Program-made: the position numbers and the translations under genes
Notes under the pieces: generated by a model
The model's input: the letters and a program-made list of their open reading frames with translations, nothing else
Databases searched by the model: none
What the model was told of the DNA's origin: nothing
Origin: Betaproteobacteria bacterium
GTDB taxonomy: Bacteria; Pseudomonadota; Gammaproteobacteria; Burkholderiales; Burkholderiaceae_C
Assembly: GCA_025358155.1 (NCBI GenBank)
Contig: JANYKR010000184.1
Coordinates: forward strand, 1 to 48,719
Direction: 5' to 3'
Length of the DNA: 48,719 nt
In this document: positions 1 through 48,719 of the stretch, piece by piece
Numbering within the stretch: the stretch's first letter is position 1
Layout of the letters: each line of letters opens with the position of its first letter

Positions 1-327
1 CAGACCGCGCCGCACGATGTCGGCCGGGTCGCGGGCGGTGATCTCCTCGCCTTTGAACATCACCGTGCCGCGGGTCGGGTCGAGCACGCCCGAGATGGTC
101 TTGAGGATCGTCGATTTGCCGGCGCCGTTGCTGCCCAGCACAGTGGCGATCTCGCCGCGCCGCACGCTCAGGCTGACCCCGCGGATCGCCTTGATCGGAC
201 CGTAGGCGCTCTCGACATTGGCCAGCGACAACAGGATGTCAGTGTTGCCACCCTGTTCGCTGGCGGCCCCGGCCAACGGCGCGGTCGGCGGTGTGGCCAG
301 CGGCTGGGCTGATGCAGCGCTGCTCAT
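1..327 (-). CDS. livF: Branched-chain amino acid ABC transporter ATP-binding protein LivF (3' end cut by window edge)
   Basis: Only the first 109 codons are in the window; the C-terminal half lies beyond base 1. The ATG at 327 overlaps the livG stop by four bases (ATGA), the usual coupling in liv operons. A variable N-terminal stretch of about 30 residues precedes the core, where a Walker A motif GSNGAGKST is followed by a Q-loop region typical of LivF. LivF is the second ATPase of the high-affinity branched-chain amino acid (or amide/urea-type) importer and would pair with LivG on the cytoplasmic face of LivH/LivM. Which substrate is carried cannot be told from the ATPase. No periplasmic binding protein gene is seen; it may lie beyond the window edge. 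Confidence 0.9.
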   Translation of the reverse strand, partial: MSSAASAQPLATPPTAPLAGAASEQGGNTDILLSLANVESAYGPIKAIRGVSLSVRRGEIATVLGSNGAGKSTILKTISGVLDPTRGTVMFKGEEITARDPADIVRRGL

Positions 328-1151
328 GCCGCTTGCCTGCGCAGCGAGGTCACGTCGTCGGTCGAGCCGAGGTAGGCCTCGATCACCCCCGGATGGGCTT
401 GCACCTCGGCCGGCGTGCCCAGTGCCAGCACCTCGCCCTGGTTCATCGCCAGCACCCGGTCAGACACCCGCGAGACCAGGCTCATGTCGTGTTCGACCAT
501 CAACACGGTGATGCCCAGTTCGCTCTTGATGTCCTGGATCCACCAGGCCATGTCCTCGGTCTCCTCGACATTCAGGCCCGACGACGGTTCGTCGAGCAGC
601 AGCAGTTTGGGCCGGGTGCAAAGCGCCCGTGCCAGCTCCACCACCTTGCGTTTGCCGTAGGGCAGCCCGGCGACAAAGCTGTCGCGCAGGGCTTGCAGGC
701 CCAGCAGGTCGATCACCCGCTCGGCGCTGAGCCGGGCCGCCAGTTCGGCCTGCCGGGTGGCAGGCGTGAACAACAGGTTGCTCCAGAAGCCGGCGCCACG
801 GTGGATGTGGTGGCCAATCAGCAGGTTTTGCAGCACGGTGGCGTTCTCGAACAGTTCGATGTTCTGGAAGGTGCGGGCAATGCCGAGCGCGGCGATGTCG
901 TGTGGCGGCTTGTCCGACAACAACTGACCCTCAAAGTGCAGCGTGCCGGAGGTGGGGGTGTAGATCCGGCTGATCAGGTTGAAGACGGTGGTCTTGCCGG
1001 CGCCGTTGGGGCCGATCAAGGTGAAGACCTCACCGCGCTGCACTTCGAAGCTGACCTTGTTGACAGCCAGCACGCCGCCAAAACGCACGCTCAGGTCCCT
1101 GGCCAACAACAAGGGCTCGCCCGTCGGACTGCCCGGTGTGGTGAGACTCAT
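324..1151 (-). CDS. livG: Branched-chain amino acid ABC transporter ATP-binding protein LivG
   Basis: This 275-residue ABC ATPase has Walker A GPNGAGKT at about residues 47-54, the LivG-type degenerate signature LPYGKRK in place of LSGGQ, Walker B LLLLDEP, and a switch histidine in VEHDM. The C-terminal tail (about residues 230-260, ending in VIEAYLG) is the LivG-specific extension (BCA_ABC_TP_C type). Length is normal for LivG. It overlaps livM upstream and livF downstream by four bases each, so the three are probably translationally coupled. It powers import through LivHM. The exact cargo of the transporter is an inference: the family covers Leu/Ile/Val, other amino acids, and short-chain amides. 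Confidence 0.95.
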   Translation of the reverse strand: MSLTTPGSPTGEPLLLARDLSVRFGGVLAVNKVSFEVQRGEVFTLIGPNGAGKTTVFNLISRIYTPTSGTLHFEGQLLSDKPPHDIAALGIARTFQNIELFENATVLQNLLIGHHIHRGAGFWSNLLFTPATRQAELAARLSAERVIDLLGLQALRDSFVAGLPYGKRKVVELARALCTRPKLLLLDEPSSGLNVEETEDMAWWIQDIKSELGITVLMVEHDMSLVSRVSDRVLAMNQGEVLALGTPAEVQAHPGVIEAYLGSTDDVTSLRRQAA

Positions 1152-2224
1152 TTAAGCCGCTCCGACTTGGCATAACTCTTTTGCCGCTTGAACAAGCCGC
1201 GCCGGTAAAACGGAAACAGCTGCAGCCAAGTGCGCACCTTGAGCCAGCGGCCATACAAGCCCATCGGCTCGAACAGCACAAAGCCCATCAGCACCACGCC
1301 ATAAATCACCGCCTGCAGCCCTGTGGCCTGGCCGATGGCCGGCGGCAGCCAGTCCTTGCCCAGCGCGATCAACTGCGGCATCGTGATCAGGAAGATCGCG
1401 CCCAGAAACGCGCCGTGTACCGAGCCCAGCCCGCCCACCACCACCAGCAAGAGCAGGTCGACCGACTGCGCGATGCCAAACTGGTCGGGCGAGATGAAAC
1501 GCAGCTTGTGGGCATACAGCGCCCCCGCCAGACCGACGATGGCCGCCGACAGCGCAAACGCCAGCGTTTTGTAGCCGGCCAAATGGATGCCCATACTCTG
1601 GGCTGAAACCTCGGAATCGCGGATCGCTATGAAGGCCCGGCCGGTGGCCGAGCGCAACAGGTTGAGCACCGCCAGCGTCACCAGCAGGCAAGTGCCCAGC
1701 GCGATGAAGTAAAAAGCCTCGGACGAGCCCAGGTCAGCACCAAAAAATTGCGGCGACGCGACTGAAATACCCGCGTTGCCCTTGGTGACACTCTCCCAGC
1801 GCGCCAGCACCTCCTCGACGATGAAGCCGGCCGACAACGTGGCAATCGCCAGGTAAATGCCCTTGACCCGCAGCGCCGGCAGGCCCACCACCACGCCTAC
1901 CGCCGCCGACAAAGCCGCCGCCAACGCCATCGTCAGCGGAAACGGCCAGCCCTTGGCCGAGAGCACCGTCTGCACATAGGCGCCCACCCCCAAAAACGCG
2001 GCGTGGCCGATGGAGGCCAAGCCGGTGAAGCCCGACAACACCATCAGCCCGAGCCCGGCCACCGCGTAGATCAACACAAAGCTGAGTTGTGACAGCCAGT
2101 AGTCGCCGGCCCAGAACGGTGCGGCCAGCATCACCAACACCAGCAGCCCATACCAGAAGGCCTGGCCGTTGTGCTTGACCAGAGCAAGGTCTTGCGCGTA
2201 GTCGGTTTTGAAGATGAATCGCAT
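1148..2224 (-). CDS. livM: Branched-chain amino acid ABC transporter permease LivM
   Basis: A 358-residue permease with about ten hydrophobic segments between residues 30 and 320, of the BPD_transp_2 family. The motif with GLASIGHAAFLGVGAY near residue 70 and the GGLGSVHGAFLGA segment near residue 265 are the conserved coupling and loop elements of LivM proteins. A basic N-terminal stretch (about 25 residues) and a basic C-terminal tail (about 35 residues) are predicted to be cytoplasmic. It forms the transmembrane channel with LivH. The gene follows livH after 93 bases that contain a repeat-like hairpin, and overlaps livG by ATGA. The ATG at 2224 lacks a strong Shine-Dalgarno sequence. Confidence 0.94.
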   Translation of the reverse strand: MRFIFKTDYAQDLALVKHNGQAFWYGLLVLVMLAAPFWAGDYWLSQLSFVLIYAVAGLGLMVLSGFTGLASIGHAAFLGVGAYVQTVLSAKGWPFPLTMALAAALSAAVGVVVGLPALRVKGIYLAIATLSAGFIVEEVLARWESVTKGNAGISVASPQFFGADLGSSEAFYFIALGTCLLVTLAVLNLLRSATGRAFIAIRDSEVSAQSMGIHLAGYKTLAFALSAAIVGLAGALYAHKLRFISPDQFGIAQSVDLLLLVVVGGLGSVHGAFLGAIFLITMPQLIALGKDWLPPAIGQATGLQAVIYGVVLMGFVLFEPMGLYGRWLKVRTWLQLFPFYRRGLFKRQKSYAKSERLK

Positions 2225-2259
2225 GCCGTAGGTCTCAGTGCCCGCGCGGCCGCCCGGAG

Positions 2260-2313
2260 GTCACTGAGCGCCCCCAGCGGGAGGCAGCGAACGAAGTGAG
2301 CGTGGGGGCTGAC
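2260..2313. repeat. Imperfect palindromic (REP-like) hairpin between livH and livM
   Basis: The 93-base livH-livM gap contains GCCCCCA (2270-2276) facing TGGGGGC (2303-2309), flanked by GTCA (2260-2263) and TGAC (2310-2313). The loop holds a GCGAACGAAGTGAGC segment. This looks like the short palindromic intergenic repeats that recur in Burkholderiales genomes, though I see only one copy in this window. In the transcript it could form a stem that protects the upstream livH message or lowers livMGF expression. That role is an inference. Confidence 0.5.
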
Positions 2314-2317
2314 ATAG

Positions 2318-3193
2318 CTAAACTTTCTTGCGCAAGTTGCCGCCGAACAGGCCGTTGGGCTTGACCACCAGCATCACCAGCACCACCACGTAGGCGGCGA
2401 TGTCCTTGAAACCCTCAGGCAGGTAGAAGCCGGCAAAAGCCTCGACCAGGCCGATCACCAGGCCACCCACGATGGCCCCAGGCAGGCTGCCAAAACCGCC
2501 CACCACCGCTGCCGGAAACGCCTTGAGCCCGATGAACCCCATGTTGGCGTGCACAAAGGTGATCGGCGCCAGCAGCAAGCCGGCAAGTGCTGCCACCGCC
2601 GCCGACAAGCCCCAGACCAGACCGTTGATGCGCCGCACCGGGATACCCATGTAGTAGGCCGCCAGCTGGTTTTGCGATGCGGCCTGCATCGCTATGCCCA
2701 GCTTGCTGTAGCGAAACATCAGGTACAACCCGCCGCACAACACGGCCGTGACCGCGATGATGGCCACCTGCTCCAGGCTGATCACCGCGCCCGCGAGTTG
2801 GATCACCTCGCCTTTGTAGGGCACGGCCAGGGTGTGGGTCTCGGTGCCGATCTCGGGGATCATCGAGATCAATCCGCGTGCGGTGTAGCCCACGCCGATG
2901 GTCAACATCACGATGGTGAACTGCGGTTGGCCCATGATCGGCCGGATCACCAGGCGCTCCAGCACGATGCCGAACATGAACATGCCCACCACCGCCAATG
3001 GCGCGGCGAACCAGAAGGACAGGCCATAGGCCTTCATCAGCACCAGACCGGCAAAGGCGCCCAGCATCATCAACTCGCCCTGGGCAAAGTTGACCGTCTC
3101 GGTGGCCTTGTAGATCAGTACAAAGCCCAGCGCGATCAGCGCGTAAATGCAGCCGAGCGACACGCCTGAAATCAGCAGTTGCACAAAGGCCAA
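2318..3193 (-). CDS. livH: Branched-chain amino acid ABC transporter permease LivH
   Basis: A 291-residue permease with about eight hydrophobic segments. The N-terminal GVSLGCIYALIALGFVLIYK and NFAQGELMMLGAF motifs are diagnostic of LivH, and the VVGGFGSLPGAIVGG loop near residue 225 is the ATPase-coupling region. The start is TTG at 3193, supported by an AGGAG Shine-Dalgarno about seven bases upstream; no in-frame ATG fits the expected N-terminus. It is the first visible gene of the liv run. The 195 bases upstream (3194-3388) hold no gene I can support and presumably carry its promoter. It partners LivM in the inner membrane. Confidence 0.94.
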   Translation of the reverse strand: MAFVQLLISGVSLGCIYALIALGFVLIYKATETVNFAQGELMMLGAFAGLVLMKAYGLSFWFAAPLAVVGMFMFGIVLERLVIRPIMGQPQFTIVMLTIGVGYTARGLISMIPEIGTETHTLAVPYKGEVIQLAGAVISLEQVAIIAVTAVLCGGLYLMFRYSKLGIAMQAASQNQLAAYYMGIPVRRINGLVWGLSAAVAALAGLLLAPITFVHANMGFIGLKAFPAAVVGGFGSLPGAIVGGLVIGLVEAFAGFYLPEGFKDIAAYVVVLVMLVVKPNGLFGGNLRKKV

Positions 3194-3388
3194 GCGGGTC
3201 TCCTGCGGCGACGGATGGCCAGGGGTGGATCAGGCGGGGGCTTGCATGAAAACTTGAGGCTGGCACCGCCAACCCCTGCGGCCCGCAGCGTAGACGGCAG
3301 CCGAGCCGCCCGTCTTGTGTCCACATGCTGCCAGGGACAGGCAGCTTCAGCGCCGAGGGAAAGCCCGCAGACGCGCCCCCCAGCCCGC

Positions 3389-3778
3389 TCAATCGCGCGA
3401 AAAGCTGACGATGGCGATACCCAAGGTGATCAGCACCGTGCCAAACCAGCGTTTGCCCTCAACCCGCTCCTTGAGTATGAATTTGCTCGACAGCGCAATA
3501 AATATGTAGTGCACGCTCGACAGACTGAAAGCGAAATTGAGTTCAGCATGCGACAGCACCACCGCCCAGATGCCCAGCACGCCGAGCCCCAACCACATGC
3601 CCACCCACACCCTGAACACAAACAACAGCCGCAACGACAGTGCCAACATCTCGCCAAATGTCTCGGACGGCATGTCGACTTTCTCGACTGCCGATTTGAA
3701 ACAGGTTTGAGCCGCGGTCTCCGCCAAGCTGATCAGTAAAATCAGAAGCAAAATTGACAAAACTGAATCAAGCGTCAT
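3389..3778 (-). CDS. Small four-TM EamA/SMR-like membrane protein, second of a pair
   Basis: A 129-residue protein with four predicted membrane helices (about residues 5-22, 45-70, 74-92 and 105-125). The end matches the DMT superfamily half-transporter pattern: a helix followed by KFILKERVEGKRWFGTVLITLGI. Its size resembles ArnF and single-domain EamA/SMR proteins, which work as dimers. Its start overlaps the stop of the preceding small membrane gene (ATGA at 3775-3778), so the two are probably made in fixed ratio and act as a heterodimer. Base composition is visibly AT-richer than the flanking liv and transglutaminase genes. The substrate is unknown; a lipid-linked or amphipathic molecule is one possibility because of the acyltransferase next door. 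Confidence 0.72.
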   Translation of the reverse strand: MTLDSVLSILLLILLISLAETAAQTCFKSAVEKVDMPSETFGEMLALSLRLLFVFRVWVGMWLGLGVLGIWAVVLSHAELNFAFSLSSVHYIFIALSSKFILKERVEGKRWFGTVLITLGIAIVSFSRD

Positions 3779-4194
3779 TTCACCGCCTCGCCTTCTTTCT
3801 CACTCATCGAGAGCATGGTGATCCCGGCGATGATGAAGGCGATGCCGAGCCAGCGTGTTCCGGGAACTGACTCTCCCAGAAAAATGACGGAGAGTATGGG
3901 TATGAGAATAAAGCTCAAACTTCCGAGCGGAAAGGCAATGCTCAGATCAATGCTCGACAGCACCGTCATCCAGACAATGAATGATGCGACCATGCCGGCA
4001 GCACCCAGCCAAAAGTAAGGCGATTCCGTCAGCGCAAGGGTTACGCCCCACAAGCCCGGCAGTGAAATTGCCTCCAAACCCACACCGGTCAGAATGGGTG
4101 CAAGCTTCTTGAGGGACAGCATGATGGCAAACTGGATGGCATCTGCCAGCAGCAGCAAAGCCACCACTTTGATTGTCAACCCTTTGATTCTCAT
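3775..4194 (-). CDS. Small four-TM EamA/SMR-like membrane protein, first of a pair
   Basis: A 139-residue protein starting at the ATG at 4194 (MRIKG), four bases after the stop of the upstream acyltransferase gene; a longer frame reaching 4242 would run into that gene and is less likely. Four hydrophobic helices are seen. The last two surround LGESVPGTRWLGIAFIIAGI, the EamA-family half-domain signature. It is a sequence relative of the next gene but not a close copy. Two overlapping genes of this size resemble ArnE/ArnF or paired SMR proteins, where two unlike half-transporters insert in opposite topology. Substrate not identifiable from sequence. Confidence 0.72.
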   Translation of the reverse strand: MRIKGLTIKVVALLLLADAIQFAIMLSLKKLAPILTGVGLEAISLPGLWGVTLALTESPYFWLGAAGMVASFIVWMTVLSSIDLSIAFPLGSLSFILIPILSVIFLGESVPGTRWLGIAFIIAGITMLSMSEKEGEAVK

Positions 4195-4198
4195 CGCG

Positions 4199-5296
4199 CT
4201 AAGGCCTTGCAAAAAATAAAGACAATCGGTTGACAAAACCATTGACCACTTTCGACATGTGGACCATCGGCAGCATGGTTGCGCCCAGCCGAGCCTTGAC
4301 CTGGTAGCCGCCCTGGTTCAACACATAAAACTTCTTCTGGTGCTCGATGCACCACTGTACATTTTCAAGCAAGCTGACGAAGTACAAATTGAATTTTCCG
4401 GCATACTCGTAGTCCATCCCGATGAACTTGTCCATCAATTCGTCGCCGCGGTCGAGGCACAAATTGAATCCGATCAGCCGTCTCGTATCCCCTAGCTTGA
4501 TCCAGTACAAAAAATAGATCGCCTGATCCGGCAAATATTTAACCTGATTCAGAAAAAAATCTTTGGTCAAGACGCCAAACTTCAAATTACTACGCTGCAG
4601 CGTGTTCAAATAAAGGGCATGAATCTCATCGATAAGGTGTTCGATTTCCGTTACTGTTTCTGTACTCACACCGCCCCGTGTCTGGACTTCCTTCAATTTT
4701 CGACGAAGATTTTTCCTGGTTTTCGGTGATAGTTTCGAGATGTAATCTTCAACGCCTTCGAATGCGATGGGCAGCGTGGTCATCGGAAGACCTTCACTTT
4801 TTGAATACCCAAGACTCAGCAGCGGCGCCAGTTGCTCAGCATCCGTGGCCATGACATCTTTAAGGGTAATCATGTGTACACCGTCCGCCCGGGCTTTTGC
4901 CAGCAGTGCACGGTCGAGTGCTGCAAAGAGATCAGGCCGAGTGCGGTGTTCAGGGTGGATGGCAATGACCGCCTTGTCCGATGTCAGCGCACCACAAAAA
5001 AGAGTCTTCACGACCAGAAATTTCGGCCACAGCCGCTGCACCCGTTGCAAAGCGCTTTGGCCCAGGCCTGCAAGCGCCAAGTCAAAATTGAAGTCGGCAA
5101 TGAAAACTGGCGCGATCAACACCACGGTATCAGCGTCCTGGATGACGAGATATGAAAATTCAAAACCTGAGATATTGGATTTTTCCTGGCTGAGATAAAA
5201 ATTGTATCCTTCAGCTGGATAAGTCCATATTGAATCCCACTGCTGCCTGGGGATGTCGACAATAGACGAAAATAGCGTGTGGCTATAATTGCTCAC
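4199..5296 (-). CDS. GNAT-fold acyltransferase of the FemAB/peptidoglycan-biosynthesis-like type
   Basis: A 365-residue protein. The C-terminal two thirds (about residues 160-350) carry the Acetyltransf_6/FemAB-like pattern: a basic stretch KTRKNLRRKLKE, then an ALYLNTLQRSNLKFG helix, a strand with LIGFNLCLDRGDEL, and a closing NQGGYQVKARLGA segment. Relatives transfer acyl or aminoacyl groups to cell-wall or carrier-linked acceptors. The start is GTG at 5296, preceded by GGAG seven bases upstream. It leads a three-gene unit with two 4-TM proteins. The gene is clearly AT-rich for this window (20 of 60 G/C in 4501-4560, 24 of 60 in 4681-4740), which suggests recent transfer. The exact acyl donor and acceptor are unknown. 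Confidence 0.75.
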   Translation of the reverse strand: MSNYSHTLFSSIVDIPRQQWDSIWTYPAEGYNFYLSQEKSNISGFEFSYLVIQDADTVVLIAPVFIADFNFDLALAGLGQSALQRVQRLWPKFLVVKTLFCGALTSDKAVIAIHPEHRTRPDLFAALDRALLAKARADGVHMITLKDVMATDAEQLAPLLSLGYSKSEGLPMTTLPIAFEGVEDYISKLSPKTRKNLRRKLKEVQTRGGVSTETVTEIEHLIDEIHALYLNTLQRSNLKFGVLTKDFFLNQVKYLPDQAIYFLYWIKLGDTRRLIGFNLCLDRGDELMDKFIGMDYEYAGKFNLYFVSLLENVQWCIEHQKKFYVLNQGGYQVKARLGATMLPMVHMSKVVNGFVNRLSLFFARP

Positions 5297-5420
5297 GGCT
5301 TATCTCCGGCTTGTCAATCAACAAAACTCGCAATGCCCAGGCCCGCGGGCGGCAGAACACACCCCATTCAAGGTGCCGGGCGGGGCGGGCAACGGGGCAC
5401 GCCACCGGGCACCATCAGTC

Positions 5421-6440
5421 TCAGATCGGCGCTACCGTCACCGCCACACGCGGCGGTGCACTGCCGCCGCCGCGAATCACGCCGCGCAGTGGCGCCACGT
5501 CGGCATAGTCGCGGCCCCAGGCCAGGGTGACATGGTCCTGACCCACGGTCACGTCGTTGGTGGGGTCGAGTGCCACCCAGCCATACAGCGGGCACCACAC
5601 CGCCACCCACGCATGGCTGGCGTCGGCGCCAATGAGGCGGGGCTGGCCGGACGGCGGCTCGGTCAGCAGGTAGCCGCTAACGTAGCGGGCGGCCAGGCCG
5701 AGCGAACGCATCGCGCCGATCATCAGGTGCGCAAAATCCTGACAAACGCCCTGCCCCTTGGCCAGCGCCTGCAAGGCATTGGTGCTCACGTTGGTGGCCC
5801 GGGGATTGAACTCCATGCGCTGGTGAATCCGGCTCATCAGGGCCTGCGCTGCCTGCAGCAACGGGCGCTGGGGCTCGAACAGATCACGCGCATAGCGGGC
5901 CAGCAGCGCATCACAGGGAGAGAAATGGCTGGGCAGCACAAACTCCACGGCGTCGGGCTGGGTCAGGCCGGCGCGGTAGCGCAAGGCTTGTGCTGCGTCT
6001 TCCCAGGGTGGGCTGAGCCTGGCATCCAACAGCGGCGGCAGCGCGAGCCGGACCTGAAAACTGCTGGTCACCGTGAGTGAGTCATGCACCCGCGCATGGC
6101 TGAAGCCGTGCCGCCAGTTGCCAAACGCATCGCGGCTTTGCCCTACCGCGTCCTCAGGCTCGGGGTCGATCTGCAGCGCCCAGCCTGAGACTTGCTGCAT
6201 GGCCGTATCGCGCGGCCTGAGCCAGGCACTGTGGTGCGCTTCTTCAACCGGCCGGTCGTAGTCGTAACGGGTTTCGTGACACACCGAGAGTTGGCGCGAT
6301 CCGGGCAAAGCCAGCGCTTGCAGCGCGCCGGGTGCGGGGCCAGGGGACCTTGATTGAGAGGTGACTTGAGATGAAGGCGGCGCAAGCGGCCGCAGGGCGT
6401 GTGGGTCCGCGGCTGGCGGCGAGGTCTGGTCCGGGCTCAT
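5421..6440 (-). CDS. Transglutaminase-like cysteine enzyme (cluster gene 5)
   Basis: A 339-residue protein of the COG1305 type: an N-terminal bacterial transglutaminase-like domain (about residues 50-155, with HETRYDYDRPV) and a transglutaminase core. The triad is visible as Cys233 in GQGVCQDFAH, His276 in ADASHAW and Asp292 in ALDPTND. The ATG at 6440 overlaps the stop of the preceding gene (ATGA) and is preferred over the GTG six bases further upstream. Residues 1-45 are Pro/Ser-rich and probably disordered. Family members were predicted to act as peptidases or amide-bond enzymes in amidoligase clusters. It is the last gene of the run. The 124 bases downstream (5297-5420) hold nothing recognisable. 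Confidence 0.85.
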   Translation of the reverse strand: MSPDQTSPPAADPHALRPLAPPSSQVTSQSRSPGPAPGALQALALPGSRQLSVCHETRYDYDRPVEEAHHSAWLRPRDTAMQQVSGWALQIDPEPEDAVGQSRDAFGNWRHGFSHARVHDSLTVTSSFQVRLALPPLLDARLSPPWEDAAQALRYRAGLTQPDAVEFVLPSHFSPCDALLARYARDLFEPQRPLLQAAQALMSRIHQRMEFNPRATNVSTNALQALAKGQGVCQDFAHLMIGAMRSLGLAARYVSGYLLTEPPSGQPRLIGADASHAWVAVWCPLYGWVALDPTNDVTVGQDHVTLAWGRDYADVAPLRGVIRGGGSAPPRVAVTVAPI

Positions 6441-9079
6441 TGCCACACCCGCCGGTAGACCGAGCCGACATGCGCAAACAGGTGGCGGCCGATTTCATCG
6501 GAGAGCTTTCGGGTCTCGCTGCAGCATTGCTGCAAGGCGCTGATCAACAGGCTGTGACGGCCGGCTGCGTCGGTGCTGGCCAGGCGGGCAAAGGGCCACT
6601 CTTCGGGCGGGATCAACCCGGCCGTGACGGCAGTGGCCCACTGCGTGTCCTGCAGTGCGAGCTTGCGCAGGCGGTCGCGCAGGGTACGGGCCACCCAGGC
6701 CAATGAGCGCGGGTTGTCGGTGTCCATCACCAGCAGGTGCAACAGCGGCAACACCTCGCGCCGGGCCTGGAACTGGGCCCGGTAGGTGATCACGCTGTCG
6801 AACAGGTCGAGCAGCAGCTCGAAGCCGTCATCGGCCTCATGGACCCGGTGCTCAAAGCCCAGCGCCAGCGCGTGGGACAACATGTCCAGGCGCTCCACTT
6901 GCCGGCCAATGCTGAGCAAGCGCCAGCCGTCATCACGGGTCATGCGATCAGTCTGGGCACCGGTGATCGCGGCCAGCTGGGTGGTGGCACGCGCCAGCAC
7001 ACCCAAAACGTCGGCCGTCGGCGCATGGCTCTCGCCTTTGGCCAGCACGGCGGCGAGTTGCTGCTCAAAATGGCCGTCGACGTCCTGGATCAGCTTCCAG
7101 TGCTCGGGCGAGAGCCGCTCGCGCAGTGCCTTGGCGCATTCGCGGAGCCGGCACAGGCTGTGGCTGACACTGGTGGTCGAGTTGCTGCCGGCGCTCAGCC
7201 CCTGCACCAGCGCACGCTCGAACACCCGCAGCGACTTGAGCGGGCCGGGCACGCCGCGGGCGACCAGCCCATGAAAGTCGGCCAGCTCGCCGAGCAGGCG
7301 CAAGGCCGGCTCGCTGGCATCGTGCAAGTGCTCCAGCGTCACCCGAACCAGCCGCGCGGCGTTCTCGGCACGTTCGGTGTAACGACCCAGCCAGTACATG
7401 TTTTCAGCGGCCCGGCTGCTGACGCTGCGGTGCCAACCTATCAACTCGGCGGCAGTCAGCGGCTGCGGCAGCAGTGAGCTGTCATCCACCGCGCCACTGG
7501 CAATGACCCAGGTATCGACGCTGGCGCTACCGTTCTGCATGCTCAACCAGGGGTCTTGCGCGCTTCGGCCCGGGTCGCCGGGCCGGTCGCTGTCGCGCCC
7601 GGCCACGCGGGTCAGCGCGCCTGGCAGAACCCGCCAGCCACCTGCCCCGTCCGCCATCGCAAACACCCGTATCACTGCACTGCGCAGCAGCAATTGACCA
7701 TCGGACCAGACCGGTGTCGCGCTCGGCCGAACCCGGGCCTGCAGGCTGTAAGCGGCCGGGTCGGCGTCGATACGGACGACCAGCGCGGCGCGCTCGGCCG
7801 GGCTGAGATGGGCTGCAACCTGCGGGCTGAAGCCGCTGCCCGGAAAGGTAGGCAAGACCACAAACTCGCTCAGCCGCCCGCGCTGCGCGGCCCAGACCGC
7901 CGGCTCGCCGCACCACCAGCTGGTGGCGGCCGGCAGCCGCAAGGGCTCGCCCAGCAAGCGTTCGGCGATGCCGGGCAAAAATGCGGTCATGCCCGGGCTT
8001 TCCAGAAAACCGGCGCCCGGCGGGTTGGCCATCACCACCTCGCCGGCCCGCAGGGCCTGCAGCAGGCCGGGCACGCCCAGGGCCGAGTCGGGCCGCAGTT
8101 CAAGCGGATCGAGAAACTCGTCGTCCACCCGGCGCAACAGCACATGCACCTGCTCCAGGCCGTGCAAGGTCTTGAGGAACAAGCGGTTGCCCCGCACCGT
8201 CAGATCCGAACCCTCGACCAGCGTGATGCCGAGGTAACGGGCCAGAAACACCTGCTCGAAGTAGGTCTCGTTGAGCGGGCCGGGCGTCAGCAGCGCGATG
8301 CGGCTGCGCTCACCGGCCGGGCTGGCACGCATCAAGCCGTCCAGCAGCGAGCGGAAGCTGCCTGCCAGCCGCTGCACCCGCAGCGCGGCAAACTGGTCAT
8401 GGAACATCGGACCGATGATGAGCCGGTTCTCCAGCAAATAGCCCAGGCCAGAAGGTGCCTGCACCCGCTGGGCCAGCACCGAGTAACTGCCGTCGGCGCG
8501 GCGCTTCAAATCGAACGCGGCAAGGTGCAGCCGGGCTTGCCCGGTTTGCCCGGCTTGCCCAACTTGCCCAACCTGCCATAAGCCGCGGGCCGGCCGCAGG
8601 TACTGCGGATGGGCAAACACCATCGACGCCGGCAACAGCGCATCCCGCAGCAGGGTCTGCGGGCCGTAGGTGTCGGCCAGCACCAGCTCCATCAGCCGGG
8701 CACGCTGCACCACGCCGGCCTCGATGCGGGCCCAGTCGCTGGCGCTGATCAGGGTGGGCAGCAACTCCAGTGGCCAGGACCGAGCGCCGTCGTTGTGCTC
8801 GGCATAGACGTTGTAGGTGGCGCCGTCTTCGCGCACCCGGTGCTGCACCCGAGCCCGCCTCGCGGCCAGGTCGCTCCAACCCTCGCGCCCGAGTTGCTTG
8901 AAGAAGGTTTGCCACAGCGGCGACAGCCCGGACGACGAGGCGGCCGCGCCAGCGCCAGTGCCAGTGCCCGGCAAAGCGCGCAACTCGTCCCAGTGGCCGG
9001 GCGTGGCGCGGCGGGCTGCCGCCGAGGCCAGGCTGTCGCCATCGGGCAGGTCATCGTCGGCGAGCAGGCTGCTTTGCAT
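6437..9079 (-). CDS. Fused circularly permuted ATP-grasp / alpha-E protein (cluster gene 4)
   Basis: About 880 residues. The first ~540 form a circularly permuted ATP-grasp ligase (DUF404/DUF407 type): ENRLIIGPMF, LLTPGPLNETYFEQVFLA, LRRVDDEFLDPLELRPDS and the VDTWVIASG end are visible. The remaining ~320 are an alpha-E (DUF403) helical domain beginning SSRAAENMYWLGRYTERAEN. The neighbouring split genes at 13727-15217 and 12751-13707 encode the same two modules, so the cluster holds both versions. The start is uncertain: the ATG at 9079 is used here, but an in-frame TTG at 9115 would add 12 residues. A 9-base tandem repeat encodes repeated VGQ/AGQ units inside the ATP-grasp part. Predicted role: ATP-dependent amide-bond formation; substrate unknown. 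Confidence 0.85.
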   Translation of the reverse strand: MQSSLLADDDLPDGDSLASAAARRATPGHWDELRALPGTGTGAGAAASSSGLSPLWQTFFKQLGREGWSDLAARRARVQHRVREDGATYNVYAEHNDGARSWPLELLPTLISASDWARIEAGVVQRARLMELVLADTYGPQTLLRDALLPASMVFAHPQYLRPARGLWQVGQVGQAGQTGQARLHLAAFDLKRRADGSYSVLAQRVQAPSGLGYLLENRLIIGPMFHDQFAALRVQRLAGSFRSLLDGLMRASPAGERSRIALLTPGPLNETYFEQVFLARYLGITLVEGSDLTVRGNRLFLKTLHGLEQVHVLLRRVDDEFLDPLELRPDSALGVPGLLQALRAGEVVMANPPGAGFLESPGMTAFLPGIAERLLGEPLRLPAATSWWCGEPAVWAAQRGRLSEFVVLPTFPGSGFSPQVAAHLSPAERAALVVRIDADPAAYSLQARVRPSATPVWSDGQLLLRSAVIRVFAMADGAGGWRVLPGALTRVAGRDSDRPGDPGRSAQDPWLSMQNGSASVDTWVIASGAVDDSSLLPQPLTAAELIGWHRSVSSRAAENMYWLGRYTERAENAARLVRVTLEHLHDASEPALRLLGELADFHGLVARGVPGPLKSLRVFERALVQGLSAGSNSTTSVSHSLCRLRECAKALRERLSPEHWKLIQDVDGHFEQQLAAVLAKGESHAPTADVLGVLARATTQLAAITGAQTDRMTRDDGWRLLSIGRQVERLDMLSHALALGFEHRVHEADDGFELLLDLFDSVITYRAQFQARREVLPLLHLLVMDTDNPRSLAWVARTLRDRLRKLALQDTQWATAVTAGLIPPEEWPFARLASTDAAGRHSLLISALQQCCSETRKLSDEIGRHLFAHVGSVYRRVWQ
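8536..8580. repeat. Nine-base tandem repeat inside the fused ATP-grasp gene
   Basis: Five successive 9-base units on the plus strand (CTTGCCCGG, TTTGCCCGG, CTTGCCCAA twice, CCTGCCATA). On the coding strand they give a run of xGQ tripeptides (VGQVGQAGQTGQ). The unit length is a multiple of three, so copy-number changes keep the frame. It sits in a loop region of the ATP-grasp domain, not in a visible motif. Confidence 0.8.
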
Positions 9080-9145
9080 GGGGAGATCATGCCTTGCGGC
9101 GGGGGCCTCGAGCAACGGGCTCTTGCACTACAGGCGGCCGGTACG

Positions 9146-12100
9146 TCAAACCGTGCGCAAGTCCAGCGTGAACGGAAACTCCAGGCTGCGCCGAGGCTGG
9201 CCCACGGCCATCCGGCCCGGCGTGTGACCAATGGTGAAGAAGCGCGCCAGCCGCCGGCTCTCGGCCTCGAAGGCATTGATCGGGAAGCTGGCATAGCTCA
9301 GGCCACCCGGATGCGCGACGTGGTACTGGCAGCCACCCAGCGAGCGGCTCATCCAGCGGTCGACCAGATCGAAGGTCAGGGGCACGTCGGTGCCGATGCT
9401 CGGGTGCAGCGCGGTGGGCGGCAACCAGGCGCGGTAGCGCACGCCGCAGACGTACTCGCCGACCCGGCCGGTGGCTTGCAAAGGCACCGGCACGCCGTTG
9501 CAGGTGATGACATGGCGCGGGTGGATCAGGCCGGAGACCTTGAGCTCGATCCGCTCGACCGATGAATCGACATAGCGCACGGTGCCGGAGGACGAACCCT
9601 CTTCGCCCATCACATGCCAAGGCTCGAGGGCGCTGCGCAGCTGCAAGTGCACGCCTTCGGCCGTCAGCTCGCCGATCTTGGGAAAGCGAAACTCGAAGTG
9701 CGGTGCAAACCATTCGGCCTTGAAGTCGAAGCCGGCGCCTTGCATCACCTCGATCACATGCTCAAAGTCCTGCCAGACGAAGGTGGGCAGCAAGTAGCGG
9801 TCGTGCAGCTCGGTGCCCCAGCGCACCAGTTCGGCCCGGTAGGGTTCGCGCCAGAACCTGGCCACCAGCGCACGCAGCAGCAACTGCTGCACGATGCTCA
9901 TGCGGGCATGCGGCGGCATCTCGAAGGCGCGCAACTCCAGCAGGCCGAGGCGGCCGGTGGCGCTGTCGGGCGAATAGAGCTTGTCGATGCAGAACTCGCT
10001 GCGGTGGGTGTTGCCGGTCAGATCGACCAGGATGTTGCGCAGCGTGCGGTCCACCACCCAGGGCGGCATCGTTTGGCCATAGGCGGCCTGGCTTTTCTCG
10101 ATCTCGGCCAGCGCAATCTCCAGCTCGTAGAGCTGGTCGTTGCGGGCCTCGTCGATGCGCGGCGCCTGGCTGGTCGGGCCGATGAACAGGCCCGAGAACA
10201 AATAGCTCAGGGACGGGTGGTTGTGCCAGAAGGCCAGCAGGCTGCCCAGCACGTCGGGACGGCGCAAAAATGGCGAATCGGCCGGCCGGGCACCGCCCAT
10301 CACAAAGTGGTTGCCGCCGCCGGTACCGGTGTGGCGGCCGTCGAGCATGAACTTCTCGGATGACAGGCGCGATTTCCAGGCCGCGTCGTACAAAAACTCG
10401 GTGTGCTCGACCAGATCAGCCCAGTTGTGCGCCGGGTGGATGTTGACCTCGATCACGCCGGGGTCGGGGGTGACGGCCAGGATCTTGAGGCGCGGGTCGC
10501 GCGGCGGCGGGTAGCCCTCCAGCACCACCTTGACCTTTTGTGCGGCGGCGGTGGCCTCTACAGCGGCCAGCAGCTCCAGGTAGTCCTCCAGCTTTTCGAG
10601 CGGCGGCATGAAGACGTAGAGCACGCCCGTGGCCTTGCCCTGGTTCTCGGCCTTGGGGCCGTTGGCACGGCGCGGGTCACGCGCTTCGACCACCAGCGCA
10701 GTGCGGGTGATCCAGTGAGCAGACTCGAAAGGCGCCGGGGCGCGGTGGGCATCGACAGCCACCGCGCCGGCGGCTGATGCCGCCCGGTTGACCGCGAGGG
10801 TCGCTGTGGCGGCGCCAGCCGCAGACTTGCCCGCCAGGCCCTTGTCCGCCTCAAACCGCTTGGCCTGCAGCGACTCCGTGCCGCCCTCGGCAAAGCCGCC
10901 GCCGATCACATGGGCGGCGTACTGGCTGCGAATCGTGGCGGCAGCCGGCAGCGCGTCGCGCGGGGAAAACGGATCAGACTCGATGTGGTACGGGTAGTCG
11001 GTGGCCTTGACCCAGGGCAGCGCGTCCAGCGGCAGGCGCCAGCCCATCGGGGAATCACCCGGGTGCAAGTACATCCGGTCGTCTCGGAAGAACCAGGGCC
11101 CGGACTGCCAGTGCACGCCGGCTTTTGCGCTGGCATCGGCCTTCTTGATCGGCAAGGCGTAGCCCACCGGATGGTCGAGACCCTGGGTGAAGATGCGGCG
11201 CAGGCGGATGCGCTCGACCTCATCCTCGAGCTTGGCATCAAACGGGTCGACATTGACCGGCAGCCGGCGCTCGCGCCAGAGGTGGTACCAGGTGTCCTCA
11301 AAACCCACCTGCAGGTGCTCATCGCCAACGCCCAGGCGTTTGCTCAGGCCGCTGATGAAAGCCTTGGCATCGTCGGCGTTGTACTGGTGGTCGTCACGCT
11401 CGTCGGCAAACAGCGACGGGTCGTGCCAGCAGGGTTGACCGTCGTCGCGCCAGCAGATCGACAGCGCCCAGCGCGGCAGTTGCTCACCCGGGTACCACTT
11501 GCCCTGGCCGTAGTGCAAGAAGCCACCCTCACCGTAGTGCGCCCGCAGCCGGCCCACCAGGTCTTGCGCAAACTTGCGCTTGGTGGGGCCCAGTGCGTCG
11601 GTGTTCCATTCGGCACCGTCGCGGTCGTCCACCGCCACAAAGGTGGGCTCGCCGCCCATCGTCAAGCGCACATCATCGGCGTCGAGTTGCCCGTCCACTG
11701 CCGCGCCCAGCGCCAGCACCTCGGCCCATTGCGCTTCGGTGAAGGGCTTGGTGACGCGGGGTGACTCGAAGATCCGGGTCACACCCATGGCATGCTCGAA
11801 TTCGACCTCGCATTCGTCGGTGGCGCCGCTGACTGGCGCGGCGCTGCCGGGCGTTGGGGTGCAGGCGACCGGGATGTGGCCCTCGCCCGCCATCAAACCC
11901 GAGGTCGGGTCAAGCCCGATCCAGCCGGCGCCGGGCAAATACACCTCGCACCAGGCGTGCAGGTCGGTGAAATCGACCTCGGTGCCGCTGGGGCCGTCGA
12001 GCGCCTTCACATCGCTCTTGAGCTGGATCAGGTAGCCGGAGACAAAGCGGGCCGCCAGCCCGAGGTGGCGGAGGGCCTGCACCAGCAGCCAGCCGGTGTC

Positions 12101-12643
12101 GCGGCAGGAGCCCGACTTGAGCGTCAGCGTCTGCTCGGGGGTTTGCACCCCCGGCTCCATGCGGATCACGTAACCGATCAAGCCTTGCAGACGTTGGTTG
12201 ATGCCGACCAGAAAGTCGATGGTGCGGCGCTCGGTCAGGTCGATGCTGGCGACGAACTTGGCCAACTCGGGCGTGGCCGCCTCGGTCACCAGATAAGGCT
12301 GCAGTTCCAGCTTGAGCGCCTCGTCGTAGCTGAACGGGTAGGTCTCGGCCTCGGGCTCCAGGAAAAAGTCAAAGGGGTTGTAGACCGACATCTCGGCCAC
12401 CAGATCGACCGTGACTTTGAACTCGGTCATCGGCTCAGGGAAGACCAGCCGGGCCAGGTAGTTGGCAAAGGCATCTTGCTGCCAGTTGATGAAATGCTCG
12501 GCCGGCTCGATCTTGAGCGAGTAGCTCAGGATGTTGCTGCGGCAGTGCGGCGCGGGGCGCAGCCGCACGATATGCGGCCCCATCTTGACCGGCCGGTCGT
12601 ATTTGTAGTGGGTGACGTGGTTCAGTGCGACGTGTATGGACAC
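9146..12643 (-). CDS. Large transglutaminase-DUF2126 protein (cluster gene 3)
   Basis: About 1165 residues (COG1305 plus COG4196 layout). Residues 1-300 are a transglutaminase N-domain and core with Cys180 in [10 protein letters not shown], His229 in [11 protein letters not shown] and Asp245 in IGLDPTSG. From about residue 315 to the end is DUF2126, opening with [17 protein letters not shown] and including [20 protein letters not shown] and [19 protein letters not shown]. The start is GTG at 12643 with AGAAGGA seven bases upstream. It restores the family N-terminus [17 protein letters not shown]; the frame extends upstream to 12667 without support. An Ala-rich stretch near residue 620 looks like a linker or insertion. 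DUF2126 has no established activity; some motifs recall ATP/amine-ligase folds (inference). Confidence 0.88.
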
Positions 12644-12750
12644 GGGATTCCTTCTGGAGCAAAACAATGTTGCAGCGCTGAAATTACTCGTGGGTGGGCA
12701 CGAGATGCCGGCTCAGGCGCCGAGCCGCGCTGCGCAAACCCTGGGGCCGC

Positions 12751-13707
12751 TCAGTAGGGCACCAGGAAGTCGCGGCTGATGCCTGCACCTATGGCGTTGA
12801 CCCGGTCCAGAAACTGGGTCAAGAACGCATGCAGGCCGGTGGACAGGATCTCGTCAATGCGGCCGAACTGCAGATCACTGCGCAGCCGGCCCGCGCGGCG
12901 CCGGGTCTCGGCGCTTTGCTCGTTGGCCACCAGGTCGAGGTTGACCACCACCTCGTTCATGCAAGCCGCCAACGAGCGCGGCATGTCGGGCCGCAGCATC
13001 AGCAACTCGGCCACCTTGTCGGGCCGGATCACGTTGCGGTAGACCTTGCGGTAGATCTCGAAGGCGCTGACCGAGCGCAGGATCGCGCTCCAGTGATAGA
13101 AGTCGACCTCGGGGGCATCGTCGTCGGCCCAGGCGCCAAAGTAGTCGCCGGCCAACGCATGGAACTTCACGTCCAGCAAGCGGGCGGTGTTGTCGGCGCG
13201 CTCCAGGAAGGTGCCGATGCGGATGAAGTGCAGCGACTCGTCCTGCAACATCGTGCCCACCGACACCCCCCGGCTCAGGTGCGAGCGGAACTTGACCCAC
13301 TCGAACAAGGCCGCCGGGTCGCGCTCGAAGGTGTCGTCCTGCAGCATCCGGTTGAACTCCAGCCAGGTCTGGTTGGTCGTTTCCCAGAGTTCGGTGGTGA
13401 GCTTGCCACGCACCGCGCGGGCGTTTTCGCGCGCCGCCTCCAGGCAGGACAGGATGGCCGACGGGTTGCTGATGTCCCGAACCATGAACTGCATGACGTT
13501 GTCGGCGTTGACGGCGTCAAACTTCTTGCCAAAAGCCGCAGTCAGCTCGGAGATGCCGAGCAAGCCCGCCCAGCCTTGCTCGGCCCGGTCGGCCGACTGC
13601 GGCAGCAGCGAGGTCTGGTGGTTGACATCGAGCATTCGGGCGGTATTTTCCGCCCGCTCCATGTAGCGCGACATCCAAAAAAGGTGGTCAGCGGTTCTAG
13701 ACAGCAT
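12751..13707 (-). CDS. Alpha-E (DUF403) domain protein (cluster gene 2)
   Basis: A 318-residue all-helical protein of the COG2307 family. It begins MLSRTADHLFWMSRYMERAEN, the family's highly conserved opening, and an inner repeat (RIGTFLERADNTARLLDV near residue 168) shows the duplicated helical unit. Alpha-E proteins always accompany circularly permuted ATP-grasp ligases and were predicted to assist or extend their reaction. The gene lies 19 bases after the ATP-grasp gene and 107 bases before the DUF2126 gene. The same module is fused to an ATP-grasp in the protein at 6437-9079. Nothing looks truncated. Confidence 0.9.
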   Translation of the reverse strand: MLSRTADHLFWMSRYMERAENTARMLDVNHQTSLLPQSADRAEQGWAGLLGISELTAAFGKKFDAVNADNVMQFMVRDISNPSAILSCLEAARENARAVRGKLTTELWETTNQTWLEFNRMLQDDTFERDPAALFEWVKFRSHLSRGVSVGTMLQDESLHFIRIGTFLERADNTARLLDVKFHALAGDYFGAWADDDAPEVDFYHWSAILRSVSAFEIYRKVYRNVIRPDKVAELLMLRPDMPRSLAACMNEVVVNLDLVANEQSAETRRRAGRLRSDLQFGRIDEILSTGLHAFLTQFLDRVNAIGAGISRDFLVPY

Positions 13708-13726
13708 TTTTTGAGTTCTCCTCGAA

Positions 13727-15217
13727 TCAGCCTTGGCGCTGGGACATCGACGCCGGCTCCGCAGGCGGCGGCGGCTCGAGATCGCTCTCCAGCACCCAAG
13801 TGTCCTTGGTACCCCCGCCCTGGCTGCTGTTGACCACCAGCGAGCCCGCCTTGAGTGCCACCCGCGTCAGGCCGCCGGGCACGGTTTGAACGCTGTTGCC
13901 CGACAGCACAAACGGCCGCAGATCGATGTGGCGCGGCGCGATGCCGCTCTCGACAAAGGTCGGTGTGGTTGACAGCGCCAACGTGGGCTGGGCGATGTAG
14001 TTGCTGGGCCGCGCCAGCAGTTGCGCCCGGAAAGCCTCGATCTCGGCCTGGGTCGAAGCCGGGCCGACCAGCATGCCGTAACCGCCCGCACCGTGAACCT
14101 CCTTGACCACCAGCTCGCCCAGGTGGTCGAGCACGTACTTGAGGTCGTCGGCCTCGCGGCAAACATAGGTCGGCACGTTCTCGAGAATGGGTTTTTCACC
14201 CAGGTAGAACTCGATCATTTTGGGCACGTAGGGGTAGATCGACTTGTCGTCGGCCACGCCAGTGCCGATCGCATTGCACAGGCTGATGTTGCCCTTGCGG
14301 TAGACATCCAGCAGGCCGGCACAACCCAGCGTGCTGTCCGGTCTAAAGGCTTTGGGGTCCAGAAAGTCGTCATCCACCCGGCGGTACACCACATCGACCC
14401 GGCGCGGCCCCTGGGTGGTGCGCATGTACACAAAGTTGTCCTTGACGAACAAGTCCTGGCCCTCGACCAGCTCGATACCCATTTGCTGCGCCAGAAAAGC
14501 GTGCTCGAAGTAGGCGCTGTTGTACATGCCGGGCGTCAGCACCACTACCGTAGGCTCGTTGACCGAGGGCGGCGCTACTGCCCGCAAGGTTTCGAGCAGC
14601 AAGTCAGGGTAGTGGGCCACCGGGGCGATCCGGTGCTGGGCAAACAGCTCGGGGACCAGCCGCATCATCATCTTGCGGTTCTCGAGCATGTAGCTCACGC
14701 CGCTGGGAACGCGCAGGTTGTCCTCCAGCACGTAGTAGGTGCCGCTGCCGTCGGGCTGGGCGGCGCGCACGATGTCGATGCCCGCGATGTGCGAGTAAAT
14801 CTGGCCCGGCAAGTCCACGCCCATCATCTCGGGCCGGAACTGCGAGTTGTTCAGGATCTGATCCGCCGGCACGATGCCGGCCTTGAGGATCTCCTGGTCG
14901 TGGTAGACGTCGTGCAGAAAGCGGTTGAGTGCCGTGACCCGCTGGGCCAGGCCCTGCTGCATGCGCGCCCATTCATCGCTGGGGATGATTCTAGGGATCA
15001 GGTCAAACGGGATCAGCCGCTCGGTGCCGGCGCCGTCCTCGTCTTTGGCGCCGTAAACGGCAAAGGTGATACCCACCCGGCGGAAGATCATCTCCGCTTC
15101 GGCGCGCCGCGCCGACATCAGTGCGGACGGCTGCTGCCCAAGCCAGCGGTCAAAGCCGCTGTAGTGCGCCCTGACCTGGTCGGCGCTGATCTGCATTTCG
15201 TCAAAAGTGGGTGTCAT
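13727..15217 (-). CDS. Circularly permuted type 2 ATP-grasp protein (cluster gene 1)
   Basis: A 496-residue COG2308 protein. Visible family landmarks are DGAGTERLIPFDLIPRII near residue 65, EDNLRVPSGVSYMLENRKM near residue 195, VVLTPGMYNSAYFEHAFLA, YRRVDDDFLDPKAFRPDS, a Gly-rich VKEVHGAGGYGMLVGP element near residue 385, and the DLRPFVLSG/PGGLTRVAL end. These make up the permuted ATP-grasp fold used for ATP-dependent carboxylate-amine ligation. Its ATG (15217) overlaps the comEC stop by four bases. The downstream neighbours are alpha-E, transglutaminase-DUF2126, the fused ligase and a transglutaminase. Substrates are not known for this family. Confidence 0.9.
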   Translation of the reverse strand: MTPTFDEMQISADQVRAHYSGFDRWLGQQPSALMSARRAEAEMIFRRVGITFAVYGAKDEDGAGTERLIPFDLIPRIIPSDEWARMQQGLAQRVTALNRFLHDVYHDQEILKAGIVPADQILNNSQFRPEMMGVDLPGQIYSHIAGIDIVRAAQPDGSGTYYVLEDNLRVPSGVSYMLENRKMMMRLVPELFAQHRIAPVAHYPDLLLETLRAVAPPSVNEPTVVVLTPGMYNSAYFEHAFLAQQMGIELVEGQDLFVKDNFVYMRTTQGPRRVDVVYRRVDDDFLDPKAFRPDSTLGCAGLLDVYRKGNISLCNAIGTGVADDKSIYPYVPKMIEFYLGEKPILENVPTYVCREADDLKYVLDHLGELVVKEVHGAGGYGMLVGPASTQAEIEAFRAQLLARPSNYIAQPTLALSTTPTFVESGIAPRHIDLRPFVLSGNSVQTVPGGLTRVALKAGSLVVNSSQGGGTKDTWVLESDLEPPPPAEPASMSQRQG

Positions 15218-17823
15218 CGTGAAGGGGCTCCTGGCCCGTCAGGGTAAGCAACAATCGCACCACCAGTCGTCACGGCCAGTGCACCAGTCTCGGGCACAGT
15301 CCAATGCCAGTAGCGGCGACGCACATCACGGGTGCAACTCGCAGCGCCATCGTGCCACAGCCAGGCGCCGCAGCGGTCGCTGCGCACCACTTCAATGCCG
15401 CGGTCGGCATACCGCGCCATCACATCAGGCGCCGGATGGCCGTAGCGGCTGCGGTAGCCGGCTTGCACCACGGCGGTGCGTGGCGCCACCGCATCGAGAA
15501 ATTCAACGCTCGATGAGGTGCGGCTGCCGTGGTGGGGTACCAGCAACACGGTGCTGGCCAGCGGCGGGCCACTGCCCTCGCGCTGGCGCTGCAGCAGTGC
15601 AGCCTCTTGCGGCGCCTCAATGTCGCCGGTCAGCAGCGCGCTGCGGCCCTGGCTGTCGGCGATGCGCAGCACGCAGCTCAGCGCATTGCTCTTGCGCGCG
15701 GCTGCATGCTCTGCAGGAGTGGGGTGCAGCCACTCGAATGACACGCCGTCCCACTCCCAGCGCTGTCCGGCATCGCAGCGCGAATTCGGCAGCCGCAGCC
15801 GGTCGGCCTGAAGCAGCAGCGCATGGCCCGGCTCCAGTGAACTCTGCAGCGCCGCCACCGACGTGCCCGCCAGCAGGCTGGCAGCGCCACCGACATGGTC
15901 GTTGTCGCGGTGGCTGATCACCAGCAGATCGACCCGCCGCTCGCCCCTGGCCTGCAGCAGCGGCAACAGCACCCGCAGTCCGGCATCGTTGTCGCGGCTG
16001 TACTGCGGGCCGGTGTCATAGACCAGCAAATGGCGCTGGGTTCGCACCAGCACGGCCGTGCCCTGGCCGATGTCAGCCGCCAACAGATCAAACGCGCCAG
16101 CGGCCGGCCGCAACACCGGCGGCCACAACAAGGGCAAGACCAGGGGCAGCGCCAGCCCGCGCAGTGCCCAGGGTACGGGCAGCAAGCCGAGCACAGCACC
16201 CAGCAACCCGGCGGCCACCGCCCAGGCCGGTGCTGCTGGCGCCGGATAGACCGCGCCCGGCCACTGCGCCAGCCCTGCCAGGCCCCAGACTCCTGCCTGC
16301 ACCAGCGCGGCGGCCAGCGTCCAGGCCAGCGGTACCAGCATACCGAGCAGGGCCAGCGGCGTGATCACCAGCGTGACCAACGGTATCGCGATCAAGTTGG
16401 CCAGCCCCCCGACCACGCTGAGTTGCTGAAAGAACACCAGCGAGAGGGGTGCCAGTCCCAGCGTGGCCACGACCTGGCTGTGCAGGTGCCCGCGCAGGTG
16501 CGCTCGCCATCGACCCACCGCCGTGCTCGGGCCAACCACCGTGCCCGGGCCGGGCGTGGCCGTTTGCGGCGCGGCGGATTGCAGCGCGGCTGGCGCCGCG
16601 GCGTCGCCCGGCCCCGACACCATCAGCAAGCCCACAGCGGTGAACGACAGCCAGAACCCAGGCTGCAGCAAAGCCCAGGGGTCAAACAGCGTGACCGCCA
16701 CGGCCGCTGCCAGCAGCACCAGCGGCCAGGGCCAGCGCTGTCCCACACTGCGCAGCATGCCAGTGGTGACCAGCATGATCACGGTGCGTTGCGCCGGCAC
16801 ACCCCAGCCGGCCAGCATGGCGTAGGCGATGGCCAGTGCCAAGCCCAGCCAGCGGCCGGCCATCGGCGCCGGCAGCCAAAGCATCAACCGGTTGCTGCGC
16901 CGCCACAGCCGGGCCGCCAGCAAGCCGGCAGCCCACGCAAACATCGTCACATGGACCCCGCTGATGGACACCAAATGCGCTACCCCGGTCTTGCGGAAGA
17001 GGTCCCAATCCTCGCGCTCGATCGCCGCCTGGTCGCCCACCGCCAGCGCGGCCAGCACGCCGGCGGCACGCGGGTCGCTCACCTGGCGCAGGATGGCATC
17101 CCGCACGGCCTCGCGCAGCCGCTCCACCGGGTGGCTGACACCTCGATCCAGCAACTCGGCGCTCGCGCCGCCCTGCACTACCCGCACGTAGCCAGTGGCG
17201 CCTATGCCTTGCTCGAACCACATCAGCTCCACATCAAACCCATCCGGGTTGAGCGAGCCATGCGGCTGCTTGAGTCGCAGCGGCAAGCGCCAGCGCTGGC
17301 CCGCGCGCAGTGCGCTGCGGGCGTCGGCCAGCACCGCCTCGTCGTTGAAGTTGTTGTACCAGCCGAGCGACAGCAAGGCGGGCAACTTCAGCGGCACGGC
17401 CGCTGCGTCCGGCCTCATGCCCAGCCGCTCGGCCCGCTCCACCTCAAACTGAAAGCGCAGGCCTGCGGGCCCGTGTTGGGGCAGGCTGGCCACCACGCCG
17501 GTGACCAGCAGGTTCTGGCCCTCCAGCGCGGGCGCCAGGCGATCGGCCAGGCGTGCACCCGCACGCAGTGCCGTGGAGGCCATCGCCAGTCCAAACGCGG
17601 CGGCCATCAAAATGGCGATGTGCCGCCAGGCTGGCCAGCGCCAGGCCAGCAGCAGCACGGCGCCGCAGGCCGCCAGCAACCCGGCATCGGCCGCCGGCGG
17701 CCACAGCACCTGCTGTTGCAAATTGCAGCCCAGACCGGCCAGCCAGGCCAGCGCACACAGTGCCGCCCGCCACCCGGGGTCGAGCTTGCTTGCTGAGCCG
17801 CTCTGCTGGGCGCGTGCCGACAT
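15214..17823 (-). CDS. comEC: DNA internalization-related competence protein ComEC/Rec2
   Basis: An 869-residue inner-membrane protein with the full ComEC layout. An N-terminal membrane segment and OB-like DUF4131 region cover about residues 1-200. The Competence domain (about 235-530, multiple helices) opens with LAVGDQAAIEREDWDLFRKTGVAHL and HLVSISGVHVTMFAW. A C-terminal metallo-beta-lactamase-like domain (about 580-830) has SHRDNDHVGG, LTGDIEAPQE and LVPHHGSRTSSS. It is thought to form the channel that moves single-stranded DNA into the cytoplasm during transformation, with the lactamase domain degrading one strand. It ends in a 4-base overlap with the ATP-grasp gene, an unusual partner. 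The divergent ridA-like gene starts 142 bases away, so both promoters probably lie in 17824-17965. Confidence 0.92.
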   Translation of the reverse strand: MSARAQQSGSASKLDPGWRAALCALAWLAGLGCNLQQQVLWPPAADAGLLAACGAVLLLAWRWPAWRHIAILMAAAFGLAMASTALRAGARLADRLAPALEGQNLLVTGVVASLPQHGPAGLRFQFEVERAERLGMRPDAAAVPLKLPALLSLGWYNNFNDEAVLADARSALRAGQRWRLPLRLKQPHGSLNPDGFDVELMWFEQGIGATGYVRVVQGGASAELLDRGVSHPVERLREAVRDAILRQVSDPRAAGVLAALAVGDQAAIEREDWDLFRKTGVAHLVSISGVHVTMFAWAAGLLAARLWRRSNRLMLWLPAPMAGRWLGLALAIAYAMLAGWGVPAQRTVIMLVTTGMLRSVGQRWPWPLVLLAAAVAVTLFDPWALLQPGFWLSFTAVGLLMVSGPGDAAAPAALQSAAPQTATPGPGTVVGPSTAVGRWRAHLRGHLHSQVVATLGLAPLSLVFFQQLSVVGGLANLIAIPLVTLVITPLALLGMLVPLAWTLAAALVQAGVWGLAGLAQWPGAVYPAPAAPAWAVAAGLLGAVLGLLPVPWALRGLALPLVLPLLWPPVLRPAAGAFDLLAADIGQGTAVLVRTQRHLLVYDTGPQYSRDNDAGLRVLLPLLQARGERRVDLLVISHRDNDHVGGAASLLAGTSVAALQSSLEPGHALLLQADRLRLPNSRCDAGQRWEWDGVSFEWLHPTPAEHAAARKSNALSCVLRIADSQGRSALLTGDIEAPQEAALLQRQREGSGPPLASTVLLVPHHGSRTSSSVEFLDAVAPRTAVVQAGYRSRYGHPAPDVMARYADRGIEVVRSDRCGAWLWHDGAASCTRDVRRRYWHWTVPETGALAVTTGGAIVAYPDGPGAPSR

Positions 17824-17965
17824 CGCAGCAGTGTAGGATTACAGCGGCAGATGCTCAGTCCGGGCTTGCCATGATGTGTCGCCAGGCCCGGCCTGAGCTG
17901 CGCCTTGACCGCCCGGGCCCGTTCCTCCCGCCTCTGCCCTCCTCCTGATCCACACCACCACGCCC

Positions 17966-18421
17966 ATGACCGTCTACGCCAAACTCACGCAACTCGGCAT
18001 CAGCCTGCCTCCGGTGGCCGTGCCGGCCGCTGCCTATGTGCCGTTTGTGCGCAGCGGCAAGCTGGTGTTCTTGTCCGGCCACATTGCCAAGCAGGACGGC
18101 AAACCCTGGGTGGGTCAGCTCGGCCTGACGATGGCCACCGCTGAAGGCAAGGCCGCCGCCCGTGCTGTGGCAATCGACCTGATCGGCACCTTGCACGCCG
18201 CCGTGGGCGACCTGAACCAGGTGGTGCGCATCGTCAAGCTGATGAGCCTGGTCAACAGCACTGCCAGCTTCACCGAGCAGCACCTGGTGACCAACGGCGC
18301 GTCCGAGCTGTTGGGCGAGGTGTTTGGCGCGGCCGGTCCGCACGCCCGCAGTGCGTTTGGCGTGGCCCAGATCCCGATGGGCGCTTGTGTCGAGATCGAG
18401 CTGATCGCGGAAATTCTGTGA
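17966..18421 (+). CDS. RidA family (YjgF/UK114-like) protein
   Basis: A 151-residue protein of the RidA superfamily, of the subfamily that opens KLTQLGISLPP and ends with a short hydrophobic strand (VEIELIAEIL). FVRSGKLVFLSGHIAKQDGK and LVNSTASFTEQHLVTNGASELL are typical landmarks, and HARSAFGVAQIPMGA carries the conserved Arg of the active pocket. RidA proteins form trimers that hydrolyse reactive enamine/imine intermediates from PLP enzymes; members of this subgroup may have other roles. Its stop overlaps the GTG of dsbB (GTGA), so the two are coupled. No close PLP enzyme neighbour is present. Confidence 0.88.
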   Translation: MTVYAKLTQLGISLPPVAVPAAAYVPFVRSGKLVFLSGHIAKQDGKPWVGQLGLTMATAEGKAAARAVAIDLIGTLHAAVGDLNQVVRIVKLMSLVNSTASFTEQHLVTNGASELLGEVFGAAGPHARSAFGVAQIPMGACVEIELIAEIL

Positions 18422-18894
18422 GCTTGTCGGCTCGGGGCCTGCTGGCTTTGATGGCCGCCGCTGCGCTGCTGGCAGTGGGCGCAGCATTGCTCACCCAGCA
18501 TCTGGGCGGCATGCTGCCCTGCGCCTGGTGCGTGCTGCAGCGGCTGATCTTTCTGGCCATCGCCGCAGCAGCGGGGCTGGGCTTGTTGCTGCCCGGGCCA
18601 CTCGGCCGCCGCGTGGGTGCCGGGCTGGCACTGCTGCTGGCCGGCCTGGGCGTCGCCACCGCGCTGTGGCAGCACTTTGTGGCGGCGGCATCGGCGTCTT
18701 GCAACATGACGCTGGCCGACCGGGTGATGGGCGCCACCGGGCTGGACAGCCGGTTTCCCGAGGTGTTTGCCGCTTATGCCTCGTGTGCCGATGCCAAGGT
18801 CGATCTGGTCGGCGTGCCTTACGAATTCTGGAGCTTGGCGCTGTTCGCGCTGCTCGGCACGGCGGCCTGGCGCGTGCTGCGGCGGCCGGGCTGA
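18418..18894 (+). CDS. dsbB: Disulfide bond formation protein DsbB
   Basis: A 158-residue inner-membrane protein with four hydrophobic helices. Cys35 and Cys38 lie in LPCAWCVLQR, the quinone-linked CxxC of DsbB, and Cys95 (SCNM) and Cys123 (ASCAD) form the second periplasmic pair. GVPYEFWSLALF resembles the family's C-terminal helix. DsbB reoxidises DsbA and passes electrons to quinone. The start is GTG at 18418, overlapping the stop of the RidA-like gene; a longer frame from 18385 lies inside that gene and is rejected. The stop is embedded in a small hairpin shared with the convergent dioxygenase gene. Confidence 0.9.
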   Translation: MSLSARGLLALMAAAALLAVGAALLTQHLGGMLPCAWCVLQRLIFLAIAAAAGLGLLLPGPLGRRVGAGLALLLAGLGVATALWQHFVAAASASCNMTLADRVMGATGLDSRFPEVFAAYASCADAKVDLVGVPYEFWSLALFALLGTAAWRVLRRPG

Positions 18895-18904
18895 GGTCGC
18901 TCAG
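18891..18904. terminator. Small hairpin carrying the stop codons of two convergent genes
   Basis: CTGAG (18891-18895) and CTCAG (18900-18904) pair around GTCG, and one mismatch further out two more G-C pairs extend the stem. The TGA of dsbB (18892-18894) and the TGA of the convergent TauD-like gene (18901-18903) both lie in the stem. There is no T-run, so termination is only a possibility. Confidence 0.35.
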
Positions 18905-19743
18905 GCCTGCGGCTCACCCACCGTGATACGGTGCAACAGACGCCGGTGGCCGGCGTAGCCCCCGGTGGCGGCATGCACCAGGCAGCGGTTGTCCCACATC
19001 ACCAGCATGTCGGCTGACCAGGCATGGCGGTAGACAAACTCGGGGCGACCCAGGTGGGTAAACAACTCCGACAACACCGCCTTGGCCTCGTCGTCTGGCA
19101 GGCCGTCGAGCCCGATGGTGTAGCCAGGGCTGACAAACAGCGCCACCCGACCGGTTTCGGGATGGCGCCGCGCCACCGGCTGCAACTGGGTGGCCATGGC
19201 CGAATCATCAAACCGGATCGCCATCGACCGGCCCTGGTCCTGCTCACCGTAGCGGCCCTGGCGCGAATAGCCGCGCCGGGCCGAGTGCACCCCCTGCCGG
19301 TCTCGCAGCTGGGTTTGCAGCGCTGCCGGCAAGGCGTCCCAGGCGGCGTACTGGTTGGCGAACAAGGTGTCTCCGCCCAGCGGCGGGATGATGTTGCCAA
19401 ACAACAGCGTGGCCGCTGGCGGGCTGGCCAGAAAGCTCCAGTCGGAATGCCAGTTGTCGGCAAACAACGAACTGGTCTCGTCGGCCTCGCGCTTGACCTG
19501 AGCGACATGCGGATGGCCGGGAATGGCCTCGAAGTACGGATCAGGCCCGAACGGCCCCACCGTGGCGGCAAACCGCTCCAGGTCGTCCACCGACATCGCC
19601 TGGTCCGGAAAGCTCAACACCAGGTGCTGCAGCCAATGGCCGCGCAACTCGGCAATCTGGGCCGGCTGCAGGGGCTGGGTCAGGTCGATACCCCGAACAG
19701 TGGCGCCACAGGGCGCATCGGCGGGGGTGACTTGCAGGGTCAT
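18901..19743 (-). CDS. TauD/TfdA family Fe(II)/2-oxoglutarate dioxygenase
   Basis: A 280-residue enzyme of the TauD family. The iron triad is visible as His99 and Asp101 in DNWHSDW and His257 in RCLVHAAT, and the 2-oxoglutarate-binding Arg follows in the GHRR segment (267/268). These positions almost match TauD itself. The start is the ATG at 19743 with GGAG seven bases upstream; the frame extends 46 codons further without support. Such enzymes hydroxylate sulfonates, aryloxyacids, amino acids or other small acids using O2 and 2-oxoglutarate. No transporter for a sulfonate is nearby, so I do not name it tauD. It is convergent with dsbB. Confidence 0.87.
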   Translation of the reverse strand: MTLQVTPADAPCGATVRGIDLTQPLQPAQIAELRGHWLQHLVLSFPDQAMSVDDLERFAATVGPFGPDPYFEAIPGHPHVAQVKREADETSSLFADNWHSDWSFLASPPAATLLFGNIIPPLGGDTLFANQYAAWDALPAALQTQLRDRQGVHSARRGYSRQGRYGEQDQGRSMAIRFDDSAMATQLQPVARRHPETGRVALFVSPGYTIGLDGLPDDEAKAVLSELFTHLGRPEFVYRHAWSADMLVMWDNRCLVHAATGGYAGHRRLLHRITVGEPQA

Positions 19744-19967
19744 GAATGCTCCAGGTCGGGTGCACGCCAGGCCGGCGCCCGGGCAGTCTAGCCCGCAACC
19801 CGGGGCACGTGAGGCAGGGTTCAGCCCAACACCCGCTGCGCCGACTGGCGGTCTCTGCGGCCGAGACTGGTGGGCAGGCACGGCAGCCTCCTAGGGTCGG
19901 CACGGCTGCCAGCGGGTGCGCCGACGATCACAATCGCGGACACTTTGTTACCGAGAAAAACCCGCCG

Positions 19968-20588
19968 ATGATCACCGTCCACCACCTCAACGATTCACGC
20001 TCGCAGCGTGTGCTCTGGCTGCTTGAAGAACTGGGCCTGCCCTACGAGATCGAGCACTACGCCCGTGACGCCACCACCCGGCTGGCGCCGCCGGCCCTGA
20101 TGGCGGTGCACCCGCTGGGCAAGTCGCCGGTGCTGGAGGACGGCGGGCTGAAGGTCATCGAGTCGGGCGCGATCATTGACTACCTGATCCGCCAGCACGG
20201 CGGTGGCCGCTTGCAACCGGCCGCCGGCACAGCCGACTTCGAGGCCTACTCGCAATGGCTGCACTACGCCGAAGGCTCGGCGATGCTGCCTCTGATGCTC
20301 AAGCTCTACGTCGGCCGGCTGGGCGATGCCGGCGCGCCGCTGGCGCCGCGCATCAACAGCGAGCTGGCCAATCATCTGGGTTATGTCGAGCGCAGCCTGC
20401 AAGGCCGCGAATGGCTGGTGGGAGACGGCCTGAGCGGCGCCGATATCCAGATGAGTTTTGTCGGCGAGGCCGCACGCGGACTGCGCGCCAGCTACCCGGC
20501 GATGGATGCCTGGGTCAAACGCTTCCAGGCCCGGCCGGCCTACCAGCGTGCGCTGGAGCGCGGCGGGCCGTACAGCCTGGCCGGTTGA
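19968..20588 (+). CDS. Glutathione S-transferase family protein
   Basis: A 206-residue GST. The N-terminal thioredoxin fold begins MITVHHLNDSRSQRVLW, giving a candidate catalytic Ser at residue 10 or 12 (theta/beta-like). HPLGKSPVLEDGGLKVIESGAI holds the cis-Pro and the glutathione-binding ES pair. The C-terminal helical domain ends LSGADIQMSFVGE. Such proteins conjugate or reduce electrophiles with glutathione; the substrate is not visible. The ATG at 19968 follows a 224-base gap (19744-19967) that separates it from the divergent dioxygenase gene and must hold both promoters. It ends before a strong hairpin shared with korB. Confidence 0.88.
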   Translation: MITVHHLNDSRSQRVLWLLEELGLPYEIEHYARDATTRLAPPALMAVHPLGKSPVLEDGGLKVIESGAIIDYLIRQHGGGRLQPAAGTADFEAYSQWLHYAEGSAMLPLMLKLYVGRLGDAGAPLAPRINSELANHLGYVERSLQGREWLVGDGLSGADIQMSFVGEAARGLRASYPAMDAWVKRFQARPAYQRALERGGPYSLAG

Positions 20589-20602
20589 CACAGCAGCCCT
20601 GA

Positions 20603-20624
20603 CCTGGCGCCGGCTGGCGCCAGG
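20603..20624. terminator. Bidirectional hairpin between the GST gene and korB
   Basis: CCTGGCGCC (20603-20611) and GGCGCCAGG (20616-20624) are a perfect 9-bp stem with a 4-base loop, sitting in the 43 bases between the convergent stop codons. Because the stem is symmetrical it could end transcription from both sides. No clear T-run follows on either side. Confidence 0.6.
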
Positions 20625-20631
20625 CGCTGGA

Positions 20632-21687
20632 CTAGCGCAGCGAGGCGTTGAGCTGCGCCAGCGCCGCCTGACCCGGGCACAAATCGACCTCATTGAGGCT
20701 GTTGAGCGGCTTGGCCACCGTATTCAGCCCGGCATGCAGATCAGAGGCTTCGGGGTCGATGTAGAGCAGGCCGGTGGCGATCTCGCCGCGGGCCTGGTGC
20801 GCCATCACCTGGTTCATTGCGCCGATGCGGTCGGTCGGGTCGTAGTCGGCCTGCAGCCGGCGCAGCCGCATCACGCTGCCGTCGTGTTGGGGCAAGCTGA
20901 TGACCTCGCCAAAACCCACATCAGCCGTGACGGGTGAAGCCAGGTCGATGAAGTCGATCCGGCTCACGGCCTCGTTGTGCTCGCGCACGTAGTCGTAGCT
21001 GCGGGTGCTTCCAGCGTGGTTGTTGAAGGCCACGCAGGGGCTGATGACATCGATGAAGGCCGCACCGCCATGGCGGATCGCGCCCTCGATCAACGGCACC
21101 AGCTGGCCCTTGTCGCCCGAGAAACCCCGCGCCACGTAGGTGGCACCGAGCTGCAGCGCCATGCCCACCAGGTCGACCGGCGAGTCGGGGTTGACCACGC
21201 CCTTTTTGCTCTTGCTGCCCCGGTCGGCAGTGGCTGAGAACTGGCCCTTCGTCAGGCCGTAGACGCCGTTGTTTTCGACGATGTAGACCATGCGCACCGC
21301 GCGCCGCATCGCGTGGGCAAACTGGCCGATGCCGATGGAGGCTGAATCGCCGTCGCCCGACACGCCCAGGTACAGCAGCTCGCGGTTGGCCAGGTTGGCG
21401 CCGGTCAGCACGCTGGGCATGCGGCCGTGCACGGTGTTGAAGCCGTGGCTGGCGCCCAGAAAGTAGTCGGGCGTCTTGCTGGAGCAGCCGATGCCCGAGA
21501 GCTTGGCGACGCGGTGCGGCGCGATGTCGAGCTGCCAGCAAGCCTGCACGATGGCTGCCGAGATCGAGTCGTGGCCACAGCCGGCACACAGCGTGCTGAT
21601 CTTGCCCTCGTAGTCGCGTCGGGTGTAGCCGACCTTGTTGCGGACCAGCGTGGGATGGTGCAGCTTGGGTTTTGTGAGGTAGGTCAT
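20632..21687 (-). CDS. korB: 2-oxoacid:acceptor oxidoreductase, beta (TPP-binding) subunit
   Basis: A 351-residue beta subunit. The conserved CAGCGHD opening, GIGCSSK, SGDGDSASIG (TPP/Mg binding) and ENNGVYGLTKGQ are all present, and ISPCVAFNN near residue 215 supplies another likely cluster cysteine. With the fused gamma-alpha subunit just upstream it oxidatively decarboxylates a 2-oxoacid, most likely 2-oxoglutarate, to the acyl-CoA and passes electrons to an iron-sulfur carrier. It is longer than many archaeal beta subunits by a C-terminal extension of about 60 residues. It is the last gene of a minus-strand trio. The assignment to 2-oxoglutarate rather than another 2-oxoacid is an inference from subunit layout. 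Confidence 0.85.
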   Translation of the reverse strand: MTYLTKPKLHHPTLVRNKVGYTRRDYEGKISTLCAGCGHDSISAAIVQACWQLDIAPHRVAKLSGIGCSSKTPDYFLGASHGFNTVHGRMPSVLTGANLANRELLYLGVSGDGDSASIGIGQFAHAMRRAVRMVYIVENNGVYGLTKGQFSATADRGSKSKKGVVNPDSPVDLVGMALQLGATYVARGFSGDKGQLVPLIEGAIRHGGAAFIDVISPCVAFNNHAGSTRSYDYVREHNEAVSRIDFIDLASPVTADVGFGEVISLPQHDGSVMRLRRLQADYDPTDRIGAMNQVMAHQARGEIATGLLYIDPEASDLHAGLNTVAKPLNSLNEVDLCPGQAALAQLNASLR

Positions 21688-21712
21688 GCGAGAGGTTCAG
21701 GTAGCAACTCAA

Positions 21713-21732
21713 ATCAACTCGGATCAACTCGG
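21713..21732. repeat. Ten-base tandem repeat in the korA-korB gap
   Basis: ATCAACTCGG occurs twice in tandem (21713-21722, 21723-21732), with a third degenerate copy just before it, within the 46 bases between korA and korB. No strong Shine-Dalgarno for korB is visible here, so the repeat lies in the korB translation-initiation region. Confidence 0.6.
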
Positions 21733-21733
21733 G

Positions 21734-23584
21734 TCAGACGACGCGCTCACGGCGCGGTGCCACAGCCAAGGCGTGAACGTGGGTCGTGATTGCCCGAGTG
21801 ATGAAACGCGCGGTGATCGGCGTGCCGTCGTAGTGCAGTACCTTGGTCAGCCAGGCCGGGTCGATCTCCAGCTCGTTGATCAGCAGGGTGCGCATCTGGG
21901 CGTCGCGGTTCTGCTCGACCACAAACACATGGTCGTGCGCCGAAATGAAGTCGAGCACGCTGGCCGCGAACGGAAACGCCCGCAGCCGCATCGCGTCGAG
22001 ATGGATACCCGACTCGGCCAGCGCCTCCAGCGCCTCGTCCATCGCCGGTGAGGTCGAGCCAAAGTACAACACGCCCAGGCGCGTCTTCTTGGCGGCCTTG
22101 TGCAGCACCGGCTGCGGCACCAGGTCGGCTGCGGTGGCAAACTTCTTGAGCAGGCGCTTGACGTTGTAGGTGTAGTCGTCACCGGTCTCGCTGTAGCGGG
22201 CGTAGGGGTCGCGGGTGGTGCCACGGGTAAAAAACGCGCCCAGTGTCGGGTGGGTGCCGGGCAACGTGCGCCAGGGGATGCCGTCGCCGTCCACATCCTT
22301 GTAGCGGCCAAAGTCCTTGCCCGACTCAAGCTCGGCCGCCGTCATCACCTTGCCCCGGTCGTAGCGTTTTTCGTCATCCCATTTCAGGGGCTCGCACAGG
22401 CGCTGGTTCATGCCGATGTCCAGGTCGGTCATCACAAACACCGGCGTTTGCAGCCGGTCGGCCAGGTCGAGTGCGGTGGCGGCGTGCTCGAAGCATTCGG
22501 CCGGGTCTTGCGGCAGCAGCATCACGTGCTTGGTGTCGCCGTGCGAGGCGTAGGCGCAGCTGATCAAGTCGGCTTGCTGGGTACGGGTGGGCATGCCGGT
22601 GGATGGCCCGCCGCGCTGCACGTTGATGATGGTCAGCGGGATCTCGGCAAAGTAGGCCAGGCCGATGAACTCGGTCATCAGCGACACCCCTGGCCCTGAG
22701 GTGGCGGTAAATGCCCGCGCGCCGTTCCAGCCGGCGCCGGTGATCATGCCGATCGAGGCGATCTCGTCCTCGGCCTGCACGATCGCAAACTTGTGTGCAC
22801 CGGTCTCAGTGTCGAGCCGGTACTTGCGGCAGTACTTGTCAAACGCCTCGGCCACCGACGACGAGGGCGTGATCGGGTACCAGGCGCAAACGGTGGCGCC
22901 GCCGTAAACGCAGCCCAGGGCCGCCGCCGCATTGCCCTCGACAAAGATGCGGTCGCCGACCTGGTTGGACTTCTTGACCCGCAGGCCCATCTTGGGCGAC
23001 TTGGGCGGCATCAGGTGGTCGCGCGCAAAACTGCGGCCGGCCTGCAGCGCCCGCACGTTGGATTCGAGCAGGCGTTCCTTGCCGCGGTATTGCTCGCCAA
23101 ACAGGCTCTCGATCACGTCGGACGCAATGTCCATCAACTGCGACAACGCGCCCAGCACCATGATGTTCTTGAACAGCTGGCGCTGGCGCGAGTCTTCGTA
23201 GGTGGCATTGCAGATGGCGGTGACCGGCATGCCGATGACCGAAATGTCGTCCCTGAAAGCCTCGGGCGGCAGCGGCTTGGTGCTGTCGTAGAACAGGTAG
23301 CCGCCGGGCTCGACCTCGGCCACGTCGGCGGCCCAGGTTTGCGGGTTCATCGCCACCATCATGTCGATGCCACCGCGCCGGCCCAGCCAGCCGCGCTCGC
23401 TCACCCGCACCTCGTACCAGGTCGGCAGGCCCTGGATGTTGCTCGGAAAGATGTTGCGCGGGCTGACCGGCACGCCCATGCGCAGGATGGCCTTGGCAAA
23501 CAACTCGTTGGCCGAGGCCGAGCCCGAGCCGTTGACGTTGGCAAACTTGACGACAAAGTCGTTGACTGCTTCGATGCGCTTCAT
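21734..23584 (-). CDS. korA: 2-oxoacid:acceptor oxidoreductase, fused gamma-alpha subunit
   Basis: A 616-residue protein starting at the ATG at 23584, which overlaps the stop of the FAD/Fe-S gene (ATGA). Residues 1-190 are the gamma (catalytic-domain, CoA-side) module, with NGSGSASANELFAKAILRMG. From about residue 215 comes the alpha module, opening with NAAAALGCVYGG and YPITPSSSVAEAF, followed by EDEIASIGMITGAGWNGAR and SGPGVSLMTEFIG. This is the usual bacterial fused KorA layout. It works with the beta subunit to convert a 2-oxoacid plus CoA to acyl-CoA, CO2 and reduced carrier. The trio order (FAD/Fe-S, gamma-alpha, beta) fits an NAD(P)-linked 2-oxoglutarate oxidoreductase. Confidence 0.87.
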   Translation of the reverse strand: MKRIEAVNDFVVKFANVNGSGSASANELFAKAILRMGVPVSPRNIFPSNIQGLPTWYEVRVSERGWLGRRGGIDMMVAMNPQTWAADVAEVEPGGYLFYDSTKPLPPEAFRDDISVIGMPVTAICNATYEDSRQRQLFKNIMVLGALSQLMDIASDVIESLFGEQYRGKERLLESNVRALQAGRSFARDHLMPPKSPKMGLRVKKSNQVGDRIFVEGNAAAALGCVYGGATVCAWYPITPSSSVAEAFDKYCRKYRLDTETGAHKFAIVQAEDEIASIGMITGAGWNGARAFTATSGPGVSLMTEFIGLAYFAEIPLTIINVQRGGPSTGMPTRTQQADLISCAYASHGDTKHVMLLPQDPAECFEHAATALDLADRLQTPVFVMTDLDIGMNQRLCEPLKWDDEKRYDRGKVMTAAELESGKDFGRYKDVDGDGIPWRTLPGTHPTLGAFFTRGTTRDPYARYSETGDDYTYNVKRLLKKFATAADLVPQPVLHKAAKKTRLGVLYFGSTSPAMDEALEALAESGIHLDAMRLRAFPFAASVLDFISAHDHVFVVEQNRDAQMRTLLINELEIDPAWLTKVLHYDGTPITARFITRAITTHVHALAVAPRRERVV

Positions 23585-25452
23585 GCTGCGGCCTCCAGGC
23601 GTTTGGCGCCGGGTTTGCGGTCGCGGCAATTCGAGCCAGCCTGGGTGGTCTTGTACAGGTACTTCTGCATGTCCCAGGCCCCGGTGGGGCAGCGCTCGGC
23701 GCACAGGCCGCAGTGCAGGCAGACGTCCTCGTCCTTGACCATCACCCGCTGGGTCTTGAGCCCACCGCTGACGTAGAGGTCTTGCGCCAGGTTCAACGCG
23801 GGTGCGCTGAGCCGTCCGCGCAGATCGGCCTCGTCGCCGTTGGTGGTGAAGCTGATGCAGTCCATCGGGCAGATGTCGACGCAGGCGTCGCACTCGATGC
23901 ACTGCTTCTCGTTGAACACGGTCTGCACGTCGCAGTTCAGGCAACGCTCGGCCTCCTTGAAGGCGGTGGCCAGATCGAAGCCCAGCTCCACCTCGACCTT
24001 GATCGACGACAGCGCCTTCTGGGCGTTGGCCCATGGCACCTTGAAGCGCAGGTCGTTGGACACCGCGTTGTGGTAGCTCCACTCGTGGATGCCCATCTTT
24101 TGCGACAGCAGGTTCAAGTGCGGCGGCGGGCGCTGGGTGACCGGCTCGCTGTGCAAAAAGCGGTCGATCGACACGGCAGCCTCATGGCCATGCGCCACGG
24201 CGGTGATGATGTTCTTGGGGCCGAAGGCTGCATCGCCGCCAAAGAACACCTGCGGCAGGCTGGCCTGAAAGGTCTTGGCATCCACCGTGGGCATGCCGTG
24301 GGCATCGAAGGCCACGCCGCAATCGCGCTCGATCCAGGGGAAGCTGTTTTCTTGCCCCACCGCGATCAACACCTCGTCGCAGCCAAACTCGACCTCGGGT
24401 GCGCCGGTGGGCACCAGGCGGCGCTTGCCTTGGGCGTCATACACCGCCTCGACCACCTGGAACCGCATGCCGACCAGCACGCCGGCCTGGTGCACAAACG
24501 CGGTGGGCACGTGGAAGTTGATGATCGGGATGCCTTCGTGCTGGGCGTCTTCTTTCTCCCAGGGCGAGGCTTTCATCTCGTCGAAGCCCGAGCGCACGAT
24601 CACCTTCACATCGTCGGCCCCGAGCCGGCGGGCCGAGCGGCAGCAGTCCATCGCGGTGTTGCCGCCGCCCAGCACGATCACCCGCTTCTTGACCTGGGTG
24701 ACATGCTGGAACGAGACCGAGGCCAGCCAGTCGATGCCGATGTGGATGGACTCGGCCGCTTCGGTGCGGCCGGGCAGGTCCAGATCGCGGCCGCGCGGTG
24801 CGCCGCAGCCGACAAACACGGCGTCCCAGCCGTCGGCCAGCAGCGCCTTCATCGACTCAATGCGCTGACCGGACTTGAAATCAACGCCCAGGTGCAGGAT
24901 GTAGTCGCACTCTTCGTCGATCACGCTTTCGGGCAGGCGGAAGCGCGGGATCTGGGTGCGGATGAAGCCGCCGGCTTTTTTCTCGCCGTCGAACACGGTG
25001 ACGGCGTAGCCTTGGCTGACCAAGTCCCGGGCGACGGTGAGCGACGCCGGCCCGGCGCCGACACAGGCCACCCGCTTGCCGTTTTTATGGGTGGGGCGCG
25101 GCATGCGGGCCCGAACGTCGTCGCCCTTGAAATCAGCCGCCACCCGCTTGAGCCGGCAGATCGCCACCGGTTCAGGCTTGCTGGCGTTCTCTTCTTCGAC
25201 CCGGCCGCGCCGGCAAGCCGGTTCGCACGGCCGGTCACAGGTTCGGCCCAACACGCCCGGGAAGACGTTGGACACCCAGTTGACCATGTAGGCGTCGTCG
25301 TAACGGCCCTGGGCGATCAGGCGGATGTATTCGGGGACGGGGGTGTGGGCCGGACAGGCCCATTGGCAATCAACGACCATGTGGAAGTATTCCGGGTCGG
25401 CCACATTGGTGGGACGCACGTCGATGGGTCTCCAGGTTGGGAGTGACCTCAC
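23581..25452 (-). CDS. korC: GltD-like FAD/NAD(P) oxidoreductase with 4Fe-4S domains (Kor electron-transfer subunit)
   Basis: A 623-residue flavoprotein. An N-terminal Fer4_20-type region has Cys29, Cys33, Cys72, Cys76 and Cys80 (CQWACP, CDRPCEPAC). Two Rossmann segments follow: VACVGAGPASLTVARDL for FAD and RVIVLGGGNTAMDCCRSA for NAD(P). After these comes a GGDAAFGPKNIITAVAHG element. The C-terminus has two ferredoxin motifs, CIECDACVDICPMDC and CLHCGLCAERCP. This matches the small subunit of glutamate synthase extended by a ferredoxin module, the layout used to link KorAB to NAD(P)H. The start is GTG at 25452 in the frame MRSLPTWRPIDVRP; the reverse reaction (NAD(P)H to ferredoxin) is also possible. 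The promoter probably lies in 25453-25605. Confidence 0.82.
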   Translation of the reverse strand: MRSLPTWRPIDVRPTNVADPEYFHMVVDCQWACPAHTPVPEYIRLIAQGRYDDAYMVNWVSNVFPGVLGRTCDRPCEPACRRGRVEEENASKPEPVAICRLKRVAADFKGDDVRARMPRPTHKNGKRVACVGAGPASLTVARDLVSQGYAVTVFDGEKKAGGFIRTQIPRFRLPESVIDEECDYILHLGVDFKSGQRIESMKALLADGWDAVFVGCGAPRGRDLDLPGRTEAAESIHIGIDWLASVSFQHVTQVKKRVIVLGGGNTAMDCCRSARRLGADDVKVIVRSGFDEMKASPWEKEDAQHEGIPIINFHVPTAFVHQAGVLVGMRFQVVEAVYDAQGKRRLVPTGAPEVEFGCDEVLIAVGQENSFPWIERDCGVAFDAHGMPTVDAKTFQASLPQVFFGGDAAFGPKNIITAVAHGHEAAVSIDRFLHSEPVTQRPPPHLNLLSQKMGIHEWSYHNAVSNDLRFKVPWANAQKALSSIKVEVELGFDLATAFKEAERCLNCDVQTVFNEKQCIECDACVDICPMDCISFTTNGDEADLRGRLSAPALNLAQDLYVSGGLKTQRVMVKDEDVCLHCGLCAERCPTGAWDMQKYLYKTTQAGSNCRDRKPGAKRLEAAA

Positions 25453-25605
25453 GCACGGTTGAAAAACACTTCACTCAAAGCCAGACGCCCGTGCGAGGCA
25501 CCCCGTTTTACGGCCTGCAGTCTACGGCGGCCACAGCCCGCTGCGTAGGCGGGGCAACCCGGGCAGGTGGCCGCAGGCGGCAAATATGACCGAGATCAAA
25601 GACGA

Positions 25606-26883
25606 TCAATTGGCGCGGCGCGGGCCGGCCTGTCGAATGGCGGGGTGCAGGCCGGCGGCGGCCGCCACCAGCACCGCCACCCCCACAAAGAAGGCCAGCG
25701 CCGGCGCCACACCCCAACGCTCGATCAGCAAGCCGCCCAGCGCAGCGCCAAACGGCGCACCGAAATGGGCCACCAGCCGGTAGGCGCTGTTGACCCGGCC
25801 CTGCAGCGCGTCCGGGATCAGCGCCAGGCGGTGGCTGAACTGCACCACGTTGTAGATCGGCCCGACAAACATGACCAGGCCGTAGACCACGCCCAGCGCC
25901 AGCGGGCCGCTGGCCAGGCCGAGCAGCGCCAGCAACAGCGCCTGCAAGGCCAGCGTGACAAAAATGATGCTGCCAAAGCGCCAGCGCCGCATCACCCAGC
26001 CGCTGACCAGCGCACCCGCCACGCCGCCCACCCCGCCGCAGCCAAACACCAGCCCGATGCTGGCGGCGTCGGCACCCGCGCGCTGGGCCGAGACGATCAG
26101 CAGCAACGGCAGCGCCGCCTCGACAAAATTGCTGGCACCGGTGACCACCGCCAGCGTGCGCACCAGGCGCTGATGCCACAACCAGCGCAGGCCTTCCATC
26201 ATCTCGGCCCGCAGGTGGCGGGGCGCGGTGGCGGGTGCCGGCGCAAAGTTGGTGCGCAGCCGCCACACCAGCGCAGCCGATGCCAGATAGCTCAGCGCAT
26301 CGGCCACAAACGGCCAGGCCCGGCCCACCGTCTGGAACAGCCAGCTGCCCAGCGCCGGGCCGACGATCTCTGCACCGGCATAGCCCGCCTGGTTTTGTGC
26401 CGTGGCCTGCGGCAACTGGGCGGCGGCCACCACCCTCGGCAGCGCGGCGACCTCGGCCAGATTGAAAAACACCAGCAGCGTGCCGTTCAGAACCGCCACG
26501 ATGTAGAGCTGGGTCAGCGTCAGCCGGTCCAGCCAGATCGCGACCGGCACACTGGCGGTGACCAGCGCACGGCCCAGATCGCTCCAGATCATCAGGTGGC
26601 GGCGGTTCCAGCGGTCGACCAGCGCACCCACCGGCAGGCTCAGCAGCAAAAAGGGCACGATGCCCAGCGCGCTGGCCACCCCCACCGCTGCGGGTGAGCC
26701 GGTCATTGCCAGGATCAGCAGCGGAATGACGATACCCGCAGCATGCGAGCCCAGCGTTGACACCACCTGCCCGGTCCACAGCAGCCGGTACTCGCGCTGG
26801 CGCCACAGCGGCGGGAGCGGCCTCAGCAGGGGCGGCGCAGGGCTGCTCAGCACTGCAACGGGATCAGCATCCGGACCGGCCAT
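25606..26883 (-). CDS. MFS transporter (EntS/MFS_3-like exporter)
   Basis: A 425-residue permease with about eleven or twelve hydrophobic helices. The loop 2-3 motif GALVDRWNRRHLMIWSDLGRA is the MFS motif A region, and the repeat-like QLPQATAQNQAGYAGAEIVGPALG segment is common in the MFS_3 group, which includes the enterobactin exporter EntS and many drug or small-molecule efflux proteins. The ATG at 26883 follows parC by 17 bases; the frame continues upstream through parC without support. Being the next gene after parC on the same strand, it may be co-transcribed with it. Cargo unknown. Confidence 0.85.
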   Translation of the reverse strand: MAGPDADPVAVLSSPAPPLLRPLPPLWRQREYRLLWTGQVVSTLGSHAAGIVIPLLILAMTGSPAAVGVASALGIVPFLLLSLPVGALVDRWNRRHLMIWSDLGRALVTASVPVAIWLDRLTLTQLYIVAVLNGTLLVFFNLAEVAALPRVVAAAQLPQATAQNQAGYAGAEIVGPALGSWLFQTVGRAWPFVADALSYLASAALVWRLRTNFAPAPATAPRHLRAEMMEGLRWLWHQRLVRTLAVVTGASNFVEAALPLLLIVSAQRAGADAASIGLVFGCGGVGGVAGALVSGWVMRRWRFGSIIFVTLALQALLLALLGLASGPLALGVVYGLVMFVGPIYNVVQFSHRLALIPDALQGRVNSAYRLVAHFGAPFGAALGGLLIERWGVAPALAFFVGVAVLVAAAAGLHPAIRQAGPRRAN

Positions 26884-26900
26884 GCGACAAGGGCCGGTCG

Positions 26901-29234
<2,334 letters not shown>

Positions 29235-29282
29235 GGAGTCAATAAAAGGGTGGCACGGTGGGCCGCGAGCAGGCCCATACCG

Positions 29283-29660
29283 TCAAACCAAGATAACCAG
29301 TTCGGAATACGCTGCCAACGCCGCATTTCGGGTCAGCAGGTGCATCGGCTCAGACATCGCCTGGGCCACCAGCAGGCGATCAAACGGGTCCTTGTGCAGG
29401 GCGGGCAAGCGATGCACGGCCAGACCGTGGGCCCATGTCACAGGCAATGGCTCGATGCCCGCCTGGCGCAACTGGTCGGCAAAGCGCTGGGGCAACAAAG
29501 GCAGCTTGCCCAGCGCCACCTTGAGGGTGGCCTCCCAGATCGAGGCACTGCTGACGAACACCTCATCCGCCTCGGTGATCAGCTTGCGCGCCTTGGCGGT
29601 CAGCTCGATCGCATCGCGCGTCAGCCAGATCGCGATATGGGTGTCCAGCAGCAACCTCAC
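29283..29660 (-). CDS. vapC: VapC-type PIN-domain toxin
   Basis: A 125-residue PIN-domain protein. The acidic residues expected to hold Mg are visible: Asp6 in LLLDTH, Glu43 in SIWEATLK, and Asp91 and Asp94 in HKDPFDRLLVAQA. VapC toxins are ribonucleases, usually cutting tRNA or rRNA, blocked by the partner antitoxin. The start overlaps the antitoxin stop by four bases (ATGA), the usual arrangement. The gene sits 48 bases upstream of parC on the same strand. The subfamily (COG3744-like, DTHIAIW start) is common in proteobacteria. The RNA target cannot be told from sequence. Confidence 0.9.
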   Translation of the reverse strand: MRLLLDTHIAIWLTRDAIELTAKARKLITEADEVFVSSASIWEATLKVALGKLPLLPQRFADQLRQAGIEPLPVTWAHGLAVHRLPALHKDPFDRLLVAQAMSEPMHLLTRNAALAAYSELVILV

Positions 29661-29935
29661 GGCTTGCCATCCGCAGGCGCGACGGCGGAGTCGCGGCCTT
29701 CAAGCAAGGCCAGCAGATCGTCGGGCAAAGGTGCATCAAAGTCGTCCGCCTCGACAAACTCCCCCTTCATCAAACCGAAGATGATCTTGCGTTTGGGCGC
29801 AGCATCCAGCGCCACCAGCTTGGCCAGCGGCGTGCCGTTCTTGGCGATCACCACCGTGGCGCCCTGGCGCGCCTGCTCCACCAACCCGGACAAGCGGGTC
29901 TTGGCTTCGTAAATATTGACTTGCAGGGATTGCAT
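29657..29935 (-). CDS. Phd/YefM-type antitoxin (VapB partner of VapC)
   Basis: A 92-residue antitoxin. The N-terminal half (QVNIYEAKTRLSGLVEQARQGATVVIAKNGTPLAKLVAL) is the Phd/YefM DNA-binding and dimerisation domain; the acidic C-terminal tail (about residues 60-92) would fold onto and block the PIN toxin. The ATG at 29935 is preferred, with AGG about ten bases upstream; an in-frame GTG at 29944 would add three residues. A perfect inverted repeat lies just upstream, fitting autoregulation by the antitoxin or the complex. No DNA-binding target is otherwise implied. Confidence 0.88.
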   Translation of the reverse strand: MQSLQVNIYEAKTRLSGLVEQARQGATVVIAKNGTPLAKLVALDAAPKRKIIFGLMKGEFVEADDFDAPLPDDLLALLEGRDSAVAPADGKP

Positions 29936-29944
29936 GACGGCCAC

Positions 29945-29964
29945 CTTGACCAGGTTTGGTCAAG
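29945..29964. promoter_or_regulatory. Inverted repeat upstream of the antitoxin gene, candidate autoregulatory operator
   Basis: CTTGACCA (29945-29952) and TGGTCAAG (29957-29964) form a perfect 8-bp inverted repeat with a 4-base spacer, beginning ten bases upstream of the antitoxin ATG. A TACAAT -10-like hexamer on the minus strand (29967-29972) lies directly next to it; I see no good -35 element. The position fits a Phd/YefM-family operator overlapping or abutting the promoter. Confidence 0.6.
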
Positions 29965-30136
29965 CGATTGTAGGACGGCCCGACTGGGCGAGGCGGGTGT
30001 GCGCAGCGCGCGGCGGCGCGCTGAGCCGGCCTGTCAAAGAAAGGGGTTGACCACCACCAGTTGCCGGTTGCGATGCGGTCGCGTGCATCGTCGCCCACCG
30101 ATACGGCTTCGAGCCCGACCCGGGGCGCGGCAGCAG

Positions 30137-30426
30137 CACCTCGAGGCCACCCGGCTGGCCGGGCGGGTGCAAGAGGCGTTTGATCTGTACTGGCTCGGGC
30201 TGGGCCGCTTTGCCCACCTGGGCAGTGTCCTGGGCGACCATGCCCGGGGCTACCGCATCCCGCGCGGGTTTGTGCCCGACAGCGGCGATCTGGCGGCCTG
30301 GCCTTTGAGGCGCTGGGCCAGCCTGAGCAGGCCCGCTGCGCCTTCACCCAGGCCCTGGCCGTGCGCCAGCGCATCGGTCATCCTCAGGCCGCTGCCACCC
30401 AAGCAGCGCTGGCGGCGCTGCCCTAA
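30137..30426 (+). pseudogene. Decayed remnant of a TPR-repeat protein
   Basis: Between the toxin-antitoxin pair and the acyl-CoA dehydrogenase gene lie about 490 bases without an intact gene. One plus-strand frame (about 30137-30303) gives LEATRLAGRVQEAFDLYWLG and a helical segment around HARGYRIPRGF. A second frame (30301-30426) gives AFEALGQPEQARCAFTQALA followed by VRQRIGHPQAAATQAALAAL and a TAA, a typical last TPR unit. The two pieces are in different frames and no start codon with support is visible. I read this as the truncated, frameshifted tail of a TPR protein. The first ~150 bases after the operator show nothing recognisable. Confidence 0.45.
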
Positions 30427-30435
30427 GCTCGGCCC

Positions 30436-31611
30436 ATGGACTTCAACCTCAACCCCGAGCAGCAACAGATCGTCACCGCCATCGAGCGCCTGTGCACCCC
30501 CTTCGACGCCGACTACTGGCTGGCCAAGGACACCGACGGCGGCTTCCCGCACGACTTTCACCGCGCGCTGGCTGATGCCGGCTGGCTGGGCATTGCGATG
30601 CCCACCGCTTACGGCGGCGCCGGGTTGGGCATTTTCGAGGCCGCGCTGATGATGCACACCATCGCCGCCACAGGCGCCGGCCTGTCGGGTGCGTCCGCCG
30701 TGCACATGAACATCTTCGGCCTGCATCCGGCGGTGGTGTTTGGCACGGCCGAGCAAAAGGCGCGCTGGCTGCCGCCGCTGATCCAGGGCCACGACAAAGC
30801 CTGTTTTGCCGTCACCGAGCCCGACAGCGGCCTCAACACGCTGGGCCTGAAAACCCGCGCCTTGCGGGGCAGCGACGCCCAGGGCGAGCACTACCTCGTG
30901 TCAGGCCAAAAGCTGTGGATCAGCAGCGCCCAGGTCGCCAACCGCATGCTGCTGCTGGCCCGCACCACGCCGGCCGAGCAGTGCAGCGGCAGCGAGGGCC
31001 TGAGCCTGTTCTACACCGAGCTCGACCGCAGCCGGATTGCGGTGCACGAGATCCCCAAGATGGGCCGCAAGGCGGTGGACAGCAACCAACTCTTCATCGA
31101 CGGGCTGCGCATCCCGGCGGCAGACCGCATTGGCGAAGAGGGCCAGGGCTTCAGGTACATCCTGCATGGCTTGAACCCCGAGCGCATCCTGATCGCCGCC
31201 GAAGCCATTGGCCTGGGCCGGGCCGCGCTGGCACGGGCCACCGGGTACGCCCGCGAGCGGGTGGTGTTTGACCGGCCTATCGGCCAGAACCAGGCGATTG
31301 CGCACCCGCTGGCCCGCAACTGGATGGAGCTGGAAGCCGCGCATCTGATGGTGCACCAGGCTGCCACGCTGTACGACGCAGGCCTGCCCTGTGCGGCGCA
31401 GGCCAACGCCGCCAAATACCTGGGCGCCGAGGCTGGGTACCGCGCTTGCGAGACCGCCATGTTCACCCACGGCGGCATGGGCTACGCCCGGGAGTACCAC
31501 GTCGAGCGTTACCTGCGGGAGTCCTGGATCCCCCGGTTGGCACCGGTCAGCCCGCAGCTGATCCTGTGCTTCATCGCCGAGAAGGTGCTGGGCTTGCCCA
31601 AGTCGTATTGA
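30436..31611 (+). CDS. Acyl-CoA dehydrogenase
   Basis: A 391-residue flavoenzyme with the full three-domain acyl-CoA dehydrogenase layout. It has an N-terminal helical domain (GWLGIAMPTAYGGAGLGIFE), a middle beta domain with CFAVTEPDSGLNTLGLKTRA (FAD contact) and SGQKLWISSA, and a C-terminal helical domain with ERILIAAEAIGLGRAALARA, FDRPIGQNQAIAHPLA and MFTHGGMGYAREYHVERYLR. It oxidises an acyl-CoA to the enoyl-CoA and passes electrons to ETF. Chain length or branching preference cannot be read directly. It stands alone, without other beta-oxidation genes nearby. Its ATG at 30436 lies ten bases after the TPR relic's stop. Confidence 0.92.
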   Translation: MDFNLNPEQQQIVTAIERLCTPFDADYWLAKDTDGGFPHDFHRALADAGWLGIAMPTAYGGAGLGIFEAALMMHTIAATGAGLSGASAVHMNIFGLHPAVVFGTAEQKARWLPPLIQGHDKACFAVTEPDSGLNTLGLKTRALRGSDAQGEHYLVSGQKLWISSAQVANRMLLLARTTPAEQCSGSEGLSLFYTELDRSRIAVHEIPKMGRKAVDSNQLFIDGLRIPAADRIGEEGQGFRYILHGLNPERILIAAEAIGLGRAALARATGYARERVVFDRPIGQNQAIAHPLARNWMELEAAHLMVHQAATLYDAGLPCAAQANAAKYLGAEAGYRACETAMFTHGGMGYAREYHVERYLRESWIPRLAPVSPQLILCFIAEKVLGLPKSY

Positions 31612-31612
31612 T

Positions 31613-31636
31613 CTGGCCACGCCTGCAGGGGGCCAG
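31613..31636. terminator. Hairpin between convergent acyl-CoA dehydrogenase and unknown-protein genes
   Basis: CTGGCC (31613-31618) and GGCCAG (31631-31636) form a 6-bp stem whose 12-base loop contains the palindrome CCTGCAGG. It begins two bases after the acyl-CoA dehydrogenase stop and is followed by GATTTGT on the plus strand, a weak T-rich tail. Confidence 0.4.
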
Positions 31637-31656
31637 GATTTGTGCCGCCCTCGTTC

Positions 31657-32316
31657 CTAGCGTTTGGCGGAGGGTTCGGCCACGGCGCACCAGCGCAGGC
31701 TGTTGGTGCGCAACAGCGCCAGCACGCCGGCCTGGTGCGCCCTGGGCAGCTTGCAGACCACCAGCGCCCAATGACCATCGGCAATTTGCTGCTGCACACG
31801 GGACTCAAATCGCCGCGCATGCGGCCGGAGGGTCGGCCGTTGCACGGTCCGGACCGCGACCACTCCAAGCCCCGACAGGCCACCCAGCCAGGCCAGGTTC
31901 AGTGCATGGCTGAAGAGGCTTTGGTCTTTCGCCCACAGCACCGCCGGCCAACCCGCCAGCAGCAGCAGCACCACGCCCAGCAAGGCCAGACCCGTACGCC
32001 GGTCGAGCACCGACTGCCGTCTCACAGGCCACTGGCCGTCCCACAGCTCGGCCATTCGCGCAAACTTCTCGCTCGGCGCATCTCGCGGGCTCAGCAGCAC
32101 CACTTGCGCAGTGGTCAGCCCGTACTCAAGCCGCATCACTTTTGCGGTTCTGCGCGCCATCCATTCATCACCATAAAACCCGGCAATGCAGGACAGCGGG
32201 CGGTCTACCGTCTGGCCGGGCAGGTTCGAAGCAGGCCCGGTTTGGGAGCTCCGGCCCGCGGGCGGCAGACGCATGGGATCGGCCGACGCGCGGACCGTGG
32301 CAAAGGCAAGTGGCAT
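31657..32316 (-). CDS. Two-TM membrane protein of unknown function
   Basis: I do not recognise this 219-residue protein. Residues 1-45 look like a low-complexity N-terminus, then a soluble segment (about 50-110) includes EWMARRTAKVMRLEYGLTTA and VVLLSPRD. Two hydrophobic helices follow (about 108-128 and 137-158), and a second soluble segment (about 165-219) ends VVCKLPRAHQAGVLALLRTN. Two soluble halves on either side of a TM hairpin would both face the cytoplasm, reminiscent of stress-related membrane proteins of the same layout. That comparison is only structural. The ATG at 32316 has AGG eight bases upstream. The 186 bases beyond it (32317-32502) hold nothing I can name. Confidence 0.6.
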   Translation of the reverse strand: MPLAFATVRASADPMRLPPAGRSSQTGPASNLPGQTVDRPLSCIAGFYGDEWMARRTAKVMRLEYGLTTAQVVLLSPRDAPSEKFARMAELWDGQWPVRRQSVLDRRTGLALLGVVLLLLAGWPAVLWAKDQSLFSHALNLAWLGGLSGLGVVAVRTVQRPTLRPHARRFESRVQQQIADGHWALVVCKLPRAHQAGVLALLRTNSLRWCAVAEPSAKR

Positions 32317-32502
32317 GGTGAAACCTGCTGAAAGTTGGCTGGCGACCGGGTTGGCCGCGCGAGCTCAAACTGTCATTGCAGTCTGGCCGGCGGCGCCCGT
32401 GGCTTCTGTCTGCCAGCGTACGCAAACGCCGCAAAAGTAGCGGGGCTGGCTGGCCGGTGCCACCGGTACCTTCAAGTGCTGCCAGTGCCGGTGCGTACCC
32501 GC

Positions 32503-33177
32503 TCACCGGCGACGCAAAACGGGCTTGTGCAGCCCTCTGGCCAGATACGCGCCGCCAAAGTAGGCCGACTCGACTTCAAACCCGTCCAGGTGCGGGCTCA
32601 GCCGGTCCCAGGGTTCGGCCAGGCCTTCGGTCGAGGTGACCGAGTGCAGGGCTGCGGGCAGCACCAGCAAATTGACCGGCCACAGCAGCGGCGACGCCCA
32701 CTTCAGGCCAGACGCCACCACCCGCGCCCCCGGCCTGAGGTGGCGCAACACGGTTGCCAGCGCTGCCGGCTGGCGCAGGATGTCGTGGGTGAAATGGAAC
32801 AGCGCGGCATCGGCCTTGACCGGGATCGCAGCAGATTCAACCGGGCTGTTCAGCAGCGTCACGCCCGGCCATTGGTGTTGGGCCACGCGCTGGCGGGCCC
32901 GCTCGATCATCTCGGGGGATTGCTCGATGCCGACGATGCGGCCTTTGGCGCCCACCGCCTGGCTCAGCAAGCCCAGGCTCAAGCCGGTGCCGCACCCCAC
33001 GTCCAGCACCACCGCGCCCGGCCGCAAGTCCAGCAGGGCGATGGCCCGCCGCCGCAAGGGCTCGAAAAGCGCCAGTTCCAGGTCGTAAAAGCCGGCGCGC
33101 CGGCGGTACTGCGCCAAGGCAGCTTTGCGGTCAGGGGCCTGACGGCCGAGGCGGGTTCGCGGCATGGCCGGGATCAT
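32503..33177 (-). CDS. Class I SAM-dependent methyltransferase
   Basis: A 224-residue methyltransferase. YRRRAGFYDLELALFEPLRR leads into motif I VLDVGCGTGLSLGLL near residue 58, GRIVGIEQSPEMIERAR supplies the acidic ribose-binding Glu, and FHFTHDILRQPAALATVLRH gives motif IV. The order is that of the UbiE/Methyltransf_11 type. A hydrophobic segment (about residues 160-180) might sit at the membrane. The acceptor substrate is not identifiable. The start is ATG at 33177; an internal ATG 12 bases further in is possible. It follows the GNAT gene by 65 bases on the same strand. Confidence 0.82.
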   Translation of the reverse strand: MIPAMPRTRLGRQAPDRKAALAQYRRRAGFYDLELALFEPLRRRAIALLDLRPGAVVLDVGCGTGLSLGLLSQAVGAKGRIVGIEQSPEMIERARQRVAQHQWPGVTLLNSPVESAAIPVKADAALFHFTHDILRQPAALATVLRHLRPGARVVASGLKWASPLLWPVNLLVLPAALHSVTSTEGLAEPWDRLSPHLDGFEVESAYFGGAYLARGLHKPVLRRR

Positions 33178-33242
33178 CGCACCCGGCGCAGCGCCTGGGT
33201 TTGCGTTCCATCAGCATGGCGCGCTGGCACGCAGTGCAGGCC

Positions 33243-33831
33243 TCAAACCACGGCCGCGCTCTCTTGCCCCAGTGCCACCCGGGCCTGGTACTCGCGGTCG
33301 AGCAGGCTCATCACGATCAGGCTGTCGTAGCCGTCGGCGTTGTTGCCGGTCAGGCGCACGCTCTCGCGCAGCCGGCCCTCTTCGACAAAACCCTCAGAGG
33401 CGTAGAGCTGCTGGGCGCGGGTGTTGAGCGCCTTGACATCGAGCCAGAAACGGTGGGCGCTCAGATCACGAAAGGCCATCAGCTTGAGTGCCCGCACGCA
33501 GGCCCGGCCCAGCCCCTGACCCTGACCGTCATGCGCCAGCACCAGGCGCTTCATCTCGACACTGCGGTGCGGGTTGCGGCAACCCTGCAGGATCACAAAA
33601 CCAGCCGCATCAAACCCCGGCCCGGCTTCGACGATGAAATGCCGAAAGTCCGGAAACCGCACCGCGCCCTCGTGCTGGGTGCGCTCCCAGGGCGTGATGA
33701 ACGGCAGGTTGCGACCATCGGTCTCGACCTGGATCACAAAATCCAGGTCGCTGAGCAGGGTCGGGCGCAGTCGGACCCGCTGCGCGCCGCCGTCACTGGC
33801 GTCACTGCCGTCACTGGCCAGCCGACCGTGA

Positions 33832-33839
<8 letters not shown>
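33243..33839 (-). CDS. GNAT family N-acetyltransferase (RimJ/RimL-like)
   Basis: A 198-residue acetyltransferase. VRLRPTLLSDLDFVIQVE is the family's first strand-helix unit, RLVLAHDGQGQGLGRACVRA holds the acetyl-CoA-binding Q/R-x-x-G-x-G/A loop, and LDVKALNTRAQQLYASEGF is the conserved helix near the CoA adenosine. The closing part contains YDSLIVMSLLDREY. It may acetylate an N-terminus, a small molecule or an antibiotic; the target is not evident. Its ATG at 33839 overlaps the parE stop by eight bases. The N-terminus contains a SDGSDASDGG run encoded by a 9-base tandem repeat. Confidence 0.82.
33791..33817. repeat. Nine-base tandem repeat at the start of the GNAT gene
   Basis: Three copies of a CGTCACTGG-type unit (one with a G-to-C change) encode the SDGSDASDGG segment at residues 9-18, before the GNAT fold. 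Unit length keeps the reading frame. Confidence 0.75.
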
Positions 33840-35853
<2,014 letters not shown>

Positions 35854-35924
35854 GCTGCAGATTTTAGGAGGCTGTCGGGTTTGGAGACGGGCCCGCGGCG
35901 GCCGGCCGGATAGCATCGAGCACC

Positions 35925-37166
35925 ATGACCGCTGCCATCCCTCCCCGCTCCGATGCCCCCGCAGCGCGCCTGTCGATGACGCAGGTGCTGCTGTGCGGGG
36001 CGATGGTCGTCACCTTGTCGATGGGCATTCGCCACGGCTTTGGCCTGTGGCTGCAACCGATCACGATGGACAGGGGCTGGACCCGCGAGACATTTGCGTT
36101 TGCGCTGGCGGTGCAGAACCTGTCCTGGGGCATAGCCGGGCCGTTTGCCGGCATGTTGGCCGACCGCTTCGGCGCCTACCGGGTGCTGCTGATCGGCGGG
36201 GCGCTGTACGCGCTGGGCTTGGTGATGATGGCGATGTCGACCTCGGGCCTGGCCTTTACGGGCAGCGCAGGGGTGCTGATCGGCATGGCCCAATCCGGCT
36301 GCACCTACGCGGTGATCTACGGCGTGATCGGCCGCAACGTGGCGGCCGACAAGCGATCTTGGGCAATGGGGGTGGCGGCTGCGGCGGGCTCGTTTGGCCA
36401 GTTCTTGATGGTGCCGGTGGAGAGCTGGCTGATCAGCGCCTGGGGCTGGCAGAACGCGCTGTTTGTGCTGGGCTGCGCCGCGCTGGCGATACTGCCACTG
36501 GCGCGGGGGCTGAAGGAGCCGGCGCAGGCCGCGCACGAGGGCTTTCGCCAGAGCATAGGCTCGGCGCTGCGCGAGGCCTTTGGCTACCGCAGCTTTCAAT
36601 GGCTGATGGCGGGCTACTTCGTCTGCGGCTTCCAGGTCGTGTTCATCGGCGTGCACATGCCCAGCTACCTGCGCGACCACGGCATGGCACCGGGCGTGGC
36701 CACCACGGCGTTGGCACTGATCGGGCTGTTCAACGTGTTTGGCACTTACACCGCGGGCTGGCTGGGGCAGCGCATGCCCAAGCGCTACATCCTCTCGGGC
36801 ATCTACACCCTGCGCTCGATCGTGATCGTGGCCTTCTTGCTGGTGCCGCTCAGCCCCGTGAGCGTGTACCTGTTCTCGGCCACGATGGGTCTGCTGTGGC
36901 TGTCCACCGTGCCGCCGACCAACGCGGTGGTGGCGCAGATCTTCGGGGTGCAGTATTTGTCGATGTTGGGCGGTTTCATCTTTTTCAGCCACCAGGTCGG
37001 CTCGTTTTTGGGGGTCTGGCTGGGCGGCCGGCTCTACGACGCCACCGGCAGCTACGACCTGGTGTGGTGGATCGCGGTAGGCCTGGGGGTGTTTGCGGCG
37101 CTGATCAACCTGCCGGTGCGCGAGCATGAAATCGCTCGCGGCGGCAAGCTGCCGGTGGCGGCGTGA
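35925..37166 (+). CDS. MFS transporter (oxalate/monocarboxylate-like)
   Basis: A 413-residue permease with twelve likely helices. MGIRHGFGLWLQPITMDRGW is the characteristic opening of the MCT-like MFS group, and GMLADRFGAYRVLLIGGALY is motif A. The second half opens QWLMAGYFVCGFQVVFIGVHMPSYL and contains GLFNVFGTYTAGWLGQRMPKRY, the mirror-motif. The group carries organic anions such as carboxylates, in symport or exchange, but cargo is not determined. It is followed by a 46-codon ORF that starts inside its stop codon. It is divergent from parE. Confidence 0.88.
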   Translation: MTAAIPPRSDAPAARLSMTQVLLCGAMVVTLSMGIRHGFGLWLQPITMDRGWTRETFAFALAVQNLSWGIAGPFAGMLADRFGAYRVLLIGGALYALGLVMMAMSTSGLAFTGSAGVLIGMAQSGCTYAVIYGVIGRNVAADKRSWAMGVAAAAGSFGQFLMVPVESWLISAWGWQNALFVLGCAALAILPLARGLKEPAQAAHEGFRQSIGSALREAFGYRSFQWLMAGYFVCGFQVVFIGVHMPSYLRDHGMAPGVATTALALIGLFNVFGTYTAGWLGQRMPKRYILSGIYTLRSIVIVAFLLVPLSPVSVYLFSATMGLLWLSTVPPTNAVVAQIFGVQYLSMLGGFIFFSHQVGSFLGVWLGGRLYDATGSYDLVWWIAVGLGVFAALINLPVREHEIARGGKLPVAA

Positions 37167-37306
37167 TGACAGCGCGCAACGCGGCCGTGCTGCGCCAGTT
37201 GGCGGTGTGGGTCGGGGTCGCCGCTGGCCTGGCCGCCGTGTTTGCGGCCTACCAGAACCCGCACCTGGTGGTCGATCTGGCGACCCGGGTCTGGGCTTGT
37301 TTTTGA
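37166..37306 (+). CDS. Small 46-residue membrane-type protein coupled to the MFS gene
   Basis: A 46-codon ORF that starts with ATG at 37166, sharing one base with the MFS stop (TGATG), the standard re-initiation arrangement. The product has a basic N-terminus (MTARNAAVLRQ), one hydrophobic helix of about 18 residues (LAVWVGVAAGLAAVFAAY) and a short polar end (QNPHLVVDLATRVWACF). Start-stop coupling and a clear single TM helix make a chance ORF less likely. It could be a small partner or regulator of the transporter, but no function is known to me. Confidence 0.5.
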   Translation: MTARNAAVLRQLAVWVGVAAGLAAVFAAYQNPHLVVDLATRVWACF

Positions 37307-37339
37307 CTTCGTGTCTTTCACCCTGCCAAGACCTGCTGC

Positions 37340-37948
37340 ATGACCCTGCCGATGCCGATGCCGATGCCAACGCCGCCCCACGCCCAACCCGACGCTTCGC
37401 TCTGGTTGCAGCGCTGGGCCCATGCCCTGCCGGCTGGTGGCCGGGTTGTGGATGTGGCTTGCGGCCGTGGCCGCCACCTGCGCTGGCTGGCAGCACATGG
37501 CTTTGTGGCCACCGGCATCGACCGCGACCCGGTCGCGCTGGCGGCCTCGCAAGACCTGGCCGAGGCGGGCCGCGCCGAGTTGATTGCCGCCGACATCGAG
37601 GCCGGGCCCTGGCCCTGCCCGGGCCGGCAGTTTGATGCGGTGCTGGTCTTCAACTACCTGTGGCGCCCGCTCTGGCCAGCCTTGCTGGCGAGCCTGGCCC
37701 CTGGCGCGGTACTGGTCTGCGAGACCTTTGCCGCCGGCAACGAGACGGTGGGCAAGCCCTCGAGGCCAGACTTTCTGCTGCAGCCCGGCGAGTTGATCGA
37801 GCGCTGCGCCGGCCTGACGCTGCTGGGCTACGAGGCCGGCTTTCTGGCCGACCCAGCGCGCTTTGTGCAGCGGGTGGTGGCAGTGCGCCCGGCAAGCTCG
37901 GGCGGCCCGGCACCACGTTACCCGCTGCCTGCGGCCAGGGCGGCCTGA
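37340..37948 (+). CDS. Class I SAM-dependent methyltransferase
   Basis: A 202-residue methyltransferase of the tellurite-resistance/TehB-like type. Motif I is VVDVACGRGRHLRWLAAHGF, the acidic residue follows in ATGIDRDPVALA, and the post-motif stretch is FDAVLVFNYLWRPLWPALLA. Downstream of motif IV lies CETFAAGNETVGKPSRPDFL, a feature of the family group seen beside dapA in related genomes. The N-terminus carries an MPMPMP run from a GATGCC triplet-pair repeat (37351-37368). It lies 93 bases upstream of dapA on the same strand. The acceptor is unknown. Confidence 0.8.
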   Translation: MTLPMPMPMPTPPHAQPDASLWLQRWAHALPAGGRVVDVACGRGRHLRWLAAHGFVATGIDRDPVALAASQDLAEAGRAELIAADIEAGPWPCPGRQFDAVLVFNYLWRPLWPALLASLAPGAVLVCETFAAGNETVGKPSRPDFLLQPGELIERCAGLTLLGYEAGFLADPARFVQRVVAVRPASSGGPAPRYPLPAARAA

Positions 37949-38013
37949 TCTTGCCGCCGGCGCCGGTTTGGAGCCACAGGCTTCAGGTCGACCGCCGGTG
38001 GCCGGCGGCCGGC

Positions 38014-38019
38014 TAAAAT
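38014..38019 (+). promoter_or_regulatory. Candidate -10 element upstream of dapA
   Basis: TAAAAT at 38014-38019 is a good -10 match, 22 bases before the dapA ATG, with AAGGA (38031-38035) as a ribosome binding site six bases from the start. No -35 hexamer is convincing at the usual spacing, so the assignment is weak. Confidence 0.3.
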
Positions 38020-38041
38020 CATCGCTTCGCAAGGAACCCGC

Positions 38042-38923
38042 ATGAAACCCATTGTTGGCAGCATCGTTGCCTTGGTCACACCGATGCAAGAGAACGGCAG
38101 CGTCGACTACGACGGTCTGCGCAGCCTGATCGACTGGCACATCACCGAAGGCACCGACTGCATCGGCGTGGTGGGCACCACTGGTGAATCGCCCACGGTG
38201 TCGGTCGATGAGCACTGCGACATCATCCGCGTGGCGGTGGCGCATGCCGCCGGTCGTGTGCCCATCATGGCCGGCGCCGGGGCCAACTCCACCCGTGAGG
38301 CGATCGAGCTGACCAAGTTCTCGAAAGAGGTTGGCGCCGATTGCACCTTGCAGGTGGTGCCTTACTACAACAGGCCCTCGCAAGAAGGCATCTACCAGCA
38401 CTTCCGGGCCATCGCCGAGGCGGTGGACCTGCCGGTGGTGCTCTACAACGTGCCCAGCCGCACGGTGGCCGACATGCTGCCCGAAACCGCCCTGCGCTTG
38501 GCTACCGTGCCCGGCATCGTCGGCGTCAAAGAGGCGACTGGCGACATCGGGCGGGCTGCCCAGTTGATCAAGCACGCACCGGCCGGCTTCGGCATCTACT
38601 CGGGCGACGACGGCAGCGCGGTGGCCTTGATGCTGCTGGGCGGCCACGGCAACGTCAGCGTCACCGCCAACGTGGCGCCGCGCTTGATGCATGAGCTGTG
38701 CATCGCGGCGATGGCCGGTGACGTGGCGCGGGCCCGCGAGATCCACTTTCGGCTGCTCGCCCTGCACCAGGCCTTGTTCTGCGAGCCCAGCCCGGCGCCC
38801 ACCAAATGGGCGATGTCTCGACTGGGCCGTTGTCGGCCTGAGGTCCGTTTGCCGATCACCGCCTTGACGACAGCGGGCCAAACTGCGGTAGACGCCGCGC
38901 TGCGAGAGGCCGGACTGGTCTGA
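38042..38923 (+). CDS. dapA: 4-hydroxy-tetrahydrodipicolinate synthase
   Basis: A 293-residue (beta/alpha)8 aldolase. Key residues are visible: Thr46 and Thr47 in [11 protein letters not shown], Tyr109 in [12 protein letters not shown], Tyr135 in [10 protein letters not shown], Arg140, and the Schiff-base Lys163 in [11 protein letters not shown]. The closing helix ends [10 protein letters not shown]. It condenses pyruvate with aspartate semialdehyde in lysine and diaminopimelate synthesis, so it is essential in most bacteria. Position upstream of bamC is a common betaproteobacterial order. RBS and -10 are noted separately. The Lys-feedback residues on the dimer interface are not judged here. 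Confidence 0.95.
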
Positions 38924-38941
38924 CCCGGCAACAACCGCATT

Positions 38942-38992
38942 CGCAAACGCAAACGCACGCGCAAACGCACGCGCAAACGAACACGCACACGC
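38942..38992. repeat. Twelve-base tandem repeat between dapA and bamC
   Basis: Three successive 12-base units of the form CGCAAACGCACG (the third degenerate), preceded by a half unit and followed by a CGCACACGC piece, occupy most of the short dapA-bamC gap. The repeat ends directly at the ATG at 38993, an alternative start for bamC. Confidence 0.85.
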
Positions 38993-39037
38993 ATGAGCAG
39001 CAGCACCCCTACACGCGCTCCCTGGAGAACCCCCCCT

Positions 39038-40162
39038 GTGAATTCAGTTCTGACCCTCACGCCATTGCGCGCCGCCACGCTGATGCTGGCCCTGAGCCTG
39101 GCCGGCTGCTCGTCTTTCGACAACGCCCTCTCGGGTGACAAGCTCGACTACCGCACCCGCGCCAGCAAGACCAACGCGCTCGACGTGCCACCCGATCTGA
39201 CCCAGCTCGCCCGCGAGGGCCGCTACCAGCCCCAGTCCGGCGTGGTCAGTGCGTCCAACCTCAAGCCGGTCGGTACCGCGTTGGGGGCCGGCCCTGCAGC
39301 CTCGGTGGCCCCGCAGTCCAGCGCCGACTTGCGCATCGAGCGCTTGGGCAACAGCCGCTGGCTGGTCAGCAACCAAAGCCCTGAACAGCTGTTTCCACTG
39401 TTGCGCAAGTTCTGGCTCGACCGGGGTTTTGTGCTGACCGAAGACAACGCCCAGATCGGCGTGATGGAAACCAGCTGGGCCGAGAACCGCGCCAAGGTGC
39501 CGCTCGACTTCGTGCGCAGCACCATCGGACGGGTCTTCGACAACCTCTACAGCACTGGCGAGCGCGACCGCTTTCGAAGCCGGGTCGAACGCAGCGCCAC
39601 CGGCAGCGAGGTCTACATCAGCCACCGGGGCATGATCGAGGTTTACGACAGTGGCCGCAAAGACAGCACGATCTGGCAACCGAGGCCGACCGACCCTGAG
39701 CTCGAAGCCGAGTTTCTGACCCGCTTCATGGTCTCTCTCGGCGCCAAGGAGGAGCTTGCCCGTGTGGCCGTCGCTGCCGCGCCCAGCGCAGCGCCCAAGA
39801 CCCGAGTGGCCACCGTGGCCAGCACCGCGACGATGGAGATCGACGACAGTTTCGATCGCGCCTGGCGCCAGGTGGGCCTGGCGTTGGACCGGGGCGGCTT
39901 CACGGTCGAAGACCGTGACCGCAGCTCCGGCCTGTATTTTGTTCGCTACATCGACCCCAAACTGGCCGGCAAGGACGAGCCCAACTTCTTCCAGAAGCTG
40001 TTCTCCAGCGAAAAGGACGCGTTGCGTCCGCAGCGCTACCGGGTGCTGGTCAAGGCCGCTGGCGCCAAGTCCTTGGTCAGCGTGCAAAACAGCTCGGGCG
40101 CGGCCGACGACAGCGCGATTGCACGCCAGATCATCGGCCGGCTGACCGACGAGTTGCGCTAA
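39038..40162 (+). CDS. bamC: Outer membrane protein assembly factor BamC
   Basis: A 374-residue lipoprotein. From the GTG at 39038 the N-terminus is a lipoprotein signal ending LSLAGCSS, with the lipidated Cys at residue 24; an ATG at 38993 would add 15 residues before the signal. The unstructured segment TRASKTNALDVPPDLTQLAR is the BamD-binding region of BamC. Two helix-grip (NlpB) domains follow, the first around RWLVSNQSPEQLFPLLRKFW, the second around SFDRAWRQVGLALDRGGFTV. It helps insert beta-barrel proteins in the outer membrane. GGAG lies ten bases before the GTG. The stop overlaps that of the convergent amidase gene. Confidence 0.9.
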   Translation: MNSVLTLTPLRAATLMLALSLAGCSSFDNALSGDKLDYRTRASKTNALDVPPDLTQLAREGRYQPQSGVVSASNLKPVGTALGAGPAASVAPQSSADLRIERLGNSRWLVSNQSPEQLFPLLRKFWLDRGFVLTEDNAQIGVMETSWAENRAKVPLDFVRSTIGRVFDNLYSTGERDRFRSRVERSATGSEVYISHRGMIEVYDSGRKDSTIWQPRPTDPELEAEFLTRFMVSLGAKEELARVAVAAAPSAAPKTRVATVASTATMEIDDSFDRAWRQVGLALDRGGFTVEDRDRSSGLYFVRYIDPKLAGKDEPNFFQKLFSSEKDALRPQRYRVLVKAAGAKSLVSVQNSSGAADDSAIARQIIGRLTDELR

Positions 40163-41640
40163 ACGGCCGGGCCCCCAGCCGCCTGCCAGGACGGCGGCGG
40201 CACAAATGCCCGGTACTCGCGCTCCAGCCACCGGGCAAAGCGCAGGCAGTCCGGGTCAGCAAACACCGGCCCGACGATCTGCGCGCCTACCGGCAGACCC
40301 TGCGGACTCAAGCCCAGCGGCACCGCTGTGGCCGGCAGGCCGACGATGGCCGGGTAGCCGGCCCAGAACAGCGCGTCGGTGCTGGGTTGGGTGTGGCCGT
40401 TGACCGGGATCATCCGCTCCCAGCGCTCACCCTGCTGGTTCTGCAAAAACGCTGGCGTGGTGGCCACCGGGCAGATCAGCAGGTCATGCTGCTCAAAAAA
40501 CGCCGCCCACTGGCGCCGCAACCGGTACCGAAGCTCGTCCGTCTGCACCCAGTCGCGGTGCGAGGAGGTGTTGCCGCGGAACAGCCGCGCCGGGTAGCTG
40601 CGGTCGCCCGGCTCATGGTCGCGCTGCCGGGCCAGTGCCACGCCGTAGGCGGCGTCGTCGTAGTGCGAGCCGGTGGCCGCGCGCATCAGGTGGATGTAGA
40701 CCGCGTGGGCCTCGGCACTGTCCACCGGACGGGCATCCTCGGTCACCACCACGCCTTGATGCCGCAAGAAAGCCACCAGCGCCCGCAGTGCAGCCTGCAC
40801 GCTGTCATCGACCTCAGCCTCGGCGTCGTCATAGATCACCGCCACCCTGCAACGCTGCGGCGGCGTGCCCCGGTCACACCAGGCCAGCGGCACCCGGCCG
40901 AGCGGCGTCATCGCCTCCAGCGGCGAGGCCAGGATGTCCATCGCCAGCGACAGGTCATGGGCGCTGCGCGCCAAAGGGCCGGCCACCGCGATGTCAAAGC
41001 TGTCGGCAGATTCACGGGACGTCAGCTCGTGGCCGGCCTGCGGCACCACGCCCCAGCTCGGCTTGTGGCCCCACACGCCGCAGTAGTGCGCGGGGTTGCG
41101 GATCGAGGCCCCGATGTCGCTGCCCAATTCCAGCGCTGTCAGCCCAGCCGCCAAGGCCGCTGCCGAGCCGCCCGATGAACCACCGGGCGTGCGCGACAAG
41201 TCCCAGGGGTTGTGGGTGGTGCCGTAGACCGGGTTGAAGCTCTGCCAGTCGGCCAGCGAGACCGGCACATTGGTCTTGCCGAAGATCACCGCACCGGCGT
41301 CGAGCAAGCGCTGCACGGTCACCGCATTGCTGCTGGCCCGGTTGTCGCGGTAGGCCGGGTGGCCGAAGGTGGTGGGCAGGCCGCTGACATTGAACGACTC
41401 CTTGACCGTCATCGGCACGCCGTGCAGCGGGCCCCAGGACTGGCCTTGTGCCAGCGCCGCGTCGGCCGCCCGGGCGCGCAACAGGGCCCGCTCTGCATCG
41501 ACCACCACCACTGCATTGATGGCCCGGCCCAGCCGGTCGATGCGGCCGAGGTAGAGCTGCAGCAACTCGACCGCCGACACCTGCTTGCGCCGCAGCATCC
41601 GCGCCAGCTCATGTGCGGGCAAAAAAGCCAGTTCATCCAT
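40159..41640 (-). CDS. Amidase (amidase signature family)
   Basis: A 493-residue amidase signature enzyme. The Ser-cisSer-Lys triad is visible: Lys80 in MTVKESFNV, cis-Ser155 in TPGGSSGGSAAA, and the nucleophile Ser179 in GSDIGASIRNPA. The start is ATG at 41640 (MDELAFLPAHELARML); the same frame runs open on the minus strand as far as 44715, across the plus-strand genes, but that extension is antisense noise of high-GC DNA. Family members hydrolyse amides, from simple carboxamides to fatty-acid amides and Gln-tRNA intermediates. No GatB/GatC neighbour exists, so GatA is unlikely. It diverges from the M81 peptidase run. Its TAG overlaps the bamC stop in CTAA. Confidence 0.88.
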   Translation of the reverse strand: MDELAFLPAHELARMLRRKQVSAVELLQLYLGRIDRLGRAINAVVVVDAERALLRARAADAALAQGQSWGPLHGVPMTVKESFNVSGLPTTFGHPAYRDNRASSNAVTVQRLLDAGAVIFGKTNVPVSLADWQSFNPVYGTTHNPWDLSRTPGGSSGGSAAALAAGLTALELGSDIGASIRNPAHYCGVWGHKPSWGVVPQAGHELTSRESADSFDIAVAGPLARSAHDLSLAMDILASPLEAMTPLGRVPLAWCDRGTPPQRCRVAVIYDDAEAEVDDSVQAALRALVAFLRHQGVVVTEDARPVDSAEAHAVYIHLMRAATGSHYDDAAYGVALARQRDHEPGDRSYPARLFRGNTSSHRDWVQTDELRYRLRRQWAAFFEQHDLLICPVATTPAFLQNQQGERWERMIPVNGHTQPSTDALFWAGYPAIVGLPATAVPLGLSPQGLPVGAQIVGPVFADPDCLRFARWLEREYRAFVPPPSWQAAGGPAV

Positions 41641-41775
41641 GCTGTCAACCCCTGGCCCGCCCAGCGCCGGCCCCGCTGCAGTCTGGCCGATGAAGCCGGC
41701 CTGTCCCCTCCGGGATAGCCCTGAGCCTGAGGGCCTGCGGCATGATGCGGCAACCACTGCCCAGGACAAGCCGCC

Positions 41776-43266
41776 ATGAAACTCGTCATCGCCCAGATGA
41801 AGCACGAGACCAACACCTTCTCGCCGGTGCCCACGCCGCTGTCGAGATTTGCCACCAGCGCCGAATCGCCGCCCGAGGGTCTGGCGGCGGTGGCGGCCTA
41901 CCGGGGTACCGGCTCGGCGATTGCTGCGTTCATCGACCTGGCAGAAGCGGCTGGCGCCGACTACCGGGTGGCCATCGCGGCCGCCGCCTCGCCCAGCGGC
42001 CCGGTGCATGACGCGGCGTTTGAGCACATCGCCGGGCGCGTCCTGGCGGCCGTGGCCGAGGGCTGCGATGGCCTGCTGCTTGACCTGCACGGCGCGATGG
42101 TCACGCAGAGCCATGACGACGGCGAGGGTGAACTGCTGCGCCGCATCCGGGCCATTGCGCCGGCTTTGCCGATTGGCGTGGCGCTGGATATGCACACCAA
42201 CCTGTACGACGCCATGGCCGAGCATTGCCATGTGATTGCCGGCTACCACACCTACCCGCATGTGGATGTTTACGAGACTGGCCAACGCGCCGGCCGTGCG
42301 CTGCTGGCCATGCTTGCCGGGCAGGCCAAGCCGACGATGGCCTGGGGCCGGCGGCCGATGCTGCCGCATGTGATGCGCCAGGGTTCGGACGACTCGCCCA
42401 ACCGCGAATTGCAAGCCCGCTGCCGCGAGATCGAGGCCGAGGGCGCGCACTGTGCCAGCATCTTTGTCGGCTTCCCCAATGCCGACATCGAGTTTGCCGG
42501 TCTGTCGGCCGTGGTGGTGACGGACGACGACGCTGCGCTGGCGCAGCGCTGGACCGAGGAGTTGCTCGACCTGGCCTGGGCCCAGCGCGCGGCGTTTGTC
42601 TACCCGCAAGAGCCGCTGGCCCAGTCGATCCAGCGGGCCCAGCAGATCGCCGCTGCCAAACCTGCCGGCAGCGGCCCGGTGGTGCTGCTCGACCACAGCG
42701 ACAACTGCGCCTCGGGCGGCACGATGGACACGATGACGGTACTGGGCGCGGTGCTGGACGCCGGGCTGGACGGGGTGGCGGCATTCGCAATCTTTGATCC
42801 GGCTGCAGTGCAACTGATGATTCAGGCGGGCGTCGGCGCCCAGGTCACGCTGGCGCTGGGCGGCAAGCTCGACATGCCGGCCATCGGCCTGACCGGCCAG
42901 CCGCGCACAGTGACGGGCAAGGTGCGGCTGATCAGTGACGGTCGCTACACCAACCTCGGGCCGATGTTCCGGGGCGAAGCCTCGGACATGGGCGCCAGCG
43001 CAGTGCTCGACACCGGCCGGGTGCAGATCGTCGTGATCAGCGACCATGTCGAGCCGCACGACCTGGCGGCATTCACGGCGGTGGGCATTGCGCCTGAGCG
43101 CGTGAAATTCCTGATGCTCAAGAGCCGCATCCACTGGCGCGCCGGGCTGCGCTCGCTGGCCCATGCGGTGGTGGACTGCGCCGGCACGGGGGTTTGCAGC
43201 TCGGACTACGGCCTGCTGGGCCTGCACCGGGTGCGCCGGCCGATCTACCCGATCGACGCGATCTGA
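41776..43266 (+). CDS. M81 family metallopeptidase (MlrC-like)
   Basis: A 496-residue protein of the DUF1485/MlrC family. It opens MKLVIAQMKHETNTFSPVPT, the family hallmark. Zinc ligands are probably Asp138 and His140 in ALDMHTNLYD and His158 in AGYHTYPHVD; the C-terminal domain has LDHSDNCASGGTMDTM and GLHRVRRPIYPID. Family members cleave peptides, including microcystin breakdown products, and many are named microcystinase C. No other mlr gene is present, so microcystin as a substrate is not supported. It starts the plus-strand run with the amidohydrolase, GTPase and dioxygenase. The 135 bases to the amidase gene are a divergent promoter region. Confidence 0.87.
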   Translation: MKLVIAQMKHETNTFSPVPTPLSRFATSAESPPEGLAAVAAYRGTGSAIAAFIDLAEAAGADYRVAIAAAASPSGPVHDAAFEHIAGRVLAAVAEGCDGLLLDLHGAMVTQSHDDGEGELLRRIRAIAPALPIGVALDMHTNLYDAMAEHCHVIAGYHTYPHVDVYETGQRAGRALLAMLAGQAKPTMAWGRRPMLPHVMRQGSDDSPNRELQARCREIEAEGAHCASIFVGFPNADIEFAGLSAVVVTDDDAALAQRWTEELLDLAWAQRAAFVYPQEPLAQSIQRAQQIAAAKPAGSGPVVLLDHSDNCASGGTMDTMTVLGAVLDAGLDGVAAFAIFDPAAVQLMIQAGVGAQVTLALGGKLDMPAIGLTGQPRTVTGKVRLISDGRYTNLGPMFRGEASDMGASAVLDTGRVQIVVISDHVEPHDLAAFTAVGIAPERVKFLMLKSRIHWRAGLRSLAHAVVDCAGTGVCSSDYGLLGLHRVRRPIYPIDAI

Positions 43267-43338
43267 CCCGTCATCGAGCCCGGCTCGGCCTAGCACCACC
43301 CAGACCCTTGCGCCCTGCCCTCCAGCCAGAACACCGCC

Positions 43339-45117
43339 ATGACCCGCACCACCGTCTACCCGGCCCGCCGCATCCTGACGATGAACCCGGCCCAGCCCGA
43401 AGCGACCCATGTGGCCGTGCGCGACGGCCGCATCCTCGCGGTGGGCGACGCTGCGCGCATGGCCGCCTGGGGTCCGTTCACCCTGGACGAGCGCTTTGCC
43501 GACTGCGTGCTGATGCCCGGCTTTGTCGAAGGCCACTGCCACCTGAAGGAGGGCGGCATGTGGGACCGGCCCTACCTGGGCTGGTTTGATCGGCAAGACC
43601 CCGACGGCCGGGTCTGGCCTGGCACCCGCACGCTGGACGCCGTGGTCCAGCGCCTGAGCGCGCTGGACGCCGAGATGAGCAGCGCCGGCCAGCCCGCCGA
43701 TGCGCCGCTGATCGTCTGGGGTTTTGATCCGATCTACTTCAGCGGCGAACGCATGAACGCCCTGCACCTCGACGCGGTGGGCCGCCCGCCAGGCAACCCG
43801 CCTGGCCAGGCCCGGCGGCCGATCGTCATCGCCCATGCCAACGGCCACTTGTTGACCGTCAACAGCGTGATGCTGCGCGCCGCCGGCATCACTGCCGAGA
43901 CCGAGGTCGAAGGGGTGATGAAGTTCGAGGCGGGGCCGCTGGCCGGCCAGCCCAACGGCGAACTGCAGGAGCCTGCCGCGATGTACCTGGTGCTGCGCCA
44001 GATCGGCCCGGCCGGCCTGCTGGCGCCCATGAACGATGTTGGCATGCACAACTTTGGCCGCATCGCCTGTTTGCACGGCGTCACCACCGCCACCGACCTG
44101 GTCAACCGGCTTGGCGAGGCTGAGTTGGCGGTGCTGGAAAAGCACTGCAACCAGGCGGACTATCCGGTGCGCATCGTGCCGGCCTTTCAGGCGTTTCACG
44201 GCAGCCAGGGCGCAGCGCAAGGTGCTGAGCTTGTACGCAGCCTGACCGGCCGCAGCACCGACCGGTTGCGGCTGGGCCTGGTCAAGATGATGCTGGACGG
44301 CTCGATCCAGGGCTTTTCGGGCCGGTTGCGCTGGCCGGGTTACTTCAAGCATCCGAACGCCGGGGGGGCAGGCGCAGCAAGCGACAACCAGAACGCCACC
44401 CACAAGGGCATCTGGGTCACCGCGCCAGCCCAGTTCGAGGCCGACTTCGAGACCTACCACCGCGCCGGCCTGCAGGTGCACACCCACACCAACGGCGACG
44501 AGGCCAGCGAGGTGGCGATCAACGCCATCGAGCGGGTGCTGGCGCGGGCGCCCCGGCCCGACCACCGCCACACCTTGCAGCACGGCCAGATGATCGACAC
44601 CGCGTTGTTCAGGCGGATGGCCGCGCTGGGCCTGTGCGCCAACCTGTTTTCGAACCACCTCTGGTACTGGGGCGACCAGCACCACGACATCACGATCGGC
44701 CCGGACCGCGCCCACCGGCTCAATGCCTGCCGCAGCGCACTCGACGCCGGGGTGGCGCTAGCGATCCACAGCGACGCGCCGGTCACGCCGCTGGCGCCGC
44801 TGTTCACCGCCTGGTGCGCCGTCAACCGCCTCACACCCTCGGGCCGGGTGCTGGGCGCCGCAGAGGCGTTGACGGTGCCCGAAGCGCTGCGCGCCATCAC
44901 CCTGGGCGCGGCCTGGACCCTCAAGCTCGACGCCGAGATCGGCAGCATCGAGTGTGGCAAGCGGGCTGATTTTGCGGTGCTGCGCGACGACCCGCTGGCG
45001 CTGCCGCCCGCACAACTCAAGGACGTGCGGGTCTGGGGCACCGTGTTGTCGGGCAGGGTGTTCGAGGCCGGACCGTCGGCGTCGGCGTCGGCGTCGGCGC
45101 CTGCAGTGGCGCTTTGA
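43339..45117 (+). CDS. YtcJ-type amidohydrolase
   Basis: A 592-residue Amidohydro_3 enzyme. The strand-one metal motif is MPGFVEGHCHLKEGG; GLQVHTHTNGDEA supplies further His ligands, TLQHGQMID another, and LAIHSDAPVTPLAPLF the closing Asp. The flanking beta-sandwich is made by the first 60 and last 80 residues, ending ELGSIECGKRADFAVLRDDP-like (seen as EIGSIECGKRADFAVLRDDP). Such enzymes hydrolyse exocyclic or cyclic amides, including N-substituted formamides. The C-terminus ends in SASASASA, encoded by GTCGGC repeats. The gene overlaps, or nearly overlaps, the next gene depending on that gene's start. The substrate is unknown. Confidence 0.86.
   Translation: MTRTTVYPARRILTMNPAQPEATHVAVRDGRILAVGDAARMAAWGPFTLDERFADCVLMPGFVEGHCHLKEGGMWDRPYLGWFDRQDPDGRVWPGTRTLDAVVQRLSALDAEMSSAGQPADAPLIVWGFDPIYFSGERMNALHLDAVGRPPGNPPGQARRPIVIAHANGHLLTVNSVMLRAAGITAETEVEGVMKFEAGPLAGQPNGELQEPAAMYLVLRQIGPAGLLAPMNDVGMHNFGRIACLHGVTTATDLVNRLGEAELAVLEKHCNQADYPVRIVPAFQAFHGSQGAAQGAELVRSLTGRSTDRLRLGLVKMMLDGSIQGFSGRLRWPGYFKHPNAGGAGAASDNQNATHKGIWVTAPAQFEADFETYHRAGLQVHTHTNGDEASEVAINAIERVLARAPRPDHRHTLQHGQMIDTALFRRMAALGLCANLFSNHLWYWGDQHHDITIGPDRAHRLNACRSALDAGVALAIHSDAPVTPLAPLFTAWCAVNRLTPSGRVLGAAEALTVPEALRAITLGAAWTLKLDAEIGSIECGKRADFAVLRDDPLALPPAQLKDVRVWGTVLSGRVFEAGPSASASASAPAVAL
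45075..45098. repeat. Six-base tandem repeat at the 3' end of the amidohydrolase gene
   Basis: GTCGGC occurs four times in tandem, encoding the SASASASA run just before the C-terminus. The unit is a multiple of three, so slippage would change only the tail length. Confidence 0.85.
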
Positions 45118-45155
45118 GCTTCGGGTTCTCGCTGACAGCCTCCCAGGGTGCACCA

Positions 45156-46235
45156 GTGAGCGCCCCGCCCGGCCGCATCCCGTTCACCGTGATCGGCGGC
45201 TTTTTGGGTGCCGGCAAGACCACGCTGTTGCAGCATTGGCTGCGGCAGGCGGCCGGCCAGCGGCTGGCGGTGCTGGTCAATGACTTTGGCGCAATCAACC
45301 TCGACGCCCAGCAGGTGGTGCAGGCCGGCGCCGAGACGATTGCCCTCAGCAACGGCTGCGTCTGCTGCGCCATCGGCGACGACCTGTCGCTGGCACTGCT
45401 GCGCTTGTTGGACAGCCAGCCGCCGTTTGATGCGGTGGTGGTCGAGGCCAGTGGGGTGTCCGACCCCTGGCGCATCGCCCAGTACGCGCTGGCCGAACCC
45501 CGGCTGGTGCTGCAAGCCGTGATCGTGCTGGTCGACCTGGCAGCATGGGCCCAACAGGCCGCCGACCCGCTGCTGACCGATACCCTGGTGCGCCAGCTGC
45601 AGCATGCCGACCTGGTGGTGTTGAACAAAGCCGACCTGTTGCCCGACACCGAGGCGGCCAGTGCCACCGCCCAGGCCCGAGCCTGGGTGGCGCAGCATGC
45701 GCCGGATGCACCCGTGCTGGTGACACTGCAGGCCGCCCTGCCCGCAGGCTTGCTCGGCGCTGACCTGTACAGGCCCCACGGCGGCCTGCTGCCGCCGGCC
45801 CTGGCCCACGACAAACGCTTCGAGTCCTGGACGCTGCAACCGGCCGGCCGCTTTGATCCGCTGCGGCTGCGTGCCTGGCTGCGCCACTTGCCGCCCGGCG
45901 TGCTGCGGCTCAAGGCCGTGTTGCCGCTGACCCCCGCAGCGCCGACCGGCGGGGCAACCCTGGCGTCGGCCGGCGGCGGTGCCGCCAGCCCCGCCGAGGA
46001 ACCCGGCTGGGTTGAACTGCAATTTGCCGGACGGCACGGAGCGCTGCGCCGCCTGACCGCAGCCCCGGCCACCGGCGCTGCGGTGGTGGCCATCGGGTTG
46101 GCTGGCGTGTTGCCCGTACGGGCCATCGCCGATGGCTTGCAGGCCTGCGCTGAGCACAATCAGGCCGATCCGGGCCACGCAGATCGCACGCCGTGCGCCC
46201 GTTTTCCGACCACCCGCAACGCCGCCCAGGGATGA
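45156..46235 (+). CDS. COG0523 (CobW-like) GTPase
   Basis: A G3E-family GTPase of about 359 residues from the GTG at 45156, preceded by AGGG; a TTG at 45114 overlapping the amidohydrolase stop (TTGA) is the alternative and adds 14 residues. It has Walker [11 protein letters not shown] (about residues 14-23), the hallmark metal-binding CxCC in [11 protein letters not shown] (Cys68, Cys70, Cys71), switch-like EASGVSDP and the guanine-specificity NKAD at 157. The C-terminal CobW_C domain ends near residue 330. Such proteins act as metallochaperones for zinc, cobalt or other metals. A position beside two metal-dependent hydrolases suggests metal delivery to them, which is an inference. Confidence 0.84.
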
Positions 46236-46237
46236 CC

Positions 46238-47107
46238 ATGAGCACCTCCTCACTGAAGATCGAAGCTATCGGTCCCGCCATTGGCGCGCTGGTCAGCGGA
46301 CTGCGCCTTGGCGACGACATCACCGAGGGCATCACCGACGACCAGCGCGAGGCCCTGCTTGCCGCGCTGCTCAAACACCATGTGCTGTTCTTCGAGAACC
46401 AGCCGATCGAGCCGGCCGCCCAGCGCGACCTGGCGGCACGTTTTGGCGCGCTGCACATCCACCCGGTTTACCCGCAGGCGCCGGGCGTGCCCGAGATCAT
46501 CGTGCTCGACACCAGCCACGACAACCCGCCGGACAACGACAACTGGCACACCGACGTCACCTTTTTGCCCGAGCCGGCGATGGGCGCGATCTTGTCGGCA
46601 CGGCTGCTGCCGCCCAGCGGCGGCGACACCTTGTGGGCCAGTGGCATCGCCGCCTTTGCTGCGCTGTCGGGCCGCTGGCAAGCCATGCTGGCCGGGCTCC
46701 AGGCCGAGCACGACTTTCTCAAATCCTTTCCGGCACACCGGTTTGCGCGCACGCCTGCGGAGCGGGTGTCCTGGGAGGCGGCGCGGCTCAAGCACCCGCC
46801 GCTGCTGCACCCGGTGGTGCGCACCCATCCGGTGAGTGGCCAGCAAGGCCTGTTTGTCAACGAAGGCTTCACCACCCGCATCGTCGAACTCTCGGCCAGC
46901 GAAAGCGACGCCGTGCTGCGCCAGTTGTTTGCCCACGCCGCCAAGCCCGAGTTCACGGTGCGCTGGCGCTGGAAGCTGGGCGACCTGGCCTTCTGGGACA
47001 ACCGCCTGACCCAGCACTACGCCACCGCCGACTACCTGCCAGCCCGCCGGGTGATGCACCGGGCGACGATCCTGGGCGATGCGCCGTTTTACCGACCATC
47101 GAACTGA
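46238..47107 (+). CDS. TauD/TfdA family Fe(II)/2-oxoglutarate dioxygenase
   Basis: A 289-residue dioxygenase from the ATG at 46238, which has AGGG six bases upstream; an ATG two codons earlier overlaps the GTPase stop. Iron ligands His104 and Asp106 lie in DNWHTDVTF and His260 in [13 protein letters not shown], and the 2-oxoglutarate Arg is at 270 or 271. It is a TauD-like enzyme distinct from the one at 18901-19743. As the last gene of the amide-hydrolase run it probably hydroxylates a small acid or sulfonate released by the upstream enzymes. Substrate not identified. Confidence 0.87.
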
Positions 47108-47108
47108 G

Positions 47109-47133
47109 CGTCCACGCTCTGAGCGTGTTGACG
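47109..47133. terminator. Hairpin after the TauD-like gene
   Basis: CACGCT (47113-47118) and AGCGTG (47122-47127) form a 6-bp stem with a 3-base loop; CGTC (47109-47112) and GACG (47130-47133) extend it across a 2-base bulge. It begins two bases after the gene. No T-run follows, so this is a probable but not certain terminator. Confidence 0.5.
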
Positions 47134-47135
47134 TG

Positions 47136-47191
47136 CTGACGGGCTGACCGGCTGACCGGCTGACGGGCTGACCACCTGACGGGCTGACAGC
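47136..47191. repeat. Eight-base tandem repeat array between convergent genes
   Basis: Seven consecutive 8-base units with an invariant CTGAC core: CTGACGGG, CTGACCGG (twice), CTGACGGG, CTGACCAC, CTGACGGG, CTGACAGC. The array lies in the 99 bases between the TauD-like gene and the EamA permease gene and lacks spacers, so it is a microsatellite, not a CRISPR array. Confidence 0.9.
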
Positions 47192-47206
47192 CCGTGAACC
47201 AACGCC

Positions 47207-48106
47207 TCAGCCCGCCGGCTTGCGCGGTGATCGGCCGATCGGCAGCACCACCAGCGCTGCGCCGCCCAGCACCAATGCAAAGCCCAGCCAATCGACCGGA
47301 GCCGGCCGGTCGCCCACCAGCGCCATCGCGCCCAGCACGCCCACCACCGGCACCGCCAGTGTGGTGAGCGAGGCCACGGTGGCGCTGGCCGAGGCCAAGA
47401 GCCGGTACCACAGCACGTAGGCCACCGCAGTGGCGATCAGCACATGCCAGGCCAACGCAGCCAGTACCCGCGGTGGCCACACAACGGGCAGCCGCTCGCC
47501 GGTGGCCAGCGCCGCCAGGGTGGCGCAGCCCGCACCCAGGCCGAGCTGCCAGGCGGTGATGACGATGCGGTCACCCGGCGGCGGCCAGCGCTTGGTGGCT
47601 ACCGTGCCCAGCACCCAGGCCAGCGCAGCGCCCAAAGGGAACAGCAGGCCCCAGGCCGAGCCCACCTGCACCGGCGCCAGCAGCCCCCGCAGCACCGGCA
47701 TCGCCAGCACCGCCACCCCGGCGCCGCCCAGCACCAGAGCCAGCGCGCTCTTGCGGTCGGGCCGCTCGCCCAACAGGGCCCAGGCCAGCGCGGCCGACAT
47801 CAGCGGCATGGTGAAGGTCAGCACCGCAGCGCGGGAGGTGCTGGTGGTCAGTTGCGCAAACGCGGTGCACAGGTTGAACACCGCCACCGTGAGCACACCG
47901 CCGATCAGCACCGCCGGCCAGGCAGCACGCTGCGGCAGCAGCGGCGTGCGGCGCAACACGGCCAGCCCGATCAGCAGGAACACGCCCAGACCCAGACCCA
48001 AGCCCCGTGCGCTGAACGGTGGCAGTACCGACAACATGATCTTCACCGCCGGCCAGTTCAGCCCCCAGGCGATGGCCAGCAGCGGCGGAATCAGCGCGGG
48101 GCGCAT
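47207..48106 (-). CDS. EamA/DMT family permease (ten-TM)
   Basis: A 299-residue transporter with ten hydrophobic helices, made of two EamA halves: the first opens IPPLLAIAWGLNWPAVKIML, the second GSAWGLLFPLGAALAWVLGT. The signature EAM-type ends are LGERPDRKSALALVLGGAGV and VGDRPAPVDWLGFALVLGGA. The start is ATG at 48106; a much longer frame upstream to 48541 runs through the degenerate MFS sequence and is not believed. Family members export or import amino acids, nucleotide sugars or drugs. Cargo unknown. The 48107-48335 stretch upstream has no gene, only an inverted repeat. Confidence 0.85.
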   Translation of the reverse strand: MRPALIPPLLAIAWGLNWPAVKIMLSVLPPFSARGLGLGLGVFLLIGLAVLRRTPLLPQRAAWPAVLIGGVLTVAVFNLCTAFAQLTTSTSRAAVLTFTMPLMSAALAWALLGERPDRKSALALVLGGAGVAVLAMPVLRGLLAPVQVGSAWGLLFPLGAALAWVLGTVATKRWPPPGDRIVITAWQLGLGAGCATLAALATGERLPVVWPPRVLAALAWHVLIATAVAYVLWYRLLASASATVASLTTLAVPVVGVLGAMALVGDRPAPVDWLGFALVLGGAALVVLPIGRSPRKPAG

Positions 48107-48183
48107 CGGTTGAGGGCAGGCTGGCAGAGGTTGAGGGGCATGGTCGATGCTGGCATGGCGCCCGCGTCGACGCAGTGCCGCAA

Positions 48184-48209
48184 GCGACAGCGGGCCGCAC
48201 CGCTGTCGC
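48184..48209. promoter_or_regulatory. Perfect inverted repeat upstream of the EamA gene
   Basis: GCGACAGCGG (48184-48193) and CCGCTGTCGC (48200-48209) form a perfect 10-bp inverted repeat with a 6-base spacer. It lies 78 bases upstream of the EamA start and before the degenerate MFS gene. It could be a regulator-binding site or an old terminator; no T-run is present. Confidence 0.4.
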
Positions 48210-48335
48210 GGAGACTTTGCCACTGCATCACTGGGCCGGGCACGCGCCACAGGTCCGAAAACGGCCGGCCTGCAGTGCATCCGGGCCCGAACATTGGGGT
48301 TCTTTGCCACCGCCCTGCACGAACCACCCAAGACG

Positions 48336-48610
48336 ATGACCTGATCCTTCAACACCCTGGCCGGCGCCAACCTGGCAACGCTAGCGGCCGAGCAGATCAG
48401 CTTGGCGGCCGCGCCCATCGTCGCGGTGCTGGCGCTGCATGCCGGGCCGCGCCAAATCGGCCTGCTCAGCACCGCGCAAAGCCTGCCGTTCCTGTTGTTG
48501 GCGATCCCGCTGGGTGGGTGGGCCTGTGGGCCGACGGCCATTCGCCACGCCGCATGGTGGTCGCCGCCGAAGCGCTGCGCGCACTGTCGCCGGCGCTGCT
48601 GGCGGCGGCC
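48336..48610 (+). pseudogene. Broken N-terminal piece of an MFS transporter gene
   Basis: From the ATG at 48336 the frame reads ATG-ACC-TGA, a stop at codon 3, then an open stretch FNTLAGANLATLAAEQISLA with PRQIGLLSTAQSLPFLLLAIPLG, an MFS_3-type first helix pair. At (TGGG)3, 48511-48522, the frame shifts; in the new frame WADGHSPRRMVVAAEALRAL restores the MFS motif A and helix 3. Removing eight bases would give PLGLWADGHSPRRM. The similarity ends near 48610, where a fragment of another gene begins. Nonsense codon, frameshift and truncation make this a pseudogene. Confidence 0.7.
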
Positions 48611-48719
48611 GATGCATCAGCAGCCAGACTTCTTCGCCTGCGGCTTGCGGGTAGCGCACCCGCAGCACTTCCGGCTTCTCGGCCGAGGCATGTTCAATGC
48701 CGTGCCGTGGGTGCGATGC
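48610..48719 (-). pseudogene. C-terminal fragment resembling a LysR-family regulator
   Basis: Read on the minus strand from the window edge, this gives GIEHASAEKPEVLRVRYPQA followed by EEVWLLMHR, which resembles the end of a LysR substrate-binding domain, where VWLxMHxDLRxxPRV is typical. The match stops at MHR (48610-48618), and the MFS debris begins there. The upstream part lies beyond the window, so I cannot tell whether the gene is only truncated or also otherwise broken. Confidence 0.4.

Follow-up and report, generated by a model that had tools for sequence, protein, structure and literature searches.

Amidoligase systems associated with Anbu were predicted in 2009, and later papers, in the text available from them, still report no substrate. 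The ATP-grasp protein of Y. bercovieri releases phosphate from ATP, and the available part of the same publication describes a test in which Anbu had no peptidase or amidase activity and formed no complex with proteins of its operon (PMC6376114). In P. putida, published excerpts give log2 fold changes of 4.44 for PP_2685 and 3.99 for PP_2688 in nitrate versus ammonium (PMC8050072) and, under nitrogen limitation in three strains, values of 11 to 37 for PP_2686-2688 and of 1.1 to 4.8 for PP_2685 (PMC7801951). The B. cenocepacia genes I35_5080-5083 are reported, in the portion of the paper at hand, as NtrC/sigma54-dependent, with fold changes of -8.2, -9.4, -9.4 and -6.0 in an ntrC mutant (PMC5491218). 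Here we analyse a five-gene cluster with related domains in a betaproteobacterial genome.

Gene content of the locus

The cluster consists of five open reading frames, all on the minus strand, which cover positions 5421-15217 of the window (the whole stretch of 48,719 nucleotides analysed; Table 1). The ORF list and a Pfam domain search agree with the first-pass annotation of five tightly spaced genes on one strand, in both coordinates and domains. In gene order the intergenic gaps are 19, 107 and 66 nt, followed by an overlap whose length, 4 or 10 nt, varies with the start chosen for the last gene (GTG 6446 is the alternative); for the fused ATP-grasp/alpha-E gene, the longest ORF begins at TTG 9115. 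Pfam domains also support the proposed families and the description of a gene set for amide-bond ligases and amidases (COG2308, COG2307, COG1305 and COG4196, which we take to be the COG labels of the Iyer-type amidoligase set), and alpha-E domains occur here together with Cys-His-Asp transglutaminases. A genome-wide profile search placed PF04174 and PF08379 at two sites each, both within the cluster.

The comEC gene, which overlaps the standalone ATP-grasp gene by 4 nt, neighbours the cluster in many relatives, not all. Two other neighbours were considered as system components and rejected: a FemAB-like gene (4199-5296) that is the best match of no listed ORF in 80 loci, and a downstream LIV/Urt-type ABC transporter that scores under urea-transporter cut-offs and lies beside cluster genes in only L004, L202 and L204 among the loci compared.

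Table 1. Features of the cluster and its upstream region, in window coordinates
Feature	Position	Strand	Evidence or context
NtrC-like dyad GCACCCGTGATGTGC	15321..15335	-	58 nt upstream of the sigma54-type element
sigma54-type -24/-12 element TGGTGCGATTGTTGC	15248..15262	-	45 nt upstream of the ATP-grasp gene, within the comEC 3' end
comEC (context, outside the system)	15214..17823	-	ComEC_Rec2, 314.8 bits
Standalone circularly permuted ATP-grasp, likely active amide ligase	13727..15217	-	PF14403/PF04174, 558/524 bits
Standalone alpha-E protein	12751..13707	-	PF04168, 326 bits
Transglutaminase domain fused to DUF2126 (predicted second amidoligase)	9146..12643	-	PF08379+PF01841+PF09899 (DUF2126, 1326 bits)
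Fused putative pseudo-ATP-grasp + alpha-E	6437..9079	-	PF14403+PF04174+PF04168, 426/287/202 bits
Standalone transglutaminase-like protein of the DUF2126 module	5421..6440	-	PF08379+PF01841

The locus joins two modules

The locus combines module A (ATP-grasp and alpha-E, the gene pair that opens the classical Anbu operon) with module B (transglutaminase-DUF2126, fused pseudo-ATP-grasp-alpha-E and transglutaminase). We found at least 588 related loci, and in many relatives the two modules are separate units. The first gene of each module mostly carries a predicted sigma54-type element. A sample of 200 genomes from the phylum contained DUF2126 in 63 of them. Of 80 loci, 76 have the fused gene no more than 2 kb downstream of transglutaminase-DUF2126; in L024 it is 8 kb off, and L035, L053 and L066 have no match. 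Two or more PF04174 matches occur in 59 of 63 DUF2126 genomes versus 5 of the 137 others in the phylum sample (Fisher p 1.3e-39, 200 genomes). Chance clustering of unrelated genes is excluded by this linkage and this association, and we assign it a negligible probability.

The two ATP-grasp proteins are not equivalent

The standalone ATP-grasp aligns to PDB 3n6x over nearly its full length (E 3.1e-220). Its residues E165, N167, K372 and D432, positions that we take to be ATP-grasp active-site residues, are present in 91 of 91 standalone relatives, and the protein, with these residues intact, is likely an active ligase. The fused copy also aligns to 3n6x (E 4.8e-65), minus the putative metal-site E and N: neither residue occurs in any of 93 fused relatives or in the window's own fused copy (with the genome's own copies counted too, this comparison has 96 and 93 rows, versus 91 standalone and 93 fused relatives). 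The two ATP-grasps are not equivalent, because the metal-site E and N are invariant in one and absent from the other. None of the 93 fused relatives has a D or K counterpart to D432 or K471 either, 14 rows being gapped at 471. The Lys equivalent to K372 is retained in 53 of 93 and is L in the window, in a loop whose alignment is uncertain; loss of nucleotide binding may therefore not be uniform. By alignment, the fused copy fails the ATP-grasp enzyme signature of metal-site E-x-N, Lys and G-rich loop.

The fused proteins have near-invariant residues of their own (R217, E283, E372 and W400-W401-C402-G403) and are separated from the standalone proteins by a single split in the tree, with an SH-aLRT of 100 and a warning from the tree program that long branches meet there. 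An AF2 model of the fused protein (pLDDT 84) matches 3n6x in Foldseek (E 1.2e-27), together with glutathione synthetases, and by this model the copy retains an ATP-grasp / glutathione-synthetase-type fold. In our view the fused ATP-grasp is most plausibly a conserved pseudo-ligase. Thus the earlier description of two ATP-grasp modules holds for the domains and not for two equivalent ligases, and the loss of catalytic residues that it named as a refutation is found by alignment in the fused copy and not in the standalone one.

Transglutaminase, DUF2126 and alpha-E domains

Both transglutaminase triads are complete, as had been proposed from the window alone. C180/H229/D245 of transglutaminase-DUF2126 is invariant across 33 aligned sequences, and each residue of C235/H278/D294 in the last gene passes the 97% mark in 82 rows (numbered from GTG 6446; C233/H276/D292 in the earlier numbering). 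In the alpha-E protein, E17-R18 and E169-R170 reach at least 97% conservation across 98 rows.

The AF2 model of transglutaminase-DUF2126 has a pLDDT of 72.7, and its transglutaminase half matches 3isr. Fold comparison of DUF2126 with glutamine synthetase gave weak matches below significance (E no better than 0.09, highest probability 0.82); diphtheria toxin and other unrelated proteins reach similar E values against the model, at probabilities of 0.1 or less. Profile comparison gave a single 69-column match (E 0.067, probability 0.8%), and no glutamine synthetase family is among the Pfam matches of DUF2126.

A predicted sigma54-type promoter element is conserved in relatives

The sigma54-type element of the window has two mismatches to TGGCACN5TTGC, and 49 sites of equal quality occur on both strands of the window; its case therefore rests on relatives. 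We scanned distinct regions of relatives for sites with at most two mismatches within 200 nt upstream, with expectations from dinucleotide shuffles. Among these relatives, which were chosen by title and are many of them close kin, mostly Burkholderiales, an element precedes the ATP-grasp gene in 82 of 101 regions versus 7.1 expected and transglutaminase-DUF2126 in 71 of 113 versus 8.1 expected. Upstream of other genes the element was found in 12/81 (last transglutaminase, 3.4 expected), 4/71 (fused gene), 2/17 (ComEC), 1/30 (HslV) and 0/99 regions (alpha-E). An initial scan of a few single loci had given little; the signal came with the comparative scan.

The pattern follows gene arrangement. 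Where transglutaminase-DUF2126 is divergent from comEC, it has its own sigma54 site in 41 of 41 regions, and where it lies behind alpha-E on the same strand, as in the window, in 2 of 16. Before the ATP-grasp gene the site is less common away from the close kin (22 of 37 sampled loci versus 60 of 64); the four classical Anbu operons examined (L173, L179, L180 and L181) have no element within 200 nt upstream of ATP-grasp, and it is likewise absent within 200 nt in L184 and L207-L210. The predicted -24/-12 element is thus conserved upstream of the cluster in relatives, and strongly so in Burkholderiales-type loci. NtrC-like sites lie within 300 nt upstream of ATP-grasp in 64 of 101 regions versus 27.9 expected from mononucleotide shuffles; upstream of transglutaminase-DUF2126 they are not enriched (37/113 versus 30 expected).

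Anbu is encoded elsewhere in the genome

The first-pass annotation proposed that the set acts without a neighbouring Anbu. There is indeed no Anbu within the cluster, which by gene content is not an Anbu operon; a genome-wide search places an Anbu gene on another contig of the same genome (C304; E 9.3e-113 with a four-sequence Anbu profile), so the stronger claim of a set acting without Anbu does not stand. This Anbu has T, D and K at the published positions, and three stretches of its contig match a same-genus locus, L203, at 83-88% identity. PF00227 was rejected as a test for Anbu absence: it missed this gene and found only HslV beside HslU, and in G091, a genome with Anbu, it gives one match.

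In the family sample, 73 of 80 genomes with DUF2126 also have Anbu; in the phylum sample, 28 of 63 such genomes gave no Anbu match at E<=1e-30. A weaker form of the earlier idea, a set able to work without Anbu, may still hold. No sigma54 element was found upstream of Anbu in 26 regions or at 15 Anbu genes apart from the cluster (9 of the 15 viewed over about 1.5 kb on each side). Encoded elsewhere and without a sigma54 site, Anbu is therefore at most a loosely coupled partner here.

Discussion

Beyond the gene content, residue losses, promoter pattern and Anbu presence observed here, the promoter pattern and published relatives indicate that expression of the cluster is apparently NtrC/sigma54- and nitrogen-dependent. 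We somewhat favour the reading that the cluster is one sigma54-, probably NtrC-controlled unit, and hence switched on by nitrogen limitation, which encodes a nitrogen-starvation amide ligase/amidase with a pseudo-ATP-grasp and a scavenging or recycling role. The five genes would be read as a single transcript. The standalone ATP-grasp would form an acyl phosphate and, partnered by alpha-E, couple a carboxylate with an amine; DUF2126 may be a second ligase, with the fused pseudo-ATP-grasp-alpha-E as its non-catalytic substrate-binding or scaffold subunit; and the two Cys-His-Asp transglutaminase-like sites would hydrolyse or transfer amides. As the most likely net role, we propose that organic nitrogen is scavenged or recycled through conjugation and then amide cleavage. 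A bolder version is possible, if on balance doubtful: a two-module machine that conjugates and releases organic nitrogen, in which DUF2126 relies on a pseudo-ATP-grasp of its own that split off long ago and has a re-built pocket (Arg in place of Asn at the metal site, conserved WWCG) and Anbu has been released from the operon.

It is rather unlikely that the operon instead produces a small peptide or amide metabolite for secretion or storage, as in Iyer-type predictions, with transglutaminases that trim or release the product and nitrogen control that merely sets the timing. Ligase and amidase families do share one cluster, and the nearest solved folds to the fused protein belong to ligases for small peptides and amides or to proteins named as such (3n6x, glutathione synthetases, YgiC/YjfC, glutathionylspermidine synthetase and Cp1B); however, an unsystematic look beside the cluster turned up no precursor-peptide gene, and the published excerpt places the B. 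cenocepacia counterparts under joint regulation with genes for urease, nitrate reductase and transporters, a sign of assimilation rather than a specialty product. We also think it improbable that the ligases attach a protein tag that the transglutaminases edit, with Anbu degrading the tagged proteins and nitrogen being recycled. Such a pathway would accommodate the Anbu gene of this genome, the finding that 67 of the 68 genomes with Anbu in the phylum sample also have the ATP-grasp, and the adjacency of Anbu and transglutaminase-DUF2126 in L206-L209, but not easily the DUF2126 genomes with no Anbu match, the separate Anbu genes with no sigma54 site, or, within the published part of that study, an Anbu lacking peptidase activity and any complex with operon proteins (PMC6376114).

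An alternative in which the fused ATP-grasp is catalytically active through a re-shaped nucleotide site, rather than a pseudoenzyme, seems unlikely: its near-invariant own residues and the Lys retained in over half of the relatives would suit an enzyme, but all 93 relatives have lost the putative metal-site E and N, and none has the D432 or K471 equivalent. We thus keep to the nitrogen-starvation ligase/amidase reading with a pseudo-ligase subunit. It gives the locus a testable condition, nitrogen limitation through sigma54, and proposes separable modules and a division of labour between a probably active ATP-grasp and a probably inactive one, which allows deletions, expression assays and metabolite tests to be targeted. 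In the literature searched, DUF2126 and COG4196 were not mentioned, nor was an inactive fused copy in titles and abstract openings among the matches listed.

The cluster had been put forward as the best candidate for an undescribed system. Its relatives are widespread, citing papers credit the system to a 2009 prediction, and a locus with almost the same gene order matches genes of a published NtrC regulon, as far as its available text goes; the best reading is that it belongs to a system of the kind predicted in 2009 and is not categorically new. As citing papers describe them, the amidoligase systems of Iyer et al. 2009 share its domain set and predicted amide-bond chemistry. Methylobacillus flagellatus Mfla_0391 (PDB 3n6x), deposited as a putative glutathionylspermidine synthase, is a standalone ATP-grasp like that of the window.

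The B. cenocepacia locus L216 has the order ATP-grasp, alpha-E, transglutaminase, transglutaminase-DUF2126, fused gene and transglutaminase, and a single sigma54 site with at most one mismatch before the operon. It fits the published genes I35_5080-5083, with which the window was compared through this locus of another B. cenocepacia strain. As in the window, ATP-grasp, alpha-E and transglutaminase-DUF2126 lie on one strand behind one sigma54 site, and the fused ATP-grasp-alpha-E and a transglutaminase come after transglutaminase-DUF2126; unlike the window, L216 has an extra transglutaminase between alpha-E and transglutaminase-DUF2126. The Anbu operon (ATP-grasp, alpha-E, transglutaminase and Anbu, for example P. 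putida PP_2685-2688 and Yersinia bercovieri) has the same ATP-grasp/alpha-E order, but its own transglutaminase and Anbu are missing at the window locus, which has the DUF2126 module attached.

Gene content and distribution

The first-pass annotation had described a set of five genes on one strand, and we found all five on the minus strand of the window, each with Pfam scores far exceeding curated cut-offs; NCBIfam searches at E ≤ 0.001 returned no matches for the five proteins. By ORF coordinates, comEC overlaps the first cluster gene, the standalone ATP-grasp, by 4 nt.

Features of the cluster, its surroundings and two other loci (TG, transglutaminase)
Feature	Positions	Strand	Match or remark
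Standalone ATP-grasp	13727-15217	minus	CP_ATPgrasp_2/1
Alpha-E	12751-13707	minus	Alpha-E
TG-DUF2126	9146-12643	minus	Bact_transglu_N + Transglut_core + DUF2126
Fused ATP-grasp/alpha-E	6437-9079	minus	CP_ATPgrasp + Alpha-E
TG	5421-6440	minus	Bact_transglu_N + Transglut_core
Sigma54 element	15248-15262		before standalone ATP-grasp
YjgF/RidA-like	17966-18421	plus	opposite to comEC, directly upstream; overlapping minus-strand ORF without family
LIV/Urt-like ABC transporter genes	324-3193	minus	downstream of cluster; permeases also adjoin cluster in loci L004, L204
EamA-like transporter	3389-4242	minus	two overlapping ORFs; possibly frameshift or two short halves
Anbu, own genome (L198, contig C304)	6064-6927		orphan gene, frame intact; missed by Pfam Proteasome model
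Fused gene, Caballeronia sp. Lep1P3 (L217)	12474-13157		two short matches only, behind intact TG-DUF2126; may be broken

Searching genome contigs with the DUF2126 protein yielded at least 588 relatives, the best 80 of which formed our locus set. In 76 of these 80 the fused gene follows TG-DUF2126 at a distance of no more than 2 kb; it is 8 kb away in L024 and has no match in L035, L053 and L066. Among 200 genomes drawn across the phylum, 63 encode DUF2126 and 113 carry PF04174, the ATP-grasp family matching both standalone and fused copies, while Anbu is present in 68, with absence judged at E ≤ 1e-30 and some genomes incomplete. All 63 DUF2126 genomes contain PF04174, and two or more matches occur in 59 of the 63 versus 5 of the 137 others. 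Two genomes (G194, G197) have two PF04174 matches and no DUF2126 match, the second match of G194 scoring like a fused copy. Two others (G249, contig C38; G262, contig C39) encode, besides the normal copy, a shorter, divergent DUF2126 protein of ~750 residues, possibly a paralogue family.

Two ATP-grasps

Judging from aligned sequences, one of the two ATP-grasps, the fused copy, is probably catalytically dead. Among relatives counted without the own-genome copies, the standalone protein retains E165, N167, K372 and D432 (standalone numbering) in 91 of 91 and K471 in 90, the remaining one being a gap, whereas the fused protein has E165, D432 and K471 in 0 of 93 (14 gaps at 471), K372 in 53, and at position 167 arginine in 92 and asparagine in none. 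Of these rows, 61 standalone and 75 fused came from the best 80 loci and the remaining 30 and 18 from genome samples; larger alignments (93 and 96 rows) include own-genome copies two and three times. The E-x-N pair presumably corresponds to the metal ligands of glutathione and glutathionylspermidine synthetases. R434 is common to both types, and the glycine-rich loop is scattered in fused copies. These have near-invariant residues of their own, such as R217, E283, E372 and W400-W401-C402-G403, a pattern that favors selection over decay. In a quick tree of 81 rows, the two types fall on two sides of a single branch (SH-aLRT 100), a split at which, the program warns, long branches meet. As modelled by AF2 (pLDDT 84, 28 sequences), the fused protein matches 3n6x and glutathione synthetases.

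Sigma54 elements and a possible role

We scanned distinct regions 200 nt upstream of each gene for a -24/-12 sigma54 element with at most two mismatches. Elements precede ATP-grasp in 82 of 101 regions (dinucleotide shuffles 7.1, antisense 11, random windows drawn from these loci 9.6) and TG-DUF2126 in 71 of 113 (8.1, 18 and 8.2, respectively), upstream regions of related loci not being independent. Counts were 0/99 before alpha-E, 0/26 before Anbu, 4/71 before the fused gene, 2/17 before ComEC and 1/30 before HslV, and slightly raised before TG (12/81, expected 3.4). The signal is independent of comEC coding, since loci lacking an adjacent comEC still have the element (27/30 and 19/34). Before ATP-grasp it occurs in 60/64 of the best 80 loci versus 22/37 sampled loci; it is present in L211, L174, L176, L202 and L204 and absent from the classical Anbu operons L173, L179, L180 and L181 and from L184 and L207-L210.

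For TG-DUF2126 its own site varies with context: 41/41 when divergent from comEC, 6/6 on the same strand behind comEC, 5/6 when divergent from ATP-grasp, 2/16 behind alpha-E on the same strand, 0/2 after Anbu, 0/1 after TG, 0/1 when divergent from the fused gene and 17/40 in remaining contexts. The window agrees with this pattern, having one element before ATP-grasp and none before TG-DUF2126; the window's element would by itself be non-significant.

Excerpts of a published report place B. cenocepacia H111 I35_5080-5083, described as DUF404/407, DUF403, transglutaminase-like and large transglutaminase-like, in the NtrC/sigma54 regulon (PMC5491218). Another strain's locus (ATP-grasp, alpha-E, TG, TG-DUF2126, fused gene, TG), with one element ~90 nt before the ATP-grasp match, appears to correspond to I35_5080-83, judged by these gene descriptions. 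Excerpts elsewhere describe P. putida ATP-grasp and alpha-E as nitrogen-induced (PMC8050072, PMC7801951) and these domains as tracking urea-metabolism domains in marine metagenomes (PMC3597751). We infer that the cluster may combine amide ligase and amidase chemistry, may form a single transcript and may serve nitrogen scavenging; a peptide product and protein tagging are rival roles. DUF2126 is read as a ligase because of its Pfam name and weak glutamine-synthetase matches.

Anbu and the two modules

The cluster had been annotated as lacking Anbu, but a profile built from the Anbu proteins of L173, L179, L180 and L181 matched own-genome contig C304 (E 9.3e-113). The protein starts MTYC and has D18 and K33, fitting the Thr1, Asp17 and Lys32(33) given in excerpts of PMC6376114. 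Misbinning of C304 is unlikely, because three stretches match same-genus locus L203 at 83-88% identity. The ORF upstream looks enoyl-CoA-hydratase-like by eye. PF00227 has one own-genome match, HslV beside HslU, which would have favored the Anbu-less reading; as a test for Anbu it fails, counting only one match in genome G091, yet an Anbu gene was read directly there. In a family sample of 120 genomes, 98 have Anbu, 80 DUF2126 and 73 both; by the match tables, at least 13 of the 98 have Anbu within 5 kb of a standalone ATP-grasp gene. In the own genome Bact_transglu_N matches only two genes, so the classical Anbu-operon transglutaminase was not found there.

ATP-grasp and alpha-E come first in the Anbu operons of L173, L179, L180 and L181, and in L174 and L176 they stand behind comEC without TG or Anbu. 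Other loci keep TG-DUF2126, the fused gene and TG together as a separate unit, often divergent, and Anbu adjoins TG-DUF2126 in L206-L209. Compared with the Anbu operon, the window has its first two genes plus the whole DUF2126 unit, a gene order identical in same-genus locus L204.
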